Shown here: positions 1-64,000 of the stretch, in pieces | Layout: each line of letters starts with the position of its first letter | Numbering within the stretch: the stretch's first letter is position 1 | Translations under genes and position numbers: made by a program | Source: Anaerococcus sp. Marseille-P3625 | GTDB lineage: Bacteria; Bacillota; Clostridia; Tissierellales; Peptoniphilaceae | DNA length: 64,000 nucleotides | Direction of reading: 5' to 3' | Assembly (NCBI RefSeq): GCF_900232825.1 | Contig: NZ_OCTP01000008.1 | Coordinates: 1-64,000, forward strand | Notes under the pieces: model-generated | Seen by the model: only the letters and a program-made list of their open reading frames with translations | Told to the model about the DNA's origin: nothing | The model's database searches: none

Positions 1-95
1 ATTCCGAAGAATTCAAATGAGTTTCATCGTTCGACTTGCATGTGTTATGCACGCCGCCAGCGTTTATCCTGAGCCAGGATCAAACTCTCATGAAA
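1..95 (-). rRNA. 16S ribosomal RNA, 5' end (partial)
   Basis: The reverse complement carries the universal 16S 5' segment, including AGAGTTTGATCCTGGCTCAG (positions 88 down to 69) and the following conserved GGCGGCGTGC block. The classical 8F site begins at position 88, which places 16S nucleotide 1 at about 95. The gene runs off the left edge of the window, so only about 95 nt are present. An rRNA operon therefore continues to the left. Confidence 0.97.
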
Positions 96-324
96 ATTTA
101 TATGAGAGCTTTTGATTCAAGCTCTTTAATTCATTTACACTGATTTTTATCAATGCGTGATTTAAGTTTATCCATCCATTTATCATAGATTGAAATCATT
201 TTTTAGACAATTTGTTTTTGTCTATAAGGTTACTCAAATTAATTGATTTTTGTTTAATTACTATTTAATTTATTGGATAAGTTTTCTTATCCGGTTCTTT
301 TGTCGCTTGTTAACGACAAGATAT
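96..324 (-). other. rRNA operon leader
   Basis: This is the untranslated leader between the rRNA promoter and the 16S 5' end. On the minus strand it holds two short hairpins just after the promoter (GTCG...CGAC, then GGATAAG-AAAA-CTTATCC). These may serve in antitermination or processing. No open reading frame is convincing here. Confidence 0.6.
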
Positions 325-352
325 ATAATACCAGATTTATTTTTTTTGTCAA
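325..352 (-). promoter_or_regulatory. rRNA operon promoter
   Basis: On the minus strand there is a consensus TTGACA (352-347), a 16-base spacer and TATTAT (330-325), followed by an AT-rich start region. It lies just past the stop codon of the glycosyltransferase gene and points at the 16S gene. The near-perfect -35 fits a growth-rate-driven rRNA promoter. Confidence 0.85.
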
Positions 353-359
353 TACTTTT

Positions 360-1565
360 TTAATTTTTTATTATTTTTAGTATTTTATTTCCTATATTTG
401 ACCAAGATAAGCTTTTTATTTCTTCTCTTACTTCTTTTGTGAACAAACTTTGATTTATTCTTTTAATTTGTTTTTCTATATTTATGCTAAGTCTTTCTAC
501 GTAAGCTTCTTTGTCTTCTTCATAAGCCTTGTCTATGTCGTAAATTCTTGGTAGCTCTGTAAATTCTATAACTTTTGCTTGTTTTATTTTTTCTCCTAAT
601 GTTTCTATTAATCCATCTATATGACTTGCTACCACGAGTCTATCGCAGGCTAGTGCTTCTATTGCAATTAATCCCAAGGCTTCAAAGTATGATGGTAAGA
701 TAAATATGTCAGATTCTCGAAGCAAATGTGCTAATTTTTTCTGATCAAGTGCATGGCAAATTATAAGTCTTTTTGAGTAATTGGCGGATTCTTTCATTAA
801 ATGAATTGATTCTTCGCTAGCATTTCCAATTATATATAATTTGATATTTGGATATTTTTTTTCAAGTATCGGCAATGTTTTGCAAAGTTCAAAAACACCT
901 TTTGACTGACTAACTTTGCCTGCGTAGACTAAATCTATTGTATCTTTAACGTGGGTAAATTTTGGCGGATAAAATATTTTATCGTTATATCCACCACCAA
1001 CGTTATGAATTTTGCTAGGATCTATCTTTAATAAATTGATAATAGCTTCATCTTCTTTGTCTGTTACTGTTAATACATAGTCTAGATCTTTTATGTGGCT
1101 TAGTCTTTTTAGAAATTTCTTATGTTTTTTTATTTGCCTAATGTCTGTTCCATGAGATATGCCAACGACTTTTTCCTTATCGAAAATTTCTCTTACCAAA
1201 TCGCTTATGAAAAATAAATGGTGGGTTATTACAAGATCCGGCTTAAATTCTTCCTTGATTTCTATTAATCTTTTTTTAAAAGCTTTTAGTAAAATTTCAA
1301 TCTGCTCATCTGTCATTTCTGAATAAACGGTAGATTCGTAAGGCATTTCATCGCTCATTCCACAAATTCTAAAGGGAAGTTCTTCTGTATTATAGGTAAC
1401 TGGCAAAGAAATTTTGCAATTTACTTTAAGGTCATGTTCTTTTTCATAGCCATATACCGCTGCATTTTCAATGCCTAGTTGATTTAAACTTTCTATTAAA
1501 TTTGTAAAATAAACTCCGCTTCCAGTTTTGGCAGGAAGTTGAGTTAAAACGTGCAATATTTTCAT
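360..1565 (-). CDS. GT-B glycosyltransferase, family 4-like
   Basis: This 401-residue protein has the two-domain layout of GT4 glycosyltransferases. The N-terminal Rossmann half starts with MKILHVLTQLPAKTGSGVY, where the Gly-rich loop is typical of acceptor-side helices. The C-terminal half has the donor-binding region around YAGKVSQSKGVFEL and the EALGLIAIEALA element that holds the conserved E-x7-E of retaining GT4 enzymes. No signal peptide or membrane segment is visible, so it is probably cytosolic or membrane-peripheral. It overlaps the upstream ABC ATPase gene by 4 bases, so it is the last gene of the iron-importer operon. Sugar donor and acceptor cannot be told from sequence, and the link to iron uptake is unexplained. 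Confidence 0.85.
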   Translation of the reverse strand: MKILHVLTQLPAKTGSGVYFTNLIESLNQLGIENAAVYGYEKEHDLKVNCKISLPVTYNTEELPFRICGMSDEMPYESTVYSEMTDEQIEILLKAFKKRLIEIKEEFKPDLVITHHLFFISDLVREIFDKEKVVGISHGTDIRQIKKHKKFLKRLSHIKDLDYVLTVTDKEDEAIINLLKIDPSKIHNVGGGYNDKIFYPPKFTHVKDTIDLVYAGKVSQSKGVFELCKTLPILEKKYPNIKLYIIGNASEESIHLMKESANYSKRLIICHALDQKKLAHLLRESDIFILPSYFEALGLIAIEALACDRLVVASHIDGLIETLGEKIKQAKVIEFTELPRIYDIDKAYEEDKEAYVERLSINIEKQIKRINQSLFTKEVREEIKSLSWSNIGNKILKIIKN

Positions 1566-2494
1566 GATATTTTTTCCATTTCGTATGATACTTTAACTTT
1601 ATCTCCTATTTTCTTGTCAAAATTATTGTTTAATGTTAGCATTTTTAACTTTCGCAAATCATTTGATAGATATAGTTCAACAAAACTTCCAACAAATATT
1701 ATGTCTGTGATGGTAAATTCTTCTCCATCATCTGCAAATGTGATTTTTTCAGGTCTTACGTAGGAATCATTTACAAAGTTTTTTTGACCAATAAAATCTA
1801 AGCTTTCTTTGTTTGAAGGATGATTATAAATTTTTGAAGGATTTCCTCTGTCTATAATTTTCCCTTTGTTTAATACTATGACTTCATCAGCCATTTTGAA
1901 GGCTTCAGCTTGATCGTGGGTTACAAAAATTGTTGTAAGCTTAAATTCCTTGTGAATTTTTCTTATTTCAAGTTGCATTCTTTCTCTAAGTTTTTGATCT
2001 AGTGCACTAAAAGGCTCATCCATTAGTAAGATTTTGGGTTTTACTACAAGACTCCTTGCTAGGGCAACTCTTTGTTTTTCTCCACCAGAAAGTTCACTTG
2101 GTTTTCTATTTTCATATCCTTTAAGCCCCACCATCTCTATGGTTTTTAAGGCTAGATCTTCTTTTTCTTTGTTGGTTAAGGATTTTTGATTAAATTTTAG
2201 ACCATACATTACGTTTTTCATAACTGTCATATGAGAAAATAAGCCTAGACTTTGGAAAACTGTCGCAACTTTTCTATCATTTGGATCTTTGTCTGTTATA
2301 TCTTCTTCATCTAAAAAAATACTTCCCTCATGATCAATAAAACCGCCAATAGCATGTAAAATCGTACTTTTCCCAGATCCTGAAGGTCCTAGTAAACAAA
2401 GAAATTTACCTTTTTCAAGATCTATATTAATATCATCTAGGACTTTATTTTTTCCATATGTTTTTGAAAGATTTTTAATTTCTAAATACATCAT
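1562..2494 (-). CDS. ABC transporter ATP-binding protein, Fe3+/polyamine type
   Basis: This 310-residue ATPase has Walker A GPSGSGKST, the signature LSGGEKQRVALARS, Walker B ILLMDEPFSALD and an H-loop in FVTHDQAEAFKMAD. After about residue 235 there is a short C-terminal TOBE-like regulatory region, as in FbpC, PotA and CysA ATPases. It would energise the two-domain permease encoded just upstream, whose 3' end it overlaps by 20 bases. With the lipoprotein gene 4173-5327 it forms a complete binding-protein-dependent importer. Fe3+ is the most likely substrate from the permease type, but thiamine or phosphonate systems share this layout. Confidence 0.9.
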   Translation of the reverse strand: MMYLEIKNLSKTYGKNKVLDDINIDLEKGKFLCLLGPSGSGKSTILHAIGGFIDHEGSIFLDEEDITDKDPNDRKVATVFQSLGLFSHMTVMKNVMYGLKFNQKSLTNKEKEDLALKTIEMVGLKGYENRKPSELSGGEKQRVALARSLVVKPKILLMDEPFSALDQKLRERMQLEIRKIHKEFKLTTIFVTHDQAEAFKMADEVIVLNKGKIIDRGNPSKIYNHPSNKESLDFIGQKNFVNDSYVRPEKITFADDGEEFTITDIIFVGSFVELYLSNDLRKLKMLTLNNNFDKKIGDKVKVSYEMEKIS

Positions 2495-4118
2495 TAAACC
2501 TCAACTTATTTTGCGATTGTCTAAATAATAAATTTATTGCCAGGGTAAATAATAAACAAATTATCATAATCAATAGCGCTATTACTGATCCCTCGTTGTA
2601 CTTGCCACTATTAATAACATCAAACATTACTAGAGTCATAAGTTTTTTTCCTGGATAAACTAAAAATATAATGGATCCAACGGTTGTCATTGTTGTTACA
2701 AATGAGTTTATCAGTGAAATTCTAATGGAAGCTTTTATATTTGGGATAATTCCATCTTTTATTTCATAAAAAGTATTGCCACCTAAATCTCTAATTGAGT
2801 TTACGATTCCAGGATCAACTGATTTCATAGCTGCATTTCCAACCCTACTAGAAAATGGTAATTGCTTAAACAAAACATTTAAGACTACAATTATACTTGT
2901 GCCAGTAATCATAATTGGAGGGGATTTAAAATACAACAAATATCCCAATCCAAAAAATGTGCCAGGAATTATATAAGGTAAGTTTGAAAAAACATCGATG
3001 ATTTTCATAAACTTGCTATTTTTTATTATTATATAGTAGCCTATTAAAAGTCCTATTAAAGTTCCAAAAAATGCCGAAATCAAGCTATATATGACAGATC
3101 TTAGCATGGCCTTGTTTATATAATTTCTAGTTTTTGCAAAGTTTTCCAAAGTTAAAATCAAATGTCCATTTTTCATTCTGCTGAAAGCACTTAAAATAAT
3201 CGATCCATAAAGCAAAACTAACAATAGCAAAATAAAGATAGAAAGAACTCTAAAGATTTTAAATATGAAGCCATCTCTTTTTATATTAACGTCATTTTGA
3301 GCGTAAGAATTAGCGACCAATGTTTTTTCTTTATTAAAAATATTTGAAATAATGAAAACAAGTAGTATCGGAAACAATAGAAGAATGTTTAGTGTGCTTG
3401 CTTTAGCAAGGTTTCCATTTGCTATTACTTCAAAATAACTTTCTAGCGCTAATACGTTAAATTTGCCACCTATAATTGAAGGCGTTGCAAAATCTGACAT
3501 CGCTTTAAAAAAGCTTAAAAGGAAAACTGTTATAAGTCCATTTTTTAGTTGTGGAATTATTATATCAATTATTATTGAATTTGTATCAGCTCCCAAAGAT
3601 CTTGCTGAGTTTAAAATATCCTTTGACATATTGTTTAACAAGCCCAACAAAACTAGACAATTTAGGGATAAAAAAGATAGGGTTTGCATAAAGGAAACGC
3701 CCCACATATTATATGGATTAAAACTTAAATGCAAAATATTGTAAGTGATAAAACCTCTTCTGCCGAATAAATTTATATAACTTAGACTTGTTACGAAGGG
3801 AGGACTGATAAGTGTAATTGCCAAAATTACGTTAATAATTTTTTGGATTTTTTTATCTGATAAATATGTGTAAACAGATACTATCACAGAAGTTATGAGA
3901 GATAGTAGAGATGTTAATATTCCTAATTTCAAAGAATTATATAGTAAGTTTTTATTGGCTAAAATATCCTTATAGTACTTGAAATTTAAAGATCCATCTA
4001 TTATTAAGCTTTCTCTAAATACGCTTAAAAATGGCATCAGTATAAATAAAATAACGGACAAAGCAAGTAAAAGCTCAAGGCTAAAATCTATTAAGTTTAT
4101 TTTTTTTGATTTTTTCAT
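2475..4118 (-). CDS. ABC transporter permease, fused two-domain FbpB type
   Basis: This 547-residue integral membrane protein has about twelve hydrophobic segments in two homologous halves. Each half contains an EAA-type coupling loop (SARSLGADTNSIIIDIIIPQ in the first, NSIRDLGGNTFYEI in the second). That duplicated architecture is characteristic of FbpB/AfuB-type Fe3+ permeases. It lies between the binding-protein gene and the ATPase gene in one operon, with a 54-bp gap upstream that holds a stable hairpin. The protein is of normal length for the family. Substrate assignment rests on architecture and context only. Confidence 0.88.
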   Translation of the reverse strand: MKKSKKINLIDFSLELLLALSVILFILMPFLSVFRESLIIDGSLNFKYYKDILANKNLLYNSLKLGILTSLLSLITSVIVSVYTYLSDKKIQKIINVILAITLISPPFVTSLSYINLFGRRGFITYNILHLSFNPYNMWGVSFMQTLSFLSLNCLVLLGLLNNMSKDILNSARSLGADTNSIIIDIIIPQLKNGLITVFLLSFFKAMSDFATPSIIGGKFNVLALESYFEVIANGNLAKASTLNILLLFPILLVFIISNIFNKEKTLVANSYAQNDVNIKRDGFIFKIFRVLSIFILLLLVLLYGSIILSAFSRMKNGHLILTLENFAKTRNYINKAMLRSVIYSLISAFFGTLIGLLIGYYIIIKNSKFMKIIDVFSNLPYIIPGTFFGLGYLLYFKSPPIMITGTSIIVVLNVLFKQLPFSSRVGNAAMKSVDPGIVNSIRDLGGNTFYEIKDGIIPNIKASIRISLINSFVTTMTTVGSIIFLVYPGKKLMTLVMFDVINSGKYNEGSVIALLIMIICLLFTLAINLLFRQSQNKLRFNDVFRN

Positions 4119-4138
4119 AATTTTCTATATACAAATAT

Positions 4139-4158
4139 GGAGCTGATATATCAGCCCC
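4139..4158 (-). promoter_or_regulatory. intercistronic hairpin in importer operon
   Basis: The minus-strand RNA can fold GGGGCTGATATATCAGCTCC, an almost perfect palindrome, in the 54-bp gap after the binding-protein gene. It has no long T run. It is better read as an mRNA 3'-end stabiliser or attenuator that gives more binding protein than permease than as a full terminator. Confidence 0.5.
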
Positions 4159-4172
4159 ACAATTTTTAAAAT

Positions 4173-5327
4173 TTATTTTTCGCTTGCTTTATCTCCAGCA
4201 AGTTCTTTAAATCTGTTTAGCACTTCTTCTCTCATAGAACCAAATGTTGATAGATCTTCTTTGATTAGTTTATCTTTTGGTAAACCTAAGTCTAGACCCT
4301 CAATTCCTGGAACTATAAGTTGGTTAGAATCTTTTCCATCTATTTCAGCTATCATGCCTTGAGCTTTTTCGCCTAGCATAAAGTCAACAAAAGCTTTAGC
4401 CACATCAGCATTTTCGCTATCTTTAAAGATTGCTACGCCTTCTGGAACCCAAGCAATACCATCTTCTGGATAAACAACTGTTAGATTGTTATCTTTTGCA
4501 GTGTCAAAAGCCATTTTGTCAACAGGAATAATTCCTATAGCAAATTCACCTTGAGCTGTTTTTTCTTGAGGATCTTTTCCTCTTTTTGAATAGAAGTCTA
4601 TATTGTCATTGATTTTGCTAAATAAATCCCAACCTTCTTCTTCGCCATATAGGTCAAGAAGTCCTTTTAGTGCAGCATAGTTTGTTCCAGAAATAGCTGG
4701 GTTACTCATAATTATTTCGCCCTTATATTTTGGATCTGCTAAATCTTTCCAAGATTTTGGTGCTTCTAGTCCTTTTTCTTTAAGAATAGAATCATTTAAC
4801 AAAAATCCTACTACTGTAAGTCCTTTTGAGAAATAGAAACCATCTTTATCTTTGTATTCTTCTGGCAATTTATCTGTCATTTCAGATTGATAATTTTCTA
4901 AAAGTCCATCATCTTTTGCTGCCATAAATGCATCAAGTCCACCCCCAAACCATAAGTCAGCCATTGGCTTGCCTTCAGCTTTTGTTCTTGAAATTACTTC
5001 TCCACTTGACATAGATAGAAATTCTACCTTTGCTCCAGTTTCTTTGGTAAATTCATCAAAAAGTGGAACATAAGATTCACTTGTTGCAACTACATTTAGA
5101 GTTCTGCCATCAAAGTTAGTTGCTGCTTTTTCTTCATCTTTGTTAGCTTCTTCTTTTTTGTCGCTATCTTCAGTAGTTTCTTCATTTGCCTTTGTTTGCG
5201 CACTTTCTTCTACTTTTGTTTCTTCTGTTTTGCTTTCTTCTTTGTTTGAATTATCAGCTCCACAAGAAGTTAATGCAAAGATAGCAATTAGCGCTAGTGA
5301 TAACTTACTTAAAAATTTATTTTTCAT
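4173..5327 (-). CDS. ABC transporter substrate-binding lipoprotein (Fe3+-type)
   Basis: This 384-residue exported lipoprotein has a basic start, a hydrophobic stretch and the lipobox LTSC (Cys about residue 22). A Glu/Lys/Ser/Thr-rich linker follows to about residue 70, and then a periplasmic-binding-protein fold of the type found in Fe3+, thiamine and 2-aminoethylphosphonate receptors. Motifs such as KPMADLWFGGGLDAF and the AKAFVDFMLGEKAQ near the C terminus are typical of this cluster. It is the first gene of the operon with the permease and ATPase and carries a strong AAGGAGGAG ribosome site. The exact ligand cannot be proved from the residues visible. Confidence 0.88.
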   Translation of the reverse strand: MKNKFLSKLSLALIAIFALTSCGADNSNKEESKTEETKVEESAQTKANEETTEDSDKKEEANKDEEKAATNFDGRTLNVVATSESYVPLFDEFTKETGAKVEFLSMSSGEVISRTKAEGKPMADLWFGGGLDAFMAAKDDGLLENYQSEMTDKLPEEYKDKDGFYFSKGLTVVGFLLNDSILKEKGLEAPKSWKDLADPKYKGEIIMSNPAISGTNYAALKGLLDLYGEEEGWDLFSKINDNIDFYSKRGKDPQEKTAQGEFAIGIIPVDKMAFDTAKDNNLTVVYPEDGIAWVPEGVAIFKDSENADVAKAFVDFMLGEKAQGMIAEIDGKDSNQLIVPGIEGLDLGLPKDKLIKEDLSTFGSMREEVLNRFKELAGDKASEK

Positions 5328-5356
5328 TCTCTCCTCCTTTAAGTTATAGCATAATT

Positions 5357-5384
5357 ATTATAATGTATAGCAAAGAAAAATCAA
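5357..5384 (-). promoter_or_regulatory. promoter of the importer operon
   Basis: On the minus strand TTGATT (5384-5379), a 16-base spacer and TATAAT (5362-5357) lie 30 bases before the binding-protein start codon. No clear Fur box of the kind seen elsewhere in the window overlaps it. Confidence 0.7.
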
Positions 5385-5385
5385 G

Positions 5386-5871
5386 TTATATATCTGGTTT
5401 GTCGTTAATATTTATATGACAATAACCATTTAGATTTTTGTCTAAATAGTCCTGATGATAATCTTCAGCTATGGCAAAGTTTTTTAATTTTTCTACTTCT
5501 ATTACGATTTTATTTTTCTCTTTTTCTTGTTTTTTGCCAATAAAATTAATAGCTTTTTCTAAATCGCTTGTACTAGTCAAAAATATCCCAGTCCTATACT
5601 GTCTACCTCTGTCATTTCCTTGTTTATTTATGCTAAAAGGATCTACTATATAGTAAAAATATTCGAGGATTTTTTCAAAAGTTATTATTTTATCGTCATA
5701 TAAAATGTGGAGAGTTTCAGCGTGGTCAGTTTCTTTCACCCTTCTATAATTAGTAATTTCTGTCTTACCATTTGCATAACCTACTTCGGTATCAATAATT
5801 CCATCAATTGTCTTAAAATAGGCTTCCATTCCCCAAAAACATCCACCAGCCAAATATATTTCTCTTATCAT
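5386..5871 (-). CDS. msrA: peptide-methionine (S)-S-oxide reductase
   Basis: This 161-residue cytosolic enzyme reduces the S-epimer of methionine sulfoxide in proteins and free Met-O, with thioredoxin as usual reductant. The catalytic motif GGCFWGMEAYF (Cys about residue 11) starts the protein, and HAETLHI and DRGRQYRTGIF match the substrate-binding core of MsrA. A Cys near the C terminus (GYCHI) is a candidate resolving residue. Length is normal for a single-domain MsrA, with no MsrB fusion. Its start overlaps the stop of the exporter gene 5868-6338 by 4 bases, so it is translationally coupled to that pair. Confidence 0.95.
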   Translation of the reverse strand: MIREIYLAGGCFWGMEAYFKTIDGIIDTEVGYANGKTEITNYRRVKETDHAETLHILYDDKIITFEKILEYFYYIVDPFSINKQGNDRGRQYRTGIFLTSTSDLEKAINFIGKKQEKEKNKIVIEVEKLKNFAIAEDYHQDYLDKNLNGYCHININDKPDI

Positions 5872-6338
5872 TTATAATCTCCTAAATAGTTGGTTCTTTT
5901 GCTTTGTCTAATTCTATAGCTTTTTAATGACTTAGAAAATGAACTTGCTAACAAAACTCCAAATGCAATAGCTCCAGCTATTACAACAGCCTTATAAAAA
6001 TAACTGATAGCAATATCAGAATGTCCATTGATAAAGCTACTCATGGTATTGTATATGGCTTCTCCAGGGCATAGGTTAATAATTCCTGGAATGTTAAAAA
6101 TTGAGGCTGGATATCTAAGTCTTCTTGCTTGGATTTCTGCAATTGACGCTATTAAAAGCGAAGACAAAAAAGTTGCAAAATATATGCTACCACTATAATT
6201 AAGGGTAAGTCTATATATAATCCAACCAATTCCCCCGTTTAATCCTGCAACTAGCAAAGCTTTTTTGGGAATAGAAAATACTAAACCAAAACCTATTGAT
6301 GAAAGTGAACTTATTATAAATTCTAATACGTATCTCAT
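5868..6338 (-). CDS. threonine/serine exporter, small subunit (YjjB/ThrE_2-like)
   Basis: This 156-residue membrane protein has about four or five hydrophobic helices and the conserved RYPASIFNIPGIINLCPGE loop typical of the DUF3815/YjjB half of split ThrE exporters. Its start overlaps the stop of the YjjP-like partner gene by 4 bases. Together the two would form one ThrE-type exporter, known to export threonine/serine in Corynebacterium and succinate in enterobacteria. The substrate here is unknown. The C terminus is short, basic and cytosolic. Confidence 0.85.
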   Translation of the reverse strand: MRYVLEFIISSLSSIGFGLVFSIPKKALLVAGLNGGIGWIIYRLTLNYSGSIYFATFLSSLLIASIAEIQARRLRYPASIFNIPGIINLCPGEAIYNTMSSFINGHSDIAISYFYKAVVIAGAIAFGVLLASSFSKSLKSYRIRQSKRTNYLGDYK

Positions 6339-7120
6339 ATTTTTAAAAACCCAAACAATCCAAGTGGCATTGCAACCCCAAGTGCTAGAGCAATTGATAT
6401 TAAAATTGCAAGGCTTGCTCCAGTCATTCCACTAAGTGCATCTCCACTCATTAAATCTCTAACCGCATTTGTTATCATAATTCCCGGCAAAAAAGCCATA
6501 AGCGAGCTTATTATTACGACATTTACGCTTATTGGAATAAGACTATCAATTATCAAGGTCAAGCTTGAAATCAAAAGTCCATATAAAAAATGAACTACAA
6601 AATAACTTAACTTGTTATTTTCCAAAAATAAAGAAAAGACATAACCTAAAAATCCAACCAAAAATGAAAATATTACTTCCTTAATACCTGCACCAATTAG
6701 CAAAGAAAAGGCGCCAGCTGCAAGAGTTGCTCCAAGTATTTTTAAATTTCTAGAAGTGCCTTCTGATTTCTTAATTTTATCAATTTCCTCGATGGCTTGC
6801 TTAAGTGAATACTTTCCCAAAGAAAACTCTCTAGAAAAATTATTTAGCTTATCTACATAATAAAGATTATTGGATCTTGACTTAACTCTTCTGACATTGG
6901 TGTGAACTTGGCCCTTATAAGAAAAAGAAATTATTATAACATTGAAAGTTGCAAAAACATCCACATCTTTTATCATACTATTTGACCTTAACATTATTTC
7001 CGCAGTATCTTCAACTCTGTATGTTTCCGCACCATTTGCGAGCATCATTGCTCCTGTTCCTGCAGCAATTTCCGATAAAATGAAGGCTTCTTCTAGGGTG
7101 CTAATATTGTCGTATGTCAT
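6335..7120 (-). CDS. threonine/serine exporter, large subunit (YjjP/DUF1212)
   Basis: This 261-residue protein has a soluble N-terminal domain of about 125 residues with the family motif GAMMLANGAETYRVEDT, where a metal- or substrate-binding role is suspected. About five membrane helices follow, including FLPGIMITNAVRDLMSGD, a hallmark of DUF1212. It precedes and overlaps its small-subunit gene, the normal split arrangement. The 9-bp gap to the J-domain gene upstream suggests one transcript. Confidence 0.88.
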   Translation of the reverse strand: MTYDNISTLEEAFILSEIAAGTGAMMLANGAETYRVEDTAEIMLRSNSMIKDVDVFATFNVIIISFSYKGQVHTNVRRVKSRSNNLYYVDKLNNFSREFSLGKYSLKQAIEEIDKIKKSEGTSRNLKILGATLAAGAFSLLIGAGIKEVIFSFLVGFLGYVFSLFLENNKLSYFVVHFLYGLLISSLTLIIDSLIPISVNVVIISSLMAFLPGIMITNAVRDLMSGDALSGMTGASLAILISIALALGVAMPLGLFGFLKI

Positions 7121-7129
7121 AATTTTTAC

Positions 7130-7912
7130 CTAACTGAAATTTTGCTTATATTTTTTGATATTTTCTTCTGTCAAAAATTCATAAGCTTGGTTAATTTTCG
7201 TAAACATCTCAGTTGCATTTGGATCTTTATTTATATCTGGATGATATTTTTTAGCTAATTTCCTGTAATTTAGTTTTACTTGGTAGATGTCTGTGTCATA
7301 GCCAAGACCTAGGGTTTGACAAGATTTTTCGTATTTTTCCTTAAAACCAATATTTTGTGGGCCATTATAAGCGCCACCATAGCCTTGATTATTATAATCA
7401 TTTTGATAATATTCGCCGTAAGCATTTGAATTTGTATAAGAAAATCCTCTCATAAATTCTTCAAATCTTCTATTCATCTCTTCTTGTTGGCGACGGGCAG
7501 CTTCTTCTCTTGCTCTTCTTTGAGCTTGTTCTTGTTCATATTTGTATTTATTTGAATAATCGGATATACTTTCGTAGCCCACTTTTTGGCCTGTTATCAT
7601 AGAGTCAGCCCTATCATACATCCATTCTGTTAGTGTATAATTGGCATATCTTAATAGAGAGATAAATTTTGGTCCAAGAATTGGTATAAAAATTACCGCA
7701 AATATAAAATACATGGCTTCTTTTGGCAAAAGTAGTGGAATTATAGGGAATATAAAAATAGTAGAACATCCTACAATAAATAACATCAAAAGCAATTGTC
7801 TTATCCCTTCAAAGGTTACAACAATTACGTTCATTATATTTATTAAAACGTTGAAAAAGCTCCCGATTCCAGTTGCTAGTCCATGTATTATTTTTCCAAA
7901 AATCTTTTTCAT
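7130..7912 (-). CDS. membrane-anchored J-domain protein
   Basis: This 260-residue protein has about two or three hydrophobic segments within residues 15-95. An Arg/Glu/Gln-rich coiled stretch (about 125-155) and a Tyr/Asn/Gly-rich linker (about 155-190) follow. The C-terminal J domain (about 195-255) has the essential HPD motif in KYHPDINKDP. A J domain stimulates DnaK ATPase, so this protein probably recruits DnaK to the cytoplasmic face of the membrane. It lacks the zinc-finger and C-terminal domains of DnaJ. It is followed closely by the ThrE-like pair. Client and role are unknown. Confidence 0.8.
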   Translation of the reverse strand: MKKIFGKIIHGLATGIGSFFNVLINIMNVIVVTFEGIRQLLLMLFIVGCSTIFIFPIIPLLLPKEAMYFIFAVIFIPILGPKFISLLRYANYTLTEWMYDRADSMITGQKVGYESISDYSNKYKYEQEQAQRRAREEAARRQQEEMNRRFEEFMRGFSYTNSNAYGEYYQNDYNNQGYGGAYNGPQNIGFKEKYEKSCQTLGLGYDTDIYQVKLNYRKLAKKYHPDINKDPNATEMFTKINQAYEFLTEENIKKYKQNFS

Positions 7913-7969
7913 ATATTATTTCTCCATTCTATAAAAGATTTTAAGATTTAATATAAGGAAAACTAAAAT

Positions 7970-9739
7970 TTAACCAAACAAGTCCTTGTTGTTGCTATAG
8001 TACAAATTGTAGTAGATTCCTTTTTGATCTAATAATTGTTTATGGCTTCCTCTTTCAACTATACCATCATAGGTCAAAACTAAAATCTCATCTGCATTAA
8101 TAATTGTAGATAATCTGTGAGCTATTGTTATAGTAGTCCTTCCTTTTGATAAAATTTCTAGTGATTTTTGAACAATTGCTTCGCTCTTATTATCCAAAGC
8201 ACTTGTTGCCTCATCTAGGATTAGAATTGGTGGATTTTTCAAAAATACTCTTGCAATTGAAATTCTTTGTTTTTGACCGCCAGAAAGTTTTACTCCACGC
8301 TCTCCAATATATGTGTCATATCCATAAGGCAAATCTTTGATAAATTCTGTTGCTCCTGCAAGTTCAGCAGCTCTTTCGATTTCTTCTTCGCTTGCATCTT
8401 CCTTGCCATATCTAATATTATCTCTAACACTTCCGCTAAATAAATACACATCTTGTTGGACAATTCCAATATTATCTCTTAAAGATTCTAAAGTTAGATC
8501 TCTAACATCTTTTCCATCGATTTTAATATTTCCACTTTCTATATCATAAAATCTTGGGATTAATTTCGAAATTGTTGTTTTGCCTGCACCAGATGGACCA
8601 ACTAGGGCTATATTTTCACCAACATCAACTGAAAAAGAAATATCTTCTAGGACATAAGGCTCATTATCTTGAGTTTCTGGATATTTAAAATACACATTTT
8701 CAAAATCAATTTTGCCCTTAACATCTGCTAATTCAATGGCTCTATCATGGTCAAAAATATTGCTTGTCATATCCATAATGTCGACAAATCTTTCAATACC
8801 GGTAGCGCCAGCTTGGTAGACATCGGTAAAATTAATAAGTCTTTCTATTGTTGCAACCAGCATATTTAGATACATTACAAAAGCTATAAGATCTCCTGGA
8901 GTAATTTTTTTATTTAAAACAAAATATCCACCAAGGAAAATTAAGATAGCATACATTAGTCCTGAAAAAATTTCATTTATCATGAAAAATCCAGCCATAT
9001 CAAAATATCTATCTTTTTTAATATCGACAAATTTATTATTATCAACCTTAAATTTACCTTTTTCGATCTCTTCATTGGCAAAAGATTTTACAACAGAAAT
9101 TCCCAAAAATGTATCTTCAACTGAAGAATTTATATCTCCAATTTGTTTTTTGACATTCATAGTCGCTTGTCTAAATTTACGCCTTTTATTTGTAGAAATT
9201 ACAAACATCAAAGGAATAATCAAATAAATTACAAGGGCCAGTTGCCAATTTATTGTAAGTAAAACCATAAAGGAGAAGATCAATTTTATCATGCCAACCA
9301 AAAACTCCTCGGGTACATGGTGAGCAAATTCTGTAATATCAAACAAATCTGTCGTTATTCTACTCATCAAAGCACCAATTCTTGCTTCGTTGAAAAATTC
9401 TGTATCCATAGTTAATAAATGGTTAAAAACATCTGCCCTCATATCTCGTTCAATCCTTGCGCCCATGATATGGCCTAAGGATTGCATAAAATATTTTGCA
9501 GCTATTTCAATAATTTTAGAAACTAAAAAGACGATTCCTACCTTAATAAGTCTACTAGCATCAAGTAAGCCCAATTGCGCCCAATCTGTTAGATAAGAAA
9601 GTAATATAGGTAAAAGCAAACCTGATACTGTAGTAAGTGAAGCAGAAATAAGATCTACTGTTAATATTTTTTTATAAGGTCTATAGTAAGGCAAAAATCT
9701 TTTTATAAGATATTTATTGCTATAAGTTTTCTTTTTCAT
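7970..9739 (-). CDS. ABC exporter, fused permease/ATPase half-transporter
   Basis: This 589-residue protein has a type I exporter membrane domain with six helices (about residues 20-310). The nucleotide-binding domain carries Walker A GPSGAGKTT, Q-loop VQQDVYLFSG, signature LSGGQKQRISIARV, Walker B ILILDEATSALD and H-loop IAHRLSTI. Its size fits an MsbA/BmrA/MdlB-type half transporter that works as a homodimer. No second half-transporter gene is adjacent, which favours homodimerisation. Substrate is unknown; lipids, peptides or drugs are all possible. It diverges from nfnA, with about 125 bp between the starts. Confidence 0.9.
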   Translation of the reverse strand: MKKKTYSNKYLIKRFLPYYRPYKKILTVDLISASLTTVSGLLLPILLSYLTDWAQLGLLDASRLIKVGIVFLVSKIIEIAAKYFMQSLGHIMGARIERDMRADVFNHLLTMDTEFFNEARIGALMSRITTDLFDITEFAHHVPEEFLVGMIKLIFSFMVLLTINWQLALVIYLIIPLMFVISTNKRRKFRQATMNVKKQIGDINSSVEDTFLGISVVKSFANEEIEKGKFKVDNNKFVDIKKDRYFDMAGFFMINEIFSGLMYAILIFLGGYFVLNKKITPGDLIAFVMYLNMLVATIERLINFTDVYQAGATGIERFVDIMDMTSNIFDHDRAIELADVKGKIDFENVYFKYPETQDNEPYVLEDISFSVDVGENIALVGPSGAGKTTISKLIPRFYDIESGNIKIDGKDVRDLTLESLRDNIGIVQQDVYLFSGSVRDNIRYGKEDASEEEIERAAELAGATEFIKDLPYGYDTYIGERGVKLSGGQKQRISIARVFLKNPPILILDEATSALDNKSEAIVQKSLEILSKGRTTITIAHRLSTIINADEILVLTYDGIVERGSHKQLLDQKGIYYNLYYSNNKDLFG

Positions 9740-9864
9740 CTAAACTCCTTTAATATTTTTAATAACACATATACCTTACCATTTTACTATGAATTTACTA
9801 TAAAATAAGTAGTGATTAGTTGAAATTTCTAAAGTCATTTGTTATTATAATATGGGAGGGAATA

Positions 9865-10701
9865 ATGGCAAGAATAATTGAAAAAACTAACTTAAATGAT
9901 AATACTATAAAATTTGTAGTTAACGCTCCTGATATTGCTAAAAGAGCTTTGCCAGGACAATTTATTATATTAAGATTAGACGAAAAAGGTGAAAGAGTTC
10001 CTTTTACCATATCATCAACAGATGGTGAAAATGTTACTATTATCGTTCAAATTGTCGGTGCAACAACAATGAGAATGGATAAACTTAAGGCTGGCGATGG
10101 ATTCTTAGACTTTGTAGGTCCACTTGGAATTCCAACAGAGCTTGATGAGCTTAAAGGCAAAAATGTTTGTGTAGTTGGAGGCGGACTTGGAACAGCAATT
10201 GCTTATCCACAAGCTAAATACCTACACGATATAGGCGCTCATGTTGATGTAATAATCGGTTTTAGAACAAAAGATCTTATTCTTTTAGAAGATGAGCTAA
10301 AAGAAGCTAGCGAAAATTTATACATAACAACAGATGATGGATCCTACGGTTTCCATGGTTTTGTAACACAAATTTTACAAGAAAATATCGATAAGGGCAA
10401 AAAGTACGACCACATCCTAACAATAGGACCAGTTATTATGATGAAAAATGTCGTTGAAGTTACTCGCCCATACGCAATTCCAGTTACAGTTAGCATGAAC
10501 TCAATAATGGTCGATGGAACAGGAATGTGCGGTTGCTGCAGACTTACAGTTGACGGAAAAATGAAATTTGCCTGCGTAGATGGTCCAGATTTTGATGGAT
10601 ATAAGATAGATTTTGCTGAAGCAATGAATAGAGCAAAAAATTATATTAAAGAAGAAAAAGAACATATTTGCAGACTAACTGGGGAGGTAAGAAATGCCTA
10701 A
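9865..10701 (+). CDS. nfnA: NADH-dependent ferredoxin:NADP+ oxidoreductase, small subunit
   Basis: This 278-residue flavoprotein is of the ferredoxin-NADP reductase type. The FAD-binding motif is RVPFTISS and the NAD-binding GGGLGTAIA lies near residue 110. The C-terminal cysteines in GMCGCCRLTVDG and FACVDGPDF are those that bind a [2Fe-2S] cluster in PyrK/NfnA proteins. I start it at ATG 9865, because GGGAGGG sits 5 bases upstream and homologous proteins begin at this point; an in-frame ATG at 9820 lacks a ribosome site. It overlaps nfnB by 8 bases. NfnAB couples NADH and ferredoxin oxidation to NADP+ reduction by flavin-based bifurcation. PyrK-like function is the alternative, but the partner gene argues for NfnA. 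Confidence 0.88.
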   Translation: MARIIEKTNLNDNTIKFVVNAPDIAKRALPGQFIILRLDEKGERVPFTISSTDGENVTIIVQIVGATTMRMDKLKAGDGFLDFVGPLGIPTELDELKGKNVCVVGGGLGTAIAYPQAKYLHDIGAHVDVIIGFRTKDLILLEDELKEASENLYITTDDGSYGFHGFVTQILQENIDKGKKYDHILTIGPVIMMKNVVEVTRPYAIPVTVSMNSIMVDGTGMCGCCRLTVDGKMKFACVDGPDFDGYKIDFAEAMNRAKNYIKEEKEHICRLTGEVRNA

Positions 10702-12094
10702 ATTTAATATGAGTTTAAAAAAGGTTCCTATACCTGAACAAGACCCAAATGTTAGAAACACAAATTTTAAAGAAGTAACTCTAGGCTACACTCTTGAAAT
10801 GGCTAAAGAAGAAGCTACAAGATGTATCCAATGTAAAAATAGACCTTGCATGGCAGGATGTCCTGTATCAGTTCATATACCAGAATTTATCCACCATGTA
10901 GTAAACGATGATTTGGAAGCTGCTTACGATGCAATAGCTCAAACAAATAACCTACCTGCAATTTGTGGTAGAGTTTGCCCACAAGAAAATCAATGCGAGG
11001 GAGTTTGCACAAGAGGAAGAAAAGGCGAACCAGTTGCCATAGGTAGACTTGAAAGATTTGTTGCCGATTGGTATATGAATAATTCTTACAACAAACCAGT
11101 CGAAGTAACAAGCCAAAATGCAAAAGTTGCAGTTATTGGATCTGGTCCTTCAGGTTTAACAGCAGCTGCAGATTTGGCAAAACTTGGCTATCAAGTTGTA
11201 ATATTTGAAGCCTTCCACACCGCTGGTGGAGTTTTGATGTATGGTATACCAGAATTCAGACTTCCAAAACAATTAGTACAAAAAGAACTTAAAAACGTAA
11301 TTGGACTTGGTGTAAAATTACAAACAAATACAATAGTTGGTAGAACAATTTCTCTAAACGATCTATTTGATCAAGGATTTGAAGCAATTTATGTATCAAC
11401 TGGTGCTGGTCTTCCATCTTTCTTGGGAATTGAAGGCGAAAACCTAAATGGAGTTTATTCTGCTAACGAATTTTTGACAAGAATGAACTTGATGAAAGCT
11501 TACAAATTCCCAGAATACGATACTCCAGTTCATATAGGCAAAAAAGTTTGCGTAGTTGGTGGAGGTAACGTTGCAATGGATGCTGCAAGATCTGCAAAAA
11601 GACTTGGTGCTGATGTAACTGTTGTTTATAGAAGATCTTTTGAAGAAATGCCTGCAAGAGTTGAGGAAAGCCACCACGCTATGGAAGAAGGAATAAATTT
11701 CCTAAATCTTCACAATCCAGTAGAAATCATCGGCAAAGATGGTTGGGTAAGTGCAGTTAAAGTTGAAAAAATGGAACTTGGCGAAGAAGATAAATCTGGA
11801 CGTAGAAGACCTATTCCAACTGGAGAATATGAAGAAGTTGAATTTGATTCTGTTATAGTTTCCATAGGTCAAACACCTAACCCACTTATCAAACAAACAA
11901 ACCCAGATATAGAAACCGAATCTTGGGGTGGAATCATCATAAACGAAGATACCACAATGACAACAAAAGATGGAGTTTTTGCTGGTGGTGACGCTGTAAG
12001 TGGTGCTGCAACAGTAATTCTAGCAATGGGTGCTGGTAAAAAAGCTGCAGAAAATATCGATAAATATATTAGAAATAAAAAAGCAAATAATTAA
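10694..12094 (+). CDS. nfnB: NfnB / glutamate synthase small-subunit-like flavoprotein
   Basis: This 466-residue protein has an N-terminal [4Fe-4S] region with Cys clusters RCIQCKNRPCMAGC and CGRVCPQENQCEGVC, ligands for two clusters in NfnB and GltD. An FAD-binding GSGPSGLTAAADLA follows near residue 150, then an NADPH-binding GGGNVAMDAARSAKRLG near residue 280, and a C-terminal GGDAVSGAATVILAMGAGK. Genes of this family are often annotated gltA/gltD. Pairing with the [2Fe-2S] flavoprotein gene just upstream, and no large glutamate synthase subunit, point to the NADPH-producing NfnAB complex of anaerobes. Confidence 0.88.
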   Translation: MPKFNMSLKKVPIPEQDPNVRNTNFKEVTLGYTLEMAKEEATRCIQCKNRPCMAGCPVSVHIPEFIHHVVNDDLEAAYDAIAQTNNLPAICGRVCPQENQCEGVCTRGRKGEPVAIGRLERFVADWYMNNSYNKPVEVTSQNAKVAVIGSGPSGLTAAADLAKLGYQVVIFEAFHTAGGVLMYGIPEFRLPKQLVQKELKNVIGLGVKLQTNTIVGRTISLNDLFDQGFEAIYVSTGAGLPSFLGIEGENLNGVYSANEFLTRMNLMKAYKFPEYDTPVHIGKKVCVVGGGNVAMDAARSAKRLGADVTVVYRRSFEEMPARVEESHHAMEEGINFLNLHNPVEIIGKDGWVSAVKVEKMELGEEDKSGRRRPIPTGEYEEVEFDSVIVSIGQTPNPLIKQTNPDIETESWGGIIINEDTTMTTKDGVFAGGDAVSGAATVILAMGAGKKAAENIDKYIRNKKANN

Positions 12095-12103
12095 TAAAAA
12101 TAT

Positions 12104-12264
12104 GGGATTGTTGCAAAACTATAAATAAATATCGTCCCATCATTAGAGTGTTCTCCTAGAAAATTTTTACTTACACGAAGGCGTATAGCCTGTCGGTAAG
12201 TGAGTCTTTTCCTTAAGCTTCATCTAATGATAAGGGACGATTTATTTCTTCTGCAAAAGTTCCT
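12104..12264. repeat. long imperfect inverted repeat / structured element
   Basis: Two arms of roughly 42-44 bases (12104-12147 and 12222-12263) are imperfect reverse complements, sharing blocks such as TTGCA, AAATAAAT, ATCGTCCC and ATCATTAGA. Between them lies a second nested hairpin, CTTAC-acga-AGGC-gtata-GCCT-gtcg-GTAAG (12169-12200). The element ends in a run of seven T. No reading frame is present. It could be a MITE-like mobile repeat or a structured 3' RNA of the nfnAB transcript. Confidence 0.6.
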
Positions 12265-12290
12265 TTTTTTGAAAATATTGATTTAACATA

Positions 12291-12317
12291 AAAACTCGAG
12301 CCTTAGCCCGAGTTTTT
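12291..12317. terminator. bidirectional terminator between nfnB and the coiled-coil gene
   Basis: AAAACTCG and CGAGTTTT arms enclose a short loop, flanked by A/T tracts on both sides. It can terminate nfnAB on the plus strand and the convergent coiled-coil gene on the minus strand. Confidence 0.8.
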
Positions 12318-12390
12318 ATAAAGAAAATCTTGTCTTAATGATTTGTAATATTTCTTTTATATTAAATTAATGTTTTAAACAAGTGTTTTA

Positions 12391-13380
12391 TTAATACTTA
12401 GCAAGTAATTCTTTTGCTTCTTTGATTAGGATTTCTTGTTCTTCAACAAGTTTATCTAGTTTGTCAACAACTTTTGCTATTGTCTTTGGTGTATTTTCTT
12501 TTAGGAATTTTACAGCTTCTATTTTGATTTCTGCTTGTCTGATTGCTTCTAGGAGTTTTTCTCTAGTTTCTGCAGAAATTCCCTTTTCTTCTTTCTTATC
12601 AGAATCTTTTGTAGTTTCTACTGATCTGTAATTATATCCAACTACATCAGCTTCATCACCAAGAATTTCTCTTACTATTGCTTTGTTTTTCTTTATTTGT
12701 CTTATTTCTTCTTCTAGATTTTTAATTTTTTCAGAAGTTTCTTCTTTTTCTTTGTTGATTTTTTCAATTTTTTCATTTATCTCTTTGTTCTTAGCTTCTT
12801 TTTCGTCTAATACCGCTTCTATTTTATCAAGTTGTTTATCTAATTCTTCTAATTTTTCACTTAAAGGTTTAATTTTTGGAAGATACTCATCATAAGCTTT
12901 TTTTGCTTCTGCGGTTATCTTTTCTTGATCGCCCCACTTGAAGGCAAGTTCAGATTTTTTCTTTTCCAATTCCTTATTATTAGGATCAGCTTTATATGCA
13001 TCATTTGCTGCCTTCCATTGTTCGTATAATTCATTTGATTTTTTTACTTCAGCCTTGTACTTAGCTAGTATTGGTTTAAACTCAGTTAATATTGGTAAAT
13101 ATTCTTTATATAGCTTATCACGTTCTGGCCAAATCTTATCATATTCATCATAATCTTTACTTGTGTCTTCTTTTTGATTTTCTAAGTTAGAAATCTCATC
13201 ATTTTTTTTCGCTATATCTTCTTTTAGACCATCAATTTCAGCTTCCTTTCTTGGAATTTCAACATCAATTGATAGGTCTTCCTGAGCATAAGCTACATTT
13301 TGATTTGCTTCTACAAGATATGCTCCTCCAAGAACAAGTCCTGCAGATAAAGTTAGGGCTAATATATTGTTTTTTTTCAT
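12391..13380 (-). CDS. secreted coiled-coil protein
   Basis: This 329-residue protein has a clear signal peptide: MKKNN start, hydrophobic core to about residue 22, likely cleavage after AYA near residue 32. The rest is almost entirely charged heptad-like sequence rich in Lys/Glu/Asp, predicted long coiled coil between about residues 35 and 235. The C-terminal helical part (about 260-329) is also charged. No LPXTG anchor, lipobox, catalytic motif or LysM/SH3 domain is seen. It could be a surface or cell-wall-associated structural or adhesion protein. It is monocistronic, with GGAGGA before the start and a terminator behind it. I do not recognise a family. Confidence 0.75.
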   Translation of the reverse strand: MKKNNILALTLSAGLVLGGAYLVEANQNVAYAQEDLSIDVEIPRKEAEIDGLKEDIAKKNDEISNLENQKEDTSKDYDEYDKIWPERDKLYKEYLPILTEFKPILAKYKAEVKKSNELYEQWKAANDAYKADPNNKELEKKKSELAFKWGDQEKITAEAKKAYDEYLPKIKPLSEKLEELDKQLDKIEAVLDEKEAKNKEINEKIEKINKEKEETSEKIKNLEEEIRQIKKNKAIVREILGDEADVVGYNYRSVETTKDSDKKEEKGISAETREKLLEAIRQAEIKIEAVKFLKENTPKTIAKVVDKLDKLVEEQEILIKEAKELLAKY

Positions 13381-13543
13381 TAACTATCCTCCAAGATTTT
13401 ATATTATTATTTTAATTTATTATATATAATTATATAATAAATGTTAAAAATTTGCAATACTTTAAAGTAATTTGCTGGTTATTTATAAAAATATTTTAAT
13501 TTTTTTAGAGAAATTCTGTTTTTAAAATTTTCTTTCTTTATGT

Positions 13544-13549
13544 TATAAT
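13544..13549 (+). promoter_or_regulatory. -10 element for a probably leaderless SDR mRNA
   Basis: TATAAT lies only 6 bases before the ATG at 13556, and no Shine-Dalgarno sequence exists between them. A transcript from this -10 would begin at or next to the start codon. The -35 region is weak and T-rich. Confidence 0.5.
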
Positions 13550-13555
13550 TAAAAC

Positions 13556-14284
13556 ATGAAAACAGTTTTAATTACAGGATCTTCTCGTGGTATCGGTGCT
13601 GCTATCGCGCAAAGATTGAATAATGAATATAAAATAGTAATAAATTATAATAATAGTAAAGATGAGGCGATGAAATTATTAGAAAATTTGAGAAAAACTA
13701 ATCCTTATGTCATCGCAGTAAAGGCTGATGTTTCCAAGGAAGATGATGTGAATTTGCTTTTTGATCTTGCCGAGAAAAATTTCTCCCATGTTGATATTCT
13801 CATAAACAACGCTGGGATTTCTCATTTTTCGCAGATTCAAGATATAGAATTTGAAACTTGGAAGAAAGTCATAAATACAAATCTCAATTCAGTTTTTCTT
13901 TCAAGCAAAAGGGCCATCCCCAATATGATAAAAAACAAGTACGGAGTTATTATTAATATGAGTTCGATTTGGGGAGATTTTGGTGCAAGTATGGAAGCTT
14001 TGTATTCGACAAGCAAGGGGGCTATAAACACTTTTACCAAAGCTTTGTCAAAAGAGCTTGCTCCTTCTGGAATTAGGGTAAATGCAGTTGCTCCAGGTAT
14101 TGTCGATACTGATATGATGAGAAATGATTTTTCTTACCAAGAATTAGAGGAACTAAAAAAGGAAGTGTCAGTCAATAGATTTGCAAAGCCAGAAGAAATT
14201 GCAGATTTGATAAATTATTTGATTTCTGATCAGGCAAGTTACATAACTGGCGATATTATCCATATAAACGGAGGATTTTTTTAA
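13556..14284 (+). CDS. short-chain dehydrogenase/reductase, FabG-like
   Basis: This 242-residue classical SDR has the cofactor motif TGSSRGIGAAIA, structural NNAG, and the catalytic Ser...Tyr-x3-Lys (Ser in INMSSIWG, Tyr/Lys in YSTSKGA). The C-terminal ITGDIIHINGGFF matches FabG enzymes. The Arg in SSRG suggests NADPH preference. It stands alone, not in a fatty-acid gene cluster. Related stand-alone SDRs in Bacillota include YmfI, the EF-P aminopentanone reductase, so that role is possible but unproved. The start at 13556 is fixed by the N-terminal Rossmann strand, yet it has no ribosome site. Confidence 0.85.
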   Translation: MKTVLITGSSRGIGAAIAQRLNNEYKIVINYNNSKDEAMKLLENLRKTNPYVIAVKADVSKEDDVNLLFDLAEKNFSHVDILINNAGISHFSQIQDIEFETWKKVINTNLNSVFLSSKRAIPNMIKNKYGVIINMSSIWGDFGASMEALYSTSKGAINTFTKALSKELAPSGIRVNAVAPGIVDTDMMRNDFSYQELEELKKEVSVNRFAKPEEIADLINYLISDQASYITGDIIHINGGFF

Positions 14285-14303
14285 GGGGATTTATTCCCCT
14301 TAA
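14283..14303. terminator. shared terminator between SDR and addA
   Basis: AAGGGG-atttatt-CCCCTT lies exactly between the SDR stop codon and the addA stop codon, with T/A tracts on both sides. It can serve both converging genes. Confidence 0.7.
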
Positions 14304-17300
14304 ATTTCCTCAATTTGCCCAAAATTGTACCAATATATTAATGATTTGCTAACTTTTTTCTTTAGACTTTCTTCGATTGCTCTTCTGTAAATTGCTAGTT
14401 GTTTATCGTAAAAATCTTGTCTGATTATCCTATCAGTTTTAAAATCGAGAACTACTGCATAATCTTTAAACTCAAAGATCAAATCTATCTGACCATTTAC
14501 AAAATAATCCTCGTATTTCATCAAAAACGACTCTTCTTTTCTTATATCTTTAGCATTTTCGTATAAGTTTTTTATAGAAGGATTAGAAAAATATTTTAGT
14601 ATCTTATCTTTTTCTATAACTTTTAATTCTTCTTTTTTTATTTTATTTTCTCTAATTAACCTTGAAAATTCCTCATCTAATGAGTTTTTATCGTAATTTT
14701 TGTAAGTAAGTCCTTGAAAAACTTTGTGGATTATTGTTCCAATATCCGTTGGCTTAAATTCTTTTTTTTCTAGGATGAAATTTGCTTTTCTAAATTCATT
14801 TGCTAAAGGAATTTTATCATAAAGCGGAAGTTCATAGCCGTCATTTTCTGGATTAAAATTTTTAGTAATTTCTGTTACAGATTTTTTGATTGATTCCTTG
14901 CTATCATTGATAAATTCATATTCTTTTTCATATAAATTTACAAAATTTTGATAAAGGGCCTTTTCATAATCCTCTGATTCAAGAATTGGTCTTATGTCTT
15001 TAAGGCTGAATTTTTTGTAATCTTCCTCCTTATCATAGGTCATAATTTTTACTTCATTAGAAAAATAATTTGTCTTAAAAGGCCCATCAAAAATTTCAGA
15101 TGAAATTTGATCTGTCGAACAAACTGCAAGAATCCAATCTATGTATGAAGTCATATTTTCGTAATCATCTCTTCCATAGATTTTAGAAATACTTTTTAGA
15201 TTTTTTGCTCCAACTATTATCAGTTTATTTATTGGTCTTGTTAGGGCAACGTATAAAACTCTCATTTCTTCTTTTTTATTATCCAAGCTGATTTTTTCAT
15301 TTATCAAATCTCTTCTGACAGAGGATAATTTTACTTTATTTTCATAATCGCTAACATTGATTCCAATGCCTAGTTCTTCGTCAAAAACTATATTTGCGCT
15401 AAGATGTTTGTTGTTAAATCTTTTTCCCGTATCTGCCAAAATTACAACTGGAAATTCAAGACCTTTGGACTTATGAATTGTCATAATTCTAACCAAATTT
15501 TCATTTTCTGATAATTCTCTTACTGCATTTAGGTTATCAGTTTGGTATAAGGATAAATTTTCAACATAAGTCAAAAATCCATAAATTCCATCATCGTTGT
15601 CGTTTTCATATTCGCTCATAAGTTCTATAAAAGCTTCAACGTTATTAACTCTATCACTTGCCCTATCGCGAGCCAAAAGATAAGTGTAGTAGGTGGATTT
15701 TTCAAATATATAATTGCCAAACTCATAAAGATTCATTAGCGATAATTGGTAGCTAAAATCTTCAAATTCAGTTTTAAAATCATTTATTTTTGCAAAAATT
15801 TCATCATCTTTATCGTAAGTTTCAAAATTTTCATAAAACTTAGATTTTTTGCCATAAAGTTTGATTTTTGCCAAATCATCTTCAGAAAAATTATAAATAT
15901 CGCTTCTTAAAACAGCCAAAAGACTTAGGTCATCCTTTGGATTTGCTACATATTTTAGAATATTTGTAAAAAAATCCACTTCACTTGCTCCAAAGGAAAT
16001 TTTGCTAATATCGTTAAAAAATGGTATGTCAAAATCTTTAAAAGCATTTTCATATTGGTAGGATTTTGCTCCCGAACGCAAAAGGATTGCTATATCTTTG
16101 TACTGATAACCATCACTAATCAATCCTTCGATAACATGGGCAATATGATTTGCCTCATCCAGATCCTTATCCAAAATGTGAATTTCACTTTTTGCCTTTA
16201 AGCTTTCAAATTCTTTTGAGGGATTAAGCCTGTGGCCACCATTTTTGTAATCAATTCCAGAAAATTTTTTGGTCATAAGTTTATCAAAAATAAAATTATC
16301 AAAATTTAAGATGTCTTTATCGGTTCTAAAATTTTCATTTAGGTTAATTCTAGTGGATTTTCCTCCATCATTTTCATAAAGATCAAGTTTTTCTAGGAAA
16401 AGTTTAGGATTTGCTCGTCTAAAACCGTAGATGGATTGTTTTACATCCCCTACAAAAAATAAATTCTCATCTGATTTTAATTTTTCAATTATATGGTTTT
16501 GAATTTCGTTGCTATCTTGATATTCGTCAAAAAATATATAGATAAATCTTTCTTTTAGGATTCCCAAGGCTTTTTCATTATCTAGAAGTTTTATAAAATA
16601 ATGCTCCATATCGTTAAAATCCAAATAGGACTTTTCTTTTTTGTAAGCCTGATAAAGATCCATGAATTTTTCTGTAAGAATTTCTAGTTCTTTTAAAATA
16701 TTGGTCTCTTTTATTGAAAATTTCTCAACTATATCCGAATTTGTGTTTAAAACAAGACTTGCTAGGTCTGTAATTTTTTTCTTGTACAAATCTCTTGTTG
16801 CTTTTAGGGTTGCTTGGATATCTTTTTCATCTTTTCTTGCCCTGACCATGGACTTAAACTTAATTTTGTTAATTTCTTCAATAAATAAGTCCCAATTTTT
16901 TTCAATCAGATTTAGCTTTTCATTTACCAAATTATAATCTTCGGCAAACAAATCTCTGTATTCATCTCTTAGAGCAAATTTTTCTGTTAAATTTTGATTT
17001 TCTTCTATTTTTTCTAAAACTTCTTTAAGGCTAGTCCTTATTTGATCTTTAAAAATTTCAAAATCAAAAATTCCACTTGTTTTCTCTTTTAGCCAAAATA
17101 GAGGATCTATTTCTGCCATACTTTTCTCAAAGGTCTTTAAAACAACATCTTTTGCTTCTTTGTCGTTTCTTGAAGTTGAAAAATTGTGAATAAATTCGTG
17201 AAAATTTTCATCGCCTATTTCATATTGGTCAGAAAAAACTTGGTCTATTGCTTTTTGCTTTAGCAAAACATTGGTAGAATCACTTATAACCTTGAAATTT

Positions 17301-17665
17301 GGAGATAAATTTTCGAAAAAATAAAAATATTCTCTTAACATATCTGAGGCAAAGGAGTGAAGCGTTTGGATATGGGCATGCTTTATTAATTTTAGCTGAT
17401 TTTTTAAAAATTTACCGGAAGGATCCTTTTCAATTTGCTTTACAATCTCATTTGTGATCCTATCTTTCATTTCTATTGAGGCTTTGTTGGTAAAGGTTAC
17501 AATAATCATCTTATCGATATCAACTTTATCATTGATAAGCAAATCAATTACCCTATCAACTAAAACCCTAGTTTTGCCAGAGCCAGCAGCTGCTGATACG
17601 ATTATATTTTTATTTCTAGTTTTTATAGCCTTTAATTGGCTTTGTGTATAAATAATATCAGCCAT
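14300..17665 (-). CDS. addA: ATP-dependent helicase/nuclease subunit A
   Basis: This 1121-residue UvrD-type helicase is fused to a C-terminal RecB-family nuclease. Walker A is AAAGSGKT, motif II FDEYQDSN, motif III VGDVKQSIYGFRRA, motif V TIHKSKGLEFPVV and motif VI YVALTRP. The nuclease core is GTIIHKVFQGL followed by GQIDLIFEF and VLDFKTDR, which carry the metal-binding Asp and the Asp-x-Lys. AddAB resects double-strand ends for RecA-dependent repair, as RecBCD does in enterobacteria. Its ATG directly follows the addB stop codon and uses a GAGGAG site inside the end of addB. Confidence 0.96.
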   Translation of the reverse strand: MADIIYTQSQLKAIKTRNKNIIVSAAAGSGKTRVLVDRVIDLLINDKVDIDKMIIVTFTNKASIEMKDRITNEIVKQIEKDPSGKFLKNQLKLIKHAHIQTLHSFASDMLREYFYFFENLSPNFKVISDSTNVLLKQKAIDQVFSDQYEIGDENFHEFIHNFSTSRNDKEAKDVVLKTFEKSMAEIDPLFWLKEKTSGIFDFEIFKDQIRTSLKEVLEKIEENQNLTEKFALRDEYRDLFAEDYNLVNEKLNLIEKNWDLFIEEINKIKFKSMVRARKDEKDIQATLKATRDLYKKKITDLASLVLNTNSDIVEKFSIKETNILKELEILTEKFMDLYQAYKKEKSYLDFNDMEHYFIKLLDNEKALGILKERFIYIFFDEYQDSNEIQNHIIEKLKSDENLFFVGDVKQSIYGFRRANPKLFLEKLDLYENDGGKSTRINLNENFRTDKDILNFDNFIFDKLMTKKFSGIDYKNGGHRLNPSKEFESLKAKSEIHILDKDLDEANHIAHVIEGLISDGYQYKDIAILLRSGAKSYQYENAFKDFDIPFFNDISKISFGASEVDFFTNILKYVANPKDDLSLLAVLRSDIYNFSEDDLAKIKLYGKKSKFYENFETYDKDDEIFAKINDFKTEFEDFSYQLSLMNLYEFGNYIFEKSTYYTYLLARDRASDRVNNVEAFIELMSEYENDNDDGIYGFLTYVENLSLYQTDNLNAVRELSENENLVRIMTIHKSKGLEFPVVILADTGKRFNNKHLSANIVFDEELGIGINVSDYENKVKLSSVRRDLINEKISLDNKKEEMRVLYVALTRPINKLIIVGAKNLKSISKIYGRDDYENMTSYIDWILAVCSTDQISSEIFDGPFKTNYFSNEVKIMTYDKEEDYKKFSLKDIRPILESEDYEKALYQNFVNLYEKEYEFINDSKESIKKSVTEITKNFNPENDGYELPLYDKIPLANEFRKANFILEKKEFKPTDIGTIIHKVFQGLTYKNYDKNSLDEEFSRLIRENKIKKEELKVIEKDKILKYFSNPSIKNLYENAKDIRKEESFLMKYEDYFVNGQIDLIFEFKDYAVVLDFKTDRIIRQDFYDKQLAIYRRAIEESLKKKVSKSLIYWYNFGQIEEI

Positions 17666-20600
17666 CTAAATCTCCTCGTTTTCTAAATCTTTTACAGTTT
17701 TTTTAGAATCAAAATCCCTATATTTATCAAAATCTATACTTTCATCAAACTTACAAATTCCCTTATAATCGCAATATTGACATTCATTTCTTGAATCATT
17801 GTATCTAAGCGGATTAATTTTGATATTTCCTAGTTTAATTTCTTTGATATAAGAACTTACCAGTTTTTTGGCGAAATTTTCCAAGATTTCTTCTTCTTCA
17901 AGGCTTAGTATATCAGTATTTTTCTGATCGATTACATTCATAGTTTTAATATCTGTAAAATCCTTATCTATAAGCTGAAAAATTTCTTCATTAACTTTTA
18001 CTATCAAGCCATTTATCCTAAATTTATCTCTATAAATTTCTGAAAGATTATTTTTTTCATAAACTTCATTTAGTTTTAAAAGTTCATCAGCCAATGGCAT
18101 ATAAAATGAACCGATTGGAGTGATTTCTTTATCACTTTCTTTGGCACTAATCATATAAACAAGCAGTTGCAAATCAAGACCATTTAGCACATTAACAATT
18201 TTAAAGGTTTTTTTGCCAGTTTTATAATCTATTATTCTTAGAAAATTTCCTGCTCTATCTATTCTATCAATTCTTCCTCTCAAATAATTTTTATCATCGA
18301 CAAAAACTTTTGGCAGATCATTTTCTTTGCCATAACCAAAATCCACTTCTACATCAGAAATTCTAAACTCTCCAGATTTTAATTGGCCAAGAACTTCTTT
18401 GGAATTGTTTTTGGTGTTTTTTATAATATTGTTTAAAATAAAAATATTTCTTTTATCATCTCTACGAGCCTTATCCAAATTATTTTCTATACTTTTGCTA
18501 AAATTATCGGCAATAAGATTTTCTAAATCCTCATTTGTAATATCTTCTAAATTTTTATCCTTAATAAGCTTTGAAATTTCTTCATAGCAAGAATGAACAA
18601 TAGTTCCAAGCTCCATATTATCCACATCAAAATTCTGTTCTCTTTCAATTTTTAAGCCATAATTTATGAAATATCTATAAGGGCATTTTGAATAAGTTTC
18701 AATTTCTGTGATATTAAAATGATTTTTCGAATAAAGATTTGTCGCTGTAGCTAAAGACAAATTATTTTTGTCATTGGAATAAAAAAGCGCTGCCAAAATA
18801 ATTTCATAAAGACCGTAATTTTTTAGATAATTATTAAAAGCTTTTGTAAATTCTAAGCTTTTCTTATCCAAATTTTCGCCTAATTTTATTTTCCATAAAT
18901 TATTCATGGCAAATTTTGTAGATAAATTTTTAGAAAATTTCAAATCTTCCAAGGAAATATTTGTAAAATTAAAGGCCTTTAGTTTTGGAAAAATATTTAA
19001 AATTCCATTTAAAACGATAGATTTATTAATTCCTCCCCCATTTTTGTCACTTAGAGCATAGTTTAGATAAATTTTATCCGAGCCTTCAAACATCTTATAA
19101 AGATTTAATTTTTCTTTCTCTTCCAAATCCTCTTCGTAAATCTTTAAATCTAGATCGATATTTTTAAGCTTTTCTTTTTCATCTTTTGCCAAAATAAATT
19201 CCCTGGCACTTTTTGACGGGAAAAATGAATCATTAAGGCCTAGGGCAAAATTTATTTTTTTGTTAGGAATTCTTGGAGATTGAAAGCTTGTGATAGTCAA
19301 ATGGTCCTTGCTTGGTGGGATAATTCCAATTTCAATGTCGTTACAAAGGGCGTAAATTAGAGTGTAAATATCTTTTAGACTATTTTTTCTATTTCCCATA
19401 AGACTTGCAATTTCTTCTAAAATTCCTAAAAATTTATCCCAAATCTGGCTATTTTCCTCGAATTTATCAAGGTCAGATTTTTCATTTAAAATATTTTGAT
19501 AATTTGTAATTCCTCTAATAAATTTTTCATTGCTAATTAATTCATAAATTGCAGTAACTATTTCTTTGCTTTCAGATTCTTTTTTTGAAAGATCTATTAA
19601 TTTTGAAAATAAATCAAGAATTTGACTTCGGATATCATTTATAAATCCATATTCTTCTTCTATTGCGCTAATTTTCTCATCTTTTTGCGGATCATTTTCA
19701 TAAAATTTTTGGTAAAATTCATAATCCATAAGAAAATATTTATCAGCTAAAAACATAGAGCCTTTTATTTTTCTTGTAAGTAGATAATTTTGCAAAGTAA
19801 TGGCTTTTTTGTTGGCATTTTCTCCAAAATCAAAAATATTTGACCTTAAAAAATATGAAAGATCCTGATAATCAAATCCGTAAATCACAATTCTTAAACA
19901 AGATAGGAAAGTTTTTATTATGTGATTATTGATTAGTTTATTGGTTTTGTTTAAAAAAATTGGAATATTATATCTTGTAAAAATCTTTTTTATTTCATTT
20001 TCATATTCACTTTGATCGCTTATGTAAATTGCAATATCCTTATAACGAATTTTTTCTTTTGCTATGAGTTTATTTATAGTTAATCCCACATTTTCGACTT
20101 CTGATTTTGTAGATGTTGATTCAAATAAATATATATTTTTTGGTGTTTTATCATAAATTTTGGGATTATATTTTTCAAAATTCGTACAAAGATGCCTTAT
20201 GTCTTCATTATTATTTATTTCTGACTGTAAATTAATCTCATGAACTTGATCAATTTCCTTTAAGCGATGATAAAATTTAATTGCCATATCATAAATTTCA
20301 ATGTCTTTTGAAAGAGGATTTTCTATAAAATTTTTATCAAGAGTTAGGCAAATACTAACTTTTTTTGAAATTTTCACTAATTTTTCAATAAAGTCCATCT
20401 TGATATCTGAAACGTAGTCGAATTTGTCAAAATAAAAATTAGCATCTTTTATAAAATCACAGCTATCAAGCTTATCAACAACTAATTCTACCATATCTTC
20501 AGCATCGATAAAGTAATCCTTGATGGCTTTTTGATAGGCATCAAAAATTAGTTTACTTTCCCTAAATTTTAGTTTTAAAACCTCATCTTCAAGATCATTG

Positions 20601-21019
20601 TCGATTTTCTTAAAAAATTCCTCATCGAAATTATTATCTTTTATATTTGTAATTAAATCTTTTAGGTCATTTACAAAATCAATATTTTGATAGGCATTTT
20701 TAAATAAAATAAGCTCATCATTTATATCTTTTAAAATATTAGTAATTACCATGAGTTTTCCATTTTTTCCTAATATTTCACCATCAAAACCACCAGATCT
20801 ATCAATTATATAGCGGCAAAAAGAAGAAAATGATAAGACTTTGGCATCCATTATCGTTGTAAAATCAACATTTTCCAAAAGATTTATATCAGATTGCAAA
20901 GTGTATTGTTCAGGGACTATCAAAAAAGATTTTTCGCCCTTTAAGAGATTTTCATCGATTTCTTTATAAATAAATTTGCTATTATTATTTGAAGATTTTG
21001 ATATTATTAGATTTATCAT
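17666..21019 (-). CDS. addB: ATP-dependent helicase/nuclease subunit B
   Basis: This 1117-residue protein matches AddB in length and layout. VPEQYTLQ lies near the N terminus and a helicase-like fold follows. The C-terminal nuclease has LGTIVHSCYEEI and IDYKTGKK. The four Cys that bind the structural [4Fe-4S] are visible: KCPYRYF before the nuclease, and CQYCDYKGIC at the C terminus. The N-terminal Walker A is degenerate: the expected GRSGSGK-like loop reads ISKSSNNNSKFI here, so ATP binding by this subunit may be lost. It overlaps sbcC by 4 bases upstream. Confidence 0.94.
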   Translation of the reverse strand: MINLIISKSSNNNSKFIYKEIDENLLKGEKSFLIVPEQYTLQSDINLLENVDFTTIMDAKVLSFSSFCRYIIDRSGGFDGEILGKNGKLMVITNILKDINDELILFKNAYQNIDFVNDLKDLITNIKDNNFDEEFFKKIDNDLEDEVLKLKFRESKLIFDAYQKAIKDYFIDAEDMVELVVDKLDSCDFIKDANFYFDKFDYVSDIKMDFIEKLVKISKKVSICLTLDKNFIENPLSKDIEIYDMAIKFYHRLKEIDQVHEINLQSEINNNEDIRHLCTNFEKYNPKIYDKTPKNIYLFESTSTKSEVENVGLTINKLIAKEKIRYKDIAIYISDQSEYENEIKKIFTRYNIPIFLNKTNKLINNHIIKTFLSCLRIVIYGFDYQDLSYFLRSNIFDFGENANKKAITLQNYLLTRKIKGSMFLADKYFLMDYEFYQKFYENDPQKDEKISAIEEEYGFINDIRSQILDLFSKLIDLSKKESESKEIVTAIYELISNEKFIRGITNYQNILNEKSDLDKFEENSQIWDKFLGILEEIASLMGNRKNSLKDIYTLIYALCNDIEIGIIPPSKDHLTITSFQSPRIPNKKINFALGLNDSFFPSKSAREFILAKDEKEKLKNIDLDLKIYEEDLEEKEKLNLYKMFEGSDKIYLNYALSDKNGGGINKSIVLNGILNIFPKLKAFNFTNISLEDLKFSKNLSTKFAMNNLWKIKLGENLDKKSLEFTKAFNNYLKNYGLYEIILAALFYSNDKNNLSLATATNLYSKNHFNITEIETYSKCPYRYFINYGLKIEREQNFDVDNMELGTIVHSCYEEISKLIKDKNLEDITNEDLENLIADNFSKSIENNLDKARRDDKRNIFILNNIIKNTKNNSKEVLGQLKSGEFRISDVEVDFGYGKENDLPKVFVDDKNYLRGRIDRIDRAGNFLRIIDYKTGKKTFKIVNVLNGLDLQLLVYMISAKESDKEITPIGSFYMPLADELLKLNEVYEKNNLSEIYRDKFRINGLIVKVNEEIFQLIDKDFTDIKTMNVIDQKNTDILSLEEEEILENFAKKLVSSYIKEIKLGNIKINPLRYNDSRNECQYCDYKGICKFDESIDFDKYRDFDSKKTVKDLENEEI

Positions 21020-24000
21020 GCTTTAACCTCTATAAAACTTCCCTGGTTACTTGTGTATGTGACAAGAATTTTCCCATCTATTGCATCTTTTAATTCCTTG
21101 ACATGAGATATTAATCCTATAAATTTATTTTCATAGGAAAGTTTTTCAATTTGTTCTATAACATTGCTTAAATAATCTTCTGACAAGGTTCCAAATCCTT
21201 CGTCGATAAAAAGTGTATCGATTTTTATCGAGCCATTTTCTGCGCTTATTTCATCTGAAAGGCCCAGAGCAAGGGCAAGAGAAGCTAAAAAAGATTCTCC
21301 ACCAGAAAGAGTTGAGGAAGGTCTTTTTTTGCCAGTATTATAATCAAAAATTTCTATATCAAGACCTTGTTTTTGCCTTAAATCGTTGCCAGTTGAAGAT
21401 CTAACCATCATAAATTGTCCATTTGACATGGAATCTAGCCTTTTGTTGGCGTAAGATAAGACTTTATCGAAATAATAAGTAAGAACGAAGCTTTCAAAGT
21501 CGATTTTTTCTCTGCCTGAAACTTTTCCAAATGATCCATTTGCAACTTTTGAAAGTTTTGCCAAAATTTCTGCATCTTTTTTCTTATCATCGTATAATTT
21601 GGAAATTTCATCCAAATCACTTATAGTCTGATATATATTTGATAGATTTATATTTATTTTAAGCTTTTTCTCCCTTATATCTGACAAAGATTCATTAACT
21701 TCAGATAGATTTTCATCTATTTTTTTAGTATCAATTATATCCAAATCCTTATATTGGATGTAATTTTCACTAAGAGTGATTAGTCTTTCTTGGTCTTTGA
21801 AAAAACTTGTAATTTCATCTTTGTAGGCATTAATTTCATCAAATAAGTCTAGATATTTTTCAAATTCCTCTATATTTTCAAATTTTTCTAGCATTCTTTT
21901 TTCAAAATCTTCTTTGTAAGAAATCTTATCTGCTTTTGTTTTTTCAATTAGCTCCTTTGTGTTTTTCATATTTATTTTAAGCTCTTGATCTTTTAGCTTA
22001 ATTTCATCGTATAATTTTTTGTTTTCTTCAATTTCTTTTGAGATTTTTGCTATTAATTTTTGCTTTTCAGCAATTTTTTCTGCTAATAATTTAGAATCAA
22101 TTTCTTCCATCTTTTCTTTATTTGCCATGTAAGAAATTTTTGTTTTTTCAAAGTCTTGGTTTTTTTCTTCTAAATAGCTTTTATTTTTTTGAAATTCATC
22201 TAATTTTGCTGAAATTTCTGCGACATTAACTTTATATTTTTTTAATTCTTCCTCGATATTTTCAATTAAAAATTGATTTTCTTTTAAAGAATTTTCTTTT
22301 TCTGCTAATTTTTTTCCTAAAATTTCTAATTCTTTTAAAAGTTCTGATTTTTCTAAAACTTCTTTTAAGGAATTTTTGAATAAATTATTTTTGCTATTTA
22401 AAGTTTCAATATCTGAGCTTACTTGTACAATATTTCTATTTACTTTGTCAATATCAATTTCAAAAGTTTGGTATTTGCTAAAATTTTCCTGATGTTTTTC
22501 TTTACAAACTGGGCAAATACCGCTTTCATTTAGCTCATCAATAAATTTGTTGATTTGTATAAGTCTTTGATTTTCAAAATAAAGTTTTTGTTTTTCTTCT
22601 AATTTTATTTTTTCTTCTTTTTTTATTTCTATTAGTTTTTTATTTTCGGATATTTTTTCTAAAATTTTTTCATTTTCTTTTATTATATCAAGCTTATTTT
22701 TAATGCTTTCTTCTTTGTTTTTTTCCTGGTAAATTGATTCCTGAATGGCTAATTTATCTGCTTTTAATTGGTTTATTTCTTTAGATTTGTCGATAAATTT
22801 ATCGTTATTTTCTTTAAGATTGTTATTTAGTTGAATAATATTTCCATCAATTTTTTTTATTTCTTTTTCATCTTCTTCCATAGATAAAAATTTTTCTTTA
22901 ATAATTTGAAATTCATTAAAATCATCTAACAATTTTTTATTATCATTTAGAGATATTTTTAATAGGTTCAATTCTTCTTCTTTTTTCAAAAAAATTATCT
23001 GGTCTTTTTTAATTGCTTCTAATCTTATTGAATTTTCGACAAAAAGCTCTTTTAATTTCCCTAAATCATTTTCTTCTTTTTCAAGATCAGCTTTGGCTTT
23101 ATTAAAGCTTTGATAATAAATTTTAATATTTTCTCCATAGCTAGCTTTTTTCAAATCTTGGTCTAATTTTTTGTATTTTTCATTTTTTGATAAATTTTCT
23201 GCCAAATCTTTTGCTATTTGCTTATATTTTGCGATATTTTCATTTTGAATTTTGGCTTTTTCTCTATCTTCTATTAGGAGTTTTTCTTTTTTTGAAAGAT
23301 CTTTTTCATTTTTTTCTAAAATTTCGTATTCTACTTGATTTTTTTCTTGGTAAGACTTGACGGTTTTTTTGATATTAGCAAAATCATGAACCAAAACATC
23401 TTCCCTGTTGATATTTTTTGAAAGATTATCGTATTTATAAATTACATCTTCAAGCCTTCTATCGATGATATCAATATTTTTATTTGCTTCTAAGGCCTCA
23501 TTTTTAATCCTTTCTTGGATTTCTTTATATTCATAAGTTTTAAAAATATCGCCAAGGATCTTACTTCTATCATCTGATTTAGCCTTTAAAAATTCCTGAA
23601 ATTCTCCTTGAGCTAGTAGCATTACCTTAGAAAATTGATTTTTATCTAGTCCTATTATTTGCTTGATTTTTTCGTTAACTTCGCCTATTTTTTCAGCAAT
23701 TATTTTCTTTTCATTTGTTATTTCATAAAAGATTGCTGAATTTTTTATATTTTGATTTTCTTTGGTTTTTTTGGCAAATTGACTAGGGATTCTTTCTATT
23801 TCATAGATTTTTTCATCGACTTTGAATGTGAGATTGACAAAAGTATAGGGATCATTTTCGTTAAGATAATCACTTCTTAAACTATAAACATCAATCCCTC
23901 TTGAAACTTCCCCGTAAAGACCATATTGAATTGCATCAAAAATAGAGGTTTTGCCTGAACCTGTATCTCCAGAAATTACAAAAACTTTTTTGTCGTAAAG

Positions 24001-24072
24001 TTTAGTAAAATCTATTTCTATTTGATTTTTATAGGTCAAAAATCCTCTAAATTTTAGCCTTATTGGCTTCAT
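21016..24072 (-). CDS. sbcC: exonuclease SbcCD subunit C (SMC-like ATPase)
   Basis: This 1018-residue Rad50-type ATPase has Walker A SGDTGSGKTSIFDAIQYG near residue 40. Two very long Lys/Glu-rich coiled coils flank the zinc hook CPVCKEKH (about residue 520). The C-terminal signature LSGGESFLASLALALGLSD and Walker B TLFIDEGFGTL follow. With SbcD it opens hairpins and blocked DNA ends. It overlaps sbcD by 4 bases and addB by 4 bases, which indicates translational coupling of both nuclease systems. Confidence 0.96.
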   Translation of the reverse strand: MKPIRLKFRGFLTYKNQIEIDFTKLYDKKVFVISGDTGSGKTSIFDAIQYGLYGEVSRGIDVYSLRSDYLNENDPYTFVNLTFKVDEKIYEIERIPSQFAKKTKENQNIKNSAIFYEITNEKKIIAEKIGEVNEKIKQIIGLDKNQFSKVMLLAQGEFQEFLKAKSDDRSKILGDIFKTYEYKEIQERIKNEALEANKNIDIIDRRLEDVIYKYDNLSKNINREDVLVHDFANIKKTVKSYQEKNQVEYEILEKNEKDLSKKEKLLIEDREKAKIQNENIAKYKQIAKDLAENLSKNEKYKKLDQDLKKASYGENIKIYYQSFNKAKADLEKEENDLGKLKELFVENSIRLEAIKKDQIIFLKKEEELNLLKISLNDNKKLLDDFNEFQIIKEKFLSMEEDEKEIKKIDGNIIQLNNNLKENNDKFIDKSKEINQLKADKLAIQESIYQEKNKEESIKNKLDIIKENEKILEKISENKKLIEIKKEEKIKLEEKQKLYFENQRLIQINKFIDELNESGICPVCKEKHQENFSKYQTFEIDIDKVNRNIVQVSSDIETLNSKNNLFKNSLKEVLEKSELLKELEILGKKLAEKENSLKENQFLIENIEEELKKYKVNVAEISAKLDEFQKNKSYLEEKNQDFEKTKISYMANKEKMEEIDSKLLAEKIAEKQKLIAKISKEIEENKKLYDEIKLKDQELKINMKNTKELIEKTKADKISYKEDFEKRMLEKFENIEEFEKYLDLFDEINAYKDEITSFFKDQERLITLSENYIQYKDLDIIDTKKIDENLSEVNESLSDIREKKLKININLSNIYQTISDLDEISKLYDDKKKDAEILAKLSKVANGSFGKVSGREKIDFESFVLTYYFDKVLSYANKRLDSMSNGQFMMVRSSTGNDLRQKQGLDIEIFDYNTGKKRPSSTLSGGESFLASLALALGLSDEISAENGSIKIDTLFIDEGFGTLSEDYLSNVIEQIEKLSYENKFIGLISHVKELKDAIDGKILVTYTSNQGSFIEVKA

Positions 24073-25169
24073 GATATCACCCTTTTTATTAGTTGTTCTT
24101 CTTCATCATTCAACTTTTCATTCATCTTAAACTTATAAAATTCTTCAAATAATTCTAGTGAATTTTTGGCTGATAAATCTATGGAAAAGTCATTATCTAG
24201 ATCGAATATTCCCCTATTTTTGTAGGATAATTGCACTATATTAGGGAATTTTTCTTTTAGCTTTGCCATAGGATTTTCAATAGTCATATCATCTTCAAGG
24301 ATGACTTTTATATAATCATCTGAGGATTCTTCTTTGATAATCTGGTCAAATTTGCCAGTGATTATTCTAAAATCTCTTAAAGCATTTATTTCAATCTCTT
24401 CAATTTCTAATTTATCTGTCAAATCGATAAGGGTAACAGACTTTGTTTTATTTACCTCATCAAAAGAATATTTCATAAATGTTCCAGCATATCTAATTTT
24501 AGGATCCATTACAAATTGTCTATTATGAAGATGGCCAAGCGCCACATAATCAAAGTCCATAAATAAATTGGCATCCATGGCATCCGATCCACCAATTGAT
24601 AAGGGTTTTTGCCAAAGATTATAGGCATTTTCTTCTTCTATGGCGTATTTATTGGCATAACAATGACTTATTAGGACATTTCTATCTTTTAATTTTCTTT
24701 TTTTCAGTATTTTTTTATAAATATCTGTATAATTTTCTATATTTTCGTCAAATAAAATTTTCCCCTGGTTAAGAGAAATAAAGGGAATTAGATGAAAATT
24801 AACTATTCCATATTCATCTTTAAGACTTATTATTTCATCCTTGAACTCGCCAAATAAATGATAATTATTAGCCTTATAAAATTTAGAATTTACGTCAAAT
24901 CTTTTGGCGGAATCGTGGTTACCACTAATAGCAAGAACAATTTTTCCCATTTTGAAAATTATTTCTTCAATAAAATCTGAATACAAGGTCAAAGCTTCAA
25001 CGCTTGAAATTTGCGTATCGAAAATATCTCCTGCAATCATAATTACATCTACATTTCTCTTTCTAATTATTTCAAGTATTTGCTTTAGGCAATATTTTTG
25101 ATCTTCTATCAGAGAATAGTTCCCAATAGCTTTTCCCAAGTGAAGATCTGCCAAATGTAGAAGTTTCAT
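24069..25169 (-). CDS. sbcD: exonuclease SbcCD subunit D (Mre11-like nuclease)
   Basis: This 366-residue metallophosphoesterase has all the signature motifs: LADLHLGK, IAGDIFDTQ, ISGNHDS, ISHCYAN and LGHLHNRQ, together the two-metal (Mn) active site. Length is normal for bacterial SbcD. It overlaps yaaA at its start and sbcC at its end by 4 bases each. Confidence 0.96.
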   Translation of the reverse strand: MKLLHLADLHLGKAIGNYSLIEDQKYCLKQILEIIRKRNVDVIMIAGDIFDTQISSVEALTLYSDFIEEIIFKMGKIVLAISGNHDSAKRFDVNSKFYKANNYHLFGEFKDEIISLKDEYGIVNFHLIPFISLNQGKILFDENIENYTDIYKKILKKRKLKDRNVLISHCYANKYAIEEENAYNLWQKPLSIGGSDAMDANLFMDFDYVALGHLHNRQFVMDPKIRYAGTFMKYSFDEVNKTKSVTLIDLTDKLEIEEIEINALRDFRIITGKFDQIIKEESSDDYIKVILEDDMTIENPMAKLKEKFPNIVQLSYKNRGIFDLDNDFSIDLSAKNSLELFEEFYKFKMNEKLNDEEEQLIKRVIS

Positions 25170-25888
25170 CGATTTCTCCTAAGGAAAACTAAATTATTAG
25201 CTTTTGATAGATCTTCCTGATATTTGTAGGAATCTATTTCAATTTTCTTAATTTGATCTATATCATCTATTTTTTTGCTGATAATTTCTTTTAGCATCTT
25301 TCCTCTCATCTGTTTGGTCCAAGCAACTATCGATTTTACTTTTCCATTCCTATAATCCTTAAAATCAAGGCTTACAAACTTATCTTTATCCTTTAGAAAA
25401 GGAGTGATTGTTTTGGAATATTCCTTGCTTGCAAGATTTATTATCAAATCATCATCTTTAAATAATTCCTTGTAGAGTAAATCTCCCCAAAATTCGTACA
25501 AATCAAAGTCTGGATTGTCAAAATATAATCTATAATCGGAAATTCCAGTTAATGGTTTTGCCAAACCCCATAAAGCTGAAATTATATAAAGATGATCGTT
25601 TAAATAGGCTAAATCATCAAAATCTTTTTTATTAAATTGCTTAAAAACCAAACCGTCATAGGCAAAAATTGCTGGATTGTCCAAATTTTCTAAGTTCATT
25701 TCCTGATAATCAAAATAAGCTTTTTCTGTTAATTTATCGTTGGTTTTATTTAGATTTCCCATGTCGTTTAGGTTGTAAGTTTTTAGTTTTTCTACTAAAA
25801 TTTTTGTCTTTTCTTTAAATAAAAGTGGTTCGGTTTTTATATTCTTATTTTTCTTAAAACTTTTGGCTGGCGAAATAATTATTTTCAT
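25166..25888 (-). CDS. yaaA: peroxide stress protein YaaA (UPF0246)
   Basis: This 240-residue cytosolic protein opens with MKIIISPAKSFKKN, the YaaA family hallmark (SPAK). It also has the central ALWGLAKPLTGISDYRLYF and later NLASKEYSKTI. In E. coli YaaA binds DNA and limits iron-dependent damage during H2O2 stress. Here it is the first gene of a five-gene operon with sbcD, sbcC, addB and addA, which supports a role in DNA-damage protection. A CGGAGGAAG ribosome site precedes the ATG. Confidence 0.92.
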   Translation of the reverse strand: MKIIISPAKSFKKNKNIKTEPLLFKEKTKILVEKLKTYNLNDMGNLNKTNDKLTEKAYFDYQEMNLENLDNPAIFAYDGLVFKQFNKKDFDDLAYLNDHLYIISALWGLAKPLTGISDYRLYFDNPDFDLYEFWGDLLYKELFKDDDLIINLASKEYSKTITPFLKDKDKFVSLDFKDYRNGKVKSIVAWTKQMRGKMLKEIISKKIDDIDQIKKIEIDSYKYQEDLSKANNLVFLRRNR

Positions 25889-25907
25889 ATCTTCCTCCGA
25901 TATTTAT

Positions 25908-25945
25908 ATTATAACATAGAAAAAAGTAGGCCTTAACCTACTTTC
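25908..25945 (-). promoter_or_regulatory. znu terminator followed by yaaA promoter
   Basis: On the minus strand AAAGTAGG-ttaagg-CCTACTTT plus a T run (25944-25918) terminates the znu operon and overlaps the znuB stop. Just after it TATAAT (25913-25908) stands 19 bases before the yaaA start codon, with only a poor -35. The repair operon can therefore be expressed separately from znuABC. Confidence 0.6.
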
Positions 25946-26742
25946 TTCAAATTATTTTTTAAATATTTTATTAAGGAAACAAGCAAAAATGTTATAATTG
26001 CAATTATAACTATTGCTCCACCTGGTTTTAGACCCAAGTAATAGCTTAAACTTATACCAGAAATCATAAAAAATACCGACAATATTATGGAAATTCCATA
26101 CATTTGCTTGTAGGATTTTGATATTATCATAGAAGTTGCAACTGGTATGGACATAAGAGATGTAATCATCAAAGCACCTACAGTTTTTGCTGAAATTGCA
26201 ACGGTAAGAGCTGTAATAAAGGTAAATAAAATGTTAATTGCTTTAGTATTTACCCCAGCAAGTCTTGCCAAAACTGGATTTATCGATGTATACAAAAGTG
26301 CGTAGTAAAGATAAATCGAGCTTATTACTACCAAAATAAAAACCAGCAAAACTATAAATAGATCTTCATTTCCAACGGTTGTTATTGAACCGAAAATAAA
26401 GGATTCAAAACTATTTCCACCCGGCGAAAAATCTGAAAGAATTGATGCTATGGCAATTCCTGTACTCATTACAATTGCTGTTGCCATGTCCCCATATTTG
26501 GGAAATTTTGCCCTTAATATTTCTATGGCAAAACTTGCAAAAATACAAATTAATAGTGAAGATACAAGCAAATTTATGTTTAATATTAGGCCCAAGGCAA
26601 TTCCTGCCAGCGAACTATGGCTTAAAGCATCGCCAATCATTGAAGTTTTTCTATTTATCATTATAATTCCAATCATAGGAATAATTATTGCAAGCATTAT
26701 TCCTACAATTAGAGATCTTCTCATAAAGGCAAACTCAAGCAT
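25933..26742 (-). CDS. znuB: zinc ABC transporter permease
   Basis: This 269-residue protein has about eight hydrophobic helices and the ABC-3 (ZnuB/TroC) family pattern, including GDALSHSSLAGIALG near residue 35 and ARLAGVNTKAINILF. It starts inside the end of znuC (8-bp overlap), so the three genes form a compact znuA-znuC-znuB operon. Manganese transporters share the fold. Zinc is inferred from the very His-rich ZnuA and the neighbouring Fur-family regulator. Confidence 0.9.
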   Translation of the reverse strand: MLEFAFMRRSLIVGIMLAIIIPMIGIIMINRKTSMIGDALSHSSLAGIALGLILNINLLVSSLLICIFASFAIEILRAKFPKYGDMATAIVMSTGIAIASILSDFSPGGNSFESFIFGSITTVGNEDLFIVLLVFILVVISSIYLYYALLYTSINPVLARLAGVNTKAINILFTFITALTVAISAKTVGALMITSLMSIPVATSMIISKSYKQMYGISIILSVFFMISGISLSYYLGLKPGGAIVIIAIITFLLVSLIKYLKNNLKKVG

Positions 26743-27412
26743 CTATTAACCTACCTTCTTGGATTTTCACAATTTTACTAACGTAATTTTTTATAAGCTC
26801 CATCTCATGACTTATGATAATTATACTTATGCCATGCTTTTTATTTAGATGTTTTAGCAAATTCAAAAAATCTTCCTTATTTGCCTGGTCAATGCCAACT
26901 GTCGGCTCATCCAAAATCAAAATATCCGGACTATTTACCAAACATCTTGCAATCATCACTCTTTGCTGTTGGCCACCTGATAATTTATTAAAACTTTTAT
27001 CTTTCAAATCTTCTATATTTAAGATTCTAAAAATATCGTCGACTTTTTCTAGATTTTTTTTGCCAGGTCTTTTGAACTTGTTGAAATTATTGTATAAATT
27101 TAGGACTACATATTCCTTACAAGTAAGGGGAAATGTGATATTTGACGATTCATTTAGTTGTGGTACATAGCCAATTTTATCAAAGTTATCAAATGAATTT
27201 ATATCTTCTCCCAAAATTTTCACCATATCATCTTTTACTTTTAATTGTTTGGTTAAAATTTTTACTAAAGTTGTTTTCCCACTGCCATTTTCCCCACTAA
27301 TTGCCAGAAAATCTCCATTTTCTAGCACAAGATTAATGTCGTCTAAAAGTAATTTGTCATCATAGGAAAATTTTAAATTTTTTATTTCTATAATATTCAT
27401 ATTATTTGACAA
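26735..27412 (-). CDS. znuC: zinc ABC transporter ATP-binding protein
   Basis: This 225-residue ATPase has Walker A SGENGSGKTT, signature LSGGQQQRVMIARC, Walker B ILILDEPTVGID and an H-loop in IIISHEM. It is of normal length for ZnuC/AdcC. It overlaps both its neighbours: the znuA stop by 11 bases and the znuB start by 8 bases. Of the two possible ATG starts at the N terminus (MSNNMN), the second could equally be used. Confidence 0.93.
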   Translation of the reverse strand: MSNNMNIIEIKNLKFSYDDKLLLDDINLVLENGDFLAISGENGSGKTTLVKILTKQLKVKDDMVKILGEDINSFDNFDKIGYVPQLNESSNITFPLTCKEYVVLNLYNNFNKFKRPGKKNLEKVDDIFRILNIEDLKDKSFNKLSGGQQQRVMIARCLVNSPDILILDEPTVGIDQANKEDFLNLLKHLNKKHGISIIIISHEMELIKNYVSKIVKIQEGRLIDA

Positions 27413-28520
27413 GAGATTGGTAAATTGCTTCTAAATTCTCTCTTACAAGTTCTTGATAAGTAGTGTCGTTTTTGATATTTTCATCTGTCGCCAATTCAAG
27501 AGTATTTAGCGGCTTTGTGTCAGCTCCTATTTCATCTGCCAAAGTCTTGGCATTTTTATCTGATGAACCCATTTCATAAAAAATTGTTTTGATATTTAAC
27601 TCTTTAGCTTTTAAGCTTGCATCTTTCAAAGTTTTTGCATCAGTTTCTTCTGTTGATGTTAGGCTTGTAAGAGCTATTTGATTTAGAGAAAAATCTTTTG
27701 CCAAATATGAGAAAGCCTTGTGATTTACCAAGAAATTTTTATTTTCACATTCATCAAATTTTTCTTTATACTCAGCTATTAAGGCTTCTAATTCATCTTC
27801 AATTTTCTTAAAATTATCCATATAATAATCCTTGTTAGTAGGATCTATCTCTGATAATTTTTCTGCTATTACCTTTGCTTGGGAAATTGCATTTTTTGGA
27901 CTTAACCAAAGATGTGGATCGTATTCACCATGGTGGTGATGATGTTCTTCTTCATTAGCATCTTCATGGTCGTGATCTTCGTCATGGTCTTGATCCTCAT
28001 CGTGGTCAGCGTCTTCGTGTTCATGGTCGTGATCGTGGTCAGCATCTTCGTGTTCATGGTCGTGATCGTGGTCAGTATCTTCATTTTCATGGTCGTGATC
28101 GTGATCGTCTTCTTCACTAGCTTTTATCAATTCTATATCTTTGCTAGTATTAACTAATTCAATGTCAGTTGAATTTTTTAGGGAATCTTCCCATTCTTCC
28201 ATACCTGCTCCATTGATAAACATCAATTTTGCCTTAGAAACTTCTGCCATATCCTTTGCAGATGGCTCCCAATCGTGGCTTTCAGTTTTTAGATTGGTAA
28301 AAGATTTTACCTCGAATTTATCCCCTGCAATTTGCTTAGTTAAATTATAAATTGGATAAAATGAAGCGTAAATAGTAGATTTTTCTTCTTTATCATTTAC
28401 CTTTGTAGCATTTTCATCACTAGTAACTTTGTTATCATTATTAGCCATATCTTTGCTATTATTGCAAGCTGTGAAAGCTAGAGATAAGGCTAAAATCAAA
28501 AATATATTTTTAAATTTCAT
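27402..28520 (-). CDS. znuA: zinc-binding lipoprotein, His/Asp-repeat ZnuA/AdcA
   Basis: This 372-residue cluster-9 binding protein has lipobox FTAC (Cys about residue 19). The metal-coordinating His in ESHDWEPSAKD and in the later HLWLS and NHKAFSYL segments are visible. A His/Asp/Glu-rich insertion of about 55 residues (about 135-190) carries tandem DHDHEHEDA-type repeats and ends with HHHHHGEYDPH. This loop is the usual zinc-gathering loop of ZnuA but is unusually long and repetitive, so repeat number may vary between strains. GGAGGA precedes the start. Confidence 0.94.
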   Translation of the reverse strand: MKFKNIFLILALSLAFTACNNSKDMANNDNKVTSDENATKVNDKEEKSTIYASFYPIYNLTKQIAGDKFEVKSFTNLKTESHDWEPSAKDMAEVSKAKLMFINGAGMEEWEDSLKNSTDIELVNTSKDIELIKASEEDDHDHDHENEDTDHDHDHEHEDADHDHDHEHEDADHDEDQDHDEDHDHEDANEEEHHHHHGEYDPHLWLSPKNAISQAKVIAEKLSEIDPTNKDYYMDNFKKIEDELEALIAEYKEKFDECENKNFLVNHKAFSYLAKDFSLNQIALTSLTSTEETDAKTLKDASLKAKELNIKTIFYEMGSSDKNAKTLADEIGADTKPLNTLELATDENIKNDTTYQELVRENLEAIYQSLVK

Positions 28521-28543
28521 AAATTCCTCCTAAAAAATCTTGT

Positions 28544-28605
28544 TGCAAGTGATTTGCATTTATAACTATATATTAATTTTTATCTCTGTCAAATAAATGT
28601 ATAAT
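28544..28605. promoter_or_regulatory. divergent znuA / Fur-family promoter region with operator
   Basis: A perfect inverted repeat TGCAA-gtgat-TTGCA (28544-28558) sits between znuA and the regulator. On the minus strand TTGACA (28592-28587), 16 bases and TATAGT lie just upstream of the repeat, so a repressor there would block znuA transcription. On the plus strand TATAAT (28600-28605) serves the regulator gene. It is a good candidate Zur operator, though unlike the Bacillus Zur consensus. Confidence 0.55.
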
Positions 28606-28622
28606 AAAATTAGAGGGTACTT

Positions 28623-29036
28623 ATGAGCATAGAAAATATACTAAAAAACAAAAATCTAAAAGTGACGAAACAAAGAAAATTAATACTAGAAATCATAGAA
28701 AATCAAGCAAATCCTACATCAGCTGAAGATATTTATAAACTTTTACAAAATAGCGATATGGATATTTCAACAATTTACCGCAATCTAAATATTTTAGAAG
28801 AAAAAAATGTCTTGTTAAAAACTACAAATATAGACGGAATTAATTATTATCAGCTAAATACTAGTGATCACAAACATTTTATAACTTGCAATATTTGCCA
28901 CAAAAAATACACAATAGAAAGCTGCCCAATCCACGATTTGGAAGAAAAAATTGAAAGAGAAACAGGCTTTATAATAAAAGCCCACAATTTTGAATTCTCA
29001 GGAATTTGTCCTGATTGTCAAAAGAAAATTAAGTAG
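28623..29036 (+). CDS. Fur-family regulator, probably Zur
   Basis: This 137-residue protein has the Fur winged helix (KVTKQRKLILEII, then TSAEDIYKLL and STIYRNLNIL). The dimerisation domain holds the metal ligands in SDHKHFITC and two structural CxxC pairs (CNIC, CPDC). It diverges from znuABC, the classic place for a zinc uptake regulator. PerR and Fur share this fold. Position and the adjacent non-Fur operator argue for zinc. The Fur boxes in the window must be read by another family member. Confidence 0.85.
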   Translation: MSIENILKNKNLKVTKQRKLILEIIENQANPTSAEDIYKLLQNSDMDISTIYRNLNILEEKNVLLKTTNIDGINYYQLNTSDHKHFITCNICHKKYTIESCPIHDLEEKIERETGFIIKAHNFEFSGICPDCQKKIK

Positions 29037-29151
29037 ATTATTTTAAAATTTAACTTTATGAGCTTAATAAAATTTTGTTTATAATTTTTTTAAAATTTTA
29101 ATATGTAATTTTGCAAATGGAATATTGTCTATTAATATTTTGAAATCCTTA

Positions 29152-29469
29152 TTAGCAAAACTTAGTCTTTGCCCTTTCTTCCTCGGCTCTTTCCTCAGCG
29201 GTCATCTTTGCCCTTTTCTTTTCCTCAGCAACTCTAGCCTCGACTATTTCGTTGACCTTATCCTTTGTTAAAAGTCCCTTTTTAGCTTCTTCAACCGCTT
29301 CCTCAATCGCTTTATTAAGTTCTTCTTGACTGTAGTTTTTAACTTCTTCTTCCTTAGTTTCATCTTGACCTGCGATTTGAATATCTATTGTCTTAGGATC
29401 TTCTCCTCCCTCGGCAAATCTTTGTAAATCAAATCTTTTAAGCAACAAATCTTTCATAAAAACCTCCAT
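29152..29469 (-). pseudogene. phage scaffold protein remnant (DUF4355-like)
   Basis: This 105-residue reading frame starts with the phage-typical LKRFDLQRFAEGG and continues with the charged coiled region of capsid scaffold proteins (NKAIEEAVEEAKKG, AEERAEEERAK). Full-length proteins of this group are nearly twice as long. Here the frame ends in KTKFC at a sharp break with unrelated AT-rich DNA. It stands downstream of a minor head protein relic, as in phage head modules. A good ribosome site (GGAGG) is kept. Confidence 0.7.
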
Positions 29470-29542
29470 TTATAGTCCGTATGACTTTTTTATTTCTCCA
29501 TGATTCTTTTACGTCTATCAAGTAAAAGACAATAAAAAAATC

Positions 29543-29614
29543 GCACGATCATCGCACGATTAATTTGTTGATATTTAATTGTTTTGTATTACTTTCACAC
29601 GATTAACTCACGAT
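29543..29614. repeat. four CACGAT repeats
   Basis: CACGAT occurs at 29544-29549, 29555-29560, 29598-29603 and 29609-29614. Three copies are followed by TAA. The first two are spaced 11 bases apart, and so are the last two. Such paired short direct repeats resemble arm-type integrase or regulator sites and lie within the prophage relic. Confidence 0.45.
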
Positions 29615-29626
29615 TAAGCACAAAAA

Positions 29627-29650
29627 AAGACGGTTTTAAACCGTCTAATT
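29627..29650 (-). terminator. terminator behind the small immunity-like gene
   Basis: On the minus strand AGACGGTTTAAAACCGTCT is a near-perfect palindrome followed by seven T. It ends the head-protein/immunity transcript before the scaffold remnant. Confidence 0.85.
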
Positions 29651-29698
29651 TAAATATTAAAATTTGTATCTATTAATCAACCTCAATTAGCATTTGTA

Positions 29699-29896
29699 TT
29701 ATTTATTAATTGGTTCTATCTCTCCATCTTTACAATCATATATTTTATATTCAATATTGCCATCTATGTCATATGTTTTTGTATTACTTTCAATTAAATA
29801 AACATTATCTCCATTAATTTTTGAAATATCAACCACTGTTCCAATTATTCCATTATTAATTATTCTAACCTTTTCAAATTCATCAATCTTTTTCAT
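29699..29896 (-). CDS. small DUF4926-like protein, putative immunity factor
   Basis: This 65-residue protein, with sequence such as IDEFEKVRIINNGIIGTVVD and ending GEIEPINK, resembles the SH3-like DUF4926 family as I remember it. DUF4926 proteins are often encoded next to DUF6883-type domains in polymorphic-toxin loci. Its start overlaps the stop of the head-protein/DUF6883-like gene by 14 bases, which fits an immunity partner. No signal peptide or membrane segment is present, so it would act in the cytosol. Assignment is from memory of family patterns and needs a profile search. Confidence 0.6.
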   Translation of the reverse strand: MKKIDEFEKVRIINNGIIGTVVDISKINGDNVYLIESNTKTYDIDGNIEYKIYDCKDGEIEPINK

Positions 29897-30512
29897 TATT
29901 TCTATAAGCTGTTATAAACTTTGGCTTATCTCCTTTCCTTTGAACTCCCCATACTGTTTTAAAATTCTTTTTATTTTCAACTCCAAGATCGATTCTAATG
30001 TAGAAATTTTCATGTAGATACTTATTATCTCTGTCATACACTCTATCGCCTTTAGCAAAACCAATAAATAATTGATCCAACAATTGATCAACATTTGCCT
30101 CGTTAAACCCCACATCTTTAAATTCTTTATAATGTTCGGTGTTACTCTTTAATAAATAATTATATATCTTGTCAGAATGAATGCTAAAATAGACATTATC
30201 GTATGTTTTTTCTTTTCTATTATAATTATACCCATTTATATACTTGTTTTTCCATTGAAAATACTTCATATCAAAAGGCACTTTCACATTCTTACCGTCT
30301 TTGTCCTTAGCAAGCCTTGTTCTGCCCTCGGTGTCTGGATTATACTTAATAGTTGTAGTCCTACAATTAGGGTGAAACGGCGGGTAATTAACCCCCACAG
30401 CTATCTCATCAACCTTGTAATGCAAGCCATCCTTGCCCTGGCAAATTTCACTAGTTCTACTATCAAGAGTCGCCAATATTTCGTATTCCTCGACTTCAAG
30501 AGTCTTATACAT
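29883..30512 (-). CDS. phage minor head protein C-terminus with DUF6883-like toxin domain (5'-truncated)
   Basis: The 209-residue frame has two parts. Residues 1-60 match the C-terminal part of SPP1 gp7/Mu F-type minor head proteins (LDSRTSEICQGKDG, NYPPFHPNCRTT). The same frame continues upstream of the ATG to about 30590 with SNVRRLLRTETAYV, which belongs to that family, so the real 5' part has been lost. Residues about 110-209 (IHSDKIYNYLLKS..., then KTVWGVQRKGDKPKFITAYR) resemble DUF6883, a putative toxin domain. The next gene overlaps it and looks like its immunity partner. It is a prophage relic beside tRNA-Leu, and expression from any nearby promoter is uncertain. Confidence 0.65.
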   Translation of the reverse strand: MYKTLEVEEYEILATLDSRTSEICQGKDGLHYKVDEIAVGVNYPPFHPNCRTTTIKYNPDTEGRTRLAKDKDGKNVKVPFDMKYFQWKNKYINGYNYNRKEKTYDNVYFSIHSDKIYNYLLKSNTEHYKEFKDVGFNEANVDQLLDQLFIGFAKGDRVYDRDNKYLHENFYIRIDLGVENKKNFKTVWGVQRKGDKPKFITAYRNNEKD

Positions 30513-30741
30513 TTCTACATCAGCTTGACTTTTAACATAAGCCGTCTCAGTTCTTAAAAGCCTTCTTACATTAGATTTATAAAAGTCTCCAAAAGTTTTG
30601 ATATATACACGAATCAGTGAATTAAAATAATTATATTTTGATAAATGCTTTTACGCAAATATTTGAAACAATCAAAAAAAATGGATAATAAAATTATTTG
30701 ATCCATAAATCCATACGATATTAATATTTATTAAAAAAAAT

Positions 30742-30763
30742 AAACGTTGATTAATCAACGTTT
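30742..30763. terminator. terminator behind tRNA-Leu
   Basis: AACGTTGATTAATCAACGTT is a perfect palindrome flanked by A/T tracts, lying 13 bases past the tRNA 3' end on the minus strand. It can act in both directions. Confidence 0.85.
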
Positions 30764-30775
30764 TTTTAAAAATAT

Positions 30776-30862
30776 TGGTGCCGGTGGTGGGACTCGAACC
30801 CACACGCCCAGATGGACAACAGATTTTGAGTCTGTCTCGTCTGCCAATTCCAACACACCGGC
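30776..30862 (-). tRNA. tRNA-Leu (anticodon CAA)
   Basis: The 87-nt gene includes an encoded CCA. The acceptor arms GCCGGTG/CACCGGC pair fully. The anticodon arm ACAGA-CTCAAAA-TCTGT gives anticodon CAA, and the T arm GTGGG-TTCGAGT-CCCAC is canonical. A long variable arm fits class II tRNA-Leu. A prophage relic lies directly downstream, so this tRNA could have been its attachment site. Confidence 0.96.
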
Positions 30863-30879
30863 TTAATAGTTACCTATTA

Positions 30880-30907
30880 ATTATACCACATATTTTTTAC
30901 TTGTAAA
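30880..30907 (-). promoter_or_regulatory. tRNA-Leu promoter
   Basis: On the minus strand TTTACA (30907-30902), 16 bases and TATAAT (30885-30880) lie 17 bases before the tRNA. The -35 overlaps the 3' end of the PAP2 gene. Confidence 0.75.
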
Positions 30908-31454
30908 AAGATAAATTTAATTTTTTTAACTTACCTTCAAAATAAAGTTTCATTGTAAAAGTAGATATTAGAAAACCAATTATTAGTCCGCTGATTACAT
31001 CGCTTGGAAAATGCACATAGAGATATAAGCGGCTAAAGGCTATAAGGATTGCTAGTGTTAGGGGGAAATATTTAATTAGTTTTGTTTTTCCCATAAAAAA
31101 TATTATTGATGCAAAACTTGCTGCAAAGGAAGAATGGCCAGATGGGAATGATCCGTCTGATAATGGCGGAATTAGTAATTTGAAATTATTTACTAGCTCA
31201 TAGGGCCTTGTTCTATCAACTATGTTTTTTACTAACAAATTAACTATTATCAAATTTGCCAAGAATGCCACTATGATTAATTTTGCGGTGGTTTTGTATT
31301 CTTTTGTTCCAAGCATTATTATTATAAATCCTATCCATATTATTCCAACATTGCCTAGACTTGAAATATTTACCATCAAGCCATCTAAAAATGGATTTCT
31401 TAGATTTTGTATTGCATCTAGGATTTTTAATTCAAATGATGTAAATAATCCCAC
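30897..31454 (-). CDS. PAP2-family membrane phosphatase
   Basis: This 185-residue protein has about five or six membrane helices and the three PAP2 signature motifs: KNIVDRTRPY, PSGHSS and SRLYLYVHFPSD, with the catalytic His in the last two. It is similar in size to small BcrC/YwoA-type undecaprenyl-diphosphatases, so a role in cell-wall lipid recycling is likely. Phosphatidylglycerol-phosphate phosphatase is an alternative. Its start codon touches the stop codon of the capA gene, so the two are co-transcribed. Confidence 0.88.
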   Translation of the reverse strand: MGLFTSFELKILDAIQNLRNPFLDGLMVNISSLGNVGIIWIGFIIIMLGTKEYKTTAKLIIVAFLANLIIVNLLVKNIVDRTRPYELVNNFKLLIPPLSDGSFPSGHSSFAASFASIIFFMGKTKLIKYFPLTLAILIAFSRLYLYVHFPSDVISGLIIGFLISTFTMKLYFEGKLKKLNLSFYK

Positions 31455-32767
31455 TAGTTAATCACTCCTTTGTTAAGGCTTTCATTTGTCATATCATAGG
31501 CTTGTTTGATTCGCGCTCTTTGAACTTCATTTACTTGGTCATATTTTGCTCCACCGTCAAGATATTCGCTTGCCAAATATGTTTGGACATTTCCACCGTA
31601 GTCATTGTAAGTAATCCCTGTCCATAGAGGATTTGCTTCAATATTTTCAATACTTGTCCTATCTTCAGTGAAATTTTTTGCTAAGGTTATATCATAGCTT
31701 ACAGATTGCTCAGATCTTATATTTCCTGTTACTTCTTGAAGTTGGTAGCTTATTACATTGCCCAAAGCGTAGGCTATAAAAGCAGTTCTGCCATCTAAAG
31801 TTTCGATTTTTTCAAAAGGTTGGATTACGTGAGGGTGATTGCCGATAATCAAATCTGCTCCCCATTCAGCCATATCTCTTGCTAATTTTATTTGATCTTC
31901 TGTAGGTTGATTTTGATATTCTATGCCCCAGTGAGGATAGACAACGACAAAATCAGCTCCCTTATCCTTGGCTTCTTCTATGTCTGCTCTTATTTTTTCT
32001 GGATGCAAATAATTTAATTCTTTAACTTCCTCTCTAGGGATAAATAAGTTTTCTATGCCATTTGTTCCATAAGTATAGGATAAAAATCCAATTTTTATTC
32101 CATTAACTTCTTTAATCAACAATTTTTCAGATTCATCTCTCATTGAGCCAACATGGTCCATGCCACAATTTTCTATAGCTTCGATAGTTGTAGTAATCCC
32201 CTCGATGCCAGAATCTAGCGAATGATTATTTGCTGTTGTTACAATATCAAATCCTGCATCTGCTATGGCTTTAAGATAAGCTTCTGGTGTATTAAATCTA
32301 GGATGACCAGCGTAGGCAAGGTTTGGATTGGTTGTAGTTTCATAATTTGCAATTGAAATATCGCTGTCGCTTACATAATCCTTGATTAAGGCGAAGGAAT
32401 CTGAATAATCATAAGCTCCAGCACCTTTGTTGAAAGCGTATTGATTTTGGATAGTATTTGCCATTATATCTCCAAAAACTTTTATCCTAACTTTTGCTAT
32501 CTTGCTTTCCTTTTTTTCCGCAATTTGGTCTTCTTTTTTATCTTCTATTTTTTCTTCTTTTTCTTCTTTTTTATTTTCTTTTTTTGCTAATTTCTCTTCT
32601 TTCTTAGCTTTTTCTTCTGCCAAAGTTTTCTCGTATTGATCTATATTTTCAATCAAATCAACAGTTCTTGTTGTTTCTTCTTCGGTATTTTCTCTTTTTT
32701 CGCTTTTACAAGAAGTTAAAAACGCAAAAACTAAGAATAAGTAAATAATTTTTTTAAAATTTCTCAT
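31454..32767 (-). CDS. CapA-family lipoprotein (poly-gamma-glutamate synthesis-like)
   Basis: This 437-residue protein has lipobox FLTSC (Cys about residue 20). A Glu/Lys-rich linker runs to about residue 90, and a metallophosphoesterase-like CapA domain follows, with VFGDIMAN, ANYETTTNP, TTANNHSLDSG, YPHWGIEYQ and GNHPHVIQPF. CapA/PgsA proteins act at the outer membrane face in poly-gamma-glutamate production, but most family members in other bacteria have no proven role. No capBC genes are near, so capsule formation cannot be inferred. It overlaps the PAP2 gene by one base. Confidence 0.85.
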   Translation of the reverse strand: MRNFKKIIYLFLVFAFLTSCKSEKRENTEEETTRTVDLIENIDQYEKTLAEEKAKKEEKLAKKENKKEEKEEKIEDKKEDQIAEKKESKIAKVRIKVFGDIMANTIQNQYAFNKGAGAYDYSDSFALIKDYVSDSDISIANYETTTNPNLAYAGHPRFNTPEAYLKAIADAGFDIVTTANNHSLDSGIEGITTTIEAIENCGMDHVGSMRDESEKLLIKEVNGIKIGFLSYTYGTNGIENLFIPREEVKELNYLHPEKIRADIEEAKDKGADFVVVYPHWGIEYQNQPTEDQIKLARDMAEWGADLIIGNHPHVIQPFEKIETLDGRTAFIAYALGNVISYQLQEVTGNIRSEQSVSYDITLAKNFTEDRTSIENIEANPLWTGITYNDYGGNVQTYLASEYLDGGAKYDQVNEVQRARIKQAYDMTNESLNKGVIN

Positions 32768-32843
32768 CGTTTCCTCTAATTTCTAATAATCTATAATTTA
32801 ACTTTACTAAGATAAAAAATAAGGTCAAATAAATTTAATAATA

Positions 32844-33428
32844 TTAGATTTTTTCTCCAGGTTTTATAATTCTAAGAACCCAGTCTTTTTTGATATTCCA
32901 AATATTTGCTTGAACTACAAAATCAGACCAATTATCTATTTGAAAAATCCTATCCCAAGAATTTCTTATTTTTTCTTCGATTTCTGGATACATTCCCTTA
33001 TATTTACCATCAATGAAGTTATATTCGTCATTTACTCCCAGAACATCAATTTCCTTGTGGTAATTTATCCTATCTTCTTCATCTTTTGGAATATAAATAT
33101 TATTTAAAACGTAGTCCCACTTGCCTCCGTCAAAGTAAATGACTTCACTTTTTGGAACTTCTATTTCGTAAACTACTTCTTTTTCTATTGGTCTAAGACA
33201 ATTTCTTTTGCTAATAGAACACCAAATCGGATACTCGCTTCCCTCAGGTCTTGGGACGATTTTTTCTGCCATTTTTACAAAAAGTCTGTATTTTTCAATA
33301 AAATATGGTGCGATATCTAGCATATGAAGCCTTACATATATTTCTTTATTAGTAATTCTTCCCTTGTTTTTTAGCTCATAGAGAGAATTTTCATGTTGCC
33401 TTGTGTATAAAATTACCTTATCATTCAT
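32844..33428 (-). CDS. DUF3841 domain protein
   Basis: This 194-residue soluble protein starts NDKVILYTRQHENSLYELKN and contains PIWCSISKRNCLRP, the pattern I associate with DUF3841. The function is unknown. No signal peptide or membrane segment is visible. It has its own ribosome site (AGGAGTA) and ends about 75 bases before capA. It is monocistronic or co-transcribed with capA. Confidence 0.7.
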   Translation of the reverse strand: MNDKVILYTRQHENSLYELKNKGRITNKEIYVRLHMLDIAPYFIEKYRLFVKMAEKIVPRPEGSEYPIWCSISKRNCLRPIEKEVVYEIEVPKSEVIYFDGGKWDYVLNNIYIPKDEEDRINYHKEIDVLGVNDEYNFIDGKYKGMYPEIEEKIRNSWDRIFQIDNWSDFVVQANIWNIKKDWVLRIIKPGEKI

Positions 33429-33488
33429 AAATACTCCTCTTAATATTGATACCCTTTATGCTTTTGATAAAAAGTATTTATAAAAAAA

Positions 33489-33510
33489 CAAACTCACTTT
33501 CATGAGTTTG
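33489..33510. terminator. terminator behind metG fragment 1
   Basis: On the minus strand CAAACTCATGAAAGTGAGTTTG is an 8-bp-plus stem followed by seven T. It stands 15 bases past the metG stop codon and is probably the native metG terminator. Confidence 0.85.
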
Positions 33511-33524
33511 TCTTTAGGAATTTT

Positions 33525-33970
33525 TTAATATAATTTTGCACCCGCCGGGATATTTTTATCCAACATTATAAGATTTAACAACTCCTTGCCATCATATTCA
33601 CAAATTGCAGATATGATCATGCCATCAGAGTCAATGCCCATCATTTTTCTTGGTGGAAGGTTTGTTATGGCAAGTAGTGTTTTGCCTATCAATGACTCTG
33701 CTGAGTAATATTCCTTGATTCATGAAAGAATAACTCTTTCTTTTTCAGAACCATCATCTAGGGTAAATTTCAAAAGTTTTTTGGATTTTGGAACTTCTTC
33801 GCAATTTTTAACTTTTACAACTCTAAAATCAGATTTTGAGAATGTATCAAAATCAACCATATCTTCAAATAATGGTTCAACTTTTATTTTTGAAAAGTCG
33901 ATTTTTTCTGTCGTAAGTTTCTTTTGACGAATCCATATTTTCTGCCTTTTCTAAGCCTATTGGCTTCATT
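33525..33970 (-). pseudogene. metG: metG 3' fragment 1 (methionyl-tRNA synthetase tRNA-binding domain), degraded
   Basis: The minus strand encodes the C-terminal OB-fold tRNA-binding domain of MetG (KIKVEPLFEDMVDFDTF, then PPRKMMGIDS). It is closely similar to the fragment at 40086-40550. It carries an in-frame TGA at 33720-33722, where the other copy has a Gly codon, and a one-base frameshift in an A run near the start of the domain. Homology to metG ends abruptly at about 33971, where relaxase sequence begins. With the terminator behind it, this is the likely original chromosomal 3' end, displaced by element insertion and no longer selected. Confidence 0.88.
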
Positions 33971-34250
33971 GTAAAGATATGATGAAGTTTCTTGCAAGTT
34001 GGGCATTAGAATTTTTCTCAAAAAGTTCTACCGAGTTCCACAAGGTTTTTCGGTCTTTATATTCTTTTGGTGCGTGATCTGGTAAATATATTTCTTTGCT
34101 AATTACTCCTTGTTTTTTGGTGTAGTCATGGGTTACTCCGTCCCATTCATTTTTTATTTTTTCTCCACTTATATATGCTGCACTTGCTACTGCACTTTTT
34201 CCTTTTCCTCTTGATATTATGTTTACTGAAAAATGAAAACTGTCTGCCAT
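33966..34250 (-). pseudogene. MobA/MobL-type relaxase, 3'-truncated copy A
   Basis: This frame encodes the first 94 residues of a MobA/MobL relaxase (ADSFHFSVNIISRGKGKSA, then AAYISGEKIKNEWDG). It is nearly identical to copy B at 53403-53918. It breaks off at NFIISLQ exactly where metG sequence starts. I start it at the MADSFHF codon (34250), because GGAAG stands 8 bases upstream. The catalytic His residues of the relaxase fall beyond the break, so it cannot nick DNA. Confidence 0.85.
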
Positions 34251-34333
34251 TTTTATCACTTCCTTTCTTTCTTGTTGTTTTAGGTGGAGGCTTAGAAGAT
34301 TTTTTATATCCTCTTTGTGAATGAGCGTTTTGA

Positions 34334-34599
34334 AATACCCTTTGCCTAATCATTCAATCCACTCGCAAGCTCGTGGTGAATGATTGGCAGGGGCAGACCC
34401 TGATAGAATTAAAAAAGCCGACTACTGAATTAATTTTGTTGTTTCAGTATGTCGGCTTAATTGTTTATTTCATTTCAAATTTTAAAAGTAAAGGGCGAGT
34501 GTTAGCGAGTTTATTTACCCTTAACTTTCAATACCCTCGCCTAATTATCTCTACAACTCAAATAAATTTTCGTTGGAGATAATTGGCTGGGGCAGACCC
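34334..34599 (+). other. twin oriT-like hairpins of a mobilizable element
   Basis: Two related units lie between DUF3847 and the relaxase: 34334-34400 and 34530-34599. Each reads AATACCCT, then a stem beginning GCCTAAT and ending ATTGGC, then GGGGCAGACCC. The outer bases are the same, but the inner stem differs in a compensated way (CATTCA/TGAATG versus TATCTC/GAGATA). Between them is a terminator-like hairpin (34415-34458, AAGCCGAC...GTCGGCTT). Position next to a Mob relaxase start and conserved flanks suggest an origin of transfer. Confidence 0.6.
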
Positions 34600-34706
34600 A
34601 TTGTTGGTCTCTGCAAGGGTTTGGCTCTAAAGGCACGCAAGCACCCTTTAGGGTGTATAATTGCGCCCTTAGAAAATCTAGGGGAGATTTAATTATTTTA
34701 TTTTTC

Positions 34707-34997
34707 TTAATTTTCTCTCATTATTTTTAGTGTTTCTTTAAATTCTTTTGTCTTTGTTGCTTCTTCTAATAGGATTTTTATTTCTTCATCTGTTAGTTCT
34801 TCTGCATTTTCTATAAGGCTTTCTAAAATTGCTCCTCTTGTTATGAGCCTATGAGTTCTTTCTTTTCTTCTTTTTACTATGTCTTGTTTTAATATTTTCT
34901 TTTCTTGATTTTTTAGTTGCCTTAATCTTTCTTCTGTGTCATCTATTTTGTCTTTTATTTCTTTTGACTCTTGTCTTATTTGATCTAATTTTTTCAT
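34707..34997 (-). CDS. DUF3847-type mobilization accessory protein
   Basis: This 96-residue charged protein starts MKKLDQIRQESKEIKDK as a coiled coil and continues with RRKERTHRLITRGAILESLI, a pattern of DUF3847 proteins found next to MobA/MobL relaxases in Bacillota elements. It is probably a relaxosome accessory. AAAGGAG precedes the ATG. Two broken copies exist at 54185-54465 and 56160-56340, so only this one is intact. Confidence 0.75.
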   Translation of the reverse strand: MKKLDQIRQESKEIKDKIDDTEERLRQLKNQEKKILKQDIVKRRKERTHRLITRGAILESLIENAEELTDEEIKILLEEATKTKEFKETLKIMREN

Positions 34998-35021
34998 ATA
35001 AAACTCCTTTCTTTAAAATAA

Positions 35022-35050
35022 AAAAGAGATAACATTTTTGCTATCCATTT
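35022..35050 (-). terminator. repeated terminator, copy 1 of 3
   Basis: On the minus strand GGATAGC-aaaaat-GTTATCT followed by six T forms a stem with G-U pairs. The same block recurs at 37659-37697 and 54486-54515, together with flanking sequence (CTTTGAAA upstream). It lies directly before DUF3847 in two cases and behind the TIR gene in the third. Confidence 0.65.
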
Positions 35051-35099
35051 CAAAGATTAACTATTAAAAATATTATATTATCATCTCTAAAATCAGATA

Positions 35100-36928
35100 A
35101 TCGAATAGGGGCTAAGATCTAGCCCCTTTCACACCACCGTACGTGCCGTTCGGCATACGGCGGTTCAATTTAATTTACACATGTCCTGCTTATATAGTAA
35201 TCATAAGGGTCAATTAAGCCTGTTTTGCTTAACCTTTCTTTTGTGATTGCTCTTACTAAGCAGGTTTTCGTTGCTACAAAATAATACCTATCTCCACAAT
35301 AGGATGTTAATCTTGCTAGGTCTTTTACTATTCCCATTTTCCTTAACGCCCATTGTCTTTTCTTCGGTACCTTCCACATTTTCCAGCAGATTATTCTTAG
35401 TCTTGTTCTTAGGTGCTCGCTGAAACTTTTTAGTTTACTTTTCATACTAGCTATTTTAAAGTAGTTTATCCAGCCTCTTATTACTTCATTTAACTTTTTG
35501 ATTCTGTATTCTAAGGATACTGACCATTTTCTTGTGGTGAGTTTCTTCATTTTGTCTTTGAATCTTTTAAATGATGTTTCATGGACTCTTGCTTTCCATT
35601 GATTTGTTTTGTTGTCTTTCCAGTAGCCAAATCCTAGATATTTTATTTTGCTTGGTCTTGTTATTTTACTTTTTTCTGCATTTACTTTTAGGCCAAGTTT
35701 CTTTTCTATGAATCTTGTTATTGAGTGCATTACTCTTGTGGCTGCTGCTTTACTTCCTACAAATATTAAGCAGTCGTCTGCGTATCTGATGTATCTAAGT
35801 TTTCTTGCTTCTAGTTCTTTGTCTAGTTTGTCTAGCATTATGTTGCTTAGCAGTGGTGATAGGTTTCCTCCTTGTGGGGTTCCTATTTCACTTTTCTCGT
35901 ATATACCTTTGTTCATTATTCCCGCTTTTAGGTATTTTCTGATTAGTGATTCTGTGTCTGGTGCTTTGATGTGCTCATGGACTATGCTCATTAGTTTATC
36001 TTGTGGCACTTTGTCGAAGAATTTTTCTAGGTCTATGTCTACTACCCATTCGTACCCGTCGTTTAAATATTCTAGGCTTTTGATTATTGCCATTTGACAG
36101 TTTCTTTCTGGTCTGAAGCCATAGCTTGTTTCAGAAAATCTTTTGTCTATTATCGGGGTTAGGACTTGTACGATTGCTTGTTGGATTATTCTGTCCATTA
36201 CTGTTGGTATTCCAAGTTTTCTTTTTCCTCCGTTTGGTTTTGAGATTTCTACTCGGAGTACTGGTTGTGGTTTGTAGCGTCTTTCGATTATTTCTTGTCT
36301 TATCCCTGCCCAGTTTTCTTTGATGTATTCATCTATTTCTTCTACACTTATGCCGTCTGTTCCAGCTGCTCCTTTGTTGGAGATGACTTTTACTTTTGCT
36401 TGGTGCATGTTTTCTGGGTTTAGGATTTGACTGATTAGTTTATCTTCCATGTGTGCACTTGCTCCTTTCCGCTTACATAACTTTTTCTTAGGTGTAAGAT
36501 TTTGATTTCATTTACGTTTCTTCTACTTTCTCTGTCAGATTTGTTATGCTACATACATTTTGCTTGTGCTTTTAAATTGTTCGGTCCTTCGGTGTTTCCA
36601 CCTACTATGACTTCTGCTGACTTCTCACTATTCGTTGTTACTACTTCTTCGCTAGTGAGACCTCACGGGATAAGCCCTAATACTTTCATCGTTTACTTGC
36701 AGAATTTACGCCTTGGGTTTACGGTTACCTTTTGGGTCTTTGCTATCTACAGCTAGCTTGCCCACCTGTTACGCCTTATATTCTGTTCCTGTTCGTCAAG
36801 CCACGATTTCGCTACCCGTTCTTCTCTCCTAGATGTCGCCACCTAAAACTTCGGGGTCGCTATTAGATTCGTTGGTAACTACGCTCTGTAGGGATTTTCA
36901 CCCCAGCATTAGAACATGCCCGTCATAC
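35100..36928 (-). mobile_element. group II intron (class C) with maturase
   Basis: The intron 5' end is close to GTATGACGGGCATG (36928 downward). Domains V and VI lie at about 35167-35101 (stem GCCGTATGCCGAACGGCACG, then the AGGGGCT/AGCCCCT hairpin with a bulged A). The maturase is 35170-36450. The intron stands 5-6 bases after an intrinsic terminator hairpin (36934-36959), the typical target of class C introns. Ends are given to within a few bases. Confidence 0.8.
35170..36450 (-). CDS. group IIC intron reverse transcriptase/maturase
   Basis: This 426-residue protein has the seven RT blocks (GIPTVMDRIIQQAI, SYGFRPERN, YEWVVDIDLEKFFD, GTPQGGNLSPLLSNIML, catalytic IRYADDCLIF), a maturase X domain with RIKKLNEVIRGWINYF, and a short C terminus. 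It has no HNH endonuclease, as expected for class C. It would splice its intron RNA and prime reverse transcription at terminator sites. The full catalytic set is intact. The start follows GGAGC in the usual place within intron domain IV. Confidence 0.93.
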   Translation of the reverse strand: MEDKLISQILNPENMHQAKVKVISNKGAAGTDGISVEEIDEYIKENWAGIRQEIIERRYKPQPVLRVEISKPNGGKRKLGIPTVMDRIIQQAIVQVLTPIIDKRFSETSYGFRPERNCQMAIIKSLEYLNDGYEWVVDIDLEKFFDKVPQDKLMSIVHEHIKAPDTESLIRKYLKAGIMNKGIYEKSEIGTPQGGNLSPLLSNIMLDKLDKELEARKLRYIRYADDCLIFVGSKAAATRVMHSITRFIEKKLGLKVNAEKSKITRPSKIKYLGFGYWKDNKTNQWKARVHETSFKRFKDKMKKLTTRKWSVSLEYRIKKLNEVIRGWINYFKIASMKSKLKSFSEHLRTRLRIICWKMWKVPKKRQWALRKMGIVKDLARLTSYCGDRYYFVATKTCLVRAITKERLSKTGLIDPYDYYISRTCVN

Positions 36929-36933
36929 TGCAA

Positions 36934-36959
36934 AAAGTGCCTAAAATCATAGGCACTTT
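36934..36959 (-). terminator. terminator of the HTH gene, target of intron 1
   Basis: On the minus strand AAAGTGCCTATGATTTTAGGC and ACTTTTT form a stem AAAGTGCCTA/TAGGCACTTT with a T run. It lies 22 bases past the HTH stop codon, and the intron starts right behind it. Confidence 0.85.
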
Positions 36960-36981
36960 AAGAAAATTTTACTCAATATTT

Positions 36982-37173
36982 TTATTCATAAATGAATAAT
37001 TCATCTACAGTGGTCTCAAGAGCTGTTGCTAGTTTAAAAGCAAGCTCAAGAGTTGGATCGTACTTATTATTTTCAATAGCATTAACAGTTTGTCTAGTGA
37101 CTCCGCATATATCTGCTAATTCTTGTTGCAACAATCCTTTATCGGTTCTAAATTCTTTGATGTGATTTTTCAT
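36982..37173 (-). CDS. XRE-family HTH regulator
   Basis: This 63-residue protein is one Cro/CI-type helix-turn-helix domain (LLQQELADICGVTRQTVNAIE with recognition helix VTRQTVNAIENNKYDPT). Such minimal regulators, YozG/PlcR-like, often occur with a small membrane protein, as here. It follows that gene by 5 bases. Two identical palindromes in the promoter upstream are probably its operators, giving negative autoregulation. Confidence 0.9.
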   Translation of the reverse strand: MKNHIKEFRTDKGLLQQELADICGVTRQTVNAIENNKYDPTLELAFKLATALETTVDELFIYE

Positions 37174-37178
37174 TTGTC

Positions 37179-37505
37179 TTACCTATACTTCCTCATATTA
37201 ATTAGGTAGGAAATATTAAAGGCTATTGATATTATACCGACATAAATTATCGGATTATCTTCAAATCCTATACTAGAATTTTGCTCAAAGAAAATGTTCC
37301 AAATTATGTTTAAAATTAGGAATATTATCCCAACCACTAATGCAGTTAATCCAGATTTTCTTACAACATATCCCTTTCTTTCATCTCCTTTTCTTATTAA
37401 GGTCACTATCATAATTAAGGTACATACTAGTGAAGCAACCAGAAACAACCATAGTAAACCTAAAACAAACATTTGATGTGATTCAATAAATTTTATAAGA
37501 TTCAT
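37179..37505 (-). CDS. small four-helix membrane protein partner of HTH regulator
   Basis: This 108-residue protein has about three hydrophobic helices (residues about 12-35, 50-70, 85-102) and a short charged loop. It is of the DUF2178/DUF3796-like sort often encoded with XRE regulators. Function unknown; it might sense membrane state and sequester the regulator. AGGAGGT precedes the ATG. Confidence 0.75.
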   Translation of the reverse strand: MNLIKFIESHQMFVLGLLWLFLVASLVCTLIMIVTLIRKGDERKGYVVRKSGLTALVVGIIFLILNIIWNIFFEQNSSIGFEDNPIIYVGIISIAFNISYLINMRKYR

Positions 37506-37518
37506 ATTGACCTCCTTA

Positions 37519-37579
37519 TGTCAAATTCTTTTGACATTATTATATACCCTTAGACTTTTAATGTCAAATACTTTTGACA
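37519..37579 (-). promoter_or_regulatory. double-operator promoter of the membrane protein/HTH pair
   Basis: Two near-identical 18-bp palindromes, TGTCAAATTCTTTTGACA (37519-37536) and TGTCAAATACTTTTGACA (37562-37579), flank the -10. On the minus strand the upstream palindrome supplies TTGACA (37567-37562), the spacer is 17 bases, and TATAAT is 37544-37539. A repressor bound to both would cover the -35 and the transcript start. Confidence 0.85.
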
Positions 37580-37658
37580 TTAAATAATGATATTAAGTTC
37601 ATATAATTAGAAGTCATTTATCATCATCGGCAGATTCACTTGTATCCTTTCTTGTAAT

Positions 37659-37697
37659 AAAAAAGAGATAACATTTCTGCTATCCCTTTCAAAGTTT
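37659..37697 (-). terminator. repeated terminator, copy 2 of 3, behind the TIR gene
   Basis: On the minus strand GGGATAGC-agaaat-GTTATCTC pairs fully with G-U pairs, followed by six T. It shares about 50 bases with the copies at 35022 and 54486. Confidence 0.7.
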
Positions 37698-37702
37698 CAT
37701 TA

Positions 37703-38623
37703 TTAAAATTTTAAGTCTTTTGAAATATCTTCTATATTTCTATAATGATTTTCTATTTCTTCTTGCTTTTTTGTTTTTAATTGTTCTTCTCTTCTTCTAT
37801 ATTGTTTTTCTTCTTCATTTGTTTTTTCTACACACAAAATCAAGGTATCTCTATGATATTGTTTTACCTCTTCGATTGTTGTTTCATCTAAAATGATTTT
37901 ATCAGATTCAACTCTAGCTATTCCAGGTCTATGCATTGATGTAAAACTTGGTGGGTAATCCCAATTTCTTAAAAACAATTCAGACCATGTGCTAGTTGGT
38001 TTGCTAGATAATCTAAAATGGATTCTATACAAAGCAGAACCTCTTGTTCCATCATTTTTTGGCAAGGTAACTTCATTTGTTATAATGCCCACTATTTTTA
38101 TATCCTCTCCCTCAATTGTTATTGGTTCATATTCATCAACATAATATGGTCTTATACCTACTTTAGGTTTCTTTTTAACTTTAAACATTGATGCAATAAG
38201 ATCCTTATATGAATCTTCATTAAATGGATTACCTCTTAAATCTATTGCAAGTTTTCCATCTAGGTAAGTAGGCAAAGCTGAATTAAAATCTCCTTGTCTA
38301 ATGACTGGAATAAACTTCCTATCATTGTGATTATTGTAGAGTTCCGCAGATATTATATGACTTTCATAACCTACACCTTTTTCTCTATTATTAGCTTTCC
38401 TTTTATACTCTTCAGTGCAAATTATAATTACATAATCACTATCTCTTATCGAGCTTTCCATAAATTTTGGAAGTCTATCCCCTGGACTTACATCATAACT
38501 ATCTATTATGGCTTCAATACCATCTACTAACAATTTATCTGCTAGAGATTTAACCCAATCAGAGTGTTCTTTGCTTTCCCACGAATATGATATAAATACT
38601 TTTGGAATATTGTTTTCTATCAT
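37703..38623 (-). CDS. TIR-domain protein, candidate defence effector
   Basis: This 306-residue protein has an N-terminal TIR/SEFIR-type domain (residues 1 to about 135). It opens with KVFISYSWESKEHSDWV, then DSYDVSPGDRLPKFME and SDYVIIICTEEY, and a Glu in GVGYESHII (about residue 87) at the position of the catalytic Glu of NAD-degrading TIRs. A separate mixed domain follows (about 150-265), and a Lys/Glu coiled tail. The C-terminal domain is not recognised. It lies in element DNA between DUF3801 and the HTH pair, 11 bp after the DUF3801 gene. Antiphage NADase is a reasonable guess. Confidence 0.75.
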   Translation of the reverse strand: MIENNIPKVFISYSWESKEHSDWVKSLADKLLVDGIEAIIDSYDVSPGDRLPKFMESSIRDSDYVIIICTEEYKRKANNREKGVGYESHIISAELYNNHNDRKFIPVIRQGDFNSALPTYLDGKLAIDLRGNPFNEDSYKDLIASMFKVKKKPKVGIRPYYVDEYEPITIEGEDIKIVGIITNEVTLPKNDGTRGSALYRIHFRLSSKPTSTWSELFLRNWDYPPSFTSMHRPGIARVESDKIILDETTIEEVKQYHRDTLILCVEKTNEEEKQYRRREEQLKTKKQEEIENHYRNIEDISKDLKF

Positions 38624-38634
38624 TTAACACCTCA

Positions 38635-39012
38635 TTAAAATAAATCTTCTAGCCTTTTCCAGTTTTCATTATTCATTTCTTTTGTGTAGTTTGTATTGTT
38701 AATATAAAGTCTTGTATCTTTATCTCTAACAAACCCCCAATTTATTTTACGCCTATATGCGTAATCCTTAAAAGCATAGAATTTATTTTCGATTTGCTCA
38801 TCAATATTTTCCAGCTGACCTTTCTTTACCATATCCTTAAGTTTCCTTGAATTAGTTTTTCTTTTTTCACTAATATAATCTGCAAGTGGTTGGCTTTTTT
38901 CATCGGCATCTTCTATAATCTTTTTCATAGCTTTTAAAATAGCCTTTGCTGAATACTGAGTCACTTTTATCTCAATATTTATAGCCTTATTATTAACTTC
39001 ATCATTTACCAT
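38635..39012 (-). CDS. DUF3801/PcfB-like conjugation protein, short
   Basis: This 125-residue protein starts VNDEVNNKAINIEIKVTQ and contains SRKLKDMVKKGQLENI and INWGFVRDKD, the pattern of DUF3801 (PcfB) proteins. These sit just upstream of the VirD4-type coupling protein in Tn1549-like elements. The C-terminal part is shorter than usual and the coupling-protein gene is missing. The TIR gene starts 11 bases behind it, so the TIR gene has taken the coupling protein's place and expression signals. Confidence 0.65.
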   Translation of the reverse strand: MVNDEVNNKAINIEIKVTQYSAKAILKAMKKIIEDADEKSQPLADYISEKRKTNSRKLKDMVKKGQLENIDEQIENKFYAFKDYAYRRKINWGFVRDKDTRLYINNTNYTKEMNNENWKRLEDLF

Positions 39013-39039
39013 ATAGGTGACCTCATTTCCGGGAAAAAT

Positions 39040-39073
39040 AAAAAAGCGGCCCAGACTTTTACATCTGAACCGT
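39040..39073 (-). terminator. terminator behind the CopZ-like gene
   Basis: On the minus strand CGGTTCAGA and TCTGGGCCG arms pair (with G-U) around a short loop and are followed by six T. It separates the CopZ-like gene from DUF3801. Confidence 0.8.
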
Positions 39074-39153
39074 TAAAATTTTAATTCTATAGTTTTTTAT
39101 TATTTTTAATTTTATTACTGTTGTGACGTACTTTATAAATTATGTTTCGCAAA

Positions 39154-39654
39154 CTATTGTTTGCTTTTTAATGCCTTATTGATGGTTTCTTGAATAAAAG
39201 GACTACAGCATTTTCCCAAAGGATTGTTAATTTCGCACTTTCCATTTTTCATTGCCCCTGTAAGTCTAATAATATCTTTAATATTCTTTGCACCATCATA
39301 TAAAACAGCGTTTATAATTTGTTGTTCTGTAACTTGGTTGCAATAGCATATATATTTGGGATTTGCATCCTTTTTAAACCATATAGGAACTTTTACATCT
39401 TCCTTATAAAAAACTCTTTCATTGTTTAAGTTATAATACACGACATCACAATCTTCATTCATACATAAATAGTAAGTTTCTTCATCTACAACCTTTCCCA
39501 TAAGGTTTTCTGATACCATATGCTTTACAGTTATATTCTTAACCTTTTCTCCTATTTTGTGACATTTGGGGCAATTCGCTTTTTCTTCCACTGTACCAGT
39601 GGTTTTTTGTATTGAACCTCAGCAAGATTGATTTATCTTATTTTCTTGACTCAC
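39154..39654 (-). CDS. CopZ-like Fe-S metallochaperone, candidate selenoprotein
   Basis: From GTG 39654 the frame gives 166 residues if TGA at 39621-39619 is read as selenocysteine (residue 12), right after Cys11. Without that, the only start left is GTG 39591, which has no ribosome site. GTG 39654 has AGGAGG 7 bases upstream. After the TGA come a CPKC zinc pair (28-31), a CMNEDCDVVYY segment and a BFD-like [2Fe-2S] domain with CYCNQV and KCEINNPLGKCC. That is the layout of CopZ-type Fe-S metallochaperones, whose N terminus typically shows a Cys-Cys pair as I recall. A hairpin meeting the bacterial SECIS rules follows the TGA. A plain nonsense mutation of a Cys codon is the alternative. Confidence 0.65.
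39588..39602 (-). promoter_or_regulatory. candidate bacterial SECIS hairpin
   Basis: On the minus strand CCACTG-GTA-CAGTGG is a perfect 6-bp stem with a three-base loop that begins with G. It starts 16 bases after the TGA, and the loop starts 22 bases after it. This agrees with published bacterial SECIS rules: a short stem, a loop of 3-14 bases with a G in the first two positions, and a loop 16-37 bases past UGA. Confidence 0.6.
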
Positions 39655-39903
39655 TTTATTTCCTCCTGTCTAAATAAATATTATTTCTATAGTTAATCAG
39701 GATATCTAATACCTCTTTCAATGGATCTACAGGTTGCAGCTCTTTTTTAGTCTTCTTTGTTCATTTTTCTTTCTACCAATAAGTGCCATAATGGATATAA
39801 GAAATTACTATATTATTACCCCTTATCCGTTTTATTGTTAAGATATATTATATCATAAATAGGTTTATAAGTCACTTTAGCCTATTTTATACTTGTGCTT
39901 TCG

Positions 39904-40020
39904 TTAGTATTTATTGAGATAGTCCTGGTTTTTTATTTGTCCCACTTGGAACTGCTCCAAATCGCAAGACAAATATTCATTTACTAGTTTTACTTTAAAT
40001 TCTTTTGTGTATTTTGGCAT
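39904..40020 (-). pseudogene. IS3-type transposase OrfA start, decayed
   Basis: The frame starts MPKYTKEFKVKLVNEYLS, the N-terminal helix of IS3/IS150 OrfA proteins. It then runs into unrelated residues and stops after 38 codons. A hairpin with CCCC/GGGG arms (40026-40062) stands in front of it, near where the IS end would be. Only about 150 bp of the IS remain. The rest of 39655-40085 shows no gene, apart from a 35-codon tail (KELQPVDPLKEVLDILINY) that ends at the CopZ-like ribosome site and may be the end of a lost upstream gene. Confidence 0.65.
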
Positions 40021-40085
40021 ACAAAAACCCCTCCATCCGTATTCTGGATTTTGGGGTTCAGGTTATTTCATAATTAGCGTGTTCT

Positions 40086-40565
40086 TTAATATAATTTTGA
40101 TCCTGCTCGAATATTATCATCCAACATTATTAAGTTAAGTTTTTCTTCTCCGTCGTACTCGCAAATTGCAGATATAATCATACCTTCTGAGTCGATTCCC
40201 ATCATCTTACGAGGAGGAAGATTACAAATCGCAAGCAGTGTCTTTCCAATTAAGCTCTCTGCGCTGTAATATTCCTTAATACCAGATAAAATAACTCTTT
40301 CTTTTTCAGAACCATCATCTAATGTAAATTTCAATAGTTTTTTAGACTTTGGAACTTCTTCGCAGTTTTTAACTTTTACAACTCTAAAATCAGATTTTGA
40401 GAATGTATCAAAATCAACCATATCTTCAAATAATGGTTCAACTTTGATTTTTGAAAGATCTAGATTTATTGATTTCCCACTTTCTTGATTTGTATTTTCA
40501 TTAGAAGCTTGACCAGAATTTTCAGTTTTTTCTTTGCCAACTGGCTTCATTGTTGGGAAAATCCC
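40086..40565 (-). pseudogene. metG: metG 3' fragment 2 (tRNA-binding domain), intact frame
   Basis: The minus strand encodes the C-terminal part of MetG. The frame continues upstream of the ATG at 40550 with IFPT (to about 40565), so the ATG is internal. The linker VGKEKTENSGQ is followed by the OB-fold domain (KIKVEPLFEDMVDFDTF, SDFRVVKVKNCEEVPKS, PPRKMMGIDSEGMI). It is the better preserved of two copies. It stands directly behind the integrase end and lacks the catalytic domain. It may still make a Trbp111-like tRNA-binding protein, but is most easily read as a displaced 3' end left by element insertion. Confidence 0.88.
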
Positions 40566-40623
40566 CTCTATCTTAGATAATTGTCTAAATCTCTATAAAA
40601 GTCTATTTTTTGGTACTTCTCCA

Positions 40624-40683
40624 TTTACGACAATTTGCTAACCCTCTATAAGTGCCCATAGATTTCTAGCAAATTGTCGTAAA
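40624..40683. repeat. integrase-type inverted and direct repeats at element end
   Basis: TTTACGACAATTTGCTA (40624-40640) and TAGCAAATTGTCGTAAA (40667-40683) are perfect 17-bp inverted repeats. Two more TGTCGTAA copies follow up to about 40703. The block lies between the integrase stop and the metG fragment, where Tn916-type elements carry integrase arm or excisionase sites. The element end should lie in 40560-40625. Confidence 0.65.
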
Positions 40684-40706
40684 TTTGTCGTAAGCTGTCG
40701 TAAATT

Positions 40707-41657
40707 CTAAAATATAAATTTCATCGCTTTTTCAAATTCTCCCATCTGTTCTATCTTAAAATCTTCTGTTGCATCTACATATATATCCATTGTTGTACTA
40801 ATATCAGAATGACCTAGAATAGACTGCATTGCTTTTGTATTTATATTTTGTTCATTAAGCCTTGTAGTAAAGGTGTGTCTGAAAATGTGATTGCTTAAAT
40901 GTGGAACTAATAGAATATCATTAGAGTTCGATTTATTTTTATCCATTATACTTAAATTGCAATCTCTAACAATTCTTCTTAAAGCTTTATTAAGTGTTCC
41001 ATTATTGTGAACCTTTCCGAACCTATTTAAAAATACAAAGTCTTTAAATCCATCGATTGAATCACAACATTCGATTCCAAAAGTCTTTTGTAACTCTCTT
41101 TCCATAAGAAAAGCATCTTTTACTTTTTGAACCATAGGAATACTTCGCTTACCTGATACTGTCTTCGGTGTATTAATAGCATATCTATTGTTTAATCCTT
41201 TACCTTTACTATAATATACCAAAGTCCTATTTACATTTATAAGACCATTATCAAAATCTAGATCGTCCCATTGCAATCCTGTAACTTCTCCAACTCTCAT
41301 TCCTGTCCAAAGCATAACAATGAATATTGGATACCATTTTTTATATTCATCACTATTAGATAAATATTCTTCAAATAGCACCTGTTCTTCTATTGTCATG
41401 GCTTTTTTCTTCGGAGATTCGTTTCGATAAGCCACTTTCAATTCCTTCAAAGCATTGTCAGACGGATTAAACCTTATATATTCGTCATCCACTGCTAATT
41501 CTAAAACCTGATGTAAGACAGTATGGACACAATCTATGGTAGAAACCATCAATCTCTGGTCTTTCTTTAATCTGTTATAAAAACTTCTTACATCAGACCT
41601 TTTAATATCAGATAGTTTAATGCAACCAAAAGTCGGTTCGACAAATTGTTGATACAT
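40707..41657 (-). pseudogene. tyrosine integrase of an ICE, 5'-truncated
   Basis: This 316-residue frame keeps the core-binding part and the whole catalytic domain: first Arg in WTGMRVGEVTGLQW, HIFRHTFTTR, LGHSDISTTMDIYVD with the catalytic Tyr. It matches Tn916/Tn1549-type integrases, which have about 90 more N-terminal residues (arm-binding domain). The frame continues upstream for a few codons with NHIYMYQQF and then meets the 3' end of an IS30 transposase. Arm-site binding should be lost, so it is probably inactive in transposition. Confidence 0.85.
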
Positions 41658-41670
41658 ATAGATGTGATTT

Positions 41671-41757
41671 TTATGCCTTGAATTTATAATCTAAGTGCAA
41701 CTCAGTTGAATGATATACTTCATAAGGCGTTTTCCAATTTAAACATTTCCTCCTCAG
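41671..41757 (-). pseudogene. IS30-family transposase 3' end fragment
   Basis: On the minus strand RKCLNWKTPYEVYHSTELHL is the C-terminal end of IS30-type transposases, ending in TAA at 41671-41673. Only about 29 codons remain. It is joined directly to the truncated integrase, so an IS30 insertion and deletion probably removed the integrase 5' end. Confidence 0.75.
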
Positions 41758-41937
41758 GACACTAAATTGATACGTATTATCATATATATTATACCATGTT
41801 TCCTTCTTTTTTATTTCATGTTTTAATATAAAAGACTCACTTACTACCTACTATGGAAATTCTTAAATTCTTATAATTTCCTTATTTTTTTCTCCTAAAA
41901 TTACATACGTAAAGAAATTATAAGGAGGAAATATACT

Positions 41938-42648
41938 ATGGATGATTTTATATTACAAACTAGAAATCTATCAAAGCAGTTCGGGAAACAAAAAGCGGTG
42001 GACTGCGTTAATATCAATGTTCCAAGAGGAAAAATTTATGGATTATTGGGACCAAACGGAGCTGGAAAGTCTACTCTTCTCAAGATGATTTGCGGTATGA
42101 TTACACCTACATCTGGTGACATCATATTCAATAATAATCCTTGGAATCGTTCAAATCTCTCTGAAATTGGTGCATTGATTGAAAATGCACCACTATATCC
42201 AAACTTAACTGCCTATGAAAATTGTCGTGTACGATCAATAGCTTTAGGGATTGAAGAAGAGCAAATTCAAGAAGTTTTACAAATTGTAGGTCTTACTAAT
42301 ACAGGTAAAAAACGTACTGGACAATTTTCAATGGGAATGAAGCAGAGATTAGGAATTGCTTTGGCTTTACTTAGTAATCCAAAACTTTTAATTCTAGATG
42401 AACCAACTAATGGTCTTGATCCCATTGCAATAAAGGAATTGAGAGAACTTATTAGAGGTTTTTCACAACAAGGAACTACTGTAATTCTGTCTTCTCATAT
42501 TTTATCTTAAGTCGAACATATTGCAGATCATATTGGAATCATTGCATCAGGACATTTAGGTTATCAAGGTGCATTTGATTCAAAAATGGATTTGGAGCAA
42601 CTTTTTATGAAAGTTGTTAGTAATCAGCAAGGAGGTTTCAATGAGTAA
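41938..42648 (+). pseudogene. lantibiotic-immunity-type ABC ATPase (LanF-like) with nonsense codon
   Basis: The frame has Walker A GPNGAGKST, signature FSMGMKQRLGIALAL, Walker B LLILDEPTNGLD and an H-loop SSHILS. A TAA at 42508-42510 stands where the family continues with ...EVEHIADHIGII, which is encoded in the same frame right after the stop and runs to 42648 (236 codons in all). One base change thus truncates it to 190 residues. Closest families are the EpiF/MutF/LanF immunity ATPases. GGAGGAAA precedes the ATG. The ATP-binding parts survive, but the C-terminal helices are lost. Confidence 0.8.
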
Positions 42649-43198
42649 TTCAACTATATTAATGGCCGAGTTCTTGAAAACAAAAAGAACTGCAACAAGA
42701 AGAATTGCTATTGCTAGTCCTCTTTGCTTAGCACTAATGGCTATTGTTCAACAAGGTTATTTTTCCTTGAATTTATTCAACTGGTACTATGTAGTTTTTT
42801 TACCTGCCACATTCGCATTAATCAGTGCAACAGCTGTTAAAATAGATAACGGAAAGCACGGACTTCGTGCAATCCGTTGTCTACCAGTTTCTCAAGGAAA
42901 AATATGGAGCTCTAAACTTTTGGTTGTATTAGGATATGCTCTTCTTTCCTGTTTTCTATTAAGTGTTGCTGTGGTTTGTATACCATTTATTTTTAGTTTG
43001 TTTGGAATTAATCAAATTAAGCAATTAAGTATTGCTTCAATATTTTTAGGGATTATAGTCGTGTTTGTTACAGCCATGTGGCAAATCCCTTTTAGTTTTA
43101 TAATTTCAAAAAAATTAGGGGTGATCTTTTCGGTATTGGTCAATTTAGCTATTTCTTTTTCAGGTGTATTTTTGGCACTAAAACTATATTGCTTGTAA
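42641..43198 (+). pseudogene. lantibiotic-immunity-type ABC permease (LanE-like), 3'-truncated
   Basis: From ATG 42641 (GGAGG 5 bases upstream) the protein has 185 residues with about five membrane helices, starting MAEFLKTKRTATRRIAIASP as EpiE/MutE-type permeases do. Family members have about 240-250 residues. Here the last helix or helices are missing and the frame ends at KLYCL. No LanG permease follows. The ATPase gene overlaps its start. The pair is a dead remnant of a bacteriocin-immunity transporter. Confidence 0.75.
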
Positions 43199-43379
43199 GT
43201 AGGGATAAGAAAATGGTAAAATTTCGCAAAACCCCTAGGAGTCTTGTTTGCTATGTTTATTTTTAATAGTTTTTACTTATTTTAGTTTTGATATTCTATT
43301 AGCGTCTAAGTATTTATTTTTAAATGAAAAGAGAGACTCGAGTTAACAAGTCTCCCCAAAATTTGACAAAGAGCCTATT
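43199..43379. other. junction region with terminator and ISL3-like end
   Basis: No gene is present. On the minus strand GAGACTTGTTAACTCGAGTCTC (43333-43354 area) and a following TCTTTT form the terminator of the FTR1 operon. Next to the operon end stands GGCTCTTTGTCAAATTTTGG, which resembles the terminal repeats of ISL3-family insertion sequences, so an IS end may mark the border between element debris and the iron operon. Confidence 0.5.
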
Positions 43380-44582
43380 TTAATCATTATCTCTTTGCAT
43401 CAATAATAATTCTACTTTATTTATTTTATTAATAGCAATAATTGAAGATATTGGTCCTAACAAGGTTCCCAAAATTATTACTATTATTAACATTAAAATC
43501 ATAAGGAATATATTCGGTCTTAAAAAAGGCATATTCAAAAGTGATGAAAATACATTATTGAAAGTTATACTTAAAACAAAGGAAAGCACAGAACCTATGA
43601 CTGCACCTGTACCATTAATTAGCATAGATTCAATAAGAACAACTTCACTGAGTTTTTTCTTTGTTGCTCCTAATATCCTTATGGTTGCAAATTCTCTTTT
43701 CCTTTCCTTAACTGATAAGGTATTTACAAGACTTAAAATAAAGAAAGCTAGTATCCAAATCAAAGCTATCAATATATACACATATACAAGCATGTTTTTT
43801 GCTGAATCTGAAACTTGTGTCATTATTTTTCTTGGCAATAAAGGATACACTTTTTCTTTTTTAAATTCTTCTTTAATAAGTTTTTGAATTGTTTTTGGAT
43901 CTTTGTTTTTTTCAACTTTTACTAAAATAGAAGATATATCATCTTTTTTTGCCACCGGATGATTAATTATCTTTTCATATTCCTTGGCTAATCTATGAGT
44001 TTCTTCTATTGTCATAAAAACTGAATTATCAAAACCCATGCCAGTTTTTGCAAGCCTACCTCTTATATCAAATTCTTGATTAAAAAATTTAACCTTATGA
44101 TTAATATCCCCCACAATATTAGCACCTACAACAACTTGTCCAGCTTTAATTGGAGTTTTAATCTGTTTTTCAAGCCAAGGTTTAACGCTAAAGTCATCAG
44201 AAAAGTCAATTCCTATAACTTGAATGGGAAAAGAACAGCATCCAGCAGAAAGTGTAGCTAGATAAACTTGGCCACAAGCTTTTTCTATGCCCGGTATTTT
44301 TTTTACCCTACTTAATATGTCCTTGTCAAAAAAAAATGTATTAGGTTCTCCCCTTAATATTGCACCTGTAATTTTGGAATCATAACCTTCTGGAACTACT
44401 ATAATGTCTGCTCCCATCCTATCTGATAAAGAATTCATGCCATTTTTAAGAGAAAAAATTATAAATGATGACATGAATAAAATAAAAGTTAAAATTCCTA
44501 CAAGAAAAATCAAGGTAATTGATCTTGTCTTCTTATTTTCTATATTTTTTTTTGCTAAATTAATTGTGTATAAATCTTTCAT
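43380..44582 (-). CDS. MacB/FtsX-type ABC permease, last gene of FTR1 operon
   Basis: This 400-residue protein has one N-terminal helix, a large extracytoplasmic domain (about residues 45-270) and three C-terminal helices, the FtsX/MacB topology. ERKREFATIRILGATKKKLSE before the last helices is the typical cytosolic coupling segment. It starts at the stop codon of the FMN-binding lipoprotein gene (one base shared). Together with the ATPase 45004-45723 and two other permeases it likely forms mechanotransmission-type transporters that handle reductants or iron outside the membrane. Confidence 0.85.
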   Translation of the reverse strand: MKDLYTINLAKKNIENKKTRSITLIFLVGILTFILFMSSFIIFSLKNGMNSLSDRMGADIIVVPEGYDSKITGAILRGEPNTFFFDKDILSRVKKIPGIEKACGQVYLATLSAGCCSFPIQVIGIDFSDDFSVKPWLEKQIKTPIKAGQVVVGANIVGDINHKVKFFNQEFDIRGRLAKTGMGFDNSVFMTIEETHRLAKEYEKIINHPVAKKDDISSILVKVEKNKDPKTIQKLIKEEFKKEKVYPLLPRKIMTQVSDSAKNMLVYVYILIALIWILAFFILSLVNTLSVKERKREFATIRILGATKKKLSEVVLIESMLINGTGAVIGSVLSFVLSITFNNVFSSLLNMPFLRPNIFLMILMLIIVIILGTLLGPISSIIAINKINKVELLLMQRDND

Positions 44583-45007
44583 TATTTTGCACTATCAAGA
44601 GCATTATTGCAAGCTTCGATAAATTGCTTGTAGGTTTCTGTTGCCCCCGAAATAACATCCACTCCTTCAGGATTTCCTTTTTCCACTAATTTATCTGGGT
44701 ATGACTTTGCAAGATTTATGGCTTGTTGGGCTATCTTATATAGTCCTTCATTTTGGCTTTGACCATAAGATTCATCCTTTTCTTTTCCATCTCCATCAAT
44801 GTTTTGCATTGTGCAAGATTCAATCTTATTGTCTTTAACACTTATATCCACTTTTACAAGTCCGCCTCTTTCATCTTTGGCAGATTCTCCATGATATGTG
44901 CCGTCCTTATAGCTTACACTTGGAGCTTCTTCTTTTTTATCTCCTCCACAAGCAACTAGGACAAGTCCCAAAGAAAAAATTATTAATAAATTTAAAATTT
45001 TTCTCAT
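44582..45007 (-). CDS. FMN-binding-domain lipoprotein
   Basis: This 141-residue lipoprotein has lipobox LVAC (Cys about residue 20) and an FMN_bind domain: DGTYHGESAKDERGG, then the flavinylation-type motif VISGATETYKQF, where Thr would carry FMN covalently. No ApbE gene is in the window. In the iron operon it suggests an extracytoplasmic electron carrier that could reduce Fe3+ before FTR1 uptake. It overlaps both neighbours by 1-4 bases. Confidence 0.85.
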   Translation of the reverse strand: MRKILNLLIIFSLGLVLVACGGDKKEEAPSVSYKDGTYHGESAKDERGGLVKVDISVKDNKIESCTMQNIDGDGKEKDESYGQSQNEGLYKIAQQAINLAKSYPDKLVEKGNPEGVDVISGATETYKQFIEACNNALDSAK

Positions 45008-45723
45008 ATAAACTCCTTAAGTTTATCATCTTTTTTTACAGAATCAAGAACTGGTCTTTTTCTTTTCATTTTTTCTTCTTTTGAAATTTTACCATGTTCA
45101 AGAGTTATCATTCTTTCAGATTCTTCACCGACTTCAGGGTCGTGAGTTACAACAATAATTGTTGATCCTGCATTATGAAGTTTTTCAAATATGTCAAGAA
45201 CTATATATTCATTCTTTTCATCCAAATTTCCTGTGGGTTCATCGGCTAAAAGTATTGTAGGATGATTAATAAGAGCTCTAGCAATGCATACTCTTTGTTG
45301 TTCCCCACCTGATAATTGGTTGGGTAAGTGCTTGGCTCTATCAGCAAGACCTACTGCAGCCAAAGCTTCCATTGCTTCTTGTGCATCTGGCATAGAATGA
45401 TAATATTGTGACATCATTACATTTTCCAAAGCACTTAAATAATTAACTAAATGAAATTGTTGGAAAATAAGTCCTATCTTATCCCTTCTAATAACTGTTA
45501 GTTCCTTAGGTGATTTTTTTGCTATATCTTCACCATCCAAAATAACTTCGCCAAGTGAAGGTTTATCCATGGCACCAATAATATTCATCATTGTTGTTTT
45601 ACCAGAACCTGATGGACCCATTATAGAAATCCATTCGCCTTTTTCTACAGTTAAATTGATTTTGTCAAGGGCTTTAAGTTCACCATAAATTTTTGAAACG
45701 TCTACGAGTTTTAATATATCCAT
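45004..45723 (-). CDS. MacB/LolD-type ABC ATPase
   Basis: This 239-residue ATPase has Walker A GPSGSGKTT, Q-loop FQQFHLV, signature LSGGEQQRVCIARALI, Walker B ILLADEPTGNLD and an H-loop VVTHDPEVG. It overlaps the FMN-binding gene and follows an FtsX-type permease by 11 bases. It is equivalent in place to the ATPase of the Campylobacter p19/ftr1 locus. Confidence 0.9.
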   Translation of the reverse strand: MDILKLVDVSKIYGELKALDKINLTVEKGEWISIMGPSGSGKTTMMNIIGAMDKPSLGEVILDGEDIAKKSPKELTVIRRDKIGLIFQQFHLVNYLSALENVMMSQYYHSMPDAQEAMEALAAVGLADRAKHLPNQLSGGEQQRVCIARALINHPTILLADEPTGNLDEKNEYIVLDIFEKLHNAGSTIIVVTHDPEVGEESERMITLEHGKISKEEKMKRKRPVLDSVKKDDKLKEFI

Positions 45724-45734
45724 AAAATTCCTTT

Positions 45735-46883
45735 CTATTCTCCACGAAGCACTAAAGCTGGATCAATATCAACAGTTTTAGATACTGGTATTAAAGATGC
45801 AACTATAGTTATTACTATACAGACAATAATTGTAATAGGTACTAAAAGAGGCAAGAAACTTACCTTTCTAGCAAATACCGAAATACTTACTCTATTGGCA
45901 AATACATATCCTAATGCAACACCTAAAAGTCCACCAAAAACCCCTAAAAATACTCCTTCACCTAAAAAGTCAACGATTACTGACGAATTTGTTGCGCCCA
46001 AAGCTTTCTTAAGACCTATTTCTTTACGCCTTTCAGTTACAACTGCCATCATTGTTGTGGATACACATATCATCATTATGAATAATACTATTATCGTTAC
46101 AATGAAGACAAGAGCTTGTAATTTATTCAAAACTATATCTTGTGAGGCGGTAACTCTTTTTACCATTTGTGGAGTTAGAGATCCATCCTTTTGTGAAATA
46201 TTTGATACTATTTTTGAAAGTTCATTTTGTTCAGCTTCTACTGAATATTCTACGACATCAAAATTTTTGTCTTTAACAAGCTGTGAAATATCATCAATAC
46301 CCATAAAAATAAGTTCTTCTTCTTTACCACCTGTTGTTACAACTCCTGAAACAACAAAATTAGTATCTATAGAACCTTCTCCATTAACTTTGGGAGTATT
46401 TATAATAATTTTATCTCCCTTTTTTAATTCCAAAGCCTTTGAAACTTCATTACCTATTAAAACTTCTCGAGGTTTTTCAGGCCATGAACCATCAATAAGC
46501 CAGTATGGAGAATTTTCTTTCGCTCCCTTTAAATCTGTACCTGCAAGCATATAAGGTTGTTCATTAATTTTTGCATTTGTATAAATATAGGGTGCCTGAC
46601 CGACAAGCTTTCCTGATGGAATTAACGATTTAATTTCATCTAACTGTTCATTGGTAATTTTTTTATCAGGGTTAGTGGGAATTACCAACATATTTGCACC
46701 ATAAGACCTAAACTCCTTACCCATTTGTCTAGGAATATCATAGTAAATAGTAACAAGTCCTGAAATAATTATTGCTCCCATAGCTATAGCAAGTAGTGCT
46801 GTTAACATTCTTGCACGTCTCCTTGCCAAGGAAGTCATTATCATTTTTAAGTAAAATTTATTTTTACTTTGTTTATCTGCCAT
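45735..46883 (-). CDS. MacB/FtsX-type ABC permease
   Basis: This 382-residue protein has an N-terminal helix (MTSLARRRARMLTALLAIAM), an extracytoplasmic domain (about 45-255) and three C-terminal helices. TERRKEIGLKKALGATNSSV is the coupling segment. It overlaps its sister permease gene by 11 bases. It is one of two adjacent permeases, as in the Campylobacter ftr1-p19 cluster. Confidence 0.88.
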   Translation of the reverse strand: MADKQSKNKFYLKMIMTSLARRRARMLTALLAIAMGAIIISGLVTIYYDIPRQMGKEFRSYGANMLVIPTNPDKKITNEQLDEIKSLIPSGKLVGQAPYIYTNAKINEQPYMLAGTDLKGAKENSPYWLIDGSWPEKPREVLIGNEVSKALELKKGDKIIINTPKVNGEGSIDTNFVVSGVVTTGGKEEELIFMGIDDISQLVKDKNFDVVEYSVEAEQNELSKIVSNISQKDGSLTPQMVKRVTASQDIVLNKLQALVFIVTIIVLFIMMICVSTTMMAVVTERRKEIGLKKALGATNSSVIVDFLGEGVFLGVFGGLLGVALGYVFANRVSISVFARKVSFLPLLVPITIIVCIVITIVASLIPVSKTVDIDPALVLRGE

Positions 46884-48156
46884 GTAGTACCTCCGTTGGA
46901 TTTAAATTCAAAAGGTATCTTATAGCTGGTATTGAACCCAATATTGTAACAAGAATAATAAGTATTGCTACAATAGGAACTACCATAGCTGTTGGAGCTA
47001 TTGCTGAACCAAAAACTGTTAGACCAATAATCTGAGTAAGTAGCAGACCAACACCGTAACCTATAACTGTTCCAAATATCGCTGTCAAAATTATTTCCAC
47101 AAGAATTATGCAAATTATCCTTCCATTTGACGCCCCTATAGCTTTTTGAAGTCCAATTTCATTAGATCTTTCCATTACAGATGCTGTAATAAGATTAGAA
47201 ATACCAAAGCCTGAACCAATCAAAGTTAATACTGTAATTAAAACCATAAGAAGAGTAGTCTTATTTAAAATATCTCCTTCACTTTCTGCAACTTGGCGAA
47301 TTGGCTTTGCTACAGAATCAGTCATTACTTCTGTTATTTGATAACAAATAGCAGAAACATAAGCTGTACAATACCATACTTCCCATTCCTTAATAGTTAA
47401 AGATAGTGGGTTTTTGGCAGCCTTTCTTGCTAAGTCATTGTCTGGTGTAGTAAGAGCTGATACTTCAACTTTATTTACAACTCCAGTAACTCCAGCAAAT
47501 TCTTGTGCTGTTTTTAAAGTAGAATATATAAATGCATCTTCATCAGAACCTGATGAGAAAATACCCTTAACTTTTAATTTTTTGTCTAAATTATTACTTT
47601 TTAGTTGGATTTCATCACCAACTTTAAATCCATTTCTGTCTGCAAAAATCTTTCCAAGCATAACTGAATCGCTATCATTTTCTGATAACCACTCGCCTTG
47701 AACTTCCCACCAGTTTTTAAGTCTAATCATACCAGTATCAACTGATTCTCCAGTAGGCAAATCCATATGATTATTAAACCATGTTCCTACCATCTTAGTA
47801 TGTTTAGAATCATTATTACAAGAAACCCAAGTGTTAAGATATGGCGTATAGTCTACAATATTGTAAGCCCAAAAAATAGTTTTAATGTTAGGAAGTTCTG
47901 ATTCCTTTAAATATTTTTGAACCTGCCCCTCTTTTTCTTGCATGCCATACAAATCATCAAGAAGGGAAGCTTCCTTTGGCAATACATTAATATTTGCTCC
48001 ATAGGTCTTTAATTCTTGATTAACTTTATCTCCAACACCGAGCATGGTATTTAACATTGAAGTGGCAAGAGAAGCTCCAAGGGCAACTGTAAATGCAATA
48101 AGAGCCATCTTTCCCTTTTGTCTAAAAAGCGCTCCTTTAACTATTCTCCAAAACAT
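46873..48156 (-). CDS. MacB/FtsX-type ABC permease
   Basis: This 427-residue protein has the same topology as its neighbour, with a larger extracytoplasmic domain (about 45-300) containing Cys in TWVSCNND, VWYCTAYV and AICYQI. That number of Cys is unusual for FtsX-like proteins and hints at metal or redox chemistry outside the cell. MERSNEIGLQKAIGASNGRI is the cytosolic coupling segment. It follows the DUF2318 gene by 8 bases. Confidence 0.88.
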   Translation of the reverse strand: MFWRIVKGALFRQKGKMALIAFTVALGASLATSMLNTMLGVGDKVNQELKTYGANINVLPKEASLLDDLYGMQEKEGQVQKYLKESELPNIKTIFWAYNIVDYTPYLNTWVSCNNDSKHTKMVGTWFNNHMDLPTGESVDTGMIRLKNWWEVQGEWLSENDSDSVMLGKIFADRNGFKVGDEIQLKSNNLDKKLKVKGIFSSGSDEDAFIYSTLKTAQEFAGVTGVVNKVEVSALTTPDNDLARKAAKNPLSLTIKEWEVWYCTAYVSAICYQITEVMTDSVAKPIRQVAESEGDILNKTTLLMVLITVLTLIGSGFGISNLITASVMERSNEIGLQKAIGASNGRIICIILVEIILTAIFGTVIGYGVGLLLTQIIGLTVFGSAIAPTAMVVPIVAILIILVTILGSIPAIRYLLNLNPTEVLHGR

Positions 48157-48164
48157 AAGCCCTC

Positions 48165-49448
48165 CTACTTAAATACATAAGACAATGCGTCAAGATCTTT
48201 TGGATCAATCTTTATCTTTTTATCATGGACAATGTATGGGAAAGGTATCGGGTTACATCCACCCTTAAAACCTATTGTACCCCTATTCATTACAACGTCG
48301 CACAACTTACAAATAACATCATCGCCTCTTTCAAAATATCCAGATGGACCACATATCTCGCAGGCATCAAGTACAACTCCATAGGAACCTTCTGATTTTT
48401 TAATGCAGAAAAATCTCAATTCTACACCATCCTTTGCCTTATACAAATATCTGTGCAAATGCATATCCTCTAAGCTACTTAAAGGAATAACAATCATTCC
48501 ATTTTCAGTCTGATAATCTTCAGGTGGTGAAAGGGCCTGTTCCTTATTAGCATATGCCTTTCCAACAGTTAATGAAAAAGTATTAATAAATAGAACGACA
48601 AGGAAAAAAATTGCCCAATGTCTTTTATTCTTCATTCTATACTTTATTTTTCTTAATTGAGCCCTATTGCTATAATCTTCATTAACTTTAATATTTTGCT
48701 TATATAACATTACCGGAATAACCATCATAATTAACATTGTTGCAAATAAAAACATATTTTCGTGATTAGCTATAAATGCAATAACTCTAAAAAAGTTAAC
48801 ATTTCTAGGAATAATCCCTTTAGAATAAAACCTTTGAATTATGATATTAAATTGGCTGATACCCGAGCATATCAAGCTAAGAAAAACTACAATCTTTAAG
48901 TTTTTACCTTCAAGTTTAACTGAGGACTTGTATATGGCAAGCCCTGATAAAATCATCATTATTATTCCAAAAACAAATCCTAAAATCCTAAAAAGTACAA
49001 TTGTTGAAACTGCACTTTCGCCATAATATACAAATTTGTTTGATTGGTTAAATACATATGGTAAATAATAAAAACAAATTCCTACAAGATAAACAACAAC
49101 CGATGCTGAAATGAAATTATCATAAATTTTAGCATTTATCTTATCTTCAAATACCATAAAAATTAATATTAAAAGTACCGAGATAACTATGGGTACCATA
49201 GACAAGAAATTCAATTCTGTCCTATTAATAAAATTAGGTATATTTCTTATAATTATTGAAACAATTGCTGCAATTATCCCTAAAACTAAAGAAATTATAA
49301 TAACATACTTTTTATATTTACTTTCTTTAGTTGTATAATAGGCAAGCATTAAAGAGATCATTAGAGAAAAGGCTATTCCCGCCTCCATAACTTTAATAAA
49401 AATTTTTAAAATAATTTCACCCCCAATAAATGTATATAAGGGGAACAT
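48165..49448 (-). CDS. DUF2318 Fe-S-type membrane protein
   Basis: This 427-residue protein has about nine or ten N-terminal membrane helices (to about residue 295) and a C-terminal extracytoplasmic DUF2318 domain. Its Cys motifs are DACEICGPSGYF, ICKLCDVVMNR and GGCNPIPFPY. These resemble CxxC pairs of metal or Fe-S sites, and such proteins are regular members of FTR1/P19 operons. A likely role is electron transfer to reduce iron outside the membrane. The start may lie a little downstream, as MLFPLYTFIGGEI is a weak N terminus. Confidence 0.85.
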   Translation of the reverse strand: MFPLYTFIGGEIILKIFIKVMEAGIAFSLMISLMLAYYTTKESKYKKYVIIISLVLGIIAAIVSIIIRNIPNFINRTELNFLSMVPIVISVLLILIFMVFEDKINAKIYDNFISASVVVYLVGICFYYLPYVFNQSNKFVYYGESAVSTIVLFRILGFVFGIIMMILSGLAIYKSSVKLEGKNLKIVVFLSLICSGISQFNIIIQRFYSKGIIPRNVNFFRVIAFIANHENMFLFATMLIMMVIPVMLYKQNIKVNEDYSNRAQLRKIKYRMKNKRHWAIFFLVVLFINTFSLTVGKAYANKEQALSPPEDYQTENGMIVIPLSSLEDMHLHRYLYKAKDGVELRFFCIKKSEGSYGVVLDACEICGPSGYFERGDDVICKLCDVVMNRGTIGFKGGCNPIPFPYIVHDKKIKIDPKDLDALSYVFK

Positions 49449-49484
49449 GAATTCCCCTTATAAATATTATAAATTTTTAAAACT

Positions 49485-50186
49485 TTACCATTGTGGTCCG
49501 TTCCATTCGAAGTCAGTCCATTCTGCAACAAGTGGTTCTGTCCAGAATCTACCTGTTACACCAGTTTCTTTATCTACGTGTAGTAAGTAGTCATTACCTG
49601 GTGCAGTAACTTCAAATTTTACATTATAAACGCCAACACCTTCGTCAAATTTAATATTTGCACCGTAGTGTGGACCATCAGATGCGTTCATTGGCATGAA
49701 AGCTACTTCTTGAACATGGTCTGAACCTTTCTTTTGTAAATAAGCTTTTACTTGTAACCATGGAACGAAATCACCAACACCATAACCTAATGTCGCACCT
49801 TCTTGTGATGCTGTAATGTCAGCTTCAATATGGCAATCAGCTTCTTCTTTAGGAATTGAGTTTCCTGCCGGTTCCATATCTACTGGTTGGAAATATACAC
49901 CTGAGATTACTAGAGGTCCTTCAGTATGGTCATCGCCAATTGGGAATTCTTCGAAGCCTGCATCTTCTCCTGGAGCTGCAGCTTTTGAATCTTCTGCTTC
50001 TTTCTTGTCTTCTGCAGCTTTTGCATCTCCTGCTTCTTCCTTGTTTCCTTCAGCTGGTGTTTTTTCTTCTGTAGAAGTTTTAGCTGTATCATTAGCTTTT
50101 GTATCTTCTTTTTTACCACAAGCTGCAAACATTAATACACACGCAAGTGTCATAACAACAAGAGATAAATTTTTCTTTTTTAACAT
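49485..50186 (-). CDS. P19/Tp34-family iron-uptake lipoprotein
   Basis: This 233-residue lipoprotein has lipobox MFAAC (Cys about residue 22). An Ala/Glu/Lys-rich linker runs to about residue 72, then the P19 domain: GPLVISGVYFQPVDMEPAG, DCHIEADI, FMPMNASDGPHYGANI and HVDKETGVTGRFW. The His and Met seen here are the copper/iron-binding residues of Campylobacter P19. It sits next to the FTR1 permease, its known partner. GGAGGA precedes the start. Confidence 0.93.
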   Translation of the reverse strand: MLKKKNLSLVVMTLACVLMFAACGKKEDTKANDTAKTSTEEKTPAEGNKEEAGDAKAAEDKKEAEDSKAAAPGEDAGFEEFPIGDDHTEGPLVISGVYFQPVDMEPAGNSIPKEEADCHIEADITASQEGATLGYGVGDFVPWLQVKAYLQKKGSDHVQEVAFMPMNASDGPHYGANIKFDEGVGVYNVKFEVTAPGNDYLLHVDKETGVTGRFWTEPLVAEWTDFEWNGPQW

Positions 50187-50195
50187 GATATCCTC

Positions 50196-51533
50196 CTATT
50201 TTTTTTCTTGGCTGGCTTCAAGCTCAGCTCTAATTTTTTTGTTTCTATTATTTTGATAGATAACAGAAACAATGGTTACTACTAATAGAATAATTTGTGG
50301 AATAAGATTTTCATACCTATCGTATATACCTATAGCTTCAGCAGACCATCCATTCATCCAAGGAACTATAGTTCTGCCAATTACATCTGCTTCTTGTAAT
50401 TCTCCTATGCCCTTTCCTAAGAAAGACAAGCAAAGTATAAACATTAGCCAAGAAGTAAATGTAAAGAATGGTTTTAATGGTAGCCTTACAGAAACTTTAG
50501 CAATTAAATAATATACAATTGCAAGTATTATGGCGGCAACTAAAAGTCCAATCCACATATGCATTGGATTATCAGAAATGCCTGTTCTCATACCTTGGAA
50601 AAACAAAATAAGTTCTGCACCCTCTCTTGCTACTGCTAAGAATGAAGTGAAAGATAAGGCAAAATAATTACCCCTGGAAACAGATTGTTCAACTTTGTTT
50701 TTAATGTATCTATTCCAAACTTCAACTTCAGATTTAGAAAGCATCCAATTGGATACATAAAATAGTACGATAACGGCAAGAAACATCGCAATTCCTTCGA
50801 ATATTTCTTGTCCCATTCCAGACTCAACTTCTCCCACTGTATTGGCGATGATATTAAATACTCCAGCTAGGACTACTGAAAAAACAATGCCTAGCAAGGC
50901 TCCAATATATACACCTTTTAAATAAATTCTATTATTAGTCTTTGATAAATATGCAGCAATGGCAGCTACAACTAAAATGGCTTCAAGCCCTTCACGAAGT
51001 GTAAGTCCAAGAACCGCAAAAAATGTACCAAATCTTTTTAGCAGCTCTTCCAACAATTGACCTGTTGATAGGCTGTTTGCATCTTCTTGACTTTGACCAC
51101 TGGACTTAGAATCTCCAGAGGTTCCATCAAGAGTATTGGCATCTTCATGAAGATAAGTTATAAGTGCATCAATTTCATCTTTAACTTCTTTTGGGTCTGC
51201 ATCTTCTTTGATAGAATTTTTTGCTCTGTAAAATTGATGTTCAACCATTGAACCCCTTTGGCCTGAAATTGCAGACATAGTTGTTTTTTCAAATCCGATT
51301 TTCTCATAGAATTTAAAGTAAGCAACATTAATTGCATCTGTGGCTGCTTTTTTAGCATCCTTATCTCCAGGCTTGTAAACTTCCACGGCCTTTTGTAAAT
51401 GTTCTGACATAGCATCAGCGACTTCAACCCAGTTACCATACTTTGTTTCTGCCGCAAAAGCAGACGTGAAAGTGAGGGTAATCATGATTACTATCATTGC
51501 GAAAATGCTAGCCCTTTTCTTTAATAAATTCAT
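50196..51533 (-). CDS. FTR1-family iron permease
   Basis: This 445-residue protein has a signal-like N-terminal helix and a helical extracytoplasmic domain (about residues 27-160). Seven membrane helices with both REGxE-type iron motifs follow: LREGLEAIL (about 180) and AREGAELILF (about 300). FTR1 takes up iron delivered by P19 in Campylobacter and Yersinia systems. The layout resembles the long FTR1 proteins of Gram-positive bacteria. Its 5' end overlaps the preceding ATPase gene by 26 bases. Confidence 0.95.
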   Translation of the reverse strand: MNLLKKRASIFAMIVIMITLTFTSAFAAETKYGNWVEVADAMSEHLQKAVEVYKPGDKDAKKAATDAINVAYFKFYEKIGFEKTTMSAISGQRGSMVEHQFYRAKNSIKEDADPKEVKDEIDALITYLHEDANTLDGTSGDSKSSGQSQEDANSLSTGQLLEELLKRFGTFFAVLGLTLREGLEAILVVAAIAAYLSKTNNRIYLKGVYIGALLGIVFSVVLAGVFNIIANTVGEVESGMGQEIFEGIAMFLAVIVLFYVSNWMLSKSEVEVWNRYIKNKVEQSVSRGNYFALSFTSFLAVAREGAELILFFQGMRTGISDNPMHMWIGLLVAAIILAIVYYLIAKVSVRLPLKPFFTFTSWLMFILCLSFLGKGIGELQEADVIGRTIVPWMNGWSAEAIGIYDRYENLIPQIILLVVTIVSVIYQNNRNKKIRAELEASQEKK

Positions 51534-52212
51534 CTCTATCCCCCTTTTTTATTAAACTTCCATCTTCCATTTGGCAAAGTGTATTGCCATATTTTAAAAT
51601 ATCAAGCTCATGAGTAACTATAATAAGTGCAGTACCTTTAGAATTTATTTTTTTTAATAAATCCATTATCTCCATAGTAGTGTTTTTATCCAAATCACTT
51701 GTAGGCTCATCTAAAATCAAAAGTTCCGGCGAATTAATCATAGATCTGGCTATCAGCACTCTTTTTAGCTCTCCTCCAGATAAATTTTTAGGAAAATCAT
51801 CTTTCAAATGCAAAATTCCCATCTCATCAAGAAGCATAGCTGCTTTTTCATAAGCAGAGTCATCTCTTTTAAATAGATAATAAGGAAGAGACACATTCTC
51901 TAAAACATTTAAATTTGGAAGTGTTCCTAGACTTTGTGGCACAAAACCTATGATTTCATTCCTATATTTGCTAATTTCTCTATCAGAAAAATCACTCATA
52001 TCTTTGCCCTTAGCAAAAATTTTACCTTCAGTCGGCTTTAATAAACCAGACAAAAGATTTAAAAAAGTTGACTTCCCTGAACCACTTCTGCCAATTATAT
52101 TGACAAAATCTCCCTCCTCCAAGGTAAAGTTTACATTTTTAACTGCAAATAGTGTATTAGAACCTCTCTTAAAACTCTTACTTAAATTTTCAGTTTTAAT
52201 TATTGATTCCAT
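51508..52212 (-). CDS. LolD/MacB-type ABC ATPase upstream of FTR1
   Basis: This 234-residue ATPase has Walker A GRSGSGKST, signature LSGGELKRVLIARSMI, Walker B LLILDEPTSDLD and an H-loop IVTHELDI. It is the second ATPase of the operon and has no adjacent permease. It could serve the permease at 43380-44582 at the other end of the operon. Its start overlaps the DUF4418 stop (TAATG). Confidence 0.9.
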   Translation of the reverse strand: MESIIKTENLSKSFKRGSNTLFAVKNVNFTLEEGDFVNIIGRSGSGKSTFLNLLSGLLKPTEGKIFAKGKDMSDFSDREISKYRNEIIGFVPQSLGTLPNLNVLENVSLPYYLFKRDDSAYEKAAMLLDEMGILHLKDDFPKNLSGGELKRVLIARSMINSPELLILDEPTSDLDKNTTMEIMDLLKKINSKGTALIIVTHELDILKYGNTLCQMEDGSLIKKGDRDEFIKEKG

Positions 52213-52607
52213 TATGAATGTCTTTCTTTCATAAAATAATAAATATTAACTAAAATCAATATGCCTGCCAACAATGTGCAAAATGGAATGGTTTTTGCTC
52301 TGCAAGCCATATCGGCTTTCATACATCCACTAATAAGCACATGAGCGTTTAGTATCTCTAAAATACCAATTGCTATATTTGAAATAGATAATCCTAAAGA
52401 TATTTTTGAATCTTTAACTACAATAAGAATAATTGCTAATACTAAAATGACTGCGCCAATACCTATAGTCATATTTCCCATCCAATGGCATTTCATGAAC
52501 ATCCCATTTTCCATAGGAGGACAAACGGGTGTTATATATTTTGGTGCAAGCACTAACAAAAAACCTATAATAGCAGAAATATATCCTAAAATCTTCTTTC
52601 TACTCAT
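52212..52607 (-). CDS. DUF4418 membrane protein, first gene of the FTR1 operon
   Basis: This 131-residue protein has four membrane helices and several Cys (ITPVCPP, MKCHWMG, GCMKADMACRA, IPFCTL), the pattern I associate with DUF4418. I start it at ATG 52607, which has AAGGA 8 bases upstream; the ATG at 52616 has no room for a ribosome site. It begins 16 bases past the feoB remnant with no terminator between. It may be a metal- or redox-linked membrane partner of the FTR1 system. Confidence 0.75.
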   Translation of the reverse strand: MSRKKILGYISAIIGFLLVLAPKYITPVCPPMENGMFMKCHWMGNMTIGIGAVILVLAIILIVVKDSKISLGLSISNIAIGILEILNAHVLISGCMKADMACRAKTIPFCTLLAGILILVNIYYFMKERHS

Positions 52608-52622
52608 TTTAATCATCCTTTC

Positions 52623-52803
52623 TACTTATCTTTATTAATAACATTGTAATATAAAAACGTGTTTATTTTTTTATACTTACCAGTCTTTTTTTCAACAGTT
52701 ACCCCTGGCCAGTTACCAACATATTGGTTGGAACCAGTGAGGCCGTTAAAAAGTGTTGACTTACCACTTTGGGGTTGCCGGCAAGTGCAATAGTATTAGC
52801 AAT
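52623..52803 (-). pseudogene. feoB: feoB N-terminal remnant
   Basis: The minus strand encodes [10 protein letters not shown], then after a one-base loss [17 protein letters not shown] and [14 protein letters not shown]: the G1 and G2 region of the FeoB GTPase. The expected ATG reads ATT. The G1 loop is frameshifted and everything after about 50 codons is gone. A GGAGGA ribosome site is still there. FeoB-mediated Fe2+ uptake from this locus is lost. Confidence 0.85.
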
Positions 52804-52804
52804 C

Positions 52805-53048
52805 TTAGTCCTCCTTCTTTTCTATTTCTTCAATTGCAATTAATTCAGCATCTGCTTTTCTATTGCTAAGTTCATAATGTCTAATATTAATTTGCACAGG
52901 GTCGCCAAGTGGCGCCATCTTCCTTATGTAAATTTCTGAATTTTTTGTAATTCCCATGTCCATTATCCTTCTTTTCAAAGGACCAGAACCATTGATTTTT
53001 TTTAACGATGTAGTATTTTCCTACAACTGCATCTCTTAAAGTTTGCAA
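52805..53048 (-). pseudogene. feoA: second feoA, frameshifted in an A8 run
   Basis: From TTG 53048 (GGAG 9 bases upstream) the frame reads LRDAVVGKYYIVKK. Past a run of eight A (52996-53003) it must shift by one base to continue with NGSGPLKRRIMDMGITKNSE, LGDPVQINIRHYEL and a stop at 52805. Taken together this is a FeoA-type SH3-like protein. The error is one extra base in a homopolymer, so sequencing error or slippage is possible. FeoA works with FeoB, which is itself broken here. Confidence 0.75.
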
Positions 53049-53051
53049 GTC

Positions 53052-53282
53052 TTACATCTCCTCTACTAATATTTTTTTCGCTATATCTTTTCCGATTGCA
53101 ACTCTGGAATCTTTAACATATACAATTAAATTACCATCGTTCTCATTAACAACTTTTATAACTGCATCTTTGACAAAACCAAGATTCGCCAGGTGGGACT
53201 CAGTTACATTACTATCTCCTAAAGACTTAATCCTTAAAATCTTATAATTAACATTTAAGGGTGCCATTACTAAGCTAAGCAT
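53052..53282 (-). CDS. feoA: FeoA-domain protein
   Basis: This 76-residue protein is a single FeoA SH3-like domain (YKILRIKSLGDSNVTESHLANLGF, then VIKVVNENDGNLIVYVKDSRVAIG). It is the first gene of the former feo operon and the only intact one. It follows a Fur-box promoter. The second feoA begins 3 bases past its stop. With FeoB gone, it has no known partner at this locus. Confidence 0.85.
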   Translation of the reverse strand: MLSLVMAPLNVNYKILRIKSLGDSNVTESHLANLGFVKDAVIKVVNENDGNLIVYVKDSRVAIGKDIAKKILVEEM

Positions 53283-53335
53283 CTAACCACCCGTTTCTAG
53301 TTTTAATTTTATTAAAATAAATTAATATTTGAATT

Positions 53336-53361
53336 TGATTATCACTCTCATGATTATTATA
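53336..53361 (-). promoter_or_regulatory. Fur-box promoter of the feo/FTR1 region
   Basis: On the minus strand TATAAT (53361-53356) is followed by TGAGAGTGATAATCA (53350-53336), which shares TGATAATCA with the Fur boxes at dps and at 63492. The box lies over the expected transcript start. No terminator is visible from here to the FTR1 operon, so this iron-controlled promoter can drive all ten genes. Confidence 0.65.
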
Positions 53362-53402
53362 ACATAGGAAATTTAAAATTTAAAGCAATTTTTCAGTTTT
53401 TT

Positions 53403-53918
53403 TTATTGGCCTATATAATAGAAGAACTTTAATAAAAAAGGCTCGTTTATTTTTTGTCCCCATGTTCCATCTTCATTTATTGGTCTTACTATGGTCATTA
53501 TATGAGCATGAATGTTTTGATTTCCCTCTCTAATTTCATCATGAATTGCTAGGTCTACTATCATTCCCTCTTTTACAAAATTGTTTTTAACATATTCTTC
53601 TATCATCTTTTTATTTTCTTCTATGCTTAACTCTTTTGGTAGGGATATGATAAAGTTTCTTGCAAGTTGGGCATTAGAATTTTTCTCAAATAGTTCTACT
53701 GAATTCCACAAGGTTTTTCGATTTTTATATTCTTCTGGTGCGTGATCTGGTAAATATATTTCTTTGCTAATTACTCCTTGTTTTTTGGTGTAGTCATGGG
53801 TTACTCCGTCCCATTCATTTTTTATTTTTTCTCCACTTATATATGCTGCACTTGCTACTGCACTTTTCCCTTTTCCTCTTGATATTATGTTTACTGAAAA
53901 ATGAAAACTGTCTGCCAT
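53403..53918 (-). pseudogene. MobA/MobL-type relaxase, 3'-truncated copy B
   Basis: This frame encodes 171 residues of a MobA/MobL relaxase: ADSFHFSVNIISRGKGKSA and SLPKELSIEENKKM. It includes the His-rich metal motif region NQNIHAHIMTIVRP, then breaks into KFFYYIGQ near the feo promoter. Full relaxases are two to four times longer. Compared with copy A it keeps about 75 more residues. The start at 53918 has GGAAG 8 bases before it. Confidence 0.85.
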
Positions 53919-54002
53919 TTTTATCACTTCCTTTCTTTCTTTGTTGTTTTAGGTGGAGGCTTAATAGATTTTCTATATCCTCTTTGTGAATGAGCGTTTT
54001 GA

Positions 54003-54069
54003 AATACCCTTTGCCTAATCATTCAATCCACTCGCAAGCTCGTGGTGAATGATTGGCAGGAGCAGACCC
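54003..54069 (+). other. oriT-like hairpin, copy B
   Basis: AATACCCT, the GCCTAATCATTCA/TGAATGATTGGC stem and GGAGCAGACCC repeat the first unit at 34334 with one base change. The second unit is absent. What follows (GTTGGTCTCTGCAAG...) matches sequence behind the second unit in copy A, so one unit was lost by recombination between the two conserved flanks. Confidence 0.6.
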
Positions 54070-54184
54070 AAAGCGAATGGTTGTTGGTCTCTGCAAGAGT
54101 TTGGCTCCGCATGACGCAAGCACCCTTTAGGGTGTATAATTGCGCCCTTAGAAATCTAAGGGAGATTTGATTATTTTATTTGTT

Positions 54185-54465
54185 CTAATTTTCTCTGATT
54201 ATTTTTAGTATTTCTTTAAATTCTCTTGTCTTTGTTGCTTCTTCTTAATTTCTTCATCTGTTAGTTCTTCTGCATTTTCTATAAGGCTTTCTAAGATTGC
54301 TCCTCTTGTTATTAGTCTATGAGTTCTTTCTTTTCTTCTTTTTACTATGTCTTGTTTTAATATCTTATTTTCTTGATTTTTTAGTTGCCTTAATCTTTCT
54401 TATGTATCATCAATTTTGTCTTTTATTTCTTTTGACTCTTGTCTTATTTGTTCTAATTTTTTCAT
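54185..54465 (-). pseudogene. DUF3847 gene, broken copy B
   Basis: It is about 90 percent identical by eye to 34707-34997. It has an early TAA (ACA TAA where the intact copy reads ACA GAA) and a 10-base deletion in the second half. The ribosome site and upstream repeat-terminator are kept. Confidence 0.8.
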
Positions 54466-54485
54466 ATAAAACTCCTTTCTTTAAA

Positions 54486-54660
54486 ATAAAAAAGAGATAA
54501 CATTTTTGCTATCCTTTTCAAAGTTTCATTATTAAAATTTATAAAATACTCTTTTCGATGATATCTAATATTTCCTTTTGTATAGATTCTATCTTTATAT
54601 CTATTCCTTTTTGTTGCATGATGTGATTTTGTATCTCTGAAATAATTTTCTTCTATTCAT
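54486..54660 (-). other. repeat-terminator copy 3 and tail of a lost gene
   Basis: On the minus strand about 38 codons (KIISEIQNHIMQQKGIDIKI, then ESIQKEILDIIEKSIL) end at 54540 and are followed by the third copy of the repeated terminator (54486-54515). The codons look like the C terminus of a small helical protein, probably an element gene whose 5' part is lost. I do not recognise it. Confidence 0.4.
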
Positions 54661-54722
54661 TTTTACGATATTAGAATGAAATAATAAATATTTTCTAGTA
54701 AATTTTACTCAATATTATGGAC

Positions 54723-54765
54723 TTGACTTGTTTTTTATTATTGTATATAATGATAATGATAATCA
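54723..54765 (+). promoter_or_regulatory. dps promoter with Fur/PerR box
   Basis: TTGACT (54723-54728), 17 bases, TATAAT (54746-54751), then TGATAATGATAATCA (54751-54765) over the transcript start. The box is close to a 7-1-7 Fur palindrome, and a further ATCATT follows. PerR could bind a similar sequence. Confidence 0.75.
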
Positions 54766-54790
54766 AAATCATTTGAAAGTGAGGAATAAA

Positions 54791-55219
54791 ATGACAAAAT
54801 TAAACACATATCTTGCAAATCTTGCAGTACTAAACATTAAAATCCATAATCTACATTGGAATATCGTAGGATCCCAATTTGTGGCTGTCCATAAGTATCT
54901 TGAATCTGAATATGATAAGGCTGGTGAAAGACTTGATGAAGTTGCTGAGCTTATCAGAATGTCTGGAGAATTTCCAGTTGCTAATCTAAAAGAATATTTA
55001 GAAATTTCTACGATTCAAGAGATTGAGACTTCTAATGGAATATCTATTAAAGAAGCATTAGAAATAGTCCTATCTGACATAAAACTTCAAAAAGAACTAG
55101 CCCTAGAGATTCGAAAAGAAGCGGATGAGGCTGATAATTTCCCTGTAGCTAATGCTATGGAGGATCATATAGAGGACTATAACAAACAAATTTGGTTTGT
55201 TACGTCAAGTCTTAAATAA
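54791..55219 (+). CDS. dps: Dps-family ferritin-like protein
   Basis: This 142-residue protein has the Dps ferroxidase motif NLHWNIVG with the His and the paired Asp/Glu in KYLESEYDKAGERLDEVAE. These bind iron at the dimer interface of the dodecamer. It oxidises and stores iron with H2O2 and protects DNA. I start it at ATG 54791 with GTGAGGA 6 bases before it; a longer start at 54728 would overlap the promoter. It stands alone amid element debris and is closed by a strong terminator. Confidence 0.93.
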   Translation: MTKLNTYLANLAVLNIKIHNLHWNIVGSQFVAVHKYLESEYDKAGERLDEVAELIRMSGEFPVANLKEYLEISTIQEIETSNGISIKEALEIVLSDIKLQKELALEIRKEADEADNFPVANAMEDHIEDYNKQIWFVTSSLK

Positions 55220-55244
55220 ACAAAAGGATCTGTAAATAATTTTG

Positions 55245-55290
55245 TGTATCAACCTTTACCCTTTTATCAGGATTAAGGTTGATACATTTT
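55245..55290 (+). terminator. dps terminator
   Basis: TGTATCAACCTT and AAGGTTGATACA are perfect 12-bp arms followed by six T. Confidence 0.93.
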
Positions 55291-55440
55291 TTATTCATCA
55301 ATGTTTGTCTATTCCTATAGGAATGGAGCTTGTCTTATTTCTATACATCTTTAATAAACTGTCAAACTGTCATGAAAATTTACACTTAATTTCATACTAT
55401 ATTTTGAACTTAGTTAAAACCTCTCTTCATAAAATATCGA

Positions 55441-55563
55441 TTAACTTGTCTTGTTTTTAGATATACTGACATTCAATAGAGTGAAGTGTCTTTCGGTTAT
55501 ATTTCTCTCTAACCTATCTTCATATAACTGTTCATGGCTTCTATCTATTTCTGATAATTGATT
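55441..55563 (-). pseudogene. large serine recombinase fragment
   Basis: About 40 codons (SEIDRSHEQLYEDRLERNIT, then ERHFTLLN) match the coiled segment of large serine recombinases of the TnpX/TndX type, which reads like ...LYED...G.I....F. Stops close the frame on both sides. The rest of 55291-55635 shows no gene. Confidence 0.6.
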
Positions 55564-55635
55564 CTTTTAAGCTAACCCCCCTTAAAACAAATAGCCAGGA
55601 AGTTGAATTGAACATTACAAGTTATGAATTTTTAG

Positions 55636-56133
55636 TTAAACCAAAACGGTCAGTAAATATGCCAAAATTAGGCTCACGAAAAAGAAGATTATAATTTTTA
55701 CAATCTGACTTTTTCCATTAAAACCAAAATTATCATAACCCTTTGCACCAACCGTCTCTGGGTAAACTTTAGTCGGCAATTTTAACTTGGTAAGCATGAG
55801 ATAATCAAAAAAGATAATATCAAAAAGCTTATATCCTTCAAATAGTATTAAAAATCTAACAAAGGCTTGCTGAAAAGTTAAACTAAATTTTACTGTATCG
55901 ACAATCGCCCAGACTAGGACGGCTGCAATGGTTAGCAATCCAAGTATCATGATAAGTCCGCCGAATACATTGACCCAAATCGGTTTATCTGGCAACTTAC
56001 TCATCATAACTTTGATATCATCGGGTGCACCGAAATGCTTCGAGCCAAATTTCGGTATAATAAGTATAAAATTCACCATCATAATTGATGCTGTTAAGCA
56101 GATGATTGTTAACATACCAAGTGTTTTCATCAA
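55636..56133 (-). CDS. four-helix membrane protein of unknown function
   Basis: This 165-residue protein has hydrophobic segments at about residues 5-27, 53-80, 88-110 and 145-163. Between the last two helices is a soluble loop with KVYPETVGAKGYDNFGFNGK. No motif is recognised. The frame has a GGGGGT-type site before the ATG. Its place between a recombinase scrap and a DUF3847 scrap suggests an accessory gene carried by an element. Confidence 0.6.
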   Translation of the reverse strand: MMKTLGMLTIICLTASIMMVNFILIIPKFGSKHFGAPDDIKVMMSKLPDKPIWVNVFGGLIMILGLLTIAAVLVWAIVDTVKFSLTFQQAFVRFLILFEGYKLFDIIFFDYLMLTKLKLPTKVYPETVGAKGYDNFGFNGKSQIVKIIIFFFVSLILAYLLTVLV

Positions 56134-56159
56134 TTTAGTTCACCCCCTCTTTATCTTAT

Positions 56160-56340
56160 TATTCTAGGTGTTTTTTTAAGTTCTTTTGTCTTTGTTGCTT
56201 TTCTAGGATTTTTATTTCTTCATCTGTTAGTTCTTCTGCATTTTCTATAAGGCTTTCTAAGATTGGTCTTCTTGTTATTTGCCTATAAGTTCTTTCTTTT
56301 CTACTTGTTCATTAAGATTTTTTCTTCTATATTTTTCATT
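56160..56340 (-). pseudogene. DUF3847 fragment, third copy
   Basis: About 150 bases match the 3' two thirds of the DUF3847 gene (segments encoding EELTDEEIKI and AILESLIENAEEL-like sequence). They contain deletions and a broken start. From here to 56545 nothing else is seen, except a weak hairpin with CCG/CGG arms near 56385-56410. Confidence 0.65.
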
Positions 56341-56545
56341 GATCGTATTCCTCTCTTTCTTTTAAAATTTGAACAATAGAAAAACAGTAAACCGATTTGA
56401 TTTACGGTTTTTTATACGCTGATAATTTATTTTCCAGTATCCTTGTACAATGCCATATAAAAGGTAAATAATTCAAGCACTTTTATACAAATAAATCGCC
56501 TTATTTGCGTCTTCTTTTTTTGAATTTATCTATTAAAGTCATAAA

Positions 56546-56689
56546 TTAAACATCATAAGCTATATATAGTATAAATCCTATTATTACTCCAATTGGATTT
56601 GGAAGTCCAAAATAACTGGCAGTTATAGCAATCGCAAAAATACATGTAATAACTATAATTTGAATTATTAGATACACTATTTTACCCAT
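56546..56689 (-). CDS. small hydrophobic protein, 47 residues
   Basis: It starts ATG 56689 and overlaps the preceding small gene by 8 bases. MGKIVYLIIQIIVITCIF and GLPNPIGVIIGFILYIAY are two hydrophobic helices. Such overlapping pairs of tiny membrane proteins are common as bacteriocin-immunity or accessory genes. No family is recognised. Confidence 0.5.
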   Translation of the reverse strand: MGKIVYLIIQIIVITCIFAIAITASYFGLPNPIGVIIGFILYIAYDV

Positions 56690-56855
56690 TAGACTGCCTT
56701 AACATAACCAAAAGAAGAAACGTAAGAAAAAAACAACTTGCTATCATATAATTTCTTATTCTAAAAAAGAAGTACAATGAGGACAAAAACGCCGAAAATA
56801 TAGCTATTATCAATATCATATTTCTGAACTTTTCTAATCTACTTTTACGCATCAT
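56682..56855 (-). CDS. small membrane protein, 57 residues
   Basis: It starts ATG 56855 behind GGAGG (4 bases). It has a basic N terminus (MMRKSRLEKFRN) and two hydrophobic helices. It overlaps the next gene by 8 bases and the tail of the frame before it. Possibly an immunity-type protein; the evidence is only size, topology and coupling. Confidence 0.5.
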   Translation of the reverse strand: MMRKSRLEKFRNMILIIAIFSAFLSSLYFFFRIRNYMIASCFFLTFLLLVMLRQSNG

Positions 56856-56952
56856 AAAGCCTCCAAACTCTCTGACAATTATCTATTGCATGGTTTAATG
56901 CAGTAACTTCAACAATGCCTGCACCTGCCGCGGTAGCAGCTTCATCTTCTCT
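56845..56952 (-). pseudogene. 5'-lacking small reading frame, bacteriocin-like (speculative)
   Basis: The frame encodes DEAATAAGAGIVEVTALNHA and about 13 more residues, with a TAA just before it, so its beginning is lost. The Ala/Gly-rich start recalls class II bacteriocins and is followed by two tiny membrane-protein genes. No leader is visible. The identification is weak. Confidence 0.3.
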
Positions 56953-57049
56953 TTATTAGTTTATTTAATTATATCATAGATATTGATTTAATTCGATCTT
57001 ACATTGATTTAGTGCTTTGTTTTAGAGAATTTGTTGTGTTATTCCGTCC

Positions 57050-57093
57050 TTATTTTGCCATAAATTGCTTAATACCTTGAGATTTAGCACCAG
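57050..57093 (-). pseudogene. Maff2-type gene, 3' exon behind intron 2
   Basis: Joined to the 5' exon (59842-59977) at the intron borders it reads EGYGNDN-PGAKSQGIKQFMAK and stops. GYGNDNPGAKSQGIKQ is the hallmark of Maff2 proteins, small membrane proteins of Tn1549-like conjugative elements. Usual members carry a second membrane helix after this point, so the 3' part was lost before or after the intron came in. Confidence 0.75.
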
Positions 57094-59841
57094 ATTGCGA
57101 TAGGTAAGCCTACAGTTTCAGTGTTTCCAGCTTTTCCCCCGCTTAGCACCGTGCATGCGACTTTCACCGCACACGGCGCCCCATCGCAAGAAAGATTTTC
57201 ACGTTTTAATTAAGATTTACACACTTCTCAACAACTAGTTATTTCTTTTAAATGGTTGGCAATCCTATCATTTTTCTGAGTTCATTACATTTCTCAATTT
57301 GCTTACCTGTTAAGGCAAGTTCTTTTACATATTTTAGAATTGTATCTTCTTTTGTTGCATGGATTAGTATATGCACTTTTTCTGTTACAAGAATTAGATT
57401 GCTGTACTTGTCTGTACCACCTTTTTCAAGTGGTAGTTTATGGTGGCAATGTATATCACTTGGTGTTAATTTATTCCCTGTTACAAAACATCTTCCATAT
57501 TGAGCTGCAAAGAGCGAAATCCTATTGTCTGCATACTCTATACTCTTATCAAGTACAGGGTGTTTCATTAACCAAACAAGAGTGTCTATATCAATTTGTA
57601 GATTTTTATGAATTAAAGATCTACCCTCTACAGTGTACTTGTTTATATCTTTTTTCTTGTGTTTTGCGTCCTTAGTTTGGATATACCCCACTGGAATTAA
57701 TGGGCGTCCGTTAAGGAAGCGAAGTTGTTTACTTTTTCCATACTTATCTTTGATAAATCCTTTATTTAATGTCCCATTGGTCTTTAAGTCAAGCCTGTTG
57801 TTCATTTGCTTTTTAATGTGAAAGGCTATTTTAGCAAAGTCTATACTCACATTTGTTGCTATTTGGTAATAATTATGCAAGCCTGAAACAGTAGCATTAT
57901 ACCTAGCTATTGCTTTGTACTGCTCTTTCTCATTTGCAGGTCTCTTTATATCCGCAACACATTTAGAAATATTTTCTTTTGCATTTTTCAGTGCCTTATC
58001 ACTTATATGCGACTGTACAACAAACTTTTTGCCTTTTGGTTTAACCTTAAGCTTGAAGCCTAAGAACTCCGAGTACCTTTGTTTTAGATTTGTTATTTTA
58101 GATTTTTCTTCACTTACATTTAGTTTTAATCTGTCTTGCAACCATTTTGTAACTGCCTGATAGGTTCTTTTTGCATCGTAGTAATTACGGCAAAATATCT
58201 TGAAATCATCGGCATACCTTACAATGTATATTTCTTTTAGGTTGCTTGTTCTTAAAGCTCTGTAGGTATGGCTTTTTATCTCTGTTCCTTGACTGTTCGT
58301 TCTCTGTTTATATGGATAATGCGTGGGCATTGTCAGCCATTGAGAAGAAACCCACCAATCTAATTCGTTCAAGACTACATTAGATAGTAGCGGTGATAAT
58401 ATACCGCCTTGTGGTGTTCCCTTTGTTGGTGTAATTACCTTTTTATCGGGCATAACTATGTCTGCTTTCAGCATTTCCTTAATGATACAAAGTAGCTTTT
58501 TGTCTTGGATACCCAAATTCCAAAGTTGCCTTATGAGCTTTGCATGATATACATTGTCGAAAAATCCTTGTATATCAATATCAACTACATAGTGTAAGTG
58601 CTGTATCTGCATTAGTCTCGCACATTCTGCAATAGCGTGTTCCGTACTCCTGTTAGGTCGAAACCCATAGGAGCTGTCATGAAACTTGGCTTCACATATT
58701 GGCTCTAAAATTTGTAAAATACATTGTTGTACAATTCTGTCTACAATAGTCGGTATTCCTAAAGGTCTTATTTTCCCATTAGGCTTTAGTATCTCCACTC
58801 TCTTTACAGGGCGTGGTTTATACCAATGAAACTGTTTTTGTATGAGAGAAATGTATTCTTCTTCATTTAGCCTTGATAGATGTTTTATTGTTCTTCCATC
58901 TACTCCTGCTGTGTGACTGCCTTTATTTCCTTTTATACTTCGATAGGCTAGTTTTATATTTTCTCTTGAAGTTATTAACCCCATTAAATTTGAAAATACT
59001 TTATCCTCACTGCTATCTTTATATAGATTATCAAGGACTTCTTGCAAGTCATAATATTCCGTATAACGGATTTTATTTTGTTTTAATCTTTGTTTCGAAG
59101 TGGACACAGGCACCATCTCCTTTCGGATTTGATTTTCTTTGTCATACTCGAAGCTGTGTTTATCTTAATTTCAGTTCTTGTTCTTTCTTGTGACTAGTGG
59201 CTATCCCTCCACGAGCTTATTATTCTCGCTTCATAGGTACTATGCCACCACTTTCACCAAGATAAAAAATAGTTATATGATCTTTTTCTTATCATTTTCC
59301 CATTTAACACTTCACTAGCATTAGACTGCTTCCATGTTCTTGGTTTACCACGTTCCAACAATCCTATCATTGAATACGTTTAGGTTCTTCCTCTAAGCCT
59401 GTGTTTAGCTCTCGCCTTATCGCCTGTAACGATATATGGACTTTCATAACAACCATTCTTACTAATCCACAAACACACCATCTTTGATGGTAATTGCCGT
59501 TAGACAAATTCAAACGTCTAGACTTGTACATTCGGAAGTGCGTCAGTGTTTTGGTATACACATTCTCACCATGCGTATTCGACACCCGGCATATAGGTAG
59601 CACCATTTACCTCTAAACAGGTTTCGTATAACTATATAGCTATTTACGGCTACTCTCTGCCGACTTCACCGAGCTTTTGACAATAAATTAGTCTAATATT
59701 TATTGCCAATCGGAGTATCAGTGTAGGCATTTTAGGGCGTTACTCCATCGTTCTACCTATCAGATTGTTAGTTCTCCTAAGTTTCGAACTTTATGTCCTT
59801 CGACTTAGTGCATAAGCTTTTCACTTATGAACGTGTCGCAC
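57094..59841 (-). mobile_element. group II intron with HNH-containing maturase
   Basis: The 2748-bp intron starts with GTGCGAC (59841 down), the consensus group II 5' end, and ends ...ATCGCAAT at 57094. Domain V is at about 57180-57128 (CGCCGTGTGCGGTGAAAGTC, then GCATGCACGGTG). Exon joining at these borders restores an unbroken Maff2 frame, which fixes both ends. The maturase gene lies inside. Regions 59117-59841 and 57094-57247 are the structured RNA domains and contain no other genes. Confidence 0.92.
57248..59116 (-). CDS. group II intron reverse transcriptase/maturase with HNH
   Basis: This 622-residue protein has RT blocks GIPTIVDRIVQQCILQIL, SYGFRPNRSTEHAI, YVVDIDIQGFFDNV, GTPQGGILSPLLSNVVLN and catalytic IVRYADDFKIFC. 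A maturase domain follows, and a C-terminal HNH nuclease with CFVTGNKL and IHCHHKLPLEKGGTDKYSNL. All motifs are intact, so the intron may be mobile (retrohoming with second-strand cleavage). Confidence 0.94.
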   Translation of the reverse strand: MVPVSTSKQRLKQNKIRYTEYYDLQEVLDNLYKDSSEDKVFSNLMGLITSRENIKLAYRSIKGNKGSHTAGVDGRTIKHLSRLNEEEYISLIQKQFHWYKPRPVKRVEILKPNGKIRPLGIPTIVDRIVQQCILQILEPICEAKFHDSSYGFRPNRSTEHAIAECARLMQIQHLHYVVDIDIQGFFDNVYHAKLIRQLWNLGIQDKKLLCIIKEMLKADIVMPDKKVITPTKGTPQGGILSPLLSNVVLNELDWWVSSQWLTMPTHYPYKQRTNSQGTEIKSHTYRALRTSNLKEIYIVRYADDFKIFCRNYYDAKRTYQAVTKWLQDRLKLNVSEEKSKITNLKQRYSEFLGFKLKVKPKGKKFVVQSHISDKALKNAKENISKCVADIKRPANEKEQYKAIARYNATVSGLHNYYQIATNVSIDFAKIAFHIKKQMNNRLDLKTNGTLNKGFIKDKYGKSKQLRFLNGRPLIPVGYIQTKDAKHKKKDINKYTVEGRSLIHKNLQIDIDTLVWLMKHPVLDKSIEYADNRISLFAAQYGRCFVTGNKLTPSDIHCHHKLPLEKGGTDKYSNLILVTEKVHILIHATKEDTILKYVKELALTGKQIEKCNELRKMIGLPTI

Positions 59842-59977
59842 GGTTATCATTACCATAACCTTCCATTTGGTTAATAACTCCCCATGCTCCTAAACCTGCA
59901 CCAATCGCAGTTACAAGTGTCTTTAAAACTCCAACTCCAGCTTTTTTTCGACAATAATTATTACACACCTTTCTCAT
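59842..59977 (-). pseudogene. Maff2-type gene, 5' exon
   Basis: From ATG 59977 the frame encodes RKKAGVGVLKTLVTAIG, then AGLGAWGVINQMEGYGNDN, and breaks at the intron border after the first base of the next codon. Family members start close to the LKTLV segment, so the first 13 residues are atypical. The frame is open further upstream with unrelated sequence (to about 60054). Only RNA splicing could give a continuous message. Confidence 0.75.
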
Positions 59978-60161
59978 TAATCTTAATCTCTTTTGTTTGT
60001 ATAGCCCTATATAAGCATATGGGTCATAACCTCTGTCTGCATCTTAGCAATAAATATTGTTTTCTTTATTAAAATCAAAAGCTGTACTTACAAGTTGCAT
60101 TTTCAAATAATTTTGAGAATTTAATGTACAAGAAAGGTCATCTTTATAACAAATAAACACC

Positions 60162-60240
60162 AGAGCAAGCTTTAATGCTAACTCTGGTATTAGTTCCAAT
60201 TTTTAGTGTTCAGATTTATGATTGAAAAATCATTCAATCT
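60162..60240. terminator. two terminators behind the cupin gene
   Basis: GATTGAAAAATCATTCAATC (60219-60238) directly follows the cupin stop codon and has T/A tracts on both sides. A second hairpin, ACCAGAG...CTCTGGT (60163-60193), follows. Both suit the minus-strand operon. The region 59978-60161 shows no gene. Confidence 0.75.
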
Positions 60241-60244
60241 TTTT

Positions 60245-60892
60245 TTATTTATCTACAGATAATATTAATAACATTTTAAATCTTGTAATTGCAGTTACAT
60301 TATGCATTACATTTGCCGGAAATACTATTTGTTCTCCGGATTCAATCTCCACTTCCTTATCTCCAACAAGAAGCTTTGCCTTGCCCTCAAGTGCTAGGAC
60401 AAGAGCGTCTCCAGGAGCCTTGTGTGGTTTTAGCCCCTCTCCCGCATCAAAAGCCATCATCACCACCCTAAAATCATCTTTTGAAACAAGGTCAATATTG
60501 GCTATGGCTCCATCAATATAATCCAAATAGTCAACTAATTTTATTTTTTGTCCCTTATCAATATTTTTCATCTCTTCCTCCTTTAAGTTAATTGCGATTT
60601 CTAAAAATATACTTTTTTCCCTTGCCTCTATATTAAAAAGTTTATTTTTTTCAAAAAGTATTAGTTCGTTATTTATAAGTCTTTCATTATTAAATTTAAG
60701 CTCGCCTTTTAAAGCAAAATATATTCTTTCTTCAGCATAAAATTCAGGGGAAATGCTGGTGTTTTGATCAAGACTCATAAGTAAGATGTGAAGATCATAT
60801 AAATCTACAAGTTTCTTGCTTATAGTTTGGTTTTCTCTTACAGGTATCATCTCTTCTGCCTTTAAGATTATTCCCTTACTAATATTTTTCAT
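60245..60892 (-). CDS. two-domain cupin protein
   Basis: This 215-residue protein has an N-terminal degenerate cupin (about residues 30-100) and a C-terminal cupin with GEGLKPHKAPGDALVLALEG and EQIVFPANVMHNVTAI. The His and Glu of these two motifs bind a metal in active cupins. It starts 1 base before the ATPase stop codon and is the last gene of the ABC operon. A role in metal sensing or small-molecule binding is likely. The exact function is unknown. Confidence 0.8.
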   Translation of the reverse strand: MKNISKGIILKAEEMIPVRENQTISKKLVDLYDLHILLMSLDQNTSISPEFYAEERIYFALKGELKFNNERLINNELILFEKNKLFNIEAREKSIFLEIAINLKEEEMKNIDKGQKIKLVDYLDYIDGAIANIDLVSKDDFRVVMMAFDAGEGLKPHKAPGDALVLALEGKAKLLVGDKEVEIESGEQIVFPANVMHNVTAITRFKMLLILSVDK

Positions 60893-60893
60893 T

Positions 60894-61697
60894 TTAATCT
60901 CCCACTATGCTAATTGGTATTATAGTATTATATTCTCTCTTATCGTTTTTTATTTTTTCAAGTATAACCTCTACCCCAAAGGCGTCTTTCATATTTTCCT
61001 TGCAGATAATATCAGATGTTTTGCCTATTTTATGTCTAGCATTTTTCATTAATATCAAGCATTTATCCGCTATTTCAAGAGCGTGGGCTGGGTAATGAGT
61101 ATTTATAATAACACTAATATTGTCTACCTTGGATAGTTTTTTGATTAATGAAATTATTTTAAGTTGATTTTTAAAATCAAGACCACTTTCTGGCTCATCT
61201 AATATGATTAAGCTTGGATCTGATATTAAGGCTCTGGCTATTAGAACCATCTGAAGTTCTCCTCCACTCATTACTGAACAAGACTTATCCTTAAGCTTCT
61301 CTATAGCTAAGCTTTTCATAATATTATTTGCTTTCTTATAATCTCTTTCACCTGGTTTTGCAAAAGGCCCAAGCTTGCTAGCAAGGCCTAGAACTACCAT
61401 ATCTATACCAGAATATTCAAAAGAAAATGATCTTTTTTGAGGAACGTATGATATATTAGACCATAATTCCCTTCGGCTAAAGCTTGCAATATCTTTTCCA
61501 TCCATAAAACTATTTCCTAGTTTCCATTTTTCAAAATCACATATGCATCTTATAAGGCTAGTCTTACCAACACCATTGGGCCCTAAGATAGATAAAACCT
61601 GACCTTGAGCCAGACTAAAAGATAAATTCTTAAATAATTCATGATTTTTATCATAATAAAATCCTGCATTTTTTACTTCTAATTTAATTGAAACCAC
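60894..61697 (-). CDS. FecE/BtuD-type ABC ATPase
   Basis: This 267-residue ATPase has Walker A GPNGVGKTS, signature MSGGELQMVLIARALI, Walker B LIILDEPESGLD and an H-loop INTHYPAH. It is a siderophore/haem/cobalamin-type ATPase. The second Gln of the usual LSGGxxQR motif is followed by Met instead of Arg, a mild deviation. The start overlaps the end of the fused permease gene by 14 bases, which is its natural partner. Confidence 0.88.
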   Translation of the reverse strand: MVSIKLEVKNAGFYYDKNHELFKNLSFSLAQGQVLSILGPNGVGKTSLIRCICDFEKWKLGNSFMDGKDIASFSRRELWSNISYVPQKRSFSFEYSGIDMVVLGLASKLGPFAKPGERDYKKANNIMKSLAIEKLKDKSCSVMSGGELQMVLIARALISDPSLIILDEPESGLDFKNQLKIISLIKKLSKVDNISVIINTHYPAHALEIADKCLILMKNARHKIGKTSDIICKENMKDAFGVEVILEKIKNDKREYNTIIPISIVGD

Positions 61698-62676
61698 CCC
61701 CAGTTTTTCTAATTAGGCTTATAAAAATTGGAGCTCCAATTATTGCCGTAAGAACTGAAATAGGTAGTTCTATTACAGAAACCGCTCTTGATAAAGCTTC
61801 TATTAGTACCATAAGACTTGCGCCTAAAGATATACTAAAAGGTAGGGTGTGAGTATTATTAGCTCCCACCATCATCCTTGCCATGTGAGGAATTATCAAA
61901 CCAATCCATCCGACTTGACCACACATTGATATAGATGAGGCTGTAATAAGTGTTGAAGCAAAAATAAAAATAAGCCTAGTTTTTTTTACATTAACTCCAA
62001 GACTTTTTGCTTCATCTTCTGAAAGGCTCATAATATTTAGCCTAAATATCAAGAATCTTATTATGATGACTCCCAAAATTATTAGGGGTGCAGAAAGCAT
62101 CAAGTTTTTATAAGATGATCTTGCAAAAGAACCCATAAGCCAATAACTGATAGCTGGTAACTTATCTGTCGGGTCTGCTGGTCCATTTGTACCAACCGTA
62201 GCAAATCCTACACAAGGAATCCCAGTCTTTTTAAGAGTTTCATAGTGTTCTTTATTCGAAGCATTATAAAAAATAACATCTGGTTTAAGCTTCATTATTT
62301 CCTCAATATTAATGTCAGATTGAGCTTGAACTGTATTTTGGCTATCTAGAAGCTCTGGAGCAATGTCCTTTAAAACTGTATTTGAAATTACTTGCTTAAG
62401 TGATCCAGCATATCCTACGATATACGGAGCCTTTCCATGATGATAGGCCATATATGTAGATAAAATTGGAATCTGATCTATTACTATTCTTTCAATTTTC
62501 TCTGGAACTTCTACCTCATTACCTGCATGATCTGTAATTGTCCTAACTTTTTTATTTTCATCCTTGGTTTCTTCTGTTTTTTCTTCCTTTTTCTCAGCTT
62601 GAGTCACTTCCTTGCTTTCTGATTTTTGTTCAGTTTTTGTATTGCCACAAGCAGTCATACCTGTTAAGGCAAGCAC
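61684..62676 (-). pseudogene. fusion of siderophore-type binding protein and FecCD permease by deletion
   Basis: The 330-residue frame starts as a lipoprotein (GMTACGN, Cys about residue 10). Its binding-protein domain reaches to about residue 155 (ITDHAGNEVEVPEKIERIV, IEEIMKLKPDVIFYN). It then switches to the second half of a FecCD permease (LPAISYWLMGSFA, then SLGVNVKKTRLIFI, CGQVGWIGLIIPHMARM). The C-terminal half of the binding protein and N-terminal half of the permease are missing. The signal-peptide codons continue upstream (KISLILCLTV) but the ATG is lost by a small frameshift. Transport by this protein is not expected. Confidence 0.85.
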
Positions 62677-62717
62677 TGTCAGACATAAAATTAATGATAT
62701 TTTTTAATAGCTTTCGT

Positions 62718-63476
62718 CTAATCCTCCTTTTTACTCGCTAAAACTATATATGAAATGCTTGAATTTTTAGACCTTTCTAGCATTTTCACAAATCTATCCT
62801 TATTTTCTTGTGCATAAGCATTTTTATAAAAATTTGCAGCTCCAACTGGTCCCTCATCTTTTATAATTGTGTCCCTGTCTAAGAGAATCATCCTGCCAGT
62901 TCTTTGTGAAAAAGGTCTAAAGGAATTATCTATAAACAGTTTGTTCCAATTTTCTACGGTTAGAGGATACACGTCCATGTTTGTAAATCTTGAAAGTTGC
63001 CTTCTTATATCTTCACTTTCATTTTCCACTGCCACATCATGAGTTAATAAATAGCCGCCTTTTTTTAAAACCCTGTTATAATTTTTAAGAGCTTTTGCTT
63101 TTTCTTCATTTGGAAGCATGGTAAGCATTGCCTCATTAATTATTAAATCAAATGTTTCATCCTCAAAATCTAACTTTAAGGCATCCATATTCATAACTTC
63201 AATTTCTTTGTCTAAGCCCAAAAGCTTTATATTCTCTAAGGCTTGGTCTATGACAACTTGGTCATTATCTATGCCTATTATTTTGCATTTATATTTAGTA
63301 TAAACTCTTATTAGGTTATCTCCTCTATTGCAAGCAACTTCCAAAACTTGCATATCTTTATCAATCTGTACCTGATCAAGTAACCAATCGGTCATAAGAC
63401 CGCCGCCTGGTCTGAGTCTTGTTCTTCCAAGCATCTTTAAAAAATCATGTCCAAATTTAATTTTGTTTTTTTCCAT
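62718..63476 (-). CDS. class I SAM-dependent methyltransferase
   Basis: This 252-residue protein has the SAM-binding motif VLEVACNRGDNLIRV (about residue 50), the acidic IIGIDNDQVVIDQA, then DFEDETFDLIINEAM and LKKGGYLLTHDV. The start, with a Gly-rich LRPGGGLMTDWLLDQ, is typical of small-molecule methyltransferases. It is the first gene of an operon with iron/siderophore transport genes and a Fur box in front, which suggests a role in metal or metallophore metabolism. GAGAGG precedes the start. Confidence 0.85.
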   Translation of the reverse strand: MEKNKIKFGHDFLKMLGRTRLRPGGGLMTDWLLDQVQIDKDMQVLEVACNRGDNLIRVYTKYKCKIIGIDNDQVVIDQALENIKLLGLDKEIEVMNMDALKLDFEDETFDLIINEAMLTMLPNEEKAKALKNYNRVLKKGGYLLTHDVAVENESEDIRRQLSRFTNMDVYPLTVENWNKLFIDNSFRPFSQRTGRMILLDRDTIIKDEGPVGAANFYKNAYAQENKDRFVKMLERSKNSSISYIVLASKKED

Positions 63477-63490
63477 TTGTTTTCCTCTCC

Positions 63491-63523
63491 TTGATATTGA
63501 TAATCATTACATATATAATTATA
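63491..63523. promoter_or_regulatory. divergent promoter with Fur box
   Basis: TGATATTGATAATCA (63492-63506) matches the boxes at dps and feo. On the plus strand TTGATA (63491-63496), 17 bases and TATAAT (63514-63519) point to the Crp-like gene. On the minus strand TATAAT (63523-63518) points to the methyltransferase operon. A small hairpin GTTGC-taaa-GCAAC (63546-63559) lies in the Crp-like leader. Confidence 0.7.
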
Positions 63524-63571
63524 ACATATCTGATTTTTATTGTAGTTGCTAAAGCAACAAGAAAGGATTTT

Positions 63572-64000
63572 ATGGAAAAAATTATTTTGAAAAGTAAATT
63601 ATTTTATGGTTTAGACGAAAGTACTATAGGCCATATACTTTCTTGTATTGATCATAAAACCTTAATTTTTAATAAAGGCCAATATCTATATGATTTTTCT
63701 AAGGGCTTTAAGGCAGGTATAGTTTTGAACGGAAGAATTGATCTATCTACAATAGATGATGATAAGGAAATTATAGATAGGATTTATGAGACTTCAGATT
63801 CTTTTTCTTTAAATTTTTCTTCCCTAGCTGATAGATTCATGGTTGCAAAAAAAGATTCTGAAGTTTTAGCACTTGATGTTAGCAAAATCTTTGAAGAAAA
63901 TAAAAGGTCTTGTTCAAGCAGACCGATTTTTATGGAAAATATTATAAAATTGTATGATGAGCAAATTTCATACTTAACTTACAAATTAGATATATATTCT
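63572..64000 (+). CDS. Crp/Fnr-family regulator, N-terminal part
   Basis: The first 143 codons are present and the gene runs off the window. It starts MEKIILKSKLFYGLDESTI with a cyclic-nucleotide-binding-like beta roll (LIFNKGQYLYDFSKGFKAG, IVLNGRIDLS) and a long dimer helix beginning ENIIKLYDEQISYL. The DNA-binding part would lie past the edge. No cAMP-binding signature is seen, so it is closer to FNR/CooA-like regulators. GAAAGGA precedes the ATG. It diverges from the methyltransferase/ABC operon and could control it. Confidence 0.8.
   Translation, partial: MEKIILKSKLFYGLDESTIGHILSCIDHKTLIFNKGQYLYDFSKGFKAGIVLNGRIDLSTIDDDKEIIDRIYETSDSFSLNFSSLADRFMVAKKDSEVLALDVSKIFEENKRSCSSRPIFMENIIKLYDEQISYLTYKLDIYS

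Follow-up and report, generated by a model that had tools for sequence, protein, structure and literature searches.

A probable CopZ-like selenoprotein with a Cys-Sec tail, encoded by a mobile gene in Anaerococcus sp. Marseille-P3625

A new member of the Csac_0668 family

CopZ-type selenoproteins have already been catalogued. A table row of PMC13188914 gives 'form 2, Csac_0668 family, CU' as a selenoprotein with a CU motif, and '(2Fe-2S)-binding protein (copper chaperone Copz family) form 2' stands in a list in PMC9312934. The 'form 1' protein of PMC13188914 has the cd10141 domain family in common with the protein studied here and also contains Sec, but carries it in a GxUC motif rather than in CU. 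We analysed a gene of this kind in a window of 64,000 nucleotides (the whole stretch of DNA under study, positions 1 to 64,000 of contig NZ_OCTP01000008.1 of Anaerococcus sp. Marseille-P3625). Its main features are as follows.

39154..39654, minus strand: coding sequence of the predicted Csac_0668/CopZ-like selenoprotein, 166 aa with Sec12, GTG start and TAG stop
39619..39624, minus strand: codons 11-12, TGC-TGA (Cys-Sec), with TGC at 39624-39622 and TGA at 39621-39619
39662..39667, minus strand: Shine-Dalgarno sequence AGGAGG, 7 nt before GTG 39654, present in 13 of 13 fetched near-identical copies
39047..39072, minus strand: terminator-like stem-loop and T run 3' of the gene, a consensus match only

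The predicted protein matches NCBIfam NF045877 (CopZ_Nterm_CU), the "Csac_0668 family 2Fe-2S cluster-binding (seleno)protein", with 266.7 bits (E 6.9e-80, cut-off 190), its residues 3-163 covering model positions 2-161 of 161. Pfam recognises zf_CopZ at residues 26-88 (9.2e-25) and Fer2_BFD at residues 101-140 (1.3e-06). The N-terminal CC or CU motif of the family is present as TGC-TGA at codons 11-12, aligned with the CC of relatives. With the CU motif and both domains shared, and nothing found against membership, the protein is a new member of a family already catalogued (NF045877; PMC13188914). The CopZ_Nterm_CC model (NF047645, putative iron-sulfur cluster-binding metallochaperone) has the two-domain body in common (match 10-150), but the score of 92.2 bits falls below its cut-off of 100 and the model is Cys-Cys by name.

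Residues 27-152 also align with PDB 2hu9 (E 2.2e-21), the cysteines of both domains included, but the alignment runs from chain residue 3 on and the solved chain has no counterpart of the Cys-Sec tail. The deposition is titled 'mercuric transport protein periplasmic component'; we regard it as an N-terminal fragment of CopZ from Archaeoglobus fulgidus, a protein that in full length ends in an Atx1-like domain. Copper chaperones of the A. fulgidus type thus share zf_CopZ and the BFD [2Fe-2S] domain with our protein, but the Atx1/HMA domain is absent here: Pfam gave no match to one at the C terminus, and the frame ends at residue 166. No Cu-ATPase was found among the neighbour ORFs scanned. An AlphaFold model built from 14 rows has a mean pLDDT of 66.3, with residues 1-23 below 50, and is too weak for claims on the Sec site.

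We found that the start codon GTG occupies 39654-39652, that the TGA of codon 12 is followed by 154 sense codons and then TAG (39156-39154), and that the frame holds no other in-frame stop. With UGA read as Sec, the product would have 166 residues and the N-terminus (M)SQENKINQSCU. This anatomy agrees base for base with an earlier note made from the sequence alone, which had proposed GTG 39654, TGC at codon 11, TGA at codon 12 (39621-39619) and a frame open to 39154; its AGGAGG ribosome site, placed at 39661-39667, lies exactly at 39667-39662. Because the table 11 ORF list shows only a 145-codon frame from GTG 39591, a straightforward gene prediction would miss the Cys-Sec tail. Could the real protein nevertheless start at GTG 39591, without the tail? 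One relative does begin at that place, with ATG and an upstream AAGGAG, but GTG 39591 has no Shine-Dalgarno-like sequence before it, as had been noted, while GTG 39654 has a good one. Moreover, GTG 39591 sits in the 3' arm of the hairpin described below, and 13 of the 14 aligned rows retain the Cys-Cys/Sec tail. We consider this shorter protein very unlikely.

The relative in question, L036 from Tissierella sp. P1 (4900-5060), is tail-less, with ATG at the place of GTG 39591 and AAGGAG upstream. We take the sequence before it to be a MerR-type promoter-like dyad.

Reading of the UGA at codon 12 and its hairpin

From 110 related stretches in species-representative genomes we kept 80. Thirteen relatives (L021-L032 and L037) are 90-98% protein-identical to the window copy; of the resulting 14 near-identical copies, window included, 11 have UGA at codon 12, whereas L022 and L028 have TGT (Cys) there and L023 has GGA (Gly). 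Five further forms at 61-65% identity (L033, L034, L035, L116 and L135) also have UGA after Cys. The remaining relatives are mostly Cys-Cys, some without a recognised pair or without the tail. In a 14-row alignment that prints Sec as Cys, 13 rows have Cys-Cys or Cys-Sec at residues 11-12, which bears out the expectation that homologues would mostly carry a Cys pair near the N terminus; the exceptions to the pair are the Gly of L023 and, in the wider set, eight rows without a recognised pair, tail-less L036 among them. In a sample of 391 genomes from the class, NF045877 finds a match at E 0.001 in 48; 21 score above its cut-off, six of the 21 with an internal TGA in the over-cut-off copy (G000, G205, G284, G301, G392 and G406).

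The organism's own genome (2.09 Mb in 11 contigs, 99.89% complete) contains selB (331.5 bits), selA (520.9), selD (343.4) and tRNA-Sec (68.9), each over its cut-off. The selA and selB genes adjoin each other and tRNA-Sec at C1:673468-676756, and selD lies on contig C8; the check for selA, selB, selC (tRNA-Sec) and selD that had been proposed for this genome is therefore positive for all four. The grdA gene of this genome, at C1:669691-670134, contains a single internal TGA. The complete Sec system and the TGA within grdA both argue against a UGA read by suppression or by a reassigned code that inserts Trp or another residue; aligned relatives have Cys at this place and never Trp, and we find such a reading scarcely conceivable.

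Downstream of the tail, comparison of the window copy with the near-identical copies other than L026 (12 of 13) gives dN/dS from 0.07 to 0.55, single values being rough as each pair has only 2-6 synonymous changes. Between the more distant forms, dN/dS is 0.18 for L033-L135 and 0.11 for L033-L034. As all ratios are below 1, they point to a gene under purifying selection and therefore not to a pseudogene. The alternative raised in the earlier note, that a CopZ gene of the Cys-Cys type has suffered a nonsense mutation, draws on the TGA being one base from TGC or TGT and on the truncated mobile genes nearby. We rejected it as extremely improbable: the TGA is shared by 11 of 14 near-identical copies and by the five relatives at 61-65% identity, no other in-frame stop is present, dN/dS is below 1, compensation keeps the hairpin, and the genome has both the Sec machinery and a TGA-containing grdA.

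Downstream of the TGA lies the candidate SECIS element.

39588..39602, minus strand: putative bacterial SECIS hairpin CCACUG-GUA-CAGUGG, conserved, with two-sided changes in two of its pairs, and within published limits

The perfect 6-bp stem with a GTA loop reported at 39602-39588 was confirmed, 16 nt from TGA to stem and 22 nt from TGA to loop. The bSECIS limits quoted in the available part of PMC13188914 are a loop of 3-9 nt, a stem of 4-16 bp, a distance of 16-37 nt from UGA, a G within the first two loop positions and an MFE of at most -7.5 kcal/mol. Applied by hand, they all admit the window hairpin (loop 3, stem 6, 22 nt, -7.5 kcal/mol on 48 nt), in agreement with the fit claimed before, with the energy exactly at the limit and zero margin. 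On 48 nt, 5 of 11 UGA forms miss the energy limit (L029, L031 and L032 at -5.2, L035 at -5.1 and L116 at -5.9, the last with z +0.83), the stretch of L135 being one codon out of register in this comparison. Equal or better folding than the -7.5 kcal/mol of the window occurs in 7/200 shuffles. A comparable Watson-Crick stem follows 52 of the 2267 TGA trinucleotides on both strands of the window (2.3%), or 300 of 2267 (13.2%) when G-U is allowed. When the downstream peptide was synonymously recoded 20000 times, 12.5% of the resulting sequences had such a Watson-Crick stem. Taken alone, the window hairpin is weak evidence for a SECIS.

Its conservation and covariation in relatives, by comparison of the DNA, argue strongly for one. 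We compared 11 distinct UGA 48-nt stretches, six from the near-identical cluster and five distant; L021, L024, L026, L027 and L037 are identical to L025 over these 48 nt and are represented by it. In total, 65/66 cells are paired and six cells are changed on both sides. At pair 21/33, 7 stretches have C-G and 4 have U-A; at pair 23/31, 8 have C-G, 2 have U-A and 1 has U-G. The 23/31 change costs two amino acid replacements (T19I and V22M), which occur together in L029 and L031; L032 has the first (T19I) alone, as a G-U pair. None of 500 shuffles reaches the paired percentage, the two-sided cells or the covariation score, measures that kinship among the rows inflates; the number of two-sided pairs (two) and the pair types are reached by 249/500 and 470/500 shuffles, respectively. 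When the partners are slid by +3, 66.7% of cells are still paired.

A stem of at least 6 bp with a G early in the loop is found in 10 of 11 distinct UGA sequences (L116 has 5 bp) versus 2 of the 32 distinct rows of Cys type that lie beyond the near-identical cluster, where it stands at other positions; this comparison gave no Cys pair for eight rows, starts its scan one codon late in rows with CCG, and lost L124 (no CPxC). Within the cluster, both Cys copies have a damaged hairpin: L022 lacks the outermost pair, and L028 is mispaired at a position within the stem and adopts a different MFE fold. The Gly copy L023 keeps the hairpin.

The reverse complement of the hairpin, followed by a T run, gives a terminator-like match on the plus strand (39588-39602), and an antisense terminator could be read there instead of a SECIS. 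However, no plus-strand ORF of at least 60 codons ends at this place, and in L033, L034, L035 and L135 the A run that would supply the T tail is shorter or broken up, with stem, loop and distance to the UGA kept. We judge the terminator reading highly improbable, and the UGA at codon 12 is very probably read as selenocysteine.

A tree of the family places L028 inside the UGA copies and L022 and L023 weakly there, and neither supports nor contradicts the UGA forms as a single clade. It omits ten rows dropped for length (L035 included) and seven more loci skipped as duplicates or unclear, and its row L057, labelled Sec through an upstream CU outside the gene, is a Cys form. Because of their place among UGA copies, we infer that UGA is the older state in L022, L023 and L028, which are likely recent exchanges of Sec for Cys or Gly. 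Alternatively, their codons may be single-base sequencing errors, above all in L023, whose hairpin is intact.

In Thermoanaerobacterium saccharolyticum (L049:3860 onwards), an in-frame TGA is the third codon after the last Cys of the tail. Neither selA nor tRNA-Sec was found in that genome, and this TGA is a nonsense change or a sequencing error.

Movement of the gene and its surroundings

The window gene is 96.0-99.2% identical in DNA to the copies of 13 hosts, whereas their SelA proteins are only 43-76% identical to the organism's own SelA. Among the hosts, Oribacterium sinus belongs to Lachnospirales and Finegoldia magna to Tissierellales. The organism's own genome is in the family of G284, whose selA has the same place as the selA of the Finegoldia genome. 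The comparison of identities indicates that the gene has moved between orders and supports the earlier description of it as mobile. The homology blocks around the gene end at differing points among relatives.

In four relatives (L028, L030, L031 and L032), one block holds a whole Thioredoxin_9 gene (PF14595 3e-32 in L030) together with the selenoprotein-type gene; among the fetched loci, the Thioredoxin_9 gene occurs in the near-identical cluster only. These blocks start at one exact junction, GGG followed by AACGTGTCATAATAG, at position 4156 in each. By Pfam, the junction lies inside the N-6 methylase gene hsdM in L030 and L031 and inside hsdR in L032; in L028 the gene is, by eye, apparently hsdM. 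The four loci share one mobile-element end, which follows GGG within genes of type I restriction-modification systems. The window lacks this junction motif. Directly downstream of the gene, L032 has DUF3801, RepA_N and ATPase genes. In the window, remnants flank the gene.

39735..39963, minus strand: remains of a small regulator-like gene (its promoter region and disrupted 5' end), which now run into the selenoprotein gene
39659..39730, minus strand: final 24 codons of a Thioredoxin_9 gene, of which L028, L030, L031 and L032 have the whole (tblastn 92%, residues 152-175)
38635..39012, minus strand: shortened pcfB-like mobile-element gene, similar by eye in its N-terminal part to L032:5644-6138 (DUF3801)

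The small regulator-like gene, presumably XRE-type, is intact in L025 (70 aa at 4752-4964); in the window, its promoter end is fused to the thioredoxin remnant. A promoter-like GTGACT-17-TATAAT lies at 39875-39847 on the minus strand, a consensus match only. The L032:5644-6138 copy matches PF12687 (8.7e-25), and the window copy has no Pfam match; we take DUF3801 to be linked to PcfB. Further mobile remnants are a tyrosine integrase (40707-41657) and truncated MobA/MobL genes at 33966 and 53403, along with the repeats and group II intron matches given below. No conjugation-pore gene was found among the 28 of 55 window ORFs (at least 100 codons) that were scanned. By these matches, the surroundings appear to be a worn mobile region with remnants and no intact element. 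The proposal that the gene lies in an ICE finds only partial support in the window, where the scanned ORFs show mobile remnants and no intact element; the clearer mobile-element context is that of L028, L030, L031 and L032.

The distant UGA forms have no constant neighbour: L033 lies beside a gene for an SF0329-type protein, L034 beside an amino acid permease and a metallo-beta-lactamase-fold protein, L035 beside acetyltransferases and a peptidase, L116 beside NUDIX and 2'-5' RNA ligase genes, and L135 beside an ACR3 arsenite efflux gene and recombinases.

We made several other observations in the window. Two direct copies of a tRNA_bind-domain stretch (33521-33972 and 40086-40550; 78% over 300 nt), which we take to be metG 3' ends, bracket the selenoprotein region, and L022 and L023 have the stretch on both sides of their copy; it is possibly an integration site. 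Direct repeats at 33971-35076 and 53639-54544 comprise 94-97% identical pieces, about 19.5 kb apart, with the truncated MobA/MobL genes. A TIR/SEFIR-domain gene (37703-38623) downstream of the selenoprotein gene is carried along in L022 and L023. An operon-like run at 43380-52616 encodes an FMN-binding-type lipoprotein, FtsX/MacB-type permeases, LolD-type ATPases, an FTR1 iron permease and DUF4418; positions 50104-52713 are 93-96% identical in L092. Group II intron matches lie at 35100-36845 and 57094-59776, with a group II reverse transcriptase/maturase gene (NCBIfam) at 57248-59116 and a similar ORF at 35170-36450.

Host range, proposed function and comparison with known systems

We found selA (over cut-off) and tRNA-Sec in all 14 genomes of the near-identical cluster, including the three hosts of Cys or Gly copies; the search for selB covered the organism's own genome only. 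Because 3 of 14 near-identical copies lack the UGA in hosts with selA and tRNA-Sec, Sec would not be indispensable.

A second, Cys-Cys copy (L060-L093) is nearly identical across Bacillota, Bacteroidota (Prevotella/Porphyromonas) and Actinomycetota (Coriobacteriales), and is also found on plasmid pAPRE01, typed as conjugative (L136). It is a widespread mobile gene.

Only 6 of 29 searched hosts of this nearly identical Cys-type copy have selA over the cut-off, compared with 14 of 14 for the near-identical cluster (Fisher P 5e-7, or 5e-6 minus the three non-UGA copies); in the class sample, selA is present in 6/6 genomes with the UGA form and in 4/15 without it (P 0.004). These P values overstate certainty, as genomes are related, the first set is non-random and drafts may miss genes. 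The Cys-type search held 35 genomes, 10 with selA, the six beyond the 29 being other Cys-type relatives, 4 with selA; no selA was found in the L061 genome. L081, L087 and L084 belong to genomes already represented by L029, L030 and L083, so two further Cys-type hosts (the genomes shared with L029 and L030) have selA beyond the 6/29. Both types occur together in Peptoniphilus duerdenii (L029 and L081) and Finegoldia magna (L030 and L087). We see about even odds that this is a mobile Sec-requiring gene whose host range is set by the recipient's Sec decoding, a limit from which the Cys-type relative is free, and that recipients able to decode Sec repeatedly replace the UGA by a Cys or Gly codon, with later decay of the SECIS hairpin.

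Gene anatomy, family, Sec machinery, UGA conservation, hairpin covariation, purifying selection and horizontal movement are established at the level of sequence, and we assign a probability of about 0.94 to the reading that the gene encodes a CopZ-like selenoprotein of 166 aa, started at GTG 39654, with a Cys11-Sec12 tail and Sec insertion at UGA12 that depends on SelB and the hairpin. Translation would start at GTG 39654, and the ribosome would meet the UGA at codon 12, where SelB and Sec-tRNA(Sec) would bind the hairpin 16 nt downstream and insert Sec. The Cys-Sec tail would precede a body of zinc-binding zf_CopZ and BFD-type [2Fe-2S] domains. Cys-Sec pairs are suited by their chemistry to a redox or soft-metal role. 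This chemistry and the gene pair in four relatives suggest that the Cys-Sec pair of the tail is redox-active or binds soft metals in the service of the Zn/[2Fe-2S] body, with the Thioredoxin_9 protein encoded just upstream in those relatives, and lost in the window, as a possible reductant. The arsenite efflux neighbour of L135 and the MerR-type promoter-like sequence before L036 are leads only with respect to the metal. The gene itself probably travels as mobile-element cargo among Sec-decoding anaerobes.

With Sec, Cys and Gly copies this similar, the contribution of Sec could be tested directly in one protein; if host range is indeed set by Sec decoding, natural pairs 96-99% identical in DNA would be available for asking what Sec adds. 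Among the titles listed for the literature on selenoproteins, CopZ and ICEs, none concerned a mobile Csac_0668 gene. Documented bacterial Sec-to-Cys changes concern mainly FdhA and SelD according to PMC13188914, and a figure legend of PMC1794560 shows FdhA and a HesB-like protein as such cases. Compared with the catalogued NF045877 family, the window copy is without the upstream Thioredoxin_9 gene of its four relatives and has a foreign promoter region in front. Beyond the catalogue and the available part of PMC13188914, the present comparison points to movement of the gene between orders, an exact junction in restriction-modification genes, and copies in which Cys or Gly stands in place of Sec.
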